Below are positions 1 through 64,000 of a stretch of 64,000 bases of DNA, piece by piece. Under the pieces are notes generated by a model. It was not told where the DNA came from, did not search any database, and saw nothing but the letters and a program-made list of their open reading frames with translations. The translations under genes were made by a program, and so were the position numbers. Position 1 is the stretch's first letter, and each line of letters opens with the position of its first letter. Source of the stretch: Salminus brasiliensis (lineage: Eukaryota; Chordata; Actinopteri; Characiformes; Bryconidae); NCBI RefSeq assembly GCF_030463535.1, contig NC_132878.1, positions 91,963,007 through 92,027,006 on the forward strand. Reading direction: 5' to 3'.

Positions 1-246
1 CTCCTCCATCTAATAGGGGTAGTTCTAACCTGCCAGTGGGAATAAACAGTAAACAGATTGAGGGGGCAGAGCCACAGACTAAACATCCATCAGTTTCAGC
101 TGCAGATCATTAACTGATGTATTTGTGTATTGTTGAACAATCTGAGATGCAGAAGTGAAAAATCTGAGTTAGGAGAACTTTTGACTACATTGAGTAAAAA
201 ATGTTGACGCTCTCTACCAACATGTAACGTCTCTGGTCTTTTGCAG

Positions 247-419
247 GGGAGGGTTGCCTGCAGCCGCTGGACCCCGGCCCATGTCGGGATTATGTGGTGA
301 AGTGGTATTACGATCCCAAGGCCAATTCCTGTGCCCAGTTTTGGTTTGGAGGCTGCCTTGGCAACCGCAACCAGTTTGAAACGGAGAAAAGCTGCCGAAA
401 CACCTGTGTTATAGGTTAA
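247..419 (+). CDS. col28a1: Type XXVIII collagen-like, terminal Kunitz-domain exon (partial gene)
   Basis: This is the last coding exon of a gene whose other exons lie left of the window. A TTTTGCAG acceptor precedes it, the first two bases complete a split codon, and the frame runs to TAA at 417-419. It encodes one Kunitz/BPTI domain of about 57 residues with six cysteines in canonical spacing, the core FWFGGCLGNRNQFETEKSC, and only CVIG after the sixth cysteine. A collagen with a C-terminal Kunitz domain ending two or three residues after the last cysteine fits collagen alpha-1(XXVIII), an extracellular matrix protein of the von Willebrand A-domain collagen group. Collagen VI alpha 3 and collagen VII also end in Kunitz domains; the residues around the second cysteine (CRDYVVKWYYDP) and the short tail favour type XXVIII. 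Whether the domain inhibits proteases is not shown. The following 400 bp look like 3' UTR and flank. Confidence 0.75.
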
Positions 420-828
420 ATCCTCTCCGTGAGACCGATGAGTAATGAAAAGGCAGATATCATAAGGTTTATAGGTTCATAATCTAAAAATGATTTTAAA
501 AACTCAAGTATATTTCTCTATACCTCTCAGTACTGATAAACATGTTACAAAAAATGTTTGGAGAACTTAGTAGAAACAGGTCTCTTTGACTTTTACATAG
601 AATTACTTGTTTAGTATATCATTTCAGACAGAATTCAGTTCAACAAGTCGTGTTTACATCTAAAATTCATTTCTGCTATTACATTTTTGCCTGTTATTAA
701 AATTTTACCACCCAGCTGTTAGTGAGAAGACTGCAGCACATGGGTAATGTGCATATTAGGCTTGACCACAGTTAATGACCCTCAGAACAGATCAGGCAGA
801 GGGAAACCTCTATTCATAATTCATAGTA
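420..828. other. 3' UTR and flank of the collagen gene
   Basis: AT-rich sequence with no coding signal. It presumably holds the 3' UTR of the Kunitz exon; the end of the transcript cannot be placed. Confidence 0.4.
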
Positions 829-1199
829 CACTGTATGTCCAAAAGTATCCATATATGTCTTCTATTTTACTAATTTAGCTGCTAATGCTCCGTGCCCAAT
901 GCCCTGTCAGCTAGAGGGGGGAAAAAAACCCTAGCATTGGGCTGTGGTGTGGGGAATTGGAATTGTATTCTCAGAAGTAATGGAACTCCAACCATTATCT
1001 TTCAAACCTTTTAAACATCCGTTCCTGACCTCACTAATGCTCTCTGAATACAATCAAATACTCTCAGCAATTTTCCAATATCTAGTGTACAGCTTTGTAG
1101 TGCAGCAAAAAGGGAACAACCCCTGTATTAACTCTGTTGATTTTAGAGGGAATGACTCATGACTCGCAGGTGTCTACAAACTTTTGGACATATAGTGCA
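829..1199. mobile_element. MITE-like element, family M1 (TIR with GTCCAAAAGTAT)
   Basis: The left end reads ACTGTATGTCCAAAAGTAT and the right end reads ACTTTTGGACATATAGTG, its reverse complement with few changes. No coding capacity is seen. Related copies or fragments lie near 7780-8170, 27490-28045, 38945-39312, 43970-44443, 46640-47107 and 52148-52450. The superfamily is inferred only from the small size and terminal inverted repeats. Confidence 0.6.
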
Positions 1200-1489
1200 G
1201 GTTATGATGAAGGCAGTTCTGGGGAATTTAGCCATCGGCATGTAAAAAAAAATGCCTATATCCTCATTCTGCTGCTCTTTGGTGCTATTTACTTCCAAAA
1301 CCTCAAATCACAGGCTTATGATTCAGCCATAAATCAATGGCTGAAGACTTTTGACATTTCTCATTTCCTTCTTATCATTTTTTCTGTACCTACTAGGACT
1401 CGAATTCGCAAGTTGTCCGTGCTGCAGATATAAAGGTTATGAAAAATGATTCAATTTACACTATCCTCATACTGCTGGTATGCGGCAGC

Positions 1490-3546
<2,057 letters not shown>

Positions 3547-4654
3547 CCTGCAGAGCAATCTTGCAGGCATTCCAGGTCAATAGGAAGGAAACTGCATTAA
3601 ACCACTGAAGCTGCCCTCGCCTCTTACAATAGCAAGTGGCATCAGCAAGACGAGGGCGGTCAGACACTTCGGGGCAAAGGCCTCGCTCTGAGTGAGTCCA
3701 AGTGGCTGCACCGATAATCAGCAGCCCCCCAAAAACCCACTTTAAAGGTCCCGCAGCGTGGCCTTGTCCACTTGAAAAATCACTTTAGGCCTTATATCTG
3801 AAAAACATATCTCACGGCTTCTTCAGCGTTTCTTCAAGAGTGCGGAGGAGTGCAAGTGATGCCATTAATATTCACACTTTCCTCTCTGCTGTTCTTCATT
3901 CAGCCTGGTTTGTGTTGAATTTGCTTTGAATAAGCTATTTTCCTCAAGACCAAAGAAAAAAGCTACTTGTAGTTTCTTTGGTAAACCAGCATCTTCATCA
4001 TACTACTTGAAACTGTCGCTCAGACACACATATCTTGTCAATTTTCAATAAAAAAGAAATTCTAAGACGTCTCTTTTTAGCTATAATGCTGTCCTGCGTT
4101 GGATATTTCATTTTTTAGGTTATCCTGAAATGAAAATGTTCAGATTTGTCAAAATTTCTCTTAAATTCTATTATTAAAATATGAAGAAAGTCCTTCAGAG
4201 TGGTTTGGTGTTAAATGCTCTGAGTTGTTCACAGTGGTGGAGTATAAAATCCAGACATCTGAAAAGCTTAATGCCTCTAAGTGTGTCTAAGCATGGTGGT
4301 GAAGTCCTATTCATTCATCAAGTGTTACACCACTTCCTCTGCTGCCGTTTTCGGGGGGTTTTTTGTTTGTTTTTTGGGTTGTTTTTTTTGCACGTAACCT
4401 CCATAACGTAACACGTAACAGCCGATCAAAATCAACTTGTTAATTATCTCATGCATATTAATAACCAACATGCTTCTGTTTGGGTTTCTGATATGGAAAA
4501 GTCTCAGAATCAGAGACTCAGAGATTTTAAAGACATAATGAGGATAAGGGTTCTGAAATAATGATTCTAGTAATATACAGCAACAAACAGCAGAACAACA
4601 AATACCAATATTTAGTAAAAATAAATAAAAAAATAAATAAAGTGACAAGATGAA
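3547..4654. other. Intergenic, no gene seen
   Basis: No exon-like signal. Positions about 4180-4340 resemble 18060-18190, 57660-57800 and 58600-58760 (shared GTTCACAGTGGTGG and nearby text), so this is a fragment of a dispersed repeat. The rest is AT-rich with a T-rich run near 4350-4390. Confidence 0.4.
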
Positions 4655-5132
4655 AACATTCAGCCATGTTCATCTCCTCCTCTGCTGCGTTCTCTCTTCA
4701 CTGGCTTCCTGTAGCTGCTGCCCAGGTCATCCGATTCAAACCCCTGACTCTGGCCTACAAAGCCAAGACTGGACCAGCCAGCCCCTCCGTACTTGATGGC
4801 AATGGTCAAAAGCCGATCTGCACCAAGAGCCCTTCCAGCTTCAAGTACGGCTCGGCTCGACCCGCCATCCTTTAAGATCCACGGAAGACGAGCGTCCAGA
4901 CTTTTTTCTGTCCTGCACCGAAGTGGTGGAACGAACTTCCCCTGGGTGTCCGAACAGCAGAGTCCAACACTCGCTATCTTCAAACCCAGACTGAAGACCC
5001 TCCTCTTCTGAGAATACTTGGGCGAATAGCAGAGTACTATGGTCTCCTTACTGACTTGTGTTTAGTAGAGTCTAAGCTTAGAGGATCTTTAAAGTCTAGT
5101 CTATATAAACTGGCTGAGGTTATTCTTGAGTA
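4655..5132 (+). mobile_element. L2-like LINE 3' end (second copy)
   Basis: Same family as 2556-3128. It encodes decayed segments HWLPVAAAQVIRFKPLTLA, then KTGPA, RRASRLFSVL and LAIFKPRLKTLLF in shifting frames, followed by the 3' tail up to about 5132. It is 5'-truncated. It abuts an inverted copy of the family's tail on its right. Confidence 0.75.
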
Positions 5133-5236
5133 AACATTTACATTTACGGCATTTAGCAGATGCTCTTCTCCAGAGCGACTTACAAAAGTGCTTCACTATT
5201 TACCCAAGAAAAACCTCAGCTAGTTAGAATAGACTA
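5133..5236 (-). mobile_element. Inverted L2-like LINE 3' tail
   Basis: Sequence ATTTAGCAGATGCTCTTCTC through CAAGAAAAACCTCAGCTAG is the reverse complement of the terminal tail seen in plus orientation at 12830-12925. Two tails of one family therefore meet end to end at about 5133. Confidence 0.7.
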
Positions 5237-5245
5237 ATAGTTCTA

Positions 5246-5672
5246 AATTGAATGAAAGCACAAGGTAGGTGTTTCTGATAAAGTGGCCATTAAATGGAAG
5301 CACAAGGTAGGTGTTTCTGATAAAGTGGCCATTAAATGGAAGCACAAGGTAGGTGTTTCTAATAAAGTGGCCAGTGAGTGGAAGCACAAGATTGGTGTTT
5401 CTAATAAAGTGGCCAGTGAGTGGAAGCACAAGGTAGGTGTTTCTAATAAAGTGGCCAGTGAGTGGAAGCACAAGATAGGTGTTTCTAATAAAGTGGTCAG
5501 TAAATAGAAGCACAAGGTAGGTGTTTCTAATAAAGTGGCCAGTGAGTGGAAGCACAAGGAAGGTGTTTCTAATAAAGTGGCCATTAAATGGAAGCACAAG
5601 GTTGGTGTTTCTAATAAAGTGGCCATTAAATGGAAGCACAAGGTAGGTGTTTCTAATAAAGTGGCCAGTAGC
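5246..5672. repeat. Minisatellite block A, unit about 42 bp, 10 copies
   Basis: Ten tandem copies of a unit with core GTGTTTCTAATAAAGTGGCC joined by GAAGCACAAGGTAG-type text. The step between successive GTGTTTCT motifs is 42 bp throughout. Because 42 is a multiple of three, both strands show long open frames (minus strand LATLLETPTLCFHS repeats); these are by-products, not genes. Each unit carries AATAAA on the plus strand. Confidence 0.95.
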
Positions 5673-6440
5673 TAGAGTTAGCATGCTTGAGTTAAACCTG
5701 TTAGCTAGAGCACTCAGTCAGTATAAGCTGAAGTTATCACTATTTTATGCCTGTTATGCCTACTTTAGCAAGTTAGCATGCCCAGAATCGTTTAACAGCG
5801 GTTTTAATAAATACATTTCATCAAATAACATTGTGAAAATAGTAGGATCAGAATGCCGGTGTGTGATCAGGTTTCACACTGGCTCAAATAATGTGCTAAA
5901 GTGCTAAAGTAGCAGTAGTAGCACAGCTTACATAGCTCACTGTAATTAGATAGCATAGCAGGAAAGGCTACAAACTTATAAACTGAACTGAGCTCAGCTT
6001 AGGGAGTAGCTCTTTTAGATGCAAAGCACCACATGGGCCAGTATGAGTCATGATTAGCAGGCTAAACGTTCTCCACAAGAGGGCTCAGTAAGATTTTGGT
6101 GCTTCGCATCAGTGACATTGCGTGTCCTTGTTTTCCATTAGGCCCCTGTCCCAGAAGTAAAAGTTAGAGACTGTACCCCATCTGTTGATGCACAGTCTGT
6201 GTAAGCCCTCCATCAGTGGTCCATTTCTGCCCACAAAGACGCTCTTGGCCGTTGGGCTGTGGAATTATGGCAACCTGGTAGTGCAGAAATAATCGTTAGT
6301 TGGAGCCTTAGTTGTGAATGGTCCGCCACCCAAATAATATCCGGTCACCTGCAGTCCTGTGGCCAGCAAATGACCTCTGATGAATTGTGCAGGAACAGAT
6401 GGGCCACAGTCAGTAACTCTACACCTAAGCAGTGCAGCTT
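5673..6440. other. Spacer between minisatellite blocks; decayed transposon text
   Basis: No gene. Positions about 6300-6440 (CCGCCACCCAAATAATAT, CAGTCCTGTGGCC, AGTAACTCTACACCTAAGCAG) resemble an element also present at 43560-43640 (CCACCACCCAAATACTAC, GGGCCTGTGGCATCCTG). The minisatellite core begins directly after this text. Confidence 0.45.
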
Positions 6441-7512
6441 AAAGGTATTTCTAATAAAGTGGCCAGCAGGTGGACGCACAAGATAGGTGTTTCTAATAAA
6501 GTGGCCAGTGTGTGAAAGCACAAGATGGGTGTTTCTAATAAAGTGGCCAGTAAGTTGAAATATTAGTAGATGTTTCTAATAAAGTGGCCAGTGTGTGGAA
6601 GCACAAGGTCGGTGTTTCTAATAAAGTGGCCAGTGTGTGGAAGCACAAGGTCGGTGTTTCTAATAAAGTGGCCAGTAAGTTAAAATACTAGTAGATGTTT
6701 CTAATAAAGTGGCCAGTGTGTGGAAGCACAAGGTGGGTGTTTCTAATAAAGTGGCCAGTGTGTGAAAGCACAAGGTGGGTGTTTCTAATAAAGTGGCCAG
6801 TGTGTGGAAGCACAAGGTGGGTGTTTCTAATAAAGTGGCCAGTGTATGGAAGCACAAGGTAGGTGTTTCTAATAAAGTGGCCAGTAAGTGAAAGCACAAG
6901 ATGGCTGTTTCTAATAAAGTGGCCAGTGTGTGGAAGCACAAGGTGGGTGTTTCTAAAAAAGTGGCCAGTGTATGGAAGCACAAGGTGGGTGTTTCTAAAA
7001 AAGTGGCCAGTGTATGGAAGCACAAGGTGGGTGTTTCTAATAAAGTGGCCAGTAAGTAGATGTTTCTAATAAAGTGGCCAGTGTGTGGAAGCACAAGGTG
7101 GGTGTTTCTAATAAAGTGGCCAGTAAGTGAAAGCACAAGGTCGGTGTTTCTAATAAAGTGGCCAGTAAGTGAAAGCACAAGGTCGGTGTTTCTAATAAAG
7201 TGGCCAGTAAGTTAAAATACTAGTAGATGTTTCTAATAAAGTGGCCAGTAAGTTAAAATACTAGTAGATGTTTCTAATAAAGTGGCCAGTGTGTGGAAGC
7301 ACAACGTGTGTGTTTCTAATAAAGTGGCCAGTGTGTGGAAGCACAAGGTCGGTGTTTCTAATAAAGTGGCCAGTGTGTGGAAGCACAAGGTCTGTGTTTC
7401 TAATAAAGTGGCCAGTAAGTTAAAATACTAGTAGATGTTTCTAATAAAGTGGCCACTGAGTGGAAGCACAACGTGTGTGTTTCTAATAAAGTGGCCAGTG
7501 TGTGGACGTACA
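6441..7512. repeat. Minisatellite block B, unit 41-43 bp, about 26 copies
   Basis: About 26 further copies of the block A unit. Two unit types occur: one with GTGTGTGGAAGCACAAGGT and a diverged one with AAATACTAGTAGATG (6552, 6680, 7205, 7246, 7420). A shortened unit of about 28 bp lies at 7050-7078. The last copy runs into GTGGATGGTGAGTGTAAACG. No coding function is supported. Confidence 0.95.
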
Positions 7513-7779
7513 AGGATACAAGTGGATGGTGAGTGTAAACGGAAAGAAAACTGTGGCTCCTTGGATAACATTTCACGGTCAGGACACACACACTTATTTT
7601 GTAGGATAGTAACTGTAGCCCCAGAGCTGTTTTCCATTGGCTGGAAGTCGGAGATGCTCAGCCGGATTGAAGGGATTAAACATTTCCCCTGCGTTCTCAT
7701 CTCCTGAATCCCCTGCCCTGGCCATTATGATTTCCATGCACTGGCCCAAGGCCATGTCCTCCACTGGGCCGGTGTGTGT

Positions 7780-8170
7780 GCGCAGCCTGAGCTGAAGGCC
7801 TGGACAAACGTCCAGAGCGTCTCTCTGCTCAGGGCATACCGCTCCATGAGGTCAGGATGTTGGAAGTTCAACACCCCACCCCACCCCACCTCACCCCAAC
7901 TCACCCCAACTCCCCAACTCATGTCAAAAGCACTGGATGGAGCACCAACCATCATTCCAAAGAACACAGTTCCACTGCTCCACAGCTCAATGCTGGGGGG
8001 CTTTATGCCCCTCTAGGCCATACATGGCATTAGGCAGCATGGTGCCTGCTCCAGAGAGTCCAAACTATTGGTAGTATGTCTCTTAGGCGATATCGGTGTC
8101 AGCAAAGGGTGCAACTCAAAGTAGCTGAATGAAAGAGCAAAAGTGTCCCAATACTTTTGTCCATATATTT
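7780..8170. mobile_element. MITE-like element, family M1 (partial)
   Basis: Internal text (CACCAACCATCATTCCAAAG, ACACAGTTCCACTGCTCCAC) recurs at 27700, 39130, 44140, 46820 and 52330. The right end reads GTGTCCCAATACTTTTGTCC, the family terminus. The left end is unclear. Confidence 0.6.
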
Positions 8171-9478
8171 CACCTGTGGCCGAAGTAGACCAGCTGCCTA
8201 GAGGGTCCGAATGGTCTTCCAGTGAAGTTGGCTCCTACCCTCGGACTCATTGTTCCAGGTGGAACTCTGGTCTTCAGGTTCTGGGGTCTGGTCATTGTCC
8301 AACACAAACATCTCCACAGGTCCAGCCAGGATCTCCAAGACATGGTTCAAGTGTCCAGGATTCTCCTTGTGTGTGTGAAATTACTCAAAGACCACTCGTC
8401 TCCCAAAAACACCAATTAGACATAATGAACGATGCCAATTACAGAAGCAACCTCAGCGTTCCTCAGTCACCCCAGCTGAGAGCACAATTAGCCACTTGTG
8501 TTGAAGACTTTGGTGAGAAGACCAGAGGTGGCCCACACTAAACTACAGATATTCTAGTTATAAAATACTTCAGCAAAAGCTAGAGTATGATTTACAGTTT
8601 TTAAGTAAAATCATGAAGCTAGACCCTCCTAAATCTACTTAAAGTAAAACAGTAAAAGCATTTTCTTATATTGTTTTAAAAAAGGAGCTTCTAATTTCTT
8701 GAGTTTAAATATTTCATGACATTAATTTACGGATGAGCTCAAGAGCGTAAATAACAGTTTATGGTAGAACTGCAGCTTTTTAATCTCTGCTTTTCTGCCC
8801 AGAAAACCTCAAACTAGCGTAACAGAAATACTGAGTTTAGCAGTTTCAGATTCAGCTGTGATCAACACTTACAGCCTGCTTCTGTATTTTCACTCAGGTC
8901 TTCATTTTAACCACCCATCTGACATCAACACCCCCTCCACTCTGGTTTAACTGTGCTGGTTTCCAGTCATTTACTGGTTTTAAGAAACTGGTGGTAAAGA
9001 TACAGTTGATCCAGAAAACGGGGTCCATTCAGATTTGGAAACCCAACTTTTTCAGACCACCGAAAACCCCAGCATTCCCACCTCACAGCACTGACTCATT
9101 TAACTCTGTTAAACTGGTGAAACTGATTAGCAATAATATTGATTACTATTGATTAATAAACACTGCTGTCAGATGTAGGGAACTCGTTAACGTGGAACAG
9201 AACTGCTGTATGAACACGGTCTGATTCAGCTCCTCAGGGTATCCGACAGAGCCGCCACTAATACACACCTCAGACACTTTTACTGCGGATCAGAACCGGA
9301 CAGATCTGGACAGTAATCTGGGCTACATAAAGGTAGAGGCTGAAGAGCACATTTAGCTGTTTTGTTAAACCTCATAACACACCGCAGAAACAGTGAGACA
9401 CACACTTGCACTCAAACAAGTTTGAAACTAACTCAATGAGGTTTGCTCAGATGGTGTGAGGACTTCACCATAAAGTGG
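8171..9478. other. Intergenic, nothing recognised
   Basis: No exon, RNA gene or repeat boundary can be supported on either strand. Confidence 0.3.
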
Positions 9479-9661
9479 TGGGGCAGTGGTGGCTCAGCAG
9501 TTCGAACGCCAGACTATTGATGACAGGGTTGTGGGTTCAATACATGGGCTGCCACTGTTGGGCTCTTGAACAAGGCCCTTCACCCTCTCTGCTCCCCGGG
9601 TGCTGGAGTTGGCTGCCCATGTGCGTGTGTGTGTGTGCGCTCACGTGTGTGTGCGCGCGCT

Positions 9662-9697
<36 letters not shown>

Positions 9698-9775
9698 CAT
9701 CTACCACAGATGGGTCAAATGTGGAGGACACATTTTGCTGTCCATAGAACCGTGACAAATATGTGCACCTTTACC
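9479..9775 (+). mobile_element. tRNA-derived SINE, family S1
   Basis: The head has an A box-like GTGGCTCAGCAGTTCGAACG and a B box-like GGGTTCAATAC, as in tRNA promoters. Then follow CTCTGCTCCCCGGGTGCTGG, a GT microsatellite and the tail GATGGGTCAAATGTGGAGGA. Minus-strand copies lie at 18481-18620 (partial), 23243-23527 and 50105-50340; a tail fragment lies at 44205-44250. Confidence 0.75.
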
Positions 9776-10362
9776 TACTAAATTATTTAGTAATTAGTTA
9801 AAATTGTTAAAATTGTAACAATGCATGAAATTAGCTCAGAATGCTCATCTCGAAAAATTAGAATAGCTAATAATGATGACAGTTGTTGGCTACATTAGCC
9901 TTTCTATAGAAATGAAGCCAAAACGGTCCGTCCAAAAATGTCAAATTTGCAACCAGAATCAGTGCAGTAGAGACCAGAGGAGGACCCCCGCCCCCATCCA
10001 ACTGTTGGAATTAAACACTGCAGAGGGACAGACCGTTTACAGGAGGAAAATGAGATTGAAAATGGGCGGAGGTTTGTCATTGAAACTTGCAGGAAAGGGC
10101 GGAGCTGCACGTCACACTGCAGTCAGCCAGCCAGCAGAGGCGCTAGACCTGTGGTTGCTTAACTTTTCAGAGCCGCTGCACAAACAAAACACCTGAGCTG
10201 ACAGTTATACCCAACTGTCTTTCCAAGTGAACTTTGCTCAGATTTTTCACTGCATAAATAACCGTGAATCCACAGAGCCAGACTGGGGTTCAAAAATAAA
10301 AATCTTTACTCATGGCTTTGTGTTGTACAGTCAATCATTCAAGCAGACCATAGTCTTAGGAA
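9776..10362. other. 3' flank and 3' UTR of the PNGase-like gene
   Basis: No coding signal in the first part. The portion next to 10363 is presumably the 3' UTR of the minus-strand gene. No clear AATAAA in the minus-strand sense was found close to the stop. Confidence 0.35.
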
Positions 10363-13300
10363 TCATTTATAAAAAACGAGAGAAGAGAACATTATGATGT
10401 ATCCTGGATCCCTGGTGGGATTGGGGTTCCGGCCGTCATAGAGTCCGAAGTAGAGGATCGTATTGGACCCACTCATGTTCACCTGCAGGGAGAGAGATTG
10501 TAAGAATCAGGTAGTCAAATCAGTTTAGGAAAGCAAAGTTAATCAGTGGTGCAGTTTACCTTCATTAGAATGGTTAAACCTGCCAAAAGTCTGCCCCTCC
10601 TTTCCTACTCCTACATATCTGTTCCTAGGTTGCCAATTATTCAACCCTAAAACCAACATTCACTAATAAAAGGATTTGTTCATTTTCTACTGTCCACCTT
10701 AAAAGTCTCTTCCAATGCCATGGCCTTTCCCATGCTTAGCGCTAGGATTGCTGGAGTGAATGACCCAATGGGCCCGCCCCCCTTAGTTGGTGCCTATGCT
10801 ATGGAATCAGGTACACCAGGCAGGACCAACCCTCCAAGGTCCAATTCAGCTCTTTCTAATAACTAGTTAGAAGTGTTTACTGAGGCAAGCTGCTACAGTG
10901 CGCAGCGTTGTGGCCACTCCAGGCCAAAACTACACAGACCACCACCACCTATGCACCCTTACTGCGGCTTTCTGTGAGGACATGGCAGATGTAAGTAAAA
11001 ATGCATGTGTGTTTATGTAACTCCTCACTGAGCTTCATAATGATTGGCATCTGAACTGAGCCGCTTTTAACAAGGGGCAAACTGTGATGGCTAGACGACT
11101 GTGTCAGAACATGTCCAGTACATCCGGCAGGTCCTGTAGGGCGTTCCCGGTATACAGTGCTCAGTGCCTACCAAAAGTGCTCCAAGGAAGGACAACCAGT
11201 GGACCAACAACAGGGTCATGGGTACCCAAGGCTTACTGATGCTCATTGAGGCCTCACCTCACCAACTTCTGAGGCAGATACCAGAGGATGATTCAGAGCT
11301 GGTTCGGTGGCACAAGGGGGACCTCTACAATATTAGGCTTTAAGGTGGTGGTAATGTTATGGCTGATCGGTGTATATAAATGATGAGGCCAATATCAAAG
11401 TGTGGCACAGGCAGAGCCTGGGGTTTCTTGGCCTGCAAGTCTGCACGTTTTTTACGTCACCAAACGGGTAGACTTGGAGTTAGGACCACAGGGCTAGGGG
11501 GGGCTTAGAGGTCTTGGCTCCCCGCTGGTTTTCAAACAGATTAAACAGACAGCCATAATAAATCACACAAGTAATAAAGACACACAATGATGCAATGTGA
11601 ACACTGTCTACACTGTTGAAATCTGTCTCTGATACCCTAATCCAGCATGAGATGCCCGGAGCTCAGAGCGTGTCTGGAACAAATGGGAGTTTATTGGGCT
11701 TCACAGAGGCTCATTAAAGCCACCTCTTAATCCAGTGGCCAAAAGGCACTTCATTCAAAATCCGTCTGAGCCTGACTCTCAGAACATCCTCTTCTATCCT
11801 ACAGCTTTGGATTAGGAGCAAGTACTCTTAGAACCCACTCCCTGACATCCCCGTACTTCTCTACCTGCATGTTCCAACTCCCAGTTGAAAATGTGACCTC
11901 ATTGGCTTTGGTTGCCCGGGTGCAAATTTAATAAGCCAGAAAATGGGCATTTCCCAGTATCTGACAGCACTCCAAAGACATTTTTACATTTACATTAGAG
12001 ACTAATTAAGCAGTCTGCTCCTCCTGCACCTGTGGAGTGATGTCGATCCTCCATGGGTTGACCTGCAGCCCGTCACACCAGCCACCACGGCCATACAGCC
12101 AGGTTCCGTGTTCATTGGGCACTCCTCCCTCACCGACTCGCAGCGCACAGCCCAGAGCCGATCCTACACGAACACAGATAACATTTCAATCACTTTACTT
12201 CACATTTTGTTTTTATTTTGAGGAGAATTCGATCTAGAATTGAGACACAAGCACCAGATATCTCTCGTCTCTCGTCACTTCAAGACTTGACTACTGCAGC
12301 TCTCTTCTGGCTGGTCTCCCTTTGTGCACCATCAGGCCCCTGCAACTTATCCAGAATGCAGCGGCACAGGTCGTCTTCAACGTTCCTAAATTCAGCCATG
12401 TTTATCTCCTCCACTATAGCGGTCTCTCTTCACTGGCTTCCTGTAGCTGCTGCCCACATCAGATTCAAACCCCTGACACTGGTCTACAAAGCCAAGAACA
12501 GACCAGCTCCCCTGAACTTGATGGCAATGGTCAAAAGCCGATCTGCACCAAGAGCCCTTCCAGCTTCAAGTACGGCTCGGCTCGACCCACCATCCCTCAA
12601 AATCCACGGAAGACGAGCGTCCAGACTTTTTTTCTGTCCTGCACCAAAGTGGTGGAACGAACTTCCCCTGGGTGTCCGAACAGCAGAGTCCAACGCTCGC
12701 TGTCCTCAAACGCAGACTGAAGACCCTCCTCTTCTGAGAGTACTTGGGCGAATAGCAGAGTACTATGGTCTCCTTATTGACTTGTGTTTAGTAGAGTCTA
12801 AACTTAGAGGACCTTTGAATTTTTAGTCTATTTAAACTAGCTGAGGTTTTTCTTTAGTAAATAGCAAAGCACTTTTGTAAGTCACTCTGGATAAGAGCGC
12901 CCACTAAATGCCTTAAATGTAAATGTAGATATTGTATTGTGTTAAGTGAAATAGCTGCAGCTAAATGAAGCTATATGGGGAGGGACCACCCCTGAACCTA
13001 GCCTGCAATAATAATGTAATAATAAGGTTCATTTTCAAATAAATGTGGTTTGCAAGAGACACATTAACATAAGTATTCAGTTTCTGAGCTGTGGATGTCC
13101 AAGTTAACAAACATGACCCAACAAGCACTTCACTGGCTTACAATTGGCCTCCGAATGAGCTGCAGAGTTTAGAGTCTGGAGTGAAGGTGCGCCGGTCAAC
13201 AATGCCAAGAGCTCTAAATACAACAGACCTGCTTGGTGGGAAAACCAACTAAAATGTGTGATAAGGTTTTGGGTCAGATAAGACCACCAAATCTACAACG

Positions 13301-16300
13301 CTGTGTGTAGCGTCCATTCCTCAACACTCCCAAAACTGAAGAATGCCTGGATGGTGCAAAACAAAGATGCTGCAAGCTTGGGAGAAACCTCACCTTTCAG
13401 AAGAGCAACGATCCCAAGCACAAGCCCAAACCCAAACACCACATGAGCGGCTGAACAAAGAGGTGAATTTTAAACACATCAACTTATGGGTCAAATTCCA
13501 GATCCAAGAGTCCAACTCACCAGCGGAGTCGAATATGCGAGAGTTGTTGTAGACATTGTTGACGAGGAAGTAGTGTGATGTCACACAGAACTCGCAGCAT
13601 GCATTATCATCACTGCCGTGGCCGGTGATTACGGCGTACAACTCCACCTGCACAACACACATACAAACAACACACCTACTAGCCCCTCTTTTTGAAGAAT
13701 TCCATATACAAGTAGAGTCAATACACAAGACTTCAAACTCATGGAATTCAAGCTTCTAACCATTGAAATCCATGCAGAAAAGCAGCAGAGAGAAACGAAA
13801 GCCCACACTAGTCAGTCACCTTCTTGGCTGAAGCTGGAATATCAAACTTGATCTCCTGGAATCTCTTGTTGTAGTCCCGGTCAAACGTCCCACCGTTGTA
13901 CAGAGAGACCAGCTTGAACGGGTACAGCTTCTCTGAGGAGTTTCCTGCACAATAAGAAACGATTACACTTGGATGGAAGAGTCAAGGCTGCCAAAGACCC
14001 ATTCCTCTCCCAGCGTCCTCAACGACACTGTGGTCTATATGTACATCCAGTGGTTGGACAGCAGTACTGAGAGCTGCCACTAACCATGAGACCTTCAGTC
14101 CACACTGCTACTTGGTACTACAGGTCACATTAATTAGATCAGATAAGAAGGTACATAGAATGGCATGCAAAGGTTTGGACACCCACAAGATTCTTTAGTT
14201 TGGGGACCCTGCATGATCAGTACTTAGCAGTATAGCATGTAAACACTTTGTAGCAGCTAAATGTTTAAATATCCCTGAGCACCCCATTTTTAAAAAAAAA
14301 TCCCCCATATTTTAACTCTAATTTAATTATTATTTTTTTATGGTGTATTTTAATATTCTGGGAAAAATGTGTGGGGGGGCTAACATGCTGGGGAATATAT
14401 ACACACTAAACTCCACTATCGGACTCAAAAACTGGCACAAACACATTAGCAGCAGATCCTTAGTTCTGCAAGTTTTGAAGTGGGGCCTCCATGGTTGGCA
14501 TCAATGAGCCTTAGGTGCCCATGGACCCTGTCGCCAGTCCAGAGGTTGTCCTTTCTTGGACCTCTGTTGGTTTGGGTCTGATCACTGCATACCAGAAACA
14601 CCCAACAAGACCTGCCTGATGTTTTGGGGATGCCCTGACCCTGTCGTCTAGCAGTCATATTTTGGTTCTTGTCAGAGTGTCTAAGATTTTTATGCTTGAC
14701 CAGGTCATGTTTGTCATGTTTTTATAACTTTCAAGAACTGACTGTTCACTCGCTGCTTAATATGTAGGTGCCACACCTTAACAGACGCCACTGTAGCTGA
14801 AGATAATCATGTTTTTGGCAAACAAGCATAATAAATAGGTATCCAAACTTTTGCATATGACTGTACCTTCGAGAATTGTGTTTTTAATAATAATAGAAAG
14901 TGTTAACTGACTGAGAATTCCGCAAATGCTCAGTGCTTCCTGTAACGCAGTAAACGTGGTGGAAGCCAGTGGGTTTCTGTTCCTTTCTCAATACTGAGAA
15001 ATGCGTCCCTCGCAGAGACAGAGATTAGGCTGCGGTTTTCCTTTAAAATTGAGATCTCAGCCAGTCTGATTCAACTGCATTGTGCTCCTCACAACCAACA
15101 GCAAGTCTGCAGCCCTGCTCTCCTCTCTGAGAAGGACAAATTGGTGTAATCTAACAATTTACTCCCATCATACCCCTCCTTTTGAGGACCTCCTGGAGGG
15201 CTACTGGAACACTGTGAGCTTCAGCCTGGCTGCATATGAAACTGTAATCCTCTGAAGTTGACCGTAAGAGCAACCCGAGAGTTTTCCAGAAAATTCTCCT
15301 AACCATCCCCCAAACTGACATGCGCCATAACTGCTTAACAAGCTGTATTACTCAGGCCTGCATGTTGTTTATTGTTCACAGTGACCGATTTACACTGATG
15401 TTCTGACCCGAGCGACGGAAATCACCAAGTGATTAGTCAAGGCTGGGCTGTTCTGACCTGAGTTGTTGCTATGGCTGAAACGCAGATTCAGGGACGTCAT
15501 CCAGGGCATCGCCCAGGGAACAGTCTTCATCGTCAAGGAACAGCGCTTGCCGTTCAGCAGTGCAAGGAGGGGCGACACATCCGTCAGCCAACGGCCTGTA
15601 CCTCTGCCAAAACAGGGACGCGACAACAATAAGGTCTTAGGATAAACCACTACCTTACATAAACCACTACCTTCACTACATACATACATATAGGGTGGAC
15701 TTTTTGCAAGAACCTGGAAATACACGACACAATTTTAGGAAGTTTGTCCTTCACCATCATGTGTTTAAAATCTGAGTAAAATAAAAGGTTACTGCTAATC
15801 CAATCAGAACATCTGAATCTGAATACAGAGCACAACACTGCTATCTAGCAGACTGGGTCAGACACCAATCTTTACATGAATATTACTCATTGAAAATCAA
15901 TACCACGGGGGCTCCGAGTGAGTAGTCCAGCAGCCACCATGACCCGGGGATCCCAGGTCATGCTCCCTGCCATCAGCAGCTAGAGCCCTAGAGAGTACAG
16001 TTGACCTAGCTCTCTCTGGGTGGGCAGATGGCTTGCTCTCTCCTTAGTGTGATGTGGGCAGCACAGTATTACATGTGATAGGGGGAGAGTATGAACGAGT
16101 GGGATGGGTAATTGGCTATAAAAAAAGTTATAATTGTATACTGTATCTGAGGATAAACACAGTATTGCAAAACATATCACCCTTTTTTAATATTTTCGTA
16201 CACCCCCACTCAACAGACCTGCTGTAAAAACAAGACTGAAGTCAAAGCAAACTTCCACCTTCATTCTGGGACTGATATTCCAGTTTGTAGCTAATAGGGT

Positions 16301-19300
16301 TACCATTACAATCACACAACATTTTCATCACGGTCAAATCCCACTCTCTAGCAACAGCTTTCCCCCATCACACAATGCTAATTCGTTATTATGAGGGGAG
16401 AGCAGAGAGAGCGAGGCCAGTTATGCTCTCTAGGACTCCTGCTTACGGATGGCTGTGGCATCACTGGGGATTGAACTTGCCATCTCCGGACAACCAAGCA
16501 AACACCACACTCCTCACTTATATGGAACTTATCAACTTTATGAGGTCACAAAAACCAACACACTTGCATATATCCATAGATATATATTCAGCCTACAGCA
16601 GGTTAGCTCCACCTCTTATGAAGGATTGCCAGGTGAGTTTGCTTTTTGAATGAGGCGCAACACAGCACAGCCAGTCAGAACAGAGCTCATTGACATATAT
16701 ATCCGTCTTGAAGGCACATAACAGTAATAAAGACAGCTTTTTTAATTATAAGGGATAAAAAAGGTGGGAAATGCCAATTGTTTAGTGATTTATAGATATA
16801 GAGTTTATAGAAATTTACATTTACATTTATGGCATTTAGCAGACGCTCTTATCCAGAGCGACTTACAAGATTGCTGGTATTACAGCTGTGGGCCAATGTA
16901 GTGTTAGGAGTCTTGCCCAAGGACTCTTATTGGTGTAGTGCGGCATAGTCACCCACACCGGGAATTGAACCCCAGTCTCCCACATGCTGTGGTAGCTCAC
17001 TGGCCAATAGTGGTGTTTTCTGTTGCGCCACACCAACCACCAACCAAATAATGTATGTATGTATGTTATATATGTATGTTATATATATTAAAATACAGAA
17101 ACAAATTAAACAAAAAAGGAAAATAACTATGCCCTGCAAAATAATGCTATAACAAAGTATAAAAATACATAAATATTGAAATAAAAATAAATAAATAAAT
17201 AAATAAAAACTTTTCTAATGTGTTAAAAGGCCACTAAGAACTGCACAATCTAGTCGTGTTTGAGATGGACGGTCGTGTACCTCCGGAAGGCGGTGATCCA
17301 GCGACCCAGCTCCTGGTTGCAGAGTGGGCTGAATTGGTCACAGCACACGAACAGCTGCACTGTGTGATCCCAATGAGCGCACGTTTCATCCCTGAGGCCA
17401 GGACAGGACAGAGCAGCGTCCAGCTCCAGCACATCGTACCCCAGCAGGTCTAAAAACAGGGTGAGTAAAAATCTGACCACTATTCAACCCAATTTGTCCA
17501 CAGTTTAATTCGGGGGAGAAAAAAAAAAAAAAAACAGGAACTTTTCTTCATTTGGATTAAGATGATTATGAAGACGTTCAGCCTGACCTGGGGGGAGCTC
17601 CACCACAGCCCGGGCCCCAGCCTCCCCCTGCATCAGCACTTTATCAAACACGGGCACCACGTCTGCAGGCCTTTTAACACGTTCCAGCAAGTCTGTGTAG
17701 AAGTCGAACCTGCCGTGCAGAGACAGACAAATGGCTTCATAAACCTCCCTTTAAAAGTTTGCAGAAATCTATGATTTAGATCACTTTATGATGAAACCTG
17801 GCTGAGATAATACGGTAGTCTATTTATGTTCTGAACAATACTGCTGAACCCATCAGTCTCTGAAACTAGGCAAAGATCTTCTTAAAATGACTAAATTACC
17901 CCACATTCTGGGCCAGTAAAAGCGCCAGAGTCTGAAAGCCTATAGGAAATCTATAACTCCGGTCATTTTCACAATGAAACTGCTGAGATGCTGCTTGCCA
18001 AGTGTGTTAAAGGAGACCTCCACCGATTTTTCCACATCTCTTCCTTAATTCATTCGTAAGTAAAGTCATTCAGAGAGGTTTGGAGTGAAACGATCCATTC
18101 CAGACGAACCTGAGGAGTCCGAATTGTTCACAGCAGTGGTGGATAGAGGCAGACTGTAGAGTTTAATCACATCACAGAAGGGTCAACCGTGTGAAATGCG
18201 AATGAATATTCTGTCTGATGCCGCAAACATATATTTGTTGCAATACTTCTCAGAAGAATTTGGGCTAAATTGTGCATTGTAATCCATTCACGCTGGAGGA
18301 CTACATGCAGGGTGATATGAGCAAACATGACGCGAGTCCCCAGATAAACTCTTATTGCAGATCCTGAACACAGCAGGTTATTGTAGATCTGTACAGCATT
18401 ATGGGCAAAATTCAGCGGCGGGTGAATTCTACAGTAAACATTTTACGGTCACAATACGCAATTTTTTAGCAGTTGTTTAGCACACACACAGCCATTTCTG
18501 CAGCACCCAGAGAGCAGGGAGGGTAAAGGGCCTTGTTTAAGGGCCCAGCAGTGGCAGCTTGCCGAGCCCAGTTATCGAACCCACAACCCTGTCAGCAATA
18601 GCCCGGTGATCTAGCTTCATCATCAGTTTGGTGTAGGAGTAACAGGATAGTTACTGGAAAAACGTTGGTGTGTGCGACCATGTGTATAGATAATGTGTGT
18701 TGGTAGCACTAGCTGGCTCTATGTATTTTTTGTAATGTTTCAAAATTTTGAAAATGATACAATAAGTGATTTTCTGTGACAAACAGGGTCTTTGTTTTAC
18801 AGTATGTAGCTAATTATTTTACAGTAGTCTAAACATTACAGTACAGGTTAGTGTGGCGCAACGGATAACACCACTACCTTCCACCATGTGGAAGATTGGG
18901 GTTCGATTCCTGGTCTGGGTGACTGTGCTGAGCTACACTGGGCAAGACTCCCAACACTGCACTGGCCCATCTTTGTAATATGAGTAACCTTGTAAGTCGC
19001 TCTGGATAAGAGCGTCAGCTAAATGCCATAAATGTATTGTACTTACAGCGTTACAGTTTCCCCATCTTTCACCATCATCAGATATAAAACTCACCACCAC
19101 TGTACAGAAATTGATGAGAATTTCCACCACTATGAACCATTTCACATCAAATCCCACAGTTAATGTCTTTTTTTGCCTTCATCTCAAACAGTAAATAATG
19201 TACCACAAATTTTTGCACTTTCAAAAATAGGTTAAATTTCTATGTACTGTTTTACATGATGTGTTAAAAAAAGATAAGAAGGAAAAAAGGTCTATAAGTG

Positions 19301-22300
19301 GTATCTGTTGACATACCACTCAGCCTGCCAGCTAAGGAACCTGAAAGTAGGGTAGAGGAACCAGCCCATCTCTGCCAGTGCCCCCTGCTGGTTTATTGCA
19401 AAGAAGAAGTTTGGAGATGGAGTGACCTGGAATGACACATTCACGGATTTCCCCTTCCTATTAAAACACACAAACACAAGCAGAAGTGAGTCATTAGATC
19501 CATATATAGTCTTCTGTTTAAAAGCCTGGAATCAACACTTTCAGTAATATAAACATGGTGGAGTTTAGTTGTATAACATACTACTATTACACAGGTTTAT
19601 AATAATTAACAGAAGACTACATATAAAACAATACTGAATGACTGAGAAAATGATAAAATCTAAAGATTTTGTCCAAAACAAGCATCTACCCACTAAATAA
19701 TGAGGGGCTGGAGGTGTAAAAACACTAGCATGTGCTTCCTCTAAGACACATCTCTCTAACCTGTCCCTCAGGGTCATTTGACAGCTCAGCCACCATGGAG
19801 GAGGACTAGCCCTGCAATTCTCCTACATCAGCTAAGAATCCGAGGTCTACCCAGGCAAGACATTGAAGTCTAAACTCAAATACAATCTAAATTTCTACAG
19901 AAAACAAATGAGTAAATTAATAAATAAATATAATAAAATCATACTGAAAAAATAAAGGTCTCTAAAAGACTGGCTCCCGAGCCATGCTGCTTTGCCATCA
20001 ACAGCCAGAGTCAGAAAGAGCACAATTGGCCGTTCTCTCATCAGTGAGTAATAAAAGCAACGTTGGCCGGCACAGGCATCTTTTAGCTGGTGAGGTGGAG
20101 CTGGGGACCCGATACTTTCCCCAGGACCCAGAGCGTGTCGGCTGCCTGACTATCCCACATCGGCAGCAGGTTTAAAAAAGGCAGTGGCCAGGTTTGCATG
20201 CATCAGAGCTGATAGGGGAGCTACAAACGGGTGGGAAACTGGCAGTACCAATGTCAGCCTGATGCTGTATGTGATGGCCCAAACTGGCCCAAATCCAAAC
20301 ATGAGGTTTTGTCGGGTCCCCATGTGAGACTACGAGACATCTAAATTGCATTAGCTGAAATCACACTGACTCTCCTGGAATTCCAGACACGGAGGACTAT
20401 TTCATCAGCATTCATCAGATTCAGGTTGTCTAGACACCAGGTTAGATGTTGACACAAGAAAAAAAATTGAAAGCCAAATATGAAACGCCATAAATTCTCT
20501 ACAAATACAAGACATTCAGGTTGTGCCAGGGACTGACTGGAATACGAAAACATTAATAACATCAAGTCATAAATATATATATTTATGATCTCAGCTATTT
20601 TTCAAAATGAGAAATCTCATTCTTTTTAACTGTATTTATGTTTACCTACATCTGTACTAACTTCAGCGCTTTTAAATAATGCGTCCAGATGCCAAAAACA
20701 TCTGCCCACAGTGTTCACAAAGCTCAGTCTCCTCTCTGTGTGTCCAGAAAGCAAAGAGAGCTTCTTACGACAGGGCTTGCACTACAGCAGGTTCGACGTG
20801 CAGCATGGCAGCAGGAATGCTGAGGGTGGTGTCGCAATCATCTCCAACACAGTTCATATCCTGAATAGGGTTTCCAGGTAAGGCGTACACCAGAACACCA
20901 GTAGCATTGGATTCAGACATGGTCTTAATCTGAGGGAGAAACAGATATTTATACATTACTGAGAAGATGATTAAACTGAGGACAACTGCATGAAAACTAA
21001 TTTAGCCACCTCTTTATTTATAGATCACGTTACCTTTGTGAAGAATGAGCAGCCGCCTTCGGACACCCAGGCAACAGCTCCCGCCACTTTGGGGACAGGT
21101 TTACAACCATCGCCCGCTTCAGCTAGAATGTATGGCTTTGTGTCCCAGCGTCCATTCAGCCAGTCGTATCTGGCGTTGAGGCGTTTAGAGATTACCGGAA
21201 CCGCCCACTCTGAAATAGGAGAGCAAATAAGCAGGTTTCCTTACACATTCGAACCCTGACTGTCTAGAGTGAAGCCCTGCATTTAATCCCATGACATATA
21301 TGAATATGGAGTAAAGGAATGGAGTAAAGCGGGCCTCTCACTCCATAGGTTTCCACACACCTTTGCATGGGTGATTCATCAATTAGGGGACATTTCATAA
21401 ATTATCTAAAATATATAATTATTATACGAGATATTATTGCTATTTTAATTATATATGACCATGTATGACAGGTTATAAATTCATGTTAGAAATAATTTTA
21501 CAGAATAAATAGCTTATGTGTTCAACATTTTATTATTATAGAAATATACTGCATCACAATCAGTATGATTTCCAATTTTTTTAATGTTTTAAAACATTAA
21601 CACTTTGCTAATTCAGCCTTGCCCCCAACCCAGACTCCTGAAACGTTCTGTGCCAATAAAATTATGTTTAATAACTTTAATAACTATTTTTTAATATTAT
21701 TTAATATTCATGTTTATATCTATATACTTTAACAATATTTTTGAACAATATAGTAATGTCCCCAACATTACGGTCATTACTGCGACAGTCTGTGATTTCT
21801 ATAAGGAATTATTAAGGTAACACCAGTTTCTGTCGTAACCATGGAAACAAAGACTGACAGGAAAGCACATGTCTGAGATGAGAGAAGAGTGAGATCTTGA
21901 TGTCTGGAAAAGTGAGTAATTTAATCATTCATCATGTACTCCTCATCATCACAGAGTAGAGTAATTCAGCATAATTACCGTTTATACCGTTATGGTAATA
22001 TTTTACAATAAAAATAATGTTGACATTATTTATATGTATTTAAAGTGCATCTTAGCTGTTGAGGAAACCAACAAATTTGCATGCAAGGTATTTAGCAGAG
22101 GCTCTTCTCCAGAGCAACTTACAAAAGTGCTTCACTGTACCTCCAAGCTTGAATACTACTAAATACAGAAGTCTGTTTACGGTCGTAGTTTTTCAGTAAG
22201 TACGGCCAGAAGAAATCAGTAGAGAATACAGAAATGACCTGGATTTCTGCTCTAAGCCAGTGGGTGGGTGGGTGGGTCACTTTATTTATCCCTCAGGGAA

Positions 22301-23310
22301 AGTCAGTTTTTACAGCAGCAAAATCAAACAAGAGAGCAGCATAATAAAGACACTTAAAATAGTAGGAAACAGTAAACCTGACTATAAATACAGCTATATT
22401 AATAAATACAACTATAATATACATAATATACCTAATAATAGAAATTATATAGAAATAAGAAGTACTAGAAAAAGTGATTGCAGTGCAGTAACCACATTAA
22501 TATAATGTAGTGATGTAAGGCATCCTGGGGTATCAGTACAGTATAAGTGATAAACAATAGAGTTTTAAGGTGGCAGTGCAGACGACAGAGCTGCGTGGCA
22601 GTACATAGTGATGAACAGAATAGTGTCCGATTGAGAAACAGCGGGACTGTTTTATTAGTACACTCAGTGCACAATAATGTCCCGGCACAGTGACGAGGTG
22701 CTGTACAGTGAGATCGCTGTTGGGAGAAACGATCTCCTGTACCGCTCCTTGCTGCAGCGGAGCTGAAGGAGCCCGTTACTGAAAGTAACTGTAATTTGGT
22801 CTTCTGTGTTTATGTATGTAATCTGCAGTTCTACACAGCTTCAGCTTCAAACAGTCCAAAATGACCATGAATAGAAGTATGCATTACCTGAAGAGCTGAG
22901 GCCTGTTAGTTTTCCCCCAGTTTGCATTTTATCATAAGCTGGCCAGCTCAGCTCAGCTCAGCTCACTACAGCAATAAAAATTAGCATATGAAGTTAAGAA
23001 GTCCCTCCCTAAGCCAACGTTCTTTGGCTTGAGCACGGCATGGATTTACCTGGAGAAGTGAAAACTTACCTGGAGAAGTGAAAACTGCCTGTGCAAGACC
23101 ACAGTTGTGCCCTCCACAACCCCACGAGTAAAGAACTCTAGGGATCCAGTTCCCCAGCGCATGAACAGGAACAGGAGAGAAGTGCAGTCTGGACAAAATC
23201 TCCTTCCACCTGTTGGGCACAAAATATGTATATTAGATAAATCAAAGGTAAAGGTATTGGTCACTGTACAGCAAAATGTGTCTTCTGCATTTAACCCATC
23301 TGTGGTAGTG

Positions 23311-23353
<43 letters not shown>

Positions 23354-24167
23354 CTGAACTAGGGGCAGTGAGTACACACACCCAGAGCGGTGGGCAGCCA
23401 ACTCCAGCACCCGGGGAGCAGAGAGGGTAAAGGGCCAACAGTGGCAGCTTGCCGAGCCCGGGTATTGAACCCACAACCATGTTATCAACAGCCCAGTGCT
23501 CTAACCGCTGAGCCACCACTGCCTCAGCTAATCCCACCATATATTCCTCATTACTGCCACATCGACAGGTTCGGTAGGCAGCTACTTAAAAAAATTCAGG
23601 TAATAATAGATTATAAAATATTCTTTAGGCAATTCTTTGCTAAACAACAGTTGACAGAAAAAGTCAAGGGTGACAAGTAAGTGAATGGCCTGGGCCACTT
23701 AGCATTTAAAAAGAAATAAAAATAAATATGATAAATTGTAACTACATAAATTAAATACTTACTTTAAAGCATATAAATATTGTTTTGGCATAATTAATTA
23801 ATAAATTGCTTAATTATTAAAGATGGTAAAAGAGTCCCTAATTACAGAATTTCCCACATATCTCCTGCATGTATCCCTCCACAGTGAGTGTGTCTTAAAC
23901 CCAGTAGATTTTAGGCTAAGTATGTATCTCAAAACTCATAAAAAAATGTCTCAAGCATCAGGCTTGAGAAAAAATTATATTATATAAATATTTGCACAAT
24001 GACTTTCTACAAGAAAGCCTTCACGGGCACTGAGTTTTTCCAGATCCCTCTGAATGTCTTTATGTACATATTAATGCCTGAATTATAAGCAACTTATGTA
24101 ATATAGTTGGACTTCCCCTTTAAAAGTGCATATATTAATATACTACCAGGACTAAGACTTTGCTGAA

Positions 24168-24218
<51 letters not shown>

Positions 24219-24726
24219 AAAATGTGTGTGTGAGGCACATATTCTAGTGTTTGTATACAGCATAACCCCCTAACTTAACACACTCCAGACCACACTTCAC
24301 CACCCCTCCCCACAGGACCCCCCACCTGGTCCCGGCAGCTCCATACACCTGCTCCCGCATCCACAGCGCCTGCTCGGCCGCTGAATCATCCATGGAGAGA
24401 AAGAGCACCTGGGCGCTGGGTGGGAGAAACTCGGCCAGGTCCGTGAGGGACATGTTGGACGTCCACAGGCACTCCAGAAAGGCCGACTTGTTGGTGAAGG
24501 CGTGGATGATCAGCCCGGGTCTGGAGGAGTCCTGGGGCGGGTAGACGAACTCTCCATCCAGGGTGGAGACGCGGAAAGCTGGGGCAGCGTCCCCGGGGTC
24601 GAAGCCTTCCAGGCCGGCCCGAACACTGCGCAGCTTCGCGGTGGACAACCGCCCCTCCACGGCTGCGATCACGAAGCAGCACAGAAAGACGAACCGCGGG
24701 GACGGTTTTGGTCGAAGGCGAGTCAT
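10363..24726 (-). CDS. Secreted PNGase F-type amidase-like protein, 12 exons, 653 aa
   Basis: Exons, each with AG/GT borders: 24726-24326, 23209-23070, 21209-21034, 20929-20769, 19457-19317, 17709-17588, 17449-17281, 15603-15458, 13944-13820, 13647-13521, 12163-12030, 10482-10363. Phases agree at every junction and the total is 1962 nt, 653 residues plus TGA. Residues 1-25 are a signal peptide (FVFLCCFVIAAVEG). Residues 40-180 resemble a peroxiredoxin/thioredoxin fold without the CxxC pair. Residues about 240-293 resemble a protease-associated domain. Residues about 345-653 align by eye with both jelly-roll domains of bacterial PNGase F: CAHWDH (Asp408, like catalytic Asp60), CCEFC (Glu546, like Glu206), ALGC, GWCDGL and a C-terminal GYIIMFSSLVF strand. 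The third acid (Glu118) appears replaced (LTMKT, near Lys463). PNGase F releases N-glycans from glycoproteins; activity here is inferred only. The start at 24726 is chosen because the signal peptide follows it; an in-frame ATG lies at 24786. It may match an unnamed fish gene with a PNGase F N-terminal domain. Confidence 0.9.
11085..11382. mobile_element. MITE-like element, family M2 (partial, intron 11)
   Basis: The right end TGTTATGGCTGATCGGTGTA is the family terminus. Internal text (GGCAGGTCCTGTAGGGCGTT, CCTACCAAAAGTGCTCCAAG) recurs at 31490-31570. No coding capacity. Confidence 0.55.
12225..12925 (+). mobile_element. L2-like LINE 3' end in intron 10 of the PNGase-like gene
   Basis: The longest copy of this family here. 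A frame of 202 codons (12218-12826) covers [17 protein letters not shown], then a LHWLPVAAAHIRFKPLTLVY segment, RRASRLF and a PLGVRTAES segment: the C-terminal part of a LINE ORF2. The tail ends with GATAAGAGCGCCCACTAAAT near 12900. It lies antisense to the host gene. Confidence 0.8.
13330..13500 (+). mobile_element. Possible Tc1 remnant (weak)
   Basis: CAACGATCCCAAGCACAAGC resembles the conserved stretch before the last catalytic region of Tc1 transposase genes. No inverted repeats were identified. It lies in intron 10, just downstream of exon 10 of the minus-strand gene. Confidence 0.25.
14158..14867. mobile_element. MITE-like element, family M3, carrying M2-family text
   Basis: The left end GCATGCAAAGGTTTGGACAC and the right end GTATCCAAACTTTTGCATAT are inverted repeats. 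Inside, 14450-14690 matches (inverted) text of the element at 33540-33650 (AGCAGATCCTT, GAGGCCTCCATG, CTTAGGTGCCCATG), so two elements are nested or fused. Located in intron 8. Confidence 0.6.
15895..16110 (+). mobile_element. SINE-like repeat, family S3
   Basis: GGGGCTCCGAGTGAGTAGTC, then CGGGGATCCCAGGTCATGCT, then CCATCAGCAGCTAGAGCCC and CTCTCTGGGTGGGCAGATGG. Related or inverted text occurs at 16345-16500, 19984-20180, 32316-32650, 32756-32850 and 50805-51015. The inverted copies carry the box-B-like GGGATTTGAACTTGCGACCC, which suggests a tRNA-derived head. Confidence 0.55.
16815..17045 (-). mobile_element. tRNA-derived SINE, family S2
   Basis: Read on the minus strand it has a tRNA-like head (TGGCGCAACAGAAAACACC; B box near GGTTCAATTCCC) and ends with the tail shared with the L2-like LINE (GATAAGAGCGTCTGCTAAAT). 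A plus-strand copy is at 18846-19042. A SINE sharing its 3' tail with a partner LINE is the usual arrangement for borrowed retrotransposition. Confidence 0.7.
18481..18620 (-). mobile_element. SINE family S1, partial
   Basis: Minus-strand copy with GCAGTGGCAGCTTGCCGAGC, CGAACCCACAACCCTGTCAG and AATAGCCCGGTGATCTAGC. The 3' tail is missing. Confidence 0.6.
18846..19042 (+). mobile_element. tRNA-derived SINE, family S2
   Basis: Starts GTTAGTGTGGCGCAACGGAT (A-box-like) with GGGGTTCGATTCCTGGTCTG (B-box-like) and ends AAGAGCGTCAGCTAAATGCC. It lies in intron 5 of the PNGase-like gene, antisense to it. Confidence 0.75.
19984..20180 (+). mobile_element. SINE-like repeat, family S3 (partial)
   Basis: GCCATCAACAGCCAGAGTCA and GAGCACAATTGGCCGTTCTC match the body of the S3 family; the head is missing. 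Confidence 0.45.
22080..22790. repeat. Dispersed-repeat mosaic in intron 2
   Basis: Two pieces: a fragment of the LINE/SINE tail (TTTAGCAGAGGCTCTTCTCC, 22088-22135), then a GTGGGTGG run and an element with TATTTATCCCTCAGGGAAAG near 22275 and CGATCTCCTGTACCGCTCCT near 22729. The TTTATT-ATCCC boundary resembles the repeat end at 29536. No coding capacity. Confidence 0.45.
23046..23085 (-). repeat. Tandem 20-bp duplication containing the exon 2 splice donor
   Basis: TTACCTGGAGAAGTGAAAAC occurs twice head to tail (23046-23065 and 23066-23085). On the minus strand each copy gives CCAG|GTAA, a good donor. Using the first (exon ends 23070) joins exon 3 in frame. Using the second (exon ends 23050) adds 20 nt and shifts the frame to a TAA six codons into exon 3. 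Confidence 0.9.
23243..23527 (-). mobile_element. tRNA-derived SINE, family S1
   Basis: Complete minus-strand copy in intron 1: the tail ACTGTACAGCAAAATGTGTC, a CA run at 23314-23352, CACCCGGGGAGCAGAGAGGG, and the tRNA-like head ending AGCGGTTAGAGCACTGGGCT on the minus strand. It is the best-preserved S1 copy in the window. Confidence 0.8.
23815..24035. repeat. Single unit of the 25.1-26.4 kb repeat family, in intron 1
   Basis: CCTAATTACAGAATTTCCCA, CTCCTGCATGTATC, TTTTAGGCTAA and ATAAATATTTGCACAATGA are shared in order with the tandem array at 25.1-26.4 kb. Confidence 0.7.
24168..24235. repeat. Compound GT/TA microsatellite
   Basis: A GT run followed directly by a TA run and a further GT run, in intron 1 about 90 bp from exon 1. 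Confidence 0.9.
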
Positions 24727-24900
24727 GCTGGGCTCCACTGGGCGTCCGGCCCAACGTTTATCGATAGTGAAAGTGGAAGTTGCCAAAGTTTTACCACCGC
24801 CACCATGATCGCGCTCACATGGGGAGGCGAGGGCGGGCCTACGGCGGCCCGGCGGAGGGCGCCACTTTTAAAGGGGCACTGCGGTAAACGCGTTGACCGT
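24727..24900 (-). promoter_or_regulatory. Candidate promoter/5' UTR of the PNGase-like gene
   Basis: GC- and CpG-rich stretch in an AT-rich setting directly upstream of the ATG (GGCGGGCCTACGGCGGCCCG on the plus strand). No TATA box was seen. Placement by composition and position only. Confidence 0.45.
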
Positions 24901-25084
24901 GGCTGCTGTTAGAGTTTTAATCTTAAAAATTATCATTTTAAGGGGATATTTGAGGGCAGATTGTTTAAAAAATATTATTTATTTATTATTTGTTAGTTTT
25001 TTGCCACTATCTAAAGTCACTGCTGGCAGAATTTCCTTATTTCTTTATATTTCCTTTAAAAAGTCTATTAAATATATATATTAA

Positions 25085-26440
25085 ATACCTACAAACACCA
25101 GTAGACTACTAGACCATCACATTTCTATGCAATTTACAAGCAATAAAATAAAAATGTGTTGAAAAATGTGTTTTTTTGCTGCTCTGCACTTCTTTAAAAC
25201 ATTTAATGATTTAATATTGATGACATTTCCAGACTTTAATACAATTAAAATGTATTTATATACATTAAATAAATTGATCAATAATTAAAGATGGTCCTAA
25301 TTACAGGATTTCTATAGAATATCTCTCATGAGTGCGTCTTAAAGCCAGAAGATCTCAAAACTAATAAAGCAATGTCTCAGGAAATTTATAATATATAAAT
25401 ATTTGCACAGTGACTATCTATGGGAAAGTTTTTACGGGCGTGGGAACGTCAAAAATACTTACACACCTTAGTAGAGTAGTAGACCATCAAATTTCTATGC
25501 AATTTACAAGCAATAAAATAAAAATGTGTGGAAAATTTGTGTTTTTTACTGCTCTGTGCTTCTTTAAAACATTTAATGGTTTAATATTGATGAAATTTCC
25601 AGACTTTAATTCAATTAAAATGTATTTATATATATTTAATAAATTGCTCAATAATTAAAGATGGTCCTAATTACAGAATTTCCCACATATCTCCTGCATG
25701 TATCTCTCCATCATGAGTGCATCTTAAAGCCAGTAAATTTTAGGCTAAATAATTATCTCAAAACTAATAAAACAATGTCTCAGGAAATTTAGATTATATA
25801 AATATTTGCACAATGAGGAAGCTTTTACGGGCAGGGGAACGTCAAAAAATACCTACACACACTAGTACACTGGTAGACCATCAAATTTCTATGCAATTTA
25901 CAAGCAATAATATAAAAATGTGTGGAAAAATTTATTTTTTATTTATTTATTTATTTATTTTTTGCTGCTCTGCACTTCTTTAAAACATTTAATGCTTTAA
26001 TATTGATGAAATTTCCAGACTTTAATTCAATTAAAATGTATTTATATATATTTAATAAATTGCTCAATAATTAAAGATGGTCCTAATTACAGAATTTCCC
26101 ACATATCTCCTGCATGTATCTCTCCACCAGTGTGTCTTAAAGCCAGTAGATTTTAGGCTAAATAATTATCTCAAAACTAATAAAACAATGTCTCAGGAAA
26201 TTTAGATTATATAAATATTTGCACAATGAGGAAGCTTTTACGGACAGGGGAACGTCAAAAAATACCTACACACACACTAGTACACTGGTAGACCATCAAA
26301 TTTCTATGCAATTTACAAGCAATAAGATAAAAATGTGTGGAAAAGTTTGTTTTTGCTGCTCTGTGCTTCTTTAAAACACTTTAAAACAAATGATTGAATA
26401 TTGATGTAATTTCTCTAAATGTAATTCAGTTCAAATGTAT
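25085..26440. repeat. Tandem array of four units of about 370-415 bp
   Basis: AGACCATCA begins at 25111, 25481, 25875 and 26290 and is followed each time by TTTCTATGCAATTTACAAGC, then TCTTTAAAACATTTAATG, GATGGTCCTAATTACAG and TTTACGGGC-like text. Steps are 370, 394 and 415 bp, so units vary in length. The last unit is incomplete. AT-rich, no coding capacity. Confidence 0.9.
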
Positions 26441-26744
26441 TCATAAAAGCTTTTTACAATGAATGCGGTCAGAGCGCAGCTTTACAGAGAGCCAGGTCTT
26501 TCGAGGAACCAGGACTGAAAAGGGGAGCACGTCCTCCTCAGGCCTCCGGAATCAAGAGAATATGACGAATGTGCCGTCAAGCCATAAAAGATGAAAGCGT
26601 GAGTGAGATGATAGAAGAAGTCCAAGCAGGTAAACAGTCAGAGGTACAGTCATACAGTGAGGTGAGGATGAACCAATGAGAGGACCCAGAGCAGGATGGG
26701 TAGTGGAGAGCCAGGTCTGGCGGTACTGTGCATCTTAGTACATG

Positions 26745-26791
<47 letters not shown>

Positions 26792-27135
26792 GAAAGGAGG
26801 GGGAAACACAAGGGGTTAGGAGGAGCACAGGGAATTTTTATGGGGGGGGGTATACAGCGGGACAGGATCCAATGGGTAGGGGGCTTCTCAGCACATGGGG
26901 GACTGTTTGAGAACTCACCCTTTAGAGTGACTGCAACCTTTTCTGGACCTCTCTCTCCAGAGACTAGACTGACCCGTGCAGGTGTGTAGAGACTGTGAAC
27001 GCCCAACTTGGGCCGTTAGGGTCTTGTAGGTTTCGTTTGGGTGTGATGGAGGGTCAAAAAATAAAGCTGTGTGTGCCTTGAGCCCTGTGTTTGTGTCGTC
27101 TCTGACGCCCCTGTCCCCAGGGGCTCGCCACACCA
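26441..27135. other. GC-richer intergenic segment; possible solo LTR end
   Basis: It holds a GA microsatellite (26747-26788) and, at 27059-27130, AATAAAGCTGTGTGTGCCTT followed about 60 bp later by a stretch ending GGGCTCGCCACA. A poly(A) signal, then a short region ending in CA, is the layout of an LTR's R-U5 part. No TG start, partner LTR or internal genes were found. Confidence 0.3.
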
Positions 27136-27489
27136 GCTTTATTAAGTGCTGTGAGGCACCGTATGACTTATACCCACCACCTTCAGAGGAAGAGGACCCA
27201 CGCCTGTGGTTGAAGGTGCTTTAGGTGTTTGTGAGGCTCTTAGGTAGGTTAACGTCTCTGGAGCTCATCAGAGCTTCACCAGAGCTTCATAACTGAGCCA
27301 TTTCTCTGGGTACGGATGATCTGGAGCTGGTTTCACCTCCATGGTATGAGCAGACGTATGGATGTTTGGGTGGATGTGTTAAACCTAGCACCATCCACCA
27401 CAGACGCAGGTCCTCTTCTTTGGAAATGGTGCCCCGTGGCACTCAGCACTCAAGCACTGTTGGGTGAAATTGGTAACATGGCACTGAAT

Positions 27490-28045
27490 GTACACTAAGG
27501 TTCATTGTAAGTTGCACCCATTGCTGACACGGATGTGCAAATGCACACATGCAGCTTGTCAAGTCCCTGTAGAGAAGTACAGCCAGTAGAATAAACAGGA
27601 CTCTCTGGAGCAGAGGAACCTATTAGCACCGGTGGTTCATAATGCCAGGTGTGGGCTATAGAGGGGTATAAAGCCCCCCAGCTTTGAGCTGTGGAGCAGT
27701 GGAGGAGCTGTGTTACCTGGAATGATGGATGGTGCTCCATCCAGTACTTTTGGGATGAGATGGGGAGATAGGGATGAGGAGGGGTGGGGATCATCCAACA
27801 CCACCTGAGCTCACTAACATAATCACATCATCACAGCAATGCTCCGAAATCCAAAATCTAGTACAATGCCTTCTTCCCTGGATAATACGGGTACTCCAGT
27901 ACCCCTGATTTTGAAAGAAACACTGAAAGGAACTAGTCAAGCTGTGTGTGTGTGTGTGCCTTTGCAGATCTATGTCTCAGCAACTCATATTAGTAATGCA
28001 TTCATTACAAGGGTGTCCACAAACTTTTGTAAACACAGGGACTAG
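27490..28045. mobile_element. MITE-like element, family M1
   Basis: Internal text GTAGAGAAGTACAGCCAGTA, GTGTGGGCTATAGAGGGGTA and GATGGTGCTCCATCCAGTAC is shared with copies at 38990-39160 and 46680-46850. The right end is GTGTCCACAAACTTTTGT. It lies just upstream of the tachykinin gene. Confidence 0.55.
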
Positions 28046-28415
28046 TATTAGCCTACAGTACTCAGCGCATTTGTTGGGGCCTTAGCCTTTTCTGGATCAT
28101 TAAAGCTCTTTGAGGAGTCCGTTATTGGATGAAGTGCCTGACTGAGCTCAGAAGAGTCTGAAAACGACCTTTCTGGTGATAATTATCCGTCATTATTCCG
28201 AGAGGAGAGACTGATCCATTCAGCCTAGCTCCTAATCACAGATCGTTAAGGGCCAGGCGTCAGTGGCTCTGTGCTAACGTGGAAAGTTAGGTGCTGGTGG
28301 TCTGCTGAACGTTCTCTGAGCGCTGGTCTCACTCTGGAGTGTCTGTGCTGTGGGAATGTTTGACAAAAGCGAAATCTCCAGGAAGCGATTGGTCTTTTTC
28401 TGTCTGACAGGAGCC

Positions 28416-29705
28416 ATGAAAACTCTGCTGCTGATGCTAATGCTACTCTCTAGCCTCACACACACCTTCAGCCACGGATACATGGCTCCTGAGGAGGACA
28501 AGTGGACCCACGACAGATATGAGACTGAGGTATTCCCCATTATTTTTCTCTTTTAAGACAAAACGGGCAGTTGGGAAGTGGACAGGAGCAGCACATTTCT
28601 CACATGCATGCTGTGATTTGAGGAAGGAGGTTAGAATTACATTGGAATTATGTTCAATTGAACCTCGTGATCTGTGACTAACAGCAACTATGGGGACTTT
28701 TATAGGCTGGCGTCACTATTTCTTTCTTTTTTTAGATAAAGTAAGTAGGAAAAGTCACACAAATGTTCAAAGGCTCAATATGATTATCTGTGGGTTTGGC
28801 ATACAGAAGGCAAATCAGGCTCTTTCTGAGGATATCTGTATATTCTTCACATTAAAGCTGTAGTATGATGTTTAATGGTAATTAACTGTATTCACAATTT
28901 AATCTGTTTAATATATCTAGCCTATATTATCCTCATTTAAGATAAATAATTAAATAATGAAAGTTTTAATGGTTTACAGGTTTTTCTCACAAGCTTACAG
29001 ATTACCAGAACCATAGATCTCTCATCTAATAACTGTATAAAGTTTTAATGGACACACTTTTGTTGTTTTTTGCTGGAGACCTGGAGACTTAAGCTGTTCT
29101 TTTAATGGCTAATGGCTTTCTAAAAGTCGAATAAATAAATAATGAAAATAATTCATTATAATTAATTAATAAGATACACAAAAATAGACAGCCAGTTGTC
29201 CAAGTTATATCTGAATCTTTCTACCTTACTTTTCTATGTAAATGAAAATAGCAATAGCAGAGTTTTGGTGGGTTTTTCATCCCTGTGCATTATAATGCTT
29301 TACATGTCTGGCTGTATATTAAAGCTGCAGTATAATGTTTAACTGAATGGCTTTCTGAATGATTCAATATTTATCATCCTTTTTTTAAGGTAAAATAATT
29401 AATAGTCTAAGTTTATGTTGTCCTGAACCCCAAGTCTTACTGGTTTACAGGTTATATAACGTAGCATAATATATAATATTTATAATATAGCATAAAAGTA
29501 CCATAGATCTCTCATTTATAAAACTGTAAGTGGTCAAATAAGATAAGATAATCCTTTATTAGTCCCACAGTGGGGAAATTCTCAGTCACTCAGATGCAAA
29601 AACAGAGATAAATTACCACTATATACACAATATAAATAATAGAAGTAAAAAAAGCAATAACAATATTATTTACAGATTATCTACAGGTTATTGCAAATTG
29701 ATCTA

Positions 29706-29765
<60 letters not shown>

Positions 29766-30937
29766 CTGTAGTGTAATGTTTTAATGGTGGTTGATGGGAT
29801 TGTGGTTTTCTGAACATCCTGACCTTTATTTTTCAGTTTTAAGGGAAATAATTGAATAGTGATTTTCTGAAGCACTGAGCTCTAAGCGTTCTTTTAAAAT
29901 GAATTCAATAATTGGAAAGTGACAGTTTTACAGTTTTGAACCCAGAGGCTTAGCTCCCTTGTGCTTACAGGACAGGGTTCTACAGTAAATCTTTTTAATG
30001 GTCTCATTAAGAAAAATATTTTTAAAATGTCATTTGTACAGTCCTAGTCATTGTATTGGTCAGTGGAAATACATTACAGTATTACGCATTTTAAGCCCAG
30101 AGGCTTCGCTTCATTAGGCTAGTTTTGAAAAACATGTATCTCCAAAATGGGGACTTTTTCAGGAGAATGCAAACATGTGCTTAGCTTTGAATGGAAGTCA
30201 ATGTAAAATAAAGAGTAATTTAGAACATTTCTATTGGTCAGTTCATCCAGAATTACTCACACAGAGTACAGATCAGCTACAGGGTTCGAACCAAGGAGAA
30301 AACTAAAAAACAAAACAAGTGTTTTTCATTGGTCAGCGGTGATGTATAGTCCTTTTTGAGGGACGTCACTGACAGTGTGTTTTGCTCTACAGGCCCAATC
30401 AAGCTGGTGGCTGAATACTGGTATACTGAATCTTTCAAGTGTTACAGTTTTATAATATAATATAAAACAATGTAACATTCTCAGCGACTGGACAGGATAC
30501 ATCTGCAACCTTTATTCTTTTTTATGAGAAAATAGTTTGAACTTGGGCTGGAAATCATTTAACTGTAGTTAAATCTAATATCACATATTACAGCAGCTGG
30601 CTCATGTAGCGTTAGGAGTCTTGCCTAAGGAGTCTTATTGACTGACCGTGCAGATGACCTGGTCATGTGAGAGCAGAAATGAGTCTCTTTAGCCATTAAA
30701 CTGAGCTCCTGGGATATTTTCCAGCATGTTTGGTTTGTTTACAGCTCAGATTATGGCGTGTTTGATATGTTATGCTTTATTATTCCTATATATTCTTAAA
30801 AATGAAGGTGCTACAAAGGGTTTTCTGGTGAGGAACCTTGTTTGGTTCCATAAAGAAGCATTTTTGAAAGAGATGTAAGTGTAAAAATCCTTTAAATTGG
30901 TAAATTTCAGTGTTTAAAACACACACACTTCTCTAAA

Positions 30938-30989
<52 letters not shown>

Positions 30990-33150
30990 GAACCAACAGT
31001 GGTTCTCCTGTGGCATTTCCCAAAGAACCCTTTGTAGCAGTAGTTGGTGGAACAGTAGACCTGTCCTAGAGACCACCCCGCAGCTTCTTTAGCCTTTTCA
31101 GTGCTATAATCGTGTGTTTTTCCCCTCTCTGCCTTTTAAGATGAAGTGGTCTGATGAACCTGATCTATTGCAGACGATGCTGAAGAGAATGGTGCGGAGA
31201 CCCGACCAGCAGCAGTTCTTCGGTCTAATGGGGAGAAGATCCTCTGGTAAGCAAATGATTGGAGAAGTTCTTCGAAGACCTACAAAATACACTCTCTGAA
31301 CATTCTTTAAGCTGTGGCTAGTGAATATACACTACACTGATCAGCCATAACATTAGTACCGGATAAGAGAAAACATTGTCTGTCTTCATCTCCAGTGGCT
31401 TCATCTGTCTGGTTGTGGATTTATTAGGCAGCAAGTGAACAGTCAGTCCTTGAAGGTGATGTGTTAAAAGTAGGCGACTGGGTCAGAACATCTCCAAAAC
31501 GTCGGGCAGGTCTTGTAGGGTGTTCCCGGTGTGCAGACGTCAGTACCTACCAAAAGTGCTCCAAGAAAGAACAACCGGTGAACCAGCGACAGGGTCCAAC
31601 CAGGGTCTGGTGCCCTAAGGCTCATTAATGTGGCTCATTGATGTGATCCATGGAGGCCTTGGGGGCGGATGTACAGGAGGTAAAGGATCTTCCTGCTAAC
31701 CTTTTGGTGTTTTGGAGTCTTTTGGAGCCTTGAATGGGCTTGAATCAGATAAGTCATAAGGCATAATACCTAATTACAATCTCACCATGTGTACTCCACC
31801 CACCCCTATAAAACTACTATAAATAAGAATGTAAATTAATATCATCAGCTAATATTATTATTATTATTATTATTATATTTTTTATTTAAATAGTTAATTT
31901 TATTCTTTATATATTCAGATGTAATTTTGTGTGCTTTGGCAACTGTAAAAAGGTTGCATGCCAATAAAGTCAACCTGAATTGTGTATATATATATATATA
32001 TATATACACATGGCAGGTGGTACTAATGTTATTGCTGATCTGTCATATGATCTGTCACTTTTGTCATATGATTACAGCAATTTATGAAAAATGGCTGTTT
32101 ATTTGAGGTCTCTGCTTTATTTTCCCAGCGAAATCACAGATAACACGGAAACGTAAGTACAGTCTGATGGTTTTACCTGCATTAGGTATGAAGTATGCTT
32201 GTCTCTTAGTTCAGAGGAGAGCTTCCAGCACAATAATGTCAGTCGTTCATCTGAATTTAAATATCTACCTGTTCATCCAGCATTTTTCTAACAGGGAGCT
32301 CGACCCCCTTTGCTGCAGCCTCTACTCTTCAGAGATAAGACCTAACTGCCAACCATCCCACCCGTTCGTAGCTCCCTCTAGCACTAGAAATGCTCCCGAT
32401 ACTAGGCGGGTGGAAGGACACCAAACTACAGCCGACACGCTCTGAGAAAAGCGCCAAGTCCCAAGCTCCACCACACCAGCTAACAGACACCTGTGCCGGC
32501 CAACACTGCTTAAGAGCGCCCTCTACCCACCCGGAGAGGGCATGGCCACTTGTGCTCTCACTGACTCCGGCTGCTGATGGCAAAGCGGCATGGCTTGGGA
32601 TTTGAACTTGCGACCCTTAAAAAGTGGTAGCGCATTAGACTGCTGAGCTCCAGGCTTCACAATAGTTCTTGGAAAATTGCTGTGAGAATTTGATTGTAAG
32701 GTCAGGTATGGATGCAAACTCATCCCAAGTCTCATCATTCTAAACACTGCAAGTTAAACACTGGGGGCTCCAGCTGATGCTCAGCATCGGATATGGCGAC
32801 CTTAGGTTCCTGTCTGGCTGCTTCAGTGTTCCCATTCAAGCTGTGTGTGTACCATCCCCTCAGTCAGCAATCTTAAAGTGGGAGATTCAGATGGGGTGTC
32901 TAGAAATGTTTGGACACAGTGTATAATTCATACGATGTGAATGAATCATCAGATGTTGAACTTTATTCTCCTTTTCAGGGCAGAAGTTTCAGGCTTTTGT
33001 TGGTCTTATGGGGAAGCGGAGCGTGGAGGGTGGGTGAAGACGTCTTTACTCTCGGCTGTCGATCTTCATGTCTTTGTAGAAGCCGTAGTCGTTGTTAAAA
33101 TTCGGTCATAACCTCTCTTAAATATTCATTTTCTTTTAGGCTCTTTCTGA
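28416..33150 (+). CDS. tac1: Protachykinin (tac1-like), substance P-like and neurokinin A-like
   Basis: Exons: 28416-28529, 31141-31246, 32129-32152, 32979-33029 and 33140-33150, giving 101 residues with consistent phases. If the fourth exon is read through instead, it stops at 33037 after SVEGG. Residues 1-20 are a signal peptide (MKTLLLMLMLLSSLTHTFSH). The second exon encodes RRPDQQQFFGLMGRR: an 11-residue FFGLM peptide, Gly for C-terminal amidation, and a dibasic site. The 24-nt third exon and 51-nt fourth exon, both phase 1, match the sizes of the small exons 5 and 6 of mammalian TAC1. The fourth encodes KR-QKFQAFVGLM-GKR, the neurokinin A position. Such peptides are secreted and act on NK receptors. 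AATAAA at 33267 follows. The usual Lys3-Pro4 of substance P are Asp-Gln here. A tac1 duplicate or tac4 cannot be excluded. Confidence 0.85.
29536..29700. mobile_element. Dispersed repeat end with GATAATCCTTTATTAGTCCC
   Basis: Begins AAGATAAGATAATCCTTTAT, then AGTCCCACAGTGGGGAAATT, and runs into AT-rich text. The same motif forms the loop side of the hairpin at 36516-36611. Lies in intron 1 of the tachykinin gene. Confidence 0.5.
29705..29763. repeat. TA microsatellite
   Basis: About 28 TA dinucleotides in intron 1 of the tachykinin gene. A second run lies at 30940-30985 and a third at 31985-32006. Confidence 0.95.
31327..32045. mobile_element. MITE-like element, family M2
   Basis: Left end ACTGATCAGCCATAACATTA and right end TACTAATGTTATTGCTGATC form the inverted repeats. 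Internal text (GGCAGGTCTTGTAGGGTGTT, GTGCTCCAAGAAAGAACAAC) matches 11130-11200. Lies in the intron between the substance P-like exon and the 24-nt exon. Confidence 0.7.
32316..32650 (-). mobile_element. SINE-like repeat, family S3, inverted copy
   Basis: Minus-strand orientation: GCATGGCTTGGGATTTGAAC and TAGCGCATTAGACTGCTGAG mark the tRNA-like head. A second, plus-orientation fragment (GGGGCTCCAGCTGATGCTCA) follows at 32762-32850. Confidence 0.5.
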
Positions 33151-33266
33151 TGGGACCACAAGCAGAGCAGCGTGGATTCCACTCACCCATTCTGTTTCAA
33201 GCAGACACGTCCAACTGAGCTTTGAGAGCCACGGCATTTCTGTGTACAGAAGTGTTCAAAGCAGCT

Positions 33267-33272
33267 AATAAA
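33267..33272 (+). terminator. Poly(A) signal of the tachykinin gene
   Basis: AATAAA about 120 bp after the stop codon in the last exon, at a normal distance for a 3' UTR end near 33290. Confidence 0.7.
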
Positions 33273-33439
33273 AGTGGGAAATGTAAACCTTTGGGAGTCC
33301 CAAAACTCTGAGGTTCAGTGTTTAAATTAAGTGAATAATCCTGTTACTTTATAAAGACGTGGGGGAATACTTGGTTCTATTGTATTGGAAAGAATTTGGA
33401 GATTATAGGAAAGTTGAGAACTTACAACTAGTACATATA

Positions 33440-33650
33440 CACACACCAATCAGCCAGAACATGAACACCACCTGCCTAAAATTGAGTAGGTGCCACCACA
33501 ACAAATCTGACCATTCAAGGCATAGACTCCACAAAACCTCGGAAGGTGTCCTGGCACCCAGACGTTAGCAGCAGATCCTTTAAGTCCTGTAAGCTGTGAG
33601 TTGAGGCCTCCATGAGCATCAATGACTCTTAGGTGCCCATGACCCTGTAC
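33440..33650. mobile_element. MITE-like fragment, family M2
   Basis: Left end CACCAATCAGCCAGAACATG; internal TTAGCAGCAGATCCTTTAAG and GACTCTTAGGTGCCCATGAC match (inverted) 14450-14530. The right end is missing. Confidence 0.55.
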
Positions 33651-34012
33651 ACACCCGCCAGCTGGGAGTAACGTGTGTTAATGGGGCTTAGAAGCGCCGC
33701 AGCTAAAACAAAGAATCGGAACTGCACAGGGATTAAAATAGCCTATACCCGATCCATCAAAATATGCTTGGATCAGTGGGATATCCCTAGTATGTATGTG
33801 ATCAGGAGATCTTTTTGCTGAGGGTTATGACTCTAACTAATGTGTTTAGGTTCCTAAAATCTTTGTACAGTACTGTATATAATCTAAAATATATAATCTG
33901 CTCCACTGTCATTACAGAAACACATGAAAAATATTCACATCACAATTATAGAGCCAGATCTCAGATTGTACTCAATGTTAGAATACATTATTACCTCAAT
34001 CCATATCACACG

Positions 34013-34018
34013 TTTATT
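34013..34018 (-). terminator. Candidate poly(A) signal of septin 7
   Basis: TTTATT on the plus strand is AATAAA in the sense of the gene, about 840 bp beyond the stop codon. Others are possible in this AT-rich 3' UTR, which also has a TA run at 34283-34312. Confidence 0.4.
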
Positions 34019-34856
34019 AAGTGACTGTACAATAACAAATGAAAATAAAATATCAAAAATACAGGAGTACATAACCAAAGAGGGGGGAAATATGTTGTAA
34101 ACTTGTAAACTCGAGCTTTTACCGCAGAATACAACAGGTAAGGTTATGCATGAACAGGGTTTACAACCTTATCACAGCAAATGTCCAAGGAATACATTTG
34201 AACCGGTCAATTCTCTTACAAAACTGCTCTGTCGAGTTTTCTAAAACATAGAAAAAATATTATTTTAGCTGGCTCGGGATACATATATATAGATATATAT
34301 ATATATATATATATAAAAAATAAACTAACTGAAATATTAATGAAGTTATATGAGGTGGTCCAAGGATAGTGACTAAACAAAACGGCATATATTTTAGAAA
34401 CACTTTCAAATAACACATACAAAAGGTTTTGCTCATCACTCCCATGTAAGATTTGTACGGTTTATCAACCTGCTGTTAGCGCCCGTTGCCTGGAATGAGG
34501 TTTATGCATACAGAAATCAAAGAGGTACAGTCGTTTAGATAAGATATTCTTTGTGACATCTTGGGAATTTGAGGAACTGGCGTCAGTAACTACCAAAAAC
34601 AAAAATAGTTGGACAGTCGCATATAAATGTGGACACCTGCTTTTAAATGGTAAAGGATATAGAGTTCGGGATATATGTACACATTTTTAAGGGTTTGGCT
34701 TGCCTACGGTAAGGCGGACCTTAGTCCACACCCAGCTGTTCACCTCCAGCAGAGTGAGCAGGCGACACTGAGCCGCACTGTGCAGCACTGACTGAAGGCT
34801 ACGCAGATAACTGGTCTGGAAACGATGGAAACAACCTGGTCATCTTGCACATGGCT

Positions 34857-37800
34857 TTAAAATATCTTCCCTTTCTTCTTGTTCTTCTCCAAAGTCCTGT
34901 GGGGAACAGAGAGCATGCTCAGACTGTTAAGCTTTTACATTAAAAAAAAAAACAAAAAAAAAACCATAACTTATGAACTGCTGTTTAATAGTGTGGAATC
35001 ACTACATTAGGGTCCAACATCAACACTTTAGCAATATTACGCAAGTAATGTCAATCTGATTTCCTAAAATATAATTCTCAATTCCCAATATCATAAACCA
35101 GTTTCCTACAATATAAATCTATTTTCCAGTATTATAAATTGGTTTCTAGTGATGTAAATCTAATTTCCTGGGTATTATAAACTGGTTTCCAATAATAAAA
35201 ATATGTTTCACAGTTTTATAACCTGGTTTCCTACAACATTAATTAATGTCCCAGTTTTATATACTGGTTTCCAGTAATATCAATCTGTTTCCCAGGTATT
35301 ATAAACTGCTTTCCTACAACATAAATCTATTTCAGTAATGTAAATCTAATTTTAGTAATATACATCTTTTTCTTTTTCAGTTTTATAAATTTGATTTCAG
35401 TCATACAAATGTACAATAATACAAATTGTTTTTTCAGTAACATAAATCTATATTTAATATACATCGGTTTCTCAGTAATATAAACATAAAATAATGTATG
35501 TAAAACAAAAAAATCCAAAATAACTTTTGGTTTCAAAATAAATGTCTTAGACCGTATTAAACATTACATCCATGTCCTTCTATTGTAACTCTCTTATTTA
35601 AACACACAAGACGAAAATAAACTGACAGGCCAAACCTGACCGCAACAGACTAAGCAACTGATAGATTTGATATAACAGTATGAAATTAATAAGCATGAAA
35701 TATCTAATTGGTTTTAATTTGAATTATTTTGGTCCAGCTGCTGCCTGATGAAATAGTGCTGGAAAGAAGAATTTTCATATTTAATAACTACAGGTTGTAA
35801 TAATACAAATTTAAGTGAGTAACAGGTCTGTAAGCATCAGTCTGTAAATCTAAAGACTTTCGGCTAATGCTGAACAGTAGCGGACACCAAATACTTTGAT
35901 TTATGCAAACAAGTACAGAAAAGTAAGTGTTGTAAAGAGGCAAACCTGGATGCATCGAGTTTCTGCTGCTCTAGGAGGCGCTGTTGAGTCTCCCAGTTGA
36001 CTCTCTCCTCCTCAAACTGGCGTCTCCTCTCCTCCAGCTCCTTGTGCTGCGCCTCCAGGTTCTTCTTCATCTGCTCATGACGCCGCTGCAGCTGGAGAGG
36101 GAAACCGAGCACAGTGAGGCGTGGGAACGCTTTCAGGGTTTAGGGCCCATGTTACTACAGTCTTAACGCTTTGGTTTGTGGCATTTATATGAGCCAAGTC
36201 AAGGATTTTGAAAAAGGTGCTTTAAATGGAGTAGGAGTCTCACAGTGCCAAACGCCAGACTGTGACCCAGTAATCAAGTCATTTGTGTGATTTTTAACAT
36301 GAAACCTTTTTTCTTCTTCTTCACCAGCACAGGCCTGCAAAATCTAGTTCCTGGAAAGTCCATCTCATCCTGCACAGTTTGGTGATTTCCCTGCATAAAA
36401 GTACCTATTAAACCCATTAGCGAACTGCCCAGCTGCCCAGTGTTTAAGGAAGCCCTCCAGGACCTGAGCTGAACAACATGCTGACATACGAAGCCACAAA
36501 TAAAGACACAATAAAGTTTGAACTTTTTATTAAGATAAGATAAGATAAGATAATTCCCACTGTGGGACTAATAAAGGATTATCTTATCTTATCTTAATAA
36601 AAAGTTCAAACAGAAAAGGGTGTATGGATGCCCATTCTTGTCAGATAGAGACAGTATGTTCACATTTTGACCTGCCATATTAAAATATTATTATATACTA
36701 TATAATACAATATAATATAATATAATATATAATTTTAGAATTATATATAAAGTTATAAGTTATATATAAAGTTAAAAACTAAACTATTAACCTTATTACT
36801 TAAAACTTAGGAATATAATTTCGGGATAGTAAGGACCTATGTCAATATATTATAAAACATTGAGGAAATGGGTAAATGATACCAGATACAACTGAAATTA
36901 CATTAAGCTATTTTATTAATTATTTTAAAATACTAAATTAAACAAAAATAATATTGAGATATCAAGTCATAACCTTGAGAAAAAAGAGATACAGAGTCGT
37001 AAAGTTGAGTGAATAAGTTCTTATTTTAAGATACTAAGTCAACAACACTGAGTCATTATTTTGAGATACTGAGTCAAAAAAGGTCATTCTGAAATACTAA
37101 TTCAAGAATCAGAAAATAAAGTTCTCATTCTAATAGACTAAATATATATATATTTTTATATATTTAAAAAGTATATATATATATATATATATATGTTTTT
37201 TTAATATAGAAATATATATTGTTTTTATAATAAAATATAATACAATTCAAAACAATTTAGATATTTTTCTCAGATGCTAAGACAACACAGAGAGTCATAC
37301 ATTGTATGAGTAAATAAATAATTGACATACTAAGTCAAGAATTTGAGTACTTGGAATACAAATTCAAGAAGAGTAATTATTTTTACATAAGTAACAATTT
37401 GAGAACATTAGTAATTATTAAGTTAAACTAAAAAAATATTAAATCATTATTTCAGGACATGCAGTCAAAATGTTGAGACACTTATGCCCTAACAAACAGA
37501 AGGGAAAGGGCTCTACAGTGAACATTAAAATAACAAAGAAAAAAAACCCAGCTTTTCCACCGGATTCAGAAGTGAGCGTTATAAAAGAGCTTGCTATAAA
37601 TACCTCAGCCTCAGAGTCTTTCAGCTTCTGGATCTTCTCCTTGACTTTCATCTCAAAGACCTGCTCCATCTCCATCTCCATCTTCTTCATCTTGGTCACA
37701 TGCTCTCGCCTCTCCTCCTCCATCTGGGCCAGAGGGCTCCTGGAGGATGCAGACCATTGGCACACACATACTTATAAATAACAGTAACAAAACATGTATA

Positions 37801-39946
37801 GCCTCCATACTTCAAGGATTCCTCATCTACTCATCTTCGGGGATGAGAGAATGAGTGGGGGTGGTGGGGGGTCTGTAGAGAAACCAACACCCGCAGGAGA
37901 GCAGACTGGGCAACTACTGATCATGCAGAGCTCTTTGTCCTTAACTCTAGGCACCAATTCTGAAGTCAAAGCTCTCATGATGAGCAGTGGACAGTTTTAC
38001 TGAGGAGGGGGAGACGAGGGAAGAAAAACATCAGTCAGTGCTTCAGCTCTTCCAGGGGGCAGCAAGTCTGGAAGCCAGAGGAACAGAGGCTAGAAAGAGG
38101 ATTCCATGTTAGGAGTGAAGCTGGAGCTGAAGCTGGAGCGCAGATCTGAGTTAGTAGACTGAGCAGACAACAGCTGAGCGAAGCTTTTGACTGAAATCTA
38201 TCCTACAGCAGCTGTGCTCTGCACAAGCCCTCATAAAGCAGCTGATCCATACAGAGATCTAAAGAGCTGGGTAGTATAATGGGCAATAACTGTATTAAAT
38301 ATTTCAGCAAAAACACCTCAACGATGATAAACACACTAAAACCACACAGGTAAAGTTATTAACGTTGATATTAATTACTATTAACACGGATTAGTAAATT
38401 AATTAACAGTGTAAATGCATTATTTGCTTAAAAAGCTGAAAAAGTACCATATTCACATAGGATACACTGATAAAATGCTTGCTTTTTTAGTTGATTAGAT
38501 CATTAAACATTAAAAAGCTCATCTAAAACAGAAGCTGTGCTTTCTAATATCCTGATCTAACCATCTAGCCACAAGCCAACATGCTATATCAATACAATGA
38601 AATAATACTCCACAATATGCAATACTTTATATGGCTGCATCTTTAGAAATAAGAAGAATAAGAAACATTAAGGAAACAGTGGCTAAACATACAAAACTTT
38701 TAACTTAAATATAAAGGGTTCTGTGTACTTCCCATTCAAATAAACAGGTGAGAAAATGACTCCCTAATGAAGTCCCCTAAGCTTTTCCCCCTTTTTTTTT
38801 TAGCATTTAATATGTTAAACTCAGAAAACAACCAGAATCTGTATTTATATTCTCTAATTTTCTTTCCTTTTTTTATTTTAAACATAAAACATGTAATTTG
38901 ACCTGTTTATATCACCCAATATTACTAAGTATCAGTAATCATACGCCAATGTGCCAAATGCACACACACAGCTTAGTCCTCTAGTCCTCTAGTCTAGTCC
39001 TCTGTGGAGAAACTCTGCCGATAGAATAGGACACTCTGGAGCAGAAAAACATGAACCTATTGGCACCACACCACCAGGCGTGGGCTAGAGGGGTATATTA
39101 AAGCCCCCAGCATTGAGCTGAATGATGGAATGATGGATGGTGGTGCTCCATCCAGTACTTTTGGGATGAGTTGGATGGGGTGGTGATTATTCAACATCCT
39201 GACCTCACTAACACTCTTGTCTTTATTTATTCATTTCTTTGTTTTCTAAATACCCTTGATTTTGGAAGAAAAGAGTGAGCAGGTGTCCCAATACTTTTGT
39301 CCACATAATGTATGCAATTAACACATTAAACATAATAATACTGATAATAAATGTCTTCATTGCTCATATTTATACTATCATCACCCAGCTCTACTAACCT
39401 AGTCATTCTCTACAGAAGCTCTCCTGTAGTACTCCAACTCTATCAGAAGTACAACCACAAGCATGGCTGCAAAGCTGGTGCAATGAAGGAGTCTGCGTCT
39501 AACATATTACTGCATAGACCTTTTCTCAAGCTTGCAGAAAATAAGGAGTGAAAAACATCCACCACAGACACCAGGGGGCACCGTCACCAGTGGAGGAGAC
39601 ACATTGTGTAATACACAGGGCTTTGGGGAGAATATTAAAAAAAACAAAAACAACCACTTACATGCCTTCGACCGAGTCAACTCTACAAAACAAAAACACA
39701 CAAACTTAGCATGCCAAAGTCAGAGCGTTCTCCAAGAAGGAGCAAAACAACAAGACAGCTAAATCCAGTCAACGACAGTGAGAACGCTCTGAAGTAGAAA
39801 AACAACCAAGATCAGTCAACCAAAATTGGAGTGTGTTGCCGGTGTGGTTTCCTGTCGCAGGCACGTAGTAAGCCTTCAGTTAGTGATGATTATAGCAGCT
39901 TACTGGCTGCTGCAGGGCAGCAACATGTGTGTGTGTGTTAGTGTGA

Positions 39947-39979
<33 letters not shown>

Positions 39980-42900
39980 CACAAGTGAGTGCTTGCGCAT
40001 GCGCAGTACTAGTGCATGAACAGTTTAACCACTTTTAAATGTGATTGGCTTTGCAAATGAAAAGGGTTAGAGAGCCAAATTACAGGAAACGCTGCAGCAT
40101 CAATCTGAAGGAGAGAAAGTGCTGACTGGATGAGGAAGCTACATAACCAAGGGCAGAGTTGAGATCATTAGGAACGACCGATTACTTAAAAACATAATAC
40201 TGACTCCAATCCGTTGTGTTTTGGTGAAAGAAAATGAGAAAAAGAAATCAGCACATAATCCACATGTGTAACACACCTAAATGAAAAAAGACTATTAATT
40301 AATGAAAGCTAAATTACTAAAGTCCACTGGTTTCCAATAGCACTCATGAGCAGCACTTGGGTTTTTGCTTCTTCTTTCTCCTAGTGTGTGCCTTCAGAAC
40401 TGTCTGCAAAAGTTTTGCAACATTGGTGGAGCAGGATTCAATCCAGCTCATGAACTAACATTTACACTGACGAGGCAAAGATAAGCAAATGATAATTAAG
40501 TCGGACTGTTTCTAAAGTGATTTGGTAAATGTGATGTATTTCTAAAAATGTAATCCATATTGTAATTCTAATTTTGTCCTGCTACTCTAAAGTAATTTTG
40601 GAAAATGATTGTGTAATTCTAATTTGAAGTAATTAAAAAGTTCTTCTGGAAACCTGTATTGTAAATCCTAAAACTGCATTCTCATTCTAAATTTGTTACA
40701 ATTCTAAAGCACTTTTGGAAATTAGTTTTGACATTTTTAATTTGTATAGTAATTGTAAATTTATATTGTAATTGAAAATGTTTAAAGTTTTTTGGGGAAA
40801 TGTATCCTGTAATCCAAGATTTCCCTTCTTATTCTAAAACTGTATTTCAATTCTTAATACATTTAGAACATTCATATTGTAATTCTAAATCTGTAGATAA
40901 TTTGCATTTCAATTTTAAAGTTCATCTGGAAACCTGTATTGTAAATCCTAAATTTGCATTCTCATTCTAAATTTGTATTACAATTCCAAAGCACTTTTGG
41001 AAATTAGTATTACATGTCTAAAATGTGTATAGTAATTGTAAATTTATATTGTAATTCAAAATGTTTAAAGTCCTTTTGCAAAATATTATATATATTGCAT
41101 ATTCTACATTTTCATAAATTGTCCATATTATAAAATTGTATTAAAATATTTAGCTTAATAAATAACTTATATTTAGAATTTATATTGTAATTCTACATAA
41201 GTAAATAATTTGTATTTCAATTCTAAAGTAATTTTGGAACTTTATATTGCAATTATAAATTTGTACCTCAATGTTTAATGAATTTTGGAAATTAACTAAA
41301 TTAATTAACACTAAATTTGTACGCCTATTCTAAATGATTTTTTCAGAAATAATTCTAATTCTAAATTTGGATTTTAATTCTAAATTTTGTAGCAGTAGTA
41401 ATTTTTATCATTTATAATGTCATTTAAAATTTGTATTTCCATTCTAAAGCACATTTCTGTATTCAGAATTCTGTAGTGTATTGTAATCCTAAATTTGCAT
41501 TTTCTTGTTAAATTTGTATTAGACTTTAAGTAATGTGGGAAATTTATATTTTAATTCTAAAATGTACATTTTTATGTAATAAATGAAATAAACAATCAAA
41601 CACTCACTTGGTGAGCTGGCCTTTGTTCTTGTTGTTGTCCATTCCGTTGCAGGTGACAGCGGCTAGTTTTCGGCTCCTATAGTTCTCATAGTGGACGTTG
41701 TTTGTTACGTCCTTCAGGTCCTGCATGTGGGTCCTGGGAGAAGAAAAAAGTGCTTACATGAACAAAAGGAATGCTTATACTCCACAGGTGAACCTCAACT
41801 AGCCAAGCTTTTCACCATTACTGCCACAGGCAAGAATTCCTTAGCCACTTATACACTTTTCCCGAACAGTGCAGGCTGCAGGCGTGTTTAAAAAAGTGAA
41901 AAGAAGGAAGACCATGTTCTGAGACCAATACAGGCAAGCTGTATTACTTACATGGTCTTACAAAAGAGATTACCTGGATTACACTGTAAATTGCAAGTAA
42001 AATCGAGCAGACAGAAACCTTTAATCTTATGGTATCTTATATTAATTATAAACATAAGGTGTTTACAGATTACTCAATATTTAGAAGATATCTGAGATAT
42101 ATTGTCTACCTGATGAGCATGTTCCGTAGAATAGTGAAATCACAGTGGTCCCCATTTTCAACTGTAGGTAAGGAAACACATTTGTTGAAAAGAAGAAAAA
42201 AAACCTATGCAATGTATTTAGCCATAATTACTCATTATACATATTTAATAATGCATAATAATTATTATACACCAATTACCTAGTTCTTACAGAGTGTAAC
42301 TGTCTAATTACATAAATACACCAATTACTTCTTTAGCTGAATATATATTAGAATGTAGCTTGTGTGGTTCAGGCTCAGTGTGCAAATGCAGAAGGCTTTA
42401 GTCACGTTTAAGGAAGAGCAGGTGTTATTGTGAGCGTTCTGGGTGGCGTACCTTCTGCTACCCCCCACGGGTACTGCCTCCCTCTAATCTTCTTCCCGTT
42501 CACCTCAATGATGGTGTTGCTGCCAACTACAGCCAGAGGCAGCCGATCCTTCACACACAGACACACACACATACAAACACATGAGTGAATGCATTTAATC
42601 TGGCTGCTACACAGAGCTCAAAGCTTCACACACTTGTAGTTCACAGGCATACACCATATGCTGTAAACGGTGTTCCCACTATTCACAACAGCAAAGTGCT
42701 TACTGTGTAGTTATCTATATTATCTACTTCTTACAGAAGTATATCGTCACGGTTTCCAAATCTCAACTTTAAAGCGGGAGGAACAAACTTTCTTCACTTT
42801 TAATGGAAGTCAATGTCAAGATTTTATTCCAAGTCATTGTGGAGCATTTCTATTGGTTAAATTATTATTAGGGTTAAACGCAACATCAAGAACACCCATC

Positions 42901-45900
42901 AGATTGATATATTTCATAAAGTGAAAAAATGGACATACAATGTTTTGGGTGACAGTGACGATAGGCGGTTAGAGCTTAAAAATGAAAGAAATTGAACTAA
43001 AAACATACTTTAATCTTTTTCACAAGCTTGTTCTCCTCATCATCATCAGTCTCTGGGAACTCGTAGATTTTGATTTTGTGCTCTTGGATTTCCCGCATGA
43101 TCTAAAAAAAGAAAGAAAGAAAGAAAATTAGTCCCAGTTTTTGGTAACAGCACAAACTCAGGGCCTGTCCAGGCAAAGACAACGCCAAGTCAGGCTTTAT
43201 TCAGTTCTGTGGATTAAAGATGAATCTTGGGAGTTGCTGGAAGATGAGAAGAGGGATGGAAAGATGGTCATTTTTAGTTTAAGAACCCCCAACACAAATC
43301 AGACAGAACAAGAACAAGGCATACCAGGAATGTGTGTTTTTTGTTTTTACATGAAAGTGACTCACACTGCCTTGTAGGTCTGCGTTAGGAATACGTTAGG
43401 GATGAAACAATTTACTTATAATTATATATTTATATTAATATATAAATAGAATAATTTATATATTAATTATATATATATTATGAAAGATATGATTTATATT
43501 ATGCACTCATACAAGCGCAACACACTAACACACAACCACGTCACTGCAGTGCTAAGAATGACCCACCACCCAAATACTACCTGCTCTGTGGTGGGCCTGT
43601 GGCATCCTGTCCATTAAAGAACAGGGTGAAAGGATGCTAACACACACACACATATATATATATATATACACACACACACATACACACACGCACACACATA
43701 AAATATTATATAAAGTTGGAATTAGCAGTGGATATGCTAATAGAAATGCTAATATTCTTCTCCCAAACGTTCCTCACAGAACACAGGTTAGATATAATCT
43801 CTGTGGTCAGGAAGACCAGGTTGGGATTTAGGCCTTTCTCTCCTGCTGAGATAATACTCAAACAGATGGCTCCACACCCACAGGACAGGCAACTCTGATG
43901 CCAACCACACTCCTGAGTCGTATTAGCAATAGATTAGAAGAATTCTAACACAAGTGAGAGAACAGAGACTACACTGTACTATGGACTATAAAAGTATTCG
44001 GACACCTGCTAATTCATTGCTGCTTCTGAAATCAAAGACATATACATATATACACACATATACACATACACACACACACTCGACTGGGACAAGCAACAAG
44101 AGGTTTAGGATGTTGGTGGTGGATCATCACCCCAACTCATTCCAGTATTGGGAGGAGCACCATCATTCTAGAGAACACAGCTCAATGCTGAGGAGCTTTA
44201 AAGGATAAAGGATAAAGGTGCACGTATTCGTCACTGTACAGCGTGGACTAGCCCACACCTGGCAGTAGGGCAGGGTATCAATAGGTTTATGTTTATCTGC
44301 TTCAGAGTGTACTATTCTTTTAGACAAGCTGTGTCGTGTGCGTGTGTGCATTTGCACATCTGTGTCAGCAATGGGCTCAATGTCAAGTAGCTGAGTACAT
44401 TCATTATTAGGAGTGTCCACATATTTGGGCATATAGTGGATCTGGGATGATGTGAAAAAGACAACAGGACCATGTCATTCCAAGAGCTTCACATGATGCC
44501 AAATGTTTTCTTAAAAATAACTAAAAATAAGATGAACTTTCTGTGCTGTACAACTGAGGGAGCTGGGATGAAGAGAGAGTGTGAGTGAGAACCTACCTGT
44601 TTCTTGAACTGTTGGCACTCTTCTGGGGTCAGGGTATCCGCTTTGGCAATCAGGGGGATGATATTCACCTTCTCGTGCAACCGTTTCATAAACTCAATGT
44701 CCAGCGGCTTCAGCCTGAGGGAGAATCACATTGATTGATTTATATTAATGGGTCAACAATGAAGCTTTCACACCAAATATAGGTATAAAAAGGTGTCAGA
44801 CAGACATGTTTTTAAATTTCAGCAGTGATTTCAAACATATACAGCCTTTAATTTCAGGTATACAGGTCTCTATCCAGTCAAGTTGCCAGAAGCCTGGTTT
44901 TGTAGGTTGGCTGGAAAAAAATACACAGGGGCTTTGCCAAGACTGCTGCAGAGTGGGCAGACTTTACAGTTAGAGCTGAAAGCATTATAGAGTCGATACA
45001 AAACAAAGACGAGCCGGCAGTATATCATTAGTGCTCGACTAATGTAAAAACGATCACCAAAGCCCATTTTGAGAAGCTAACATAAAATAAAATAAAAAAT
45101 GTAAAATGATAAAAAGTGCAGATAATTTAGTGCAGTAGGGCAGAGTCACCTAAACATATTTATCTGGAGTTCAATAAACACTTTATTAAACATTCAAAAC
45201 ATGAACGGAAACATTTACTGATGAACATACATCTGTTGATGCTATGCTAATAAACCAATACTAACAAACACATACAAATGTAACTGGGATTAGATTAGCA
45301 TCAGTATTAGGAAGGGGTTTCAATGCAGTAAAATATAGATGGCTTAGTGCAGTCTTCTTCAAGAGTTTAATAAACACAAAAAATCTTAAGGCCTTTTTTC
45401 CAAATCAGCAGTTTTTACACTGATTCCCTTTACATAGGGCTCTTGTTTCGGATCCCGATATCGTCATGTTAACAGCTGGATATCGCACTGTGTAACAGTA
45501 GGGAAAACACAAAATTGTGCAGATCATGTGGTCTCCAGGACTGACTCTGGGACCCAGGGAAACTCTGGTGTAAAACAAGCCACTTGTGAATATCAGTGCT
45601 TTAATCACTGCCTCAGCCAAGAGAAAGCAGCAGTATTCCTGTGAAGCAGAGTTGGCCTGAGGCTGAAATTAAAGTGACCTTTCCTCTTGGCCTAACTGTG
45701 GGTGTGTGTGATTTCCTGACAGTTTTCAGCTGAGATAACAGTTGACCAAAGCTAGCATTATTATAGTCAGCATTCAGAGGCATCAGACACTCGCACCTCA
45801 GCTGAAGGGACATGAACTGACCAAGTAAACCATATCTGTGCACCTTACCATATATATGCACCAATGAACAGGTCTGCTACCTCAGCAGCACTTATATATT

Positions 45901-45942
45901 TGCTCAGTGAAGGTCTATTGCAGAGCACCACTCTTTATTGCA

Positions 45943-45995
<53 letters not shown>

Positions 45996-48103
45996 AACAC
46001 ACACACATTCGTATTAAATAAAAAGCCTCTTGAGTAAAATAGGCCTCAAGAAGCTATACACAATTCCCCAGGCATTAGGTATGTGGTTAAAAACACAGTA
46101 AAGACATTATCTTTATCTGAACCATTATCCGTCCATAAGTGGTGCATATAAATGCCCATAAACATCAGGAAATGGGTGTGTCAGGGTGGTAATTTTGCAT
46201 GTGGCACGCGTCCTTGGCACTTTGTGCTTAGATAAAACACAACACAGAAGGCTGTTTAGTCTGGAGCCGGAGCATAATCATCTAGGTCTGTCACAACTGT
46301 TAACTTTTTGCTGCCGAGTAGCTGTGATATGAATAACGCAGCTTGGAAGTGTCCATTTCAAATGCTTTGTTTTGAACACTGATTAATAATGATTGTGCAT
46401 AATTGCTAACTTCAATAAATACAGCATCAGCAGCTAAAATATGCAATCTCAGCAGTTAAACAGCTCCACTAATATCACCAGGACATTTTTATCAGTTCTC
46501 ATTTTCCAGATGTTTCCATGACTGGAAACAAATTTCATTTTCAGGTTTTATAGGGTTTCCAGATGTTTCAGGACATGTGAGAATCCTGTCTAAATAAGGG
46601 AGTCAATTAAATTAATGAACGCATTCAGCTACTTTAACCTGCACCCATTGCTGACATAAATGTGCTTGTCTAGTCCCTGTAGAGAAGTACTGCCAATTGA
46701 ATAGGACTTTCTTGAGCAAATTAACATGAACCTATTGGCACCATGCTGCTTAATGTCAGGTGTGGGCTAGAGGGGTATAAAGCCCCCCAGCATTGAGCTG
46801 TGGAGCAGTGGAGGAACTGTGTTCTCTGGAATGATGGATGGAGCTCCATCCAATACTTTTGTGATCAGCTGGAGTGAGTTGATGATAGGTTAGGGATGAG
46901 GTGGGGGTGGTGCTCATCAAACATCCTGATCTCACTCTTGTTGCTGAATGCATTCAAATCCTCACAGCAATTCTCCTCCAAAAACTAGTAGCAAGCCTTC
47001 CTTGGACTGTAGAGAGTATGATTAACTTTTTTTTTGTTGGTAATACTCCTGATTTAGAAATAAACAATGAATAAGCAGGCGTCCCAATATTTTTGTCCAT
47101 TTAGTGGGGGATCGTGAGTCTGCAGTGTAGCAGATGATATTGTATCTCACGTTAGGTGAACCAGTCAAATAAAAGAGCACGTCTCATTGTGTAGTTTAGC
47201 TGGTAGTATTAAAGCAGCAATATGAGAATTTATATGTTGCTCCTTTGGGCTGATGCGGTAGATGTGACACACTTCTTGCGAGAGGTCTAATGGAGCTCAA
47301 AGGTTCATAGTGCATTACCATTGTAGCAGTATGGAGTGGGAATGAGAGCCATTACCCCATTACAGTCAGTGTACCATCAAAGTCATTCTGCAGCTGTTTT
47401 TTTTTTTTTTTAAGGTAAAATTACTACATAGTGTTGCTTTAAAATCACACATCTAAAAAAACACAACTCGCCTATTATGCTGCACATAAATACTACTTGT
47501 TGAAGTGTGGATATATCAACAGCAAAAATGCTTAAAATACCCACCCCTGATTCACACTAGAAAAGTAAACAAAGTACAGTCCAACTCAGATGACTGATGG
47601 CTAGACTGGATGAAGAGGTAAAATAGGGCCATTATGTGAGGTGCTTAAGACACACCCTCTAAAGAGCTAAGCGACTCTTTCTCTGTGCTATATACACACA
47701 CACACACACACACACAGACACACACACTTACCCATGCCCTGAGGGTGCGATGAAGTACAGACAGCAGTGGACTCTGCTGTCCGGCATCTGCCGCCTATTG
47801 ACACGAGACTCTGCATTCAGGTAATCCTCAAACTTACTGTCGATGTGATCGATGACTGGCTGCCAGCTACACAACACAGAACACACAGTAGGTTGAGGGC
47901 AAGCAGCGTAACACACATACACATTTACACTGTCCAGTATGCGTCCAGTTTCAGCTGTATGAGATTTTTACGGTATTACAGTATATACAGTTTTACAGTA
48001 TATACAGCATTTCTACTACAGTTCTTCTAATTATTTAATATTATTTGTATTACAATTATTATTATTATTATGGGTTAACACTAGAAATAAAAAAAAAATT
48101 ATA

Positions 48104-48135
<32 letters not shown>

Positions 48136-51100
48136 ATGTATAGAAATGGGTGACATTCTCCGTTTGGTAGCATTTTTTCCCTTAATACCAGTACTACACT
48201 ACTCTACACATTATGACAACCAGCAATTTTCCTACCACATGTACCTAAAACTGCTATGCCACTGCAACCCTAAAGTCTAAGCTGCTTTAAAGTCCTTTAC
48301 ATCTACAAAACATGGGATTTCATAATGCCATAATAAATACAACTACACCAAGGCCTCCTTTTATTAACAACAGCCATAATGCACAATATATAGTTTATAA
48401 CTAATTACATCAATACTAGCGCTATACTGATCTCCAAATAAGTCTTTTAAACGAAACCAAGTCACCCCCCCCAATAATTAAAAACTGAGAGAGATATCAG
48501 GGGGATCATTTGCTATAATAACAGGTTTTAATGAAGTCTGAGTCACTGTGTCAAATAAAAATGATGAATTTGCATCAAACAAACCAATGAATCATGAACT
48601 GAACAGACTTGGTCAGCTCAAAGATTCACACTCCTTACAACAAGGGATATCGCAATCGTGATATGTAGCAATGAAACCATTGCGTTGTACTTTGTCCACA
48701 GCATTCAGCCCTTATTTGTATTGCAAAATAGGATCACTGTAGATTTGTGAGTCGTGCAACCACCAACCCCTCCCAAATGTCATCATGAACACACTCACCA
48801 GTTACTGTTGTCTACGGCATCTCCAAACCCTGGAGTGTCCACTGTCGTGAGCAGCAGCTGAACTCCGCCCTCCTTCACCAACACTTTGGATTGCTCTACC
48901 TGAAACACAAAGCATTCAGCATTTATAGACCAACCATATAAACAACTATATCAATCCTATATACTATATACACACTCCTGTGCAGAGGTTTCAGGCACCT
49001 ACACACACACACTATTTAAAACCGATCTCAGCAGTAAATACGTTTTCACTGTAGAAACTCCAGATCCCATTAGAAGAGATGCAGCTAAACATAAATACAG
49101 TAAAAAGGAACTAGTAGTAGAAAGTAGGTGAGATCTTGTGAGCTAGTCTGACGAACAAAGATTGGTTCCAGATTTCTCCTGGACGCCTCCAGCCAGAGTG
49201 TGGATGTGTTCAATTTAAACACTATAACTAATCACTAATAGCTCTAACTTCCCCGTCTGCAGAACAAGGGAATTTATACACTTCTCCAGACACACTATCC
49301 ACCCAAATACAACAAAAAACCCCTCTTTTACTATGCTCCAATGGTTTATACAGCCAATCAGACAAATTACACACCCATTTCCTACATCCTTTGATCCAGT
49401 TTACAGCCTCAGAGAAGCTGTGTCTGCAACAGAAAACGGATCTGGGCCCATTTTCATAAAACTTTCCATAGTGCTGATCTAGTTGACCTGTTCCGGTCAG
49501 TAAGCTTAAAGCTCAGTAAGCTCGAAGATCAAATGAGAGAGAAATCTGATCCTAGATCAGCACTTAACAGATTTATAAATCTAATTCCTCATTAACCCAA
49601 CAAACCTGTGTGTCACAGATTAACTTCAATACATTACACACATCTCTACAACTTCCTATCAGACACCTGACATTGGGTCAACATCAGCAGAAGATGCTGG
49701 ACGGGATATCGGAGGGGAAATAAAAAGGACGAATCACATATTTAGCCTGGAATAGCATTCACTCACACTGCGTGAGGCCATGTTAACGGTGTTTCTTCCC
49801 GTGGGGTAGAAGAGTGTTTGAACAGGCCCCTGTCCACATGTATTTACAGAGATGAGATTGGTGGCAGTCTACGTACGGTGTGCGTCAGCAACGTTAGCCT
49901 AGCATCTTCCCTTCTAAACTAAAGAAGCACTAAAGAAGTCAAGACATTGGACAAGTCTTGGCGGGTCGACTGCATCTGGGGAGCAGCGATCAATCATGTT
50001 CATTTAATTTCATTTTCCATCAAACTATCTGTTTCAGTCAAAACCAGCTGCAGTCAAAACCAGCTCATTTTAAATCTTAGTAGATTGGAGAGGTTGATAG
50101 ACTAGACAGACACCCATATCCACCATTAGTGCTGGACACAGATGAAATTTGGCCCTCCATGCAGTGAACACACACACACACACACACACACTACTGATCA
50201 AGTGCACACACTGTGTGTGTGTAAATGTTAGCACACGTGCCCGGAGCGGTGGGCAGCCATTGCTGCAGTGCCCGGGTATTGAACCCACAACCCTGCCATT
50301 AATAGCCCAGAGCTCTACCCGCTGAACCACAACTGCCCCAGTACTCAAGACCAATACCAGGATTGGAAAAGAAACAGTGGCACCATCTCTCCAACAGGTG
50401 CCATCATTCTGAGCTGGACTCCCATATGCCATTATCTTAACCTGGAAACCCCCATCAGAGGGGAGAAAAACATTACAAACTCAGGTGTGACACTCAGAAA
50501 AAGCTGACACTCTCTCCTGAAGCTGCAAGCAGTAACATGTAGCACAAGGCAGTGTACCATTACTGTGGTATGCTAGTGGTGCAACAGTCTAAAGGAGAGA
50601 GGACCACCTTACTGAGCCGAAAAGCCAGGTAAAAGTAGGGTTGCTCATGACTAAGGATTTTCTTAGGTGACTAAAAGGTCAAGTACAGACCACCCACCCA
50701 CAGACAGACAGACCGACCAATAAATAGATGGCATTTCTGAAAATCACGGGACTATGAGGACTAGTTCACTTTGAAGGACAGTAAGAATTCTTTTACTACA
50801 TCGGGCAGTCATGGCTACCCCCCATTACACACAATGCCACCACGCCAGGAACGAGAACGCTAACTGCCAATTCTGTTACGTCAGCTAGCAGACACTAATG
50901 AGCGTGCAGGGAGGGGCCATCCTACCCACCAATTAAGCCAATTATGCTCTCGAACTTGCTCTTCTAGCTGTAGCACCACTGGGATCAAACGCACGTTCTG
51001 ATGATGATGGGGCTAACGCTCAGATGGTTGCTTTGCTCAACTGTATGAATAAATAAATATATAAATAGGCTTAGAAATAAACGCAACTGGTTTGCTGAGA

Positions 51101-54100
51101 ATCCTTTTTTTGGCTAAGAATGCTAAGAACGCTCAGCCCTGTAGGGAACACAGAGGGTTACTCCTGTCCCCATGAGCACTGAACATTTTTGCCCAATACC
51201 TGAACAGTCTTCTTGACTCTATGCGAAGGCCCTGGGTAATCTGAGGAGTACAGCTCCGTGAGGAAGAGGGAATTAATCAGCGTGGACTTGCCCAGACCCG
51301 ATTCACCTGAAATTGAGAAAGGAGAACAAAAGGAAAAAAACATGTGTAAGTTCACTTTAATTATTATATTACAGCAGCGATTTCCATCCCATTTCATCAT
51401 AACAAGAACGTGGCCCGAGGGAAGCTCGGCTTTAAATCATCTGGTAATCCTATCAGGAATAACAGAGTTGACTTGTATCTCGATTCAGTCGGAGGCCTTC
51501 GTGACCCTTCACAAACAAGCCTCCAGCTAAAACCTCAAGCCCAGACTACAAATCTTACAGTTCTTGTAGACGCACAGATGGTCCGTTTGTTGTGGAGAAA
51601 GGCCTTGAATGTGACCTCAGAGAATCATTAATCTAATGACAGCGTGAGCAGTGTTCAGCCCATGCCAAGGCACAGAATGGTCCTTTTATACGTCTCGTTC
51701 TCGATGCCTCTGTGAGGTGCGTTGGTCTCGCTCCTGGCAGAGAACGAGAATAACTAGATCCATGTGAGAGGACATAGCGGCGGACCTCAGAAGATCTGGA
51801 TGCATCTTTGAAGGCCCGATGAGGGATTGCTGAAACACCACCAAGGACAAGCACTGTTTGCTAACAGAGTGCAGGGCAGGTGGTGTGCTGAGGTCCTGTA
51901 GTTGTATTTGCTCAATGCGGCTCTACTGTATTTGCAGCCATCAGTCTTTGGGTAATCACACATGAAGTTACCAGGAAGGGAGAAAGCTTTATTTGTCTTG
52001 GTTGGCTCCTGCTGTCTGATTCTGGTGCTCTGCTCTCCCCTCTCTGATGCTTTACTTCTCTGACAGCTGAGCTGACACCAACACACTTGCTTTCCATGAA
52101 CGGATTAAAGAATAAAACATGAACAATTGATAAAATAGAGCAAAATACACTGTATGGACAAAAGTATTGGGACACCTGTTTTTTCTGAAATCAAGGATAT
52201 TAAGAAAGAGTTTATCCTGCTTTTGTTGGAGTGACCATCTCTCCTGTCCAGGGAGGAAGCTTTCTACTAGATTTGTCGGATGACCACATCCCACCTCATC
52301 CCAAAAGTACTGGATGGAGTACCATCCATCATTCCAGAGAACACAGTCCCACTACTCCATAGCTCAATGCTTAATACCCCATTAGGCATGGGGCCAACAT
52401 GTTCATGTTTACCTGCTCCTATTGCTCCCATCGGAGTCTCATTCTATTGCCAGTACTTCTCTACAGGGACCTCCAATATCCAATCCAGCATATTTTGAGG
52501 GTATCAACCCAATACCAATACTGGGTATCAAACTAGTGCTCTATCCCTACATAAAACAGGTATGTGCTAATCGTTATTGTGTACTTATCAGTTGTTCTGG
52601 TTTTCAGAAAACCAGCTAAGGGATAAAATGAGGGGATAAAATGTGTTGATTTTGACTTCATTTCCAAGAAACTAAATTTTCCAGTAGTAATATTTTATCT
52701 AGGCTGTCCCCAAATATCTGATGCATTTTATTCTGTGGTAATACAAGCAAAAGATTATTGGCTCATAAATGTCTGTGTATGACGTGTAGAAATAAAAAAT
52801 TACAGAACATTTGACCAGGACCACAAGCGCATCGATACAGTGTGTGCTTAAACACAGCCCAGACAGTGAGTGGAGGTCAGCATTTAGCTACACAGACCTT
52901 TATCTGTGAGCCCTCACACACTGACGTTAGCACATTAACCAAGGTTAATTGGTCCTGGCACGGCTGGTGGCAGACTTGGCCATGCTCCACGACTGAACAC
53001 GAACACTGTAAGAAGTAGGTGAAGTCCACCGGCATTGAATTCCTGTCACTAAATCAGGGCTGGCCAATACAGACAACATACTTAGGCCGGGGTTACACTC
53101 AGGACTGGCAGATAATTGCTTAAAACAAATACAACAGTGCCAGACAGAGGTTTAGATTTGAGCTTACACTAAAGGCCCAGTGATTTTGCCCACTGATCTG
53201 ATCTGAGGACCTTAATGATGAGTATCGGCCGATGCTGACCTGATCTTTGTGTTTCTATAAATTATACAGCCACATACTGGACACACAATGTGTTGCTAAT
53301 TAATAAGAGAGTTATAAAAAGAGGGTGGTACTCCCGCAGAAGTGTATTTCCTCACATAGTTTGGGCAGTGTTGCCAAAAAAGGCAGAAAATAGGCCAACA
53401 TCAGAAAGGAAAGTGGCTCCAGAACCACAGATATTATGTGATATTAAGTTCTCAAGGTCAGACTCTAAACTGTTCTGGTACCTTCAGAGATTGCTCCTGA
53501 CTGCTTCAGGCTGTGCAATAATGCTCATTAATGACCCCTAGAGGATACCAGAGGCAGCTCTACTACAAAAACAGAGGTAAAAACAAAGGATTGGAACAGG
53601 ATTGAGCTTAAAATAGCCGATATTATATCTTTTAAAATATGTCTAGTGTGGCCCAATCCCCTGGATTGTATTGAGGCATCCTATAAAAAAAAACAAAACA
53701 AAACAAAAAAAAAACCAAAACTAGCCTTGCTGTTAAGTCTTGCTCAATTAACAAATGATATCCTGCAAAACCAAGGCTGGCCAATATGGTAAAAACACTG
53801 TACCACGATATTTAAAGACTTTTTTCACGGTACACAATATTTATCACAGACTTAAAACATCGGTAGCGGCACATTCTTATACACTACTATTCAGACACTC
53901 TCCCGTCGACAGTTATTTTTATTCAACATCTGCTGCTTTTCATTGAAATTAACCCAGTCTAATTACACTATTAGTAATGAAACCTGCAGCTGATCAGTGC
54001 ATGTTTATCAAGCACTTACAGTCTCCTCCATATGCTTAGGAACGCATATTGTTACCACTATACGAAATTTATCACGATATGAAAAAATTTCGCCATACTG

Positions 54101-55523
54101 CCCAGATCTATGCACAACCCCATCCTAAAAATCACACTGAAGCTCAAAGAACCAGAAAGCTCTGCACAATGAACCACAATGATAAGCACATAAATCCCAG
54201 CTGTTTCAATCTATGGATTAGATCCCCGGAGGACAGTACAAGCCACGGAGACATTGAAAGAATGCCCTGAACACAAACGCTTGATGACCTAGCTCTGTCT
54301 ACTGGCCTGGAGCACAGCTAACAGCACTGATTCAAAATACCATCTTTTAAGCTGCACTCGACACATTTCTCAGTCTTAGCTGGGCTCGATGCAGTTGGCC
54401 ATGCTGCTCTATAAACACTAAAACCATCAATTTCATGCCCGGCCTCTGAAAACGCTCCAAACTGCTTCAAAGACATCAAACGAAATAAAAACTCATGGCT
54501 CATTAATGAGGAACTGAACCCAAAGTTTCGGCTGTTCTCCGGTTTTTCATTCGAAGAGAAATGCTTCCAGCATTAGAAAGTTTATGGGTGGTGTTTTTGC
54601 TAAAATGCAGATGGGGAGATGTGCCTCAGGTGAAAAATATCTGCTCCTTGAGACATTATCTTCAAAAAGATGACTGTGAATTATGCCATTAATAAGCTGC
54701 AACAGTACTACCATTCTGTTTCTGTGCTCAGCTACGCTGTATCGGACTATTAATTAAATGTCTTTTTTTAAGTGTGAATAATTTAAACTACAAAGTGGGG
54801 CGCAAAAGTACAAGAGATGCAATGATTTACAAAATCTATTAAATGCTATTCATAAAAACGGTGCGCTGGCATCAAGAAAACCCGTGAGCAGTGATAAAAG
54901 GTGACAAGTTCATAAAGCAGGACCTGTAGCTTTATTAACCTAAAAACTTTAGTGATGCAAACATGAAACTTCTGGTGCATTCAGACGCCAAAATACAGGG
55001 CTGACTGCCCATCGCTAGAGCTCTACTGGCTCCATGATAGCGCTGGGCAATATGAGGATAATTTTTAGTTTATTTTGTTGTCACATCGTGACCAAATATT
55101 GTGTATTGTGAAAAATATGCTATAATGCTCATTAAAACCCTTTTAATAGCAGCTAAAATTCGTGTTACTTGTACCTGGATACCTGAGACCAATATTCCTT
55201 TCCAGATGTGGATTTCTGAAATTAACCAATGTGTACCCCTAGAAAAGATTATACTTTTTTTAACTATATTGCAAAGGACTCCTTTGACCATATCGACTGA
55301 CCTAGGGTGATGTAAAATACTTTAACTAAATGTTAAAGTACCAATTATACTGAAACATTCTGTTTTACCAGCGGGAGAACCGGCACTGAAGAACCCGTTT
55401 AGAACTGTAGTACACACACATGCTAGCTATAGAAACCCTAATCACACACACTCACGCACATTCACCCACTATAAATCAGTTATTACACACCAGTAGACCA
55501 ACAACCACATATCAGTACACTCA

Positions 55524-55591
<68 letters not shown>

Positions 55592-56794
55592 AAGTGATCA
55601 GACTGCAGTGTTGTAAAGGAGCTGAGAGCTGATTGGTCAGGGAGGAGATCAGACTGGATTATTAGATATTAAACACTATAAAACAGTGATTTTAAGAAAA
55701 GTCTCGACTAAACTAAATCAGTCAGTCCAGAAAGTCTGATTATAGAAACTGATACTGAAAATAAAGGGATTTTACTGAACAGATTAATCAGCAGCTCATC
55801 TGATCTAAACTGTGTGACTGGATTCTTATTTATACAAACAAAAAGATTGGATCGGATCAGTATCAGCTGATACTGAACATTAAGTGACTGGGATTCAATT
55901 GGGAAGCACATAATCTGCTCTGGACATCCCTATTAAAACCTCTATTTAATCTACACTTATGTTTAATTTGGGTCTCAACAGTTCTTTATCTTTTGCTTAA
56001 GCCTTATTTATGATGATCCATTTATTTGTAAATTCTGACTATATCAGAGGGCACCGCCATCCTCAAGGGAGGGATGGTGCTGAGCGGTTGAAAGCCAAGT
56101 GTATTTTTCTTCATACCAACCTTATCTTCAATCTAAATTTCTTACACAAGCTGCCTCCAGTTTCCGCAGGCAAGGGAGTTTAAACGCAACCCTTTACTGT
56201 TTTAAAAGCAAGCGCCGTGCCTAATAATAATCAGAGTGCTGAGACACAGTTTAGCCCAAAGTCACTCTTCAGATCCGTAATTCCACATCTAAAACTCCAA
56301 GCCAAGGAACACAGCTACCAGATCCAGCCAGTAAACTGCTTGAAGTGCGAGCGTTTCGACGTCAGCCGTTATTATTCAATTCCACCTTGAAAAACAGTCC
56401 TACTTTCAAATAACGTCGTTTTTTAAAAGTGAAGCAGGATGTGAAATCACTGCCTTTCAACCCCGGCTTCCTGTGTGGTTATCCTGACAGCATTTAGACT
56501 GAATGTCAAGAATGCAGTCACCCGGCTGGCCAACGTTCAAATCTAGACAGGAAATTCAAACTGCACGCATGTGCAACGAACACCGGAGTCATCTTTTACA
56601 GCACACACCGCTTCGCTACAGCGCTGAACGCAGCGGACACGTAAACCTAAAGTTATGATGTGGATCAAATATTAAAAAGATCAATACTTACCCACAACCA
56701 TTAGCGTGAACTCGAAGCCGCGCTTTACGGACTTTCTGTAAACTTGGTTGGGGAGGCTTGCAAAGCCCACGTATCCCTCCAGGTTCTTCTGTTG
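34857..56794 (-). CDS. sept7: Septin 7, GTP-binding cytoskeletal protein (12 coding exons seen)
   Basis: Exons: 56794-56692, 51306-51200, 48899-48799, 47866-47732, 44714-44597, 43101-43009, 42548-42452, 42161-42110, 41733-41608, 37739-37604, 36091-35946, 34896-34857. They join in phase to 417 codons plus TAA. The first exon encodes [19 protein letters not shown] and the polybasic [10 protein letters not shown]. The P-loop is GESGLGKST in the second exon, DTPGFGD (G3) in the third and AKAD (G4) in the fifth. The C-terminal coiled coil is in exons 10-11 ([20 protein letters not shown] onward) and the end is [13 protein letters not shown]. This is septin 7 along its whole length. Septin 7 forms the core of septin hexamers/octamers with SEPT2- and SEPT6-group partners and acts in cytokinesis, cilia and cortical scaffolding. 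The start codon is unresolved: the QQKNLEG exon opens in phase 0 and has no upstream ATG of its own. Confidence 0.95.
34990..35480. repeat. Degenerate intronic tandem repeat (about 55-60 bp period)
   Basis: Recurring CAGTAATATAAATCTGTTTC and TATAAACTGGTTTCC variants with drifting spacing in the last septin 7 intron. Confidence 0.6.
36516..36611. repeat. Hairpin element: inverted repeat with GATAA runs
   Basis: GTTTGAACTTTTTATTAAGA at the left is the exact reverse complement of the right end; the arms continue as AAGAT repeats and meet around TTCCCACTGTGGGAC. Arms of about 33-38 bp. It lies in the septin 7 intron between the two coiled-coil exons. The central text matches the repeat end at 29536. 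Confidence 0.9.
36940..37440. repeat. Degenerate AT-rich intronic repeat
   Basis: Variants of GATACTAAGTCAA with a following TTGAG recur about every 40-60 bp; a TA run interrupts at 37140-37192. Confidence 0.5.
37765..38944. other. Intron of septin 7, nothing recognised
   Basis: No exon-like signals, RNA gene or clear repeat boundary. Confidence 0.3.
38945..39312. mobile_element. MITE-like element, family M1
   Basis: Shares GGCGTGGGCTAGAGGGGTAT, CTCCATCCAGTACTTTTGGG and the right end GTGTCCCAATACTTTTGTCC with the other M1 copies. Confidence 0.65.
39930..39978. repeat. GT microsatellite
   Basis: Imperfect GT run in a septin 7 intron. Confidence 0.9.
40490..41580. repeat. Long degenerate tandem repeat, AT-rich
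   Basis: About 1.1 kb built from drifting copies of TTGTAATTCTAAATTTGTAT and CTAAAGTAATTTTGGAAAT. Two stretches (40625-40800 and 40915-41070) are longer near-identical copies, so there is a higher-order step of about 290 bp. It ends about 30 bp from septin 7 exon 41733-41608. Confidence 0.75.
43560..43645. mobile_element. Fragment of a dispersed DNA element
   Basis: CCACCACCCAAATACTACCT and CATTAAAGAACAGGGTGAAA; related to 6300-6440. Followed by a compound CA/TA microsatellite (43640-43700). Confidence 0.45.
43970..44443. mobile_element. MITE-like element, family M1, with a SINE tail inserted
   Basis: Left end CTATGGACTATAAAAGTATT, right end GTGTCCACATATTTGGGCAT. Near 44205-44250 it contains AAGGATAAAGGTGCACGTAT and CACTGTACAGCG, the tail of SINE S1. 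Confidence 0.65.
45950..46010. repeat. CA microsatellite
   Basis: CA run in a septin 7 intron. Others are at 47690-47722 and 50168-50190. Confidence 0.95.
46640..47107. mobile_element. MITE-like element, family M1
   Basis: Internal GTGTGGGCTAGAGGGGTATA and GATGGAGCTCCATCCAATAC; right end CGTCCCAATATTTTTGTCC. Confidence 0.65.
50105..50340 (-). mobile_element. tRNA-derived SINE, family S1
   Basis: Minus-strand copy: a CA run, CCCGGAGCGGTGGGCAGCCA, the B-box-like GTATTGAACCCACAACCCTG and the head AGAGCTCTACCCGCTGAACC. Its 3' end is diverged. Confidence 0.7.
50805..51015 (-). mobile_element. SINE-like repeat, family S3, inverted copy
   Basis: GGGAGGGGCCATCCTACCCA, CCAATTATGCTCTCGAACTT and the head region ACTGGGATCAAACGCACG. 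Lies just downstream, in the gene's sense, of the septin 7 P-loop exon. Confidence 0.45.
52148..52450. mobile_element. MITE-like element, family M1
   Basis: The left end CACTGTATGGACAAAAGTAT followed by TGGGACACCTG is the best-preserved terminus of the family. The internal text CATCCATCATTCCAGAGAAC is shared. The right end is unclear. Confidence 0.65.
52451..55500. other. Large septin 7 intron, no further gene seen
   Basis: AT-rich intron sequence. No exon-like frame with splice borders and no RNA gene were found on either strand. Confidence 0.35.
55530..55591. repeat. CA microsatellite
   Basis: About 29 CA dinucleotides in a septin 7 intron. Confidence 0.95.
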
Positions 56795-57659
56795 CTGCAG
56801 GAAAGTCAGACAAACACTTTTGATCAATGGTTTTTTTTGGTTTTCTGATTTAGCTAATCTCCTGGCTTTCCACACCATTAAAACAAGCAGGACAGCCCTG
56901 TGCGAAGCACCGCAGGCTGTACATTCTCTTTCCGAACACAGAGGAGATAAAACGTGTTTACAATTCTTGCACAATTGTGTCACATTTTCAGGGCCATGTG
57001 TTGTGTTTAGTGTTTAAGCTGAGATACTCACTGCTATTTATTCAAATCCCAGCAACGTCCGGTACAGGCCAAAGTTAATGTGGTGAAACACAGCCGTCAA
57101 GTGATGGTTAGCATGTCCCACGGTCCGGAATGCAGCGTTTTTCCACGGGAAGAAATGAAATGGGGAAACGAGAGAGAAATATTAGTGTTGCAGCAGCATG
57201 ACTTATACAATAAAGCCAGACTGGAGACCAAGAGCAAACATCACTGCAATAAATTACGACTATAATGTAACTGAATGGTAAACAAGTTGACAATAATCAA
57301 AAGTAGGCTAGTGAGCTTTTTACGGCCTAGGCTGGAAGACTGTGCTCTATTAAAGTCGCTGTCTGACAAAAACTTTGTATGCCCAAAACAGCCTCTTCAG
57401 GAGCAGATAAAGGAAATTATATGGAAGTCAATGTAAAAGATTTATATATGGAGAATTTCTATTGGTCCATTTATCGAGAAACTCTGAGACAACGTAAAGA
57501 ACAACTTTCATACTATGTTATGTTAAAAGGTGAAAAACGCCAACATTTGAAATAAGGTTTCTGCATGATAGCATGGATGTGTAGAATCCTGTACTAATTA
57601 TATCAATATTCAGACACTTTGCACATTAAAATAACACAAAATAAGACATCCAGTACTCT

Positions 57660-59062
57660 TTAAAGGTAAGTTATTCAGTGTGGGTTTGGTGGGAAAGCTT
57701 CTTTCCAGTGAAAACAGAACAGACGTCTGAATGGTTCACAGTGGTGGTGACTGGAATTAGAGGTCTTGAAGAGTTTAATACTCCCGAAACCCCCTTATAC
57801 TGCAAGTTACAATATGAAATGATTATGAATAAGATGCTTTAAGACTGAATGAATGTTTGATCACATTTTATTGTGAAGGGATACATAAAAGGTGTTCTTA
57901 AACAAAACAGTCCCTAAAGAAATGTTGACTATTAAGATTTACCACTATTTTACTACCCTCAGAATTACATAGGGACAGTAATCAAAAGCCTATATTTGAG
58001 CTGTAGACAGATAACGGTCAGATATTCTGCACTGTTTACTGCACTCTCAACCATTGACAAATCAGTGGAATTTCCCTTTAATAAACCCCACCACAGCTAA
58101 AATGAATGAAAGCTAACGAGTAGGGTTTGGTTATCTAATGTGCACAATGCTAAATGCCATCTACTAGTGTTCATCCACTGTAAGAAACGTAAGCAGGTAT
58201 ACAGTTGTTAAAGTCACTGCTGTGGATCTGAAGGCACAGAGAACAGAGATGAGTTCAGATGATACTCAACAGCAAAATCAGCAGGCGGTCACCCAGCAAA
58301 ACCTCCTGTTCCGCTCTGCCTGCTCCCTTAATGTCAGCAGCATCATTTGTTCTGCATGCTAGTTCACATTACTCTGAAAATAAATCTCTTCACTGGGTCT
58401 CCGGCAATGTTCATCAGATGACAGTGTTCAACATTTAGAAAGAGCAACATTAGAAACTATAAGTGTGAAAAAGAGATTGGGTAATTTGACCAATATATAT
58501 ATATTTTTTTACCCGTATGCTCAAAAGCAACTGGTTTATTTACCCCGTCCCCTACAAGCTTTCATTCACTGTAACAATTTCTCTCATTTTTAACATAATT
58601 AAGTCATTCGGAGCAAGTTCGGCATGAAATCTACCAAAGCAGAATGGCTGGAATCAGACGTCTGAAGAGTTGGATGTCTCTTAAAACTCCCTCACAGAAA
58701 ATTATTGTATTAAATTGTTATGAATAACATGCCTCATGCCTGGGACACTGTTTAAATATAGTTTTGAGATCTAATTTTGGCCTAAAATACATATATTTTT
58801 GAACATACTCACAGTGGAGGGATACAAGCACTGCGGTTTTACGCAAAATAGTCCCTAAATATAGTTTTGAGATCTGATTTTGGCCTAAAAATACATATAT
58901 TTTTGAACATACTCACAGTGGAGGGATACAAGCACTGCGGTTTTACGCAAAATAGTCCCTAAATATAGTTTTGAGATCAAATTTTGGCCTAAAATACATA
59001 TATTTTTGAACATACTCACAGTGGAGGGATACAAGCACTGCGGTTTTACGCAAAATAGTCCC
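57660..59062. repeat. Dispersed-repeat mosaic with a 103-bp tandem triplication
   Basis: 57660-57800 and 58600-58760 are two copies of a longer dispersed repeat (GTTCACAGTGGTGG in the first, AATCAGACGTCTGAAGAGTT in the second). From 58754 its end is triplicated: AAATATAGTTTTGAGATC starts at 58754, 58857 and 58961, steps of 103 and 104 bp, ending near 59062. Each copy contains CACAGTGGAGGGATACAAGC. In reverse complement the unit resembles the repeat at 23815-24035. Confidence 0.85.
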
Positions 59063-60042
59063 TGAAGAAGAATAGTCCCCAATTTTAAAATGAGCAATAT
59101 CAGAAAGTTTGGCTAATTGGCATCAGGACATCATAAAAACACTAGAAATCAATAGATTTATTTACAGAAGAATATGTCAGCAATGACATTTTGATTATGT
59201 GAATTTATGAACGTGAAAGTGAACAGTGTATGACAGCATTATGGCAAATAATAAAGGTGGGCAATATGACCATATTTCAACTATTCTGAGCATACTATGG
59301 ACATTATCATAGCTTAAAGGGCATATCATAAAGGGTGTAGTTAACTAATCCTGTTTAACTGGATGATATGTAGCAAATTATGGGACTTATTTGGGATAAA
59401 TCTGGGAAAAGTTGGACACTATAGGATTATTATAGCCATGTATCGAGTATTTAAGCCAGAGCCGATATTGGCACTCTGTATCATCATATATTTATTACTG
59501 GTATCGGAAGGAAAAACTGCTACTGATCCAAAATAAATGGATATTTCAGAGAAAATTAAGATTACAGCTGAAAACCTGGTGACATACACACATACACACC
59601 ACTGGCCTGGCAGAGACAGTACTGTTAGCTATGGGCAGCTATAGGCAGCTATGGGCAGCTATGGGCAGCTATGGGCGGATGGATACTGAATATACGTAAT
59701 TGTATAAATACACAAAATATAGCTATAAACATAACAAACCAGCACTTTATCAACACTAAATATTTACTTTAAACAGTAATCGAAATATCTGTGTGTTTAA
59801 TAAAAACTAATCACAGAAAAGAACTAGAAAAGATAGCAAATACGTGTGTATAAGAGGGACTACTTTTCCTTCCGCCCTCGCTATTTCTTTCTCTGTGTGT
59901 GTGTTTTATGAGTATGAGATTGTGAAAGTTGTGTAAATGCAGTTTACAGCTCTAATGTATTGATATTGATTAGTGGTTATAAAAGATTTATGTTTGTAGT
60001 GGAAATGATGATAAAAAATAAGCTAATTGAGGTGGATGTTGG
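59063..60042. other. Non-coding, upstream part of the first septin 7 intron
   Basis: AT-rich. An 11-bp repeat, GGGCAGCTATG, occurs about five times at 59629-59680. Nothing else recognised. Confidence 0.4.
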
Positions 60043-60163
60043 CTATGTTGTTCGAATTGTCCGTTCCACCTTAAATGGTGCAGCAGTTACATTGCGGCGC
60101 CACAGGCGCCGCAATGTAACTGCTGCACCATTTAAGGTGGAACGGACAATTCGAACAACATAG
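60043..60163. repeat. Perfect 121-bp palindrome
   Basis: The left arm starts CTATGTTGTTCGAATTGTCC and ends TTACATTGCGGCGCC; the right arm is its exact reverse complement, ending AATTCGAACAACATAG. The arms are 59 bp with only ACA (60102-60104) between them. It lies about 350 bp inside the gene from the candidate septin 7 5' exon. A frame of 67 codons crosses it but is a by-product of the fold. Confidence 0.97.
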
Positions 60164-60516
60164 GCCCTAACGTCGCTTCAGACACAAATACAGCTATCTA
60201 ACACCGCTCATTTTCCCCCACACTGCCACAACACGAAGCCATGACACTACTTCAACGCCCAGCACCCCTTAAACCCCGACATTAGTCACCGTTGTCTCGT
60301 TTCAGCCCGTTTTTTCGCTAACGTTACTGAGCGCAATGACACATGAGGGAAAAAATGCACAGGAAATGCCTCACTACGGTCTGTCTCCACCTAAAGCTCA
60401 CCAAAATCCGCCTAAAACAACCAAGCCGTCGGTCTGAAACGCGGACGGCACGACTGCCGACGGTTAAAGTGCACATTCGTGCTGTTTTTGTGTGTTTATC
60501 TGGCCGGAGCTCTTAC

Positions 60517-60620
60517 CCATCCCGCCGCTCAGATCCGCTCCTAGTAACCGATCACTGCCGAGGCGACATTCCCCACAGACCACTTCCGTACAAATCGCTA
60601 CGTACTCTACGCAGCTTCGG
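60517..60620 (-). promoter_or_regulatory. Candidate septin 7 first exon and core promoter
   Basis: On the minus strand a GC-rich stretch carries TACGGAAGTGG (an ETS-type site) near 60580-60591, then a short upstream frame (ATG at about 60566), then GGCGGGATGG followed by GTAAGAG. That is a strong donor with exon end at 60517 and ATG at 60520. The exon would leave phase 1, but the next coding exon needs phase 0, so this is either a 5' UTR exon or the model lacks a small exon. No other CpG-rich start region lies in the 57-60 kb stretch. Confidence 0.5.
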
Positions 60621-60740
60621 GCCGCCTGAGTGGGGGGAGGCCGGCGGGAAGTGCGTAGAGCGCGTTGGTGAATAGCCAACGACAAGAATTTGAATCTCGC
60701 GATGCGCGGAGATAAAATCAGAAGTATTTAGATCCGGAGA

Positions 60741-60783
60741 GGGGGGGGGGGGTGTAGGGGGGGTGTAGGGGGGGGGGGGGGGG
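60741..60783 (+). repeat. Poly-G tract
   Basis: Runs of 12, 7 and 16 or more G separated by TGTA. It could form a G-quadruplex on the plus strand. It lies between the septin 7 5' exon and the satellite. Confidence 0.9.
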
Positions 60784-60814
60784 CTAACACCTACCTCATC
60801 ATATCTCACTGCTT

Positions 60815-62037
60815 TACCATCTACTGTAATCTTTACTGTAGTTATTCTTGCTTAGTAAAAGTATAAATGCATATACATTATTAATTATTAATATATATAA
60901 ATTATTATTAATATTATTTTCATTATTAATGAGAGAGAGCACGAGAGAGCCCTCTCTAAAAGTCCAGGGTCTCACTTCACCATCTACTGTAATCCTTACT
61001 GTAGTTATTCTTGCTTAGTAAAAGTATAAATGCATATACATTATTAATTATTAATATATATAAATTATTATTAATATTATTTTCATTATTAATGAGAGAG
61101 AGCACGAGAGAGCCCTCTCTAAAAGTCCAGGGTCTCACTTCACCATCTACTGTAATCTTTACTGTAGTTATTCTTGCTTAGTAAAAGTATAAATGCATAT
61201 ACATTATTAATTATTAATATATATATAAATTATTATTAATATTATTTTCATTATTAATGAGAGAGAGCACGAGAGAGCCCTCTCTAAAAGTCCAGGGTCT
61301 CACTTCACCATCTACTGTAATCCTTACTGTAGTTATTCTTGCTTAGTAAAAGTATAAATGCATATACATTATTAATTATTAATATATATAAATTATTATT
61401 AATATTATTTTCATTATTAATGAGAGAGAGCACGAGAGAGCCCTCTCTAAAAGTCCAGGGTCTCACTTCACCATCTACTGTAATCCTTACTGTAGTTATT
61501 CTTGCTAAGTAAAAGTATAAATGCATATACATTATTAATTATTAATATATATAAATTATTATTAATATTATTTTCATTATTAATGAGAGAGAGCATGAGA
61601 GAGCCCTCTCTAAAAGTCCAGGGTCTCACTTCACCATCTACTGTAATCCTTACTGTAGTTATTCTTGCTTAGTAAAAGTATAAATGCATATACATTATTA
61701 ATTATTAATATATATAAATTATTATTAATATTATTTTCATTATTAATGAGAGAGAGCATGAGAGAGCCCTCTCTAAAAGTCCCCACACCCCCTAAAATTA
61801 TAAACCCACTCCAGCACAGCATTCAGCAGTGTGTAATACACACACTCCACACTGAGGCCTGATCTGACCAGCGCCTCCTGAGCCATACTGGTCATTTCAC
61901 CTGTCCAAACATCTGACCCAGTAAGCAAGGTAACACCTACCTCACCATATCTCACTGCTTCATCGTCTACTGTAATCCTTACTGTAGTTATTCTTGCTTA
62001 GTAAAAGTATATATACATATATAAGCATGCATATACA

Positions 62038-62110
<73 letters not shown>

Positions 62111-62290
62111 AAATTATTATTATTATTATTATTATTATGAGAGAGAGAGAGAGAGAGAGAGAATGTAAATCATTAAATTCATTTACAAATTCATAAAAAC
62201 CCTCTCTAAAAGTCTAGGGTCCTGCTTCACCATCTACTGTAATCCTTACTGTAGTTATTCTTGCTTAGTAAAAGTATATATACATATATA
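60815..62290. repeat. Satellite of about 163 bp, six tight copies plus two diverged
   Basis: CTACTGTAATC begins in turn at about 60821, 60985, 61145, 61311, 61473 and 61637, steps of 160-166 bp. Each unit has TAGTAAAAGTATAAATGCAT, an AT-rich dyad (ATTATTAATATATATAAATT) and GAGAGAGAGCACGAGAGAGC. Copies differ by only a few bases. Two diverged starts follow at about 61971 and 62234, separated by CT, TA, ATT and GA microsatellites (62037-62161). Confidence 0.95.
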
Positions 62291-62317
62291 AGCATATTAT
62301 TATTACATTATTTATAA

Positions 62318-62339
62318 ATAATATATTACGATTATTATT

Positions 62340-62377
<38 letters not shown>
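62318..62377. repeat. ATT/AAT microsatellite
   Basis: Trinucleotide run between the diverged satellite copy and the GT run. Confidence 0.9.
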
Positions 62378-62378
<1 letters not shown>

Positions 62379-62489
62379 TCAGCTACTCTGAATCTCTGAT
62401 ATACAGCGAAAGAGAGAGAGAAAGAAAGATGGAAAAAAGAGAAAACATAAAAATACAGATGCAAATAAATAAACAAAGTAAAGTCGTGG

Positions 62490-62490
62490 G

Positions 62491-62551
<61 letters not shown>
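62490..62551. repeat. GT microsatellite
   Basis: About 30 GT dinucleotides. Confidence 0.95.
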
Positions 62552-62552
<1 letters not shown>

Positions 62553-63180
62553 CTGAGCAATAGTGTGTCTGATCAGTTGTAAAGGAGCAGACATCTCCAT
62601 CTTTAAATTCTCATTAAACATTTCTGCTGAACTGTTTATTTACTAAACATCACCAGAACAATCAGTCTGATATCGGCTGATATTGATTACCAAAGATCCT
62701 GTTCAAAATTCATCCTCCTCAGATCTCCCTTTCAGGTCCACACAAATAATAAAAATACTATGAATATAAACACATCAGATCATAAGATATTCTGGGGTTG
62801 GATGCTCCTCCAAGTGACAAATACCCACCAGCTGCTGTCTGTCTGTACATCAGTATACGACACATATTGATTATTTTCTTTACACACTTTTCATTTCAGT
62901 CTGCATTTTGCGTCTCTCGATTTCTTAAACGTACAAATTAATATTTTACTTTGAAAGAAAAAACATGTATGTTAGTATTCTTAGCAATTCCAGTTTTCGT
63001 GTTTAATTTGCTTGAAGTTTAATTGATGAAGACTTTTATTTCTGTTAATCATGACTTGAAATATAAACGTATTGTGTAGTACTGAAATGTAATAATGGAT
63101 TATTTTGATATTCAATTTTTGTTTAAATAACAAAGCAATAAAAAAGCGCTGTTAATTACAAAATTAGAGAAAATTAAAAT
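62552..63180. other. Intergenic, nothing recognised
   Basis: AT-rich sequence without coding or RNA features between the microsatellites and the slc25a32 upstream region. Confidence 0.3.
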
Positions 63181-63188
63181 TTTCTTTT

Positions 63189-63378
63189 CAAAAATAATTT
63201 GTAAAAAAAAAAAAAATTTGTAAAAAAAAATAATTTGTAAAAAAAATAATTTGTAAAAAAAAAAATTTGTAAAAAAAATAATTTGTAAAAAAAATTTTTG
63301 TAAAAAAAAATAATTTGTAAAAAAAATAATTTGTAAAAAAAAATAATTTGTAAAAAAAAATAATTTGTAAAAAAAAAG
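63189..63378. repeat. Short tandem array, AATAATTTGTAAAAAA type
   Basis: About 11-12 copies of a 15-19 bp A-rich unit containing TTTGTAAAAAA. Length changes are confined to the A runs. Frames across it (many Phe and Tyr on the minus strand) are by-products. Confidence 0.9.
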
Positions 63379-63519
63379 CATTTATCTGTCAAAAATATGC
63401 ATTTAGAGTCGCTAACACGATTTCAAAACGTAAAAAAAAAACTTTTTTACTTGTTTTACATGTAAACAATGTAATAAAACATAAACATGCACATACTATG
63501 ATTTACACTGACTCTATTA

Positions 63520-63816
63520 AAGACGCCACACGCAGCGAGGGGGGACTCTTATTTTGAAGAGTGCGCTCGCTTCACTAGGGGCTTCCCTGCGTTCAGCGTG
63601 TGTGACAGCAGGTCCAGTATTGACAGGAAGGTCACGATGCGGCTGATCACACGCGTCCAGCTGAAACGTGGGTCTGGAGCTGGACTGCTGATGAAGTGAT
63701 CAGACGGTAAAAGAGGCATCTAGTGATCTACTGGACCCGCAGCTTCGTGTGGGGAGGCTTAGTTAGCGAACCGGCCGCGTTAGTGTGGAGGCGTGTGTTC
63801 ACCTTTAGCCGGAAGC
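63520..63816 (+). promoter_or_regulatory. Promoter/5' UTR region of slc25a32
   Basis: GC content rises sharply after AT-rich DNA. CCGGAAGC at 63810-63817 is an ETS/GABP (NRF-2)-type core overlapping the start codon, common in promoters of nuclear mitochondrial genes. No TATA box was seen. Confidence 0.5.
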
Positions 63817-63988
63817 ATGAGCTCCCCGTCCAGCTCCACATCCAGCACTGCTGCGGCCTCAGTACCGGGACACATCCAGCGACTCTTCAGCCATGTGAGG
63901 GTGGAGAACCTGGCCGCAGGGCTTAGTGGAGGCGTGGTGTCAACCATGGTGCTGCACCCTTTAGACCTGGTGAAGATCAGGTTTGCAG
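63817..63988 (+). CDS. slc25a32: Mitochondrial folate/FAD carrier, exon 1 (partial gene)
   Basis: The ATG is at 63817 and the exon ends in GCAG|GTGAGC at 63988, phase 1; the rest lies beyond the window. The 57 residues start with a Ser-rich, poorly conserved leader, then [20 protein letters not shown] (start of transmembrane helix 1) and [11 protein letters not shown], which contains the carrier signature PxDxVK. The match to SLC25A32 runs from HVR-EN to KIRFA. The family sits in the inner mitochondrial membrane with six helices in three repeats; SLC25A32 transports folate and/or FAD into the matrix. It is head to head with septin 7, ATG regions about 3.3 kb apart, separated by the satellite. 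The a or b fish paralogue cannot be decided. Confidence 0.85.
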
Positions 63989-64000
63989 GTGAGCAGCTAC

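Follow-up and report, generated by a model that had tools for sequence, protein, structure and literature searches.

A complete ngly2 gene encoding a probable fish acid PNGase in Salminus brasiliensis

The ngly2 gene of S. brasiliensis lies on the minus strand of the window analysed here (64,000 nucleotides of contig NC_132878.1, positions 91,963,007 to 92,027,006 of assembly GCF_030463535.1) and consists of 12 exons between window positions 10363 and 24726, with the start codon at 24726 and the stop codon ending at 10363; these are exactly the limits that an earlier reading made from the letters alone (the sequence-only reading) had given for a complete gene. The in-silico spliced coding sequence comprises 1962 nt and encodes 653 residues, with a terminal stop as its sole stop; the start is the first in-frame ATG past an upstream stop. 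Exon 1 (24326..24726; residues 1–133) carries the start codon, a signal-peptide-like stretch (hydrophobic at residues ~10–25), and the beginning of a Tx-like domain, and exon 2 (23070..23209; residues 134–180) leads from this domain into the start of a protease-associated (PA) domain, with limits transferred from zebrafish Ngly2. The PA domain continues through exon 3 (21034..21209; residues 181–239; PF02225 at 213–262) and exon 4 (20769..20929; residues 240–292) and ends in exon 5 (19317..19457; residues 293–339), which also encodes a C-terminal Tx-like segment and a linker helix, the limits again being those described for zebrafish Ngly2 (PMC12753239). Exon 6 (17588..17709; residues 340–380) contains further linker and then the start of PNGase domain N, which extends over exon 7 (17281..17449; W407-D408-H409), exon 8 (15458..15603; W467, equivalent to zebrafish W480), and part of exon 9 (13820..13944), where PNGase domain C begins; the latter occupies exon 10 (13521..13647; H537 and E546), exon 11 (12030..12163; ALGC and GWCDGL), and exon 12 (10363..10482), which ends in the stop codon. 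By alignment, D408 (codon 17367..17369) corresponds to catalytic D421 of zebrafish Ngly2 and D60 of PNGase F, and E546 (codon 13591..13593) corresponds to catalytic E555 and E206, respectively. All four motifs listed in the sequence-only reading were located in the spliced protein (i.e., CAHWDH at 404, CCEFC at 544, ALGC, and GWCDGL), which also contains eight N-x-S/T motifs. An AGTAAA is present at 10310, ~50 bases downstream of exon 12.

All introns are of the GT-AG type, with AG acceptors at exons 2–12 and GT donors at exons 1–11. The donor of exon 2 is spanned by a perfect 20-bp tandem duplication, which creates an additional donor whose use would cause a frameshift, as might be expected of a degenerating pseudogene or an assembly artefact; however, the upstream copy of the donor preserves the reading frame of zebrafish ngly2, the twelve exons have intact splice sites and no internal stop, and none of 2000 base-shuffled versions of the coding sequence was open, making either explanation highly improbable. 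Among ten neighbouring open frames searched against Pfam, three were clear septin exons, and matches to other families that fell below threshold were set aside; a 35-residue tachykinin-like exon gave no Pfam match at E ≤ 0.1.

The HMM search that had been proposed as a check on the claim of a PNGase F-type enzyme placed both domains above the curated Pfam cut-offs, PF09112 with an E-value of 1.7e-20 (74 bits; cut-off 22.4) and PF09113 with an E-value of 1.2e-34 (119.5 bits; cut-off 25), and this claim is further borne out by the aligned catalytic Asp and Glu. A protease-associated-like region had also been proposed, and Pfam does place a PA domain (PF02225) there, by a marginal pass (4e-5; 24.1 vs. 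23.9 bits). The peroxiredoxin-like front gave no Pfam match at E ≤ 1; its counterpart in zebrafish Ngly2 is nevertheless the Tx-like domain, to which the main stretch (residues 45–172) is identical at 92 of 128 positions. The protein thus has the Tx-like, PA, and PNGase order of Ngly2, as it is collinear with the zebrafish structure 9lwg over residues 38–653 and carries PA by Pfam. Its sole CXXC, at 545, is inside the PNGase domain, with none in the Tx-like domain, as for Ngly2. In NCBIfam, the only matches were in the PA region, to models of M36 metallopeptidases, and scored far under the cut-offs.

The fold of NGLY1 differs from the PNGase F-type fold, and neither a transglutaminase core nor a PAW domain was matched by Pfam at E ≤ 1 in the S. 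brasiliensis protein, in agreement with the earlier view that the two are distinct. They are also separate genes in the 1.07-Gb genome, where the two PF09113 matches correspond to exons 10 and 11 of ngly2 and the PAW domain of NGLY1 is matched three times, close together on another contig, with one of these matches reading across a TAG. A second PF09113 locus was not found among the best-scoring candidates evaluated exon by exon, a procedure that a divergent copy could escape. NGLY1 shares its reaction with Ngly2 but is described as cytosolic, a compartment that differs from that of Ngly2 (PMC12753239).

The nearest solved structure was 9lwg (chain 9lwg_A, zebrafish si:dkey-256h2.1, NP_001373269.1), aligned over residues 38–653 with 1041.8 bits; PNGase F was second, with 43.7 bits. 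The S. brasiliensis and zebrafish proteins are identical at 430 of 612 aligned residues (~70%), and all six named active-site residues of the zebrafish enzyme (W420, D421, H422, W480, H546, and E555) are identical in S. brasiliensis (W407, D408, H409, W467, H537, and E546). Differences include a loop near residue 484 that is four residues longer in the S. brasiliensis protein and its first 37 residues, which are unaligned to the solved chain. This identity, together with the shared layout and active-site residues, indicates an ortholog of a just-described enzyme; we consider it very probable (roughly 0.95) that the gene is ngly2, encoding the fish acid PNGase (peptide:N-glycanase 2). The kind of gene is therefore already known, and the S. 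brasiliensis copy is real and complete. The description "poorly characterised" in the sequence-only reading did not hold, since a report of November 2025 describes the cloning, enzyme assays, cryo-EM structure, and knockout of zebrafish Ngly2 (PMC12753239). According to that paper, orthologs occur in many invertebrates and in 58 ray-finned fish; given this distribution and the eleven introns, the idea that this fish acquired the gene recently from bacteria was rejected.

PNGase F of Elizabethkingia meningoseptica (1pnf, 3pms) resembles the S. brasiliensis protein in its PNGase domains N and C and in the catalytic pair, with 27% identity over the domain. In contrast, R61, W191, and E118 of PNGase F, the last of which is a third residue of importance in that enzyme, correspond to H409, H537, and V465. 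Trp420 of zebrafish Ngly2 aligns in sequence with Trp59 of PNGase F, whereas the zebrafish paper matches it in its text to Trp191 (PMC12753239). The replacements would suit a PNGase F-fold protein that is catalytically dead and serves as a lectin or scaffold, a reading we regard as scarcely credible, as the two acidic residues essential for catalysis are identical, and so are all six named zebrafish Ngly2 residues. The zebrafish enzyme, with Ala at the E118 position, is active. PNGase F is also described as having neither a Tx-like nor a PA domain and as having a neutral to alkaline optimum, in contrast to the acid optimum of zebrafish Ngly2 (PMC12753239). The two jelly rolls of zebrafish Ngly2 are reported to be nearly identical to those of PNGase F (PMC12753239); at ~70% identity to 9lwg, the S. 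brasiliensis protein would be expected to form two adjacent jelly rolls as well. Another animal enzyme, PNGaseCg of the oyster Crassostrea gigas, is similar by description, having a helical spine and, above its active site, a protease-associated module; little activity was reported for it, in screening assays at pH 7.0 (PMC12381499).

Activity, pH dependence, dimerisation, localisation, expression, and the role in free-glycan formation may, by analogy at ~70% identity, be transferred from zebrafish. The S. brasiliensis protein would enter the ER by its signal peptide, be N-glycosylated, and dimerise through its Tx-like and PA domains; its sites of action would be acidic compartments of the lysosome or yolk type, chiefly in ovary and egg, where D408 and E546 would hydrolyse the linkage of the innermost GlcNAc to asparagine, converting Asn to Asp and releasing a free N-glycan. 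In zebrafish, the D421A and E555A enzymes are reported to be inactive, and the optimum is pH 3.5, with virtually no activity above pH 6; the protein is N-glycosylated and co-localises with lysosomal Lamp1 (PMC12753239). "Secreted" consequently needs amending: the N-glycans agree with it, while the Lamp1 co-localisation and the loss of activity above pH 6 do not. The suggested extracytosolic action on glycoproteins of egg or yolk is probable, as eggs of zebrafish knockouts are described as smaller, with greatly reduced free glycans, nearly all of which are lost (PMC12753239). Probable substrates are flexible egg glycoproteins able to enter the PA/PNGase cleft (e.g., hyosophorin and vitellogenin-derived glycophosphoprotein), the natural substrates being inferred in the zebrafish paper too. 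Ngly2 could instead be a general lysosomal PNGase acting in glycoprotein turnover in all tissues, with the egg as one part only of its role; the lysosomal location, the broad glycan specificity, and some ngly2 mRNA in the adult zebrafish tissues tested are consistent with this, but we think it unlikely, as expression is reported to be far higher in ovary and knockout fish to be without overt phenotype (PMC12753239). Overall, the earlier interpretation stood with regard to the type of enzyme, its front regions, its separation from NGLY1, and its probable egg association.

In a bacterial survey, which scanned genome contigs for two peptide patterns and retained the best 80 of 108 relatives, a rare group was found to share the Tx-like/PA/PNGase layout, represented by Anaerolineae L001, Chloroflexota L092, and Deinococcus radiodurans WP_010889584.1, an enzyme described as PNGaseDr (PMC12381499). 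Same-layout proteins occurred in 2 of 400 sampled Chloroflexota genomes (2 of 396 in another count), figures that include L001's own genome, on which the search was centred. The layout test covered plus-strand open frames >150 residues in the fetched stretches (flanks of up to 3500 bases, some ended by contigs). These bacteria were the nearest relatives of fish Ngly2, set apart together with the two fish proteins by a branch with an SH-aLRT of 100, in a quick, midpoint-rooted tree that left out 13 of 85 rows with matched spans outside 200–420 residues, flagged the Deinococcus row as long-branched and L092 as compositionally unusual, and used a domain-cutting profile whose training set (S. brasiliensis, zebrafish, and L001) biases it towards that group. 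The three bacterial proteins are 39–41% identical to S. brasiliensis Ngly2 in the PNGase domain and just 18–26% identical in the PA and Tx-like stretches; a PA domain was found by Pfam in L001 and L094 and by alignment in L092, and PF09112 was below cut-off in L001. As the Tx+PA profile of the survey was also trained on L001, its E-value for L001 is not independent; with a profile built solely from the two fish, L001 had an E-value of 4.1e-13 and the best-scoring of 200 shuffles one of 7.5e-4 (database size 1), and single S. brasiliensis segments gave 9e-5 vs. 0.0035 shuffled (Tx-like) and 2.5e-4 vs. 0.0011 shuffled (PA). The structure predicted for L001 alone (671 residues) was of low confidence (mean pLDDT 39.2, pTM 0.31). 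No paper describing these Chloroflexota proteins was seen among open-access articles; the Chloroflexi mentioned in PMC8812541 concern another family, DUF2961.

Two histidines of zebrafish Ngly2, H422 and H546, have been proposed to account for its acid activity (PMC12753239). Among the best 80 of 108 bacterial relatives, the H546 equivalent (H537) is His in 60, so that H546 probably does not by itself account for the acid optimum; the H422 equivalent (H409) is His in none of the 49 that could be scored, 31 of the 80 having no aligned residue there, which makes H422, on these alignments, the better candidate. All three same-layout bacteria retain the catalytic Asp/Glu pair as well as His at the H537 position and have Tyr in place of H409, while Tyr, Ala, and Trp occur among them at the W467 position. 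Taken together, animal Ngly2 might represent a Tx-like, PA, and PNGase family apart from PNGase F, present also in a few scattered bacteria (Chloroflexota and Deinococcus) and perhaps exchanged by bacteria and early animals, with H409 as a possible acid switch; we hold this joint reading tentatively, at rather less than even odds. Within it, a change from Tyr to His beside the catalytic Asp, which marks the two fish proteins compared, could have switched the enzyme to acid, lysosomal use, and the oyster enzyme would have appeared weak because it was screened at the wrong pH.

The S. brasiliensis gene extends by a further species the record of a recently described enzyme that forms free glycans in fish eggs and would, alone, be routine annotation. 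The additions made here are modest, i.e., a rare bacterial group of the same layout as nearest relatives and the ranking of H422 over H546; their use is in allowing a more pointed test of what makes Ngly2, unlike PNGase F, an acid enzyme.

The gene of the window coding for a PNGase F-type protein is real and complete, and it had been read correctly from the sequence: its 12 exons (minus strand, window 24726 to 10363) splice into a coding sequence of 1962 nt that gives an open 653-residue protein, and both the coordinates and the motifs reported in the sequence-only reading proved exact. All acceptors of this gene (ngly2) are AG and all donors GT, no internal stop is present, the start codon is the first ATG downstream of an in-frame stop, and residues 10–25 are strongly hydrophobic and signal-peptide-like. 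Coding GC is 0.56 (0.67 at third positions), as compared to 0.30–0.47 in 2-kb slices of the window, and no open frame was retained in 2000 base-shuffled versions of the coding sequence. A perfect 20-bp tandem duplication (window 23046–23086) spans the exon 2 splice donor, so that the same donor occurs twice at a distance of 20 bases; splicing at the downstream copy would shift the frame. Three UnaL2 LINE 3′ elements were found (window 5143–5196, 16826–16879, and 18979–19032), two of them within ngly2 introns.

Elsewhere in the window, a signal-peptide-like open stretch (28416–28529, plus strand) is followed on the same strand by an exon (31141–31245) reading ...LKRMVRRPDQQQFFGLMGRRSS, which we take to be of the tachykinin type (FFGLM-Gly-Arg-Arg); this 35-residue exon had no Pfam match at E ≤ 0.1. 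Septin exons are located on the minus strand at 44492–44725, 47731–47967, and 51161–51436 (region about 44492–51436); for the first, Septin-7 is the nearest among solved structures. Two closely spaced arrays of a 42-bp tandem repeat (5251–5670, about 10 copies; 6444–7515, about 25 copies) and a 163-bp tandem unit present in about six near-identical copies with 98% matches (60812–61782) were also identified.

The window protein carries PF09112 (residues 365–479, E = 1.7e-20), PF09113 (residues 510–650, E = 1.2e-34), and a PA domain barely above the Pfam cut-off (residues 213–262, E = 4e-5). Its best Protein Data Bank match is zebrafish Si:dkey-256h2.1 (9lwg_A; residues 38–653, 1041.8 bits), the solved structure of the acid PNGase Ngly2, with 430 of 612 aligned residues identical (~70%); PNGase F structures follow at 42–44 bits. 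The six active-site residues named for the zebrafish enzyme (W420, D421, H422, W480, H546, and E555) are identical, as W407, D408, H409, W467, H537, and E546, respectively. The sole CXXC is at 545, in the PNGase domain, leaving the Tx-like part without one. The only PF09113 locus found in the 1.07 Gb genome is ngly2 (both matches are its exons 10 and 11), while the PAW domain of the cytosolic enzyme NGLY1 gave three matches on another contig, one reading through TAG. Taken together, these sequence features identify the gene as an ngly2 ortholog, and the separate PAW matches suggest that this fish has both enzymes.

The function of this kind of gene had been established in zebrafish shortly before (Honda and colleagues, J Biol Chem, November 2025; PMC12753239). 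According to the text of that paper, zebrafish Ngly2 works best at pH 3.5 and is all but inactive at pH values over 6, forms a homodimer through its Tx-like and PA domains, and co-localises with Lamp1; D421A and E555A mutants are wholly inactive and W480A is feebly active. The same text describes expression as by far highest in the ovary, knockout fish as fertile with smaller eggs and strongly lowered free glycans, and orthologs as present in 58 ray-finned fish, with none found in Tetrapoda. The window protein would likewise be an acid PNGase in this species. The pairing with PNGase F differs between the two studies: our sequence alignment equates W59-D60-R61 with W407-D408-H409 and W191 with H537, whereas the text of PMC12753239 pairs Trp420 with Trp191, and His422 and His546 with Trp59 and Arg61.

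Searching 84,980 genomes of prokaryote species with the PNGase domain as query yielded 108 relatives, of which the best 80 were taken. One of these, L001, an 882-residue Chloroflexota (Anaerolineae) protein, was an outlier (1e-61 with 38% identity in its best segment, against 8e-17 for the next); Pfam recognises in it PA (6e-14) as well as the C-terminal PNGase domain, with a PF09112 match under the cut-off (14.4 vs. 22.4 bits). A model derived from only the two fish proteins matched the N-terminal half of L001 at 4.1e-13 (with the database size set to 1; the best among 200 shuffles gave 7.5e-4), and single segments were much less distinct (Tx-like, 9e-5 vs. 0.0035 shuffled; PA, 2.5e-4 vs. 0.0011 shuffled). 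At E ≤ 1, the Tx+PA model had no match among the open frames tested in the remaining 79 of these best 80 loci. PF09113 was above the cut-off in two of 400 sampled Chloroflexota genomes (L001's included) and below it in one more; the same two were above it among 396 genomes of the class. The second genome's protein, L092, aligns along the L001 layout, and so does L094, the plasmid-borne Deinococcus radiodurans WP_010889584.1 (PA, 1.8e-12; PF09113, 2.9e-35; PF09112, 1.4e-5). Within the stretch L094 1–5241, the D. radiodurans PNGase gene has urtC-E, which encode a urea transporter, on one side and a gene for a type III polyketide synthase on the other. These three proteins are 39–41% identical to the window protein in the PNGase domain; because identity in the Tx-like stretch is just 19–23%, a shared Tx-like part is rated probable. 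In a quick tree built from 72 PNGase domains, after 13 of the 85 rows had been left out, these three and the two fish proteins lie together on the same side of a branch whose SH-aLRT is 100. That the Deinococcus enzyme resembles the oyster (Crassostrea gigas) enzyme was noted earlier in the text of PMC12381499; no account of Chloroflexota members was found in the open-access literature searched.

PMC12753239 proposes that H422 and H546, "uniquely present" close to the active site, may account for acid activity. Of the best 80 among the 108 bacterial relatives, 60 have His in the H546 column, 19 have Trp, and one has Phe, and the text of PMC12381499 independently reports this His in the enzymes compared there, PNGase F (Trp) being the exception. 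No His occurs in the H422 column of the 49 relatives scored (Tyr 21, Arg 12, Gln 9, Val 5, Thr 1, Asn 1; the other 31 of the 80 have no residue there); L001, L092, and L094 have the fish-like His at the H546 position but, unlike the fish, Tyr at that of H422. According to PMC12381499, glycan release by PNGaseL is greater at pH 7.5 than at pH 6, its optimum for stability. Separately, the discussion in PMC12753239 gives pH 6.0 as the PNGaseL optimum, but in the paper cited that value concerns stability. Since the H546 equivalent is common in these bacterial relatives and PNGaseL releases more at pH 7.5, H546 by itself is unlikely to make an enzyme acid, and H422 would be the better candidate, as judged from two animal sequences, both from fish. 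The oyster enzyme showed "not much activity" in screening at pH 7.0, for which the authors of PMC12381499 suggest substrates not yet tried; its low activity would also fit an acid enzyme assayed away from its optimum.
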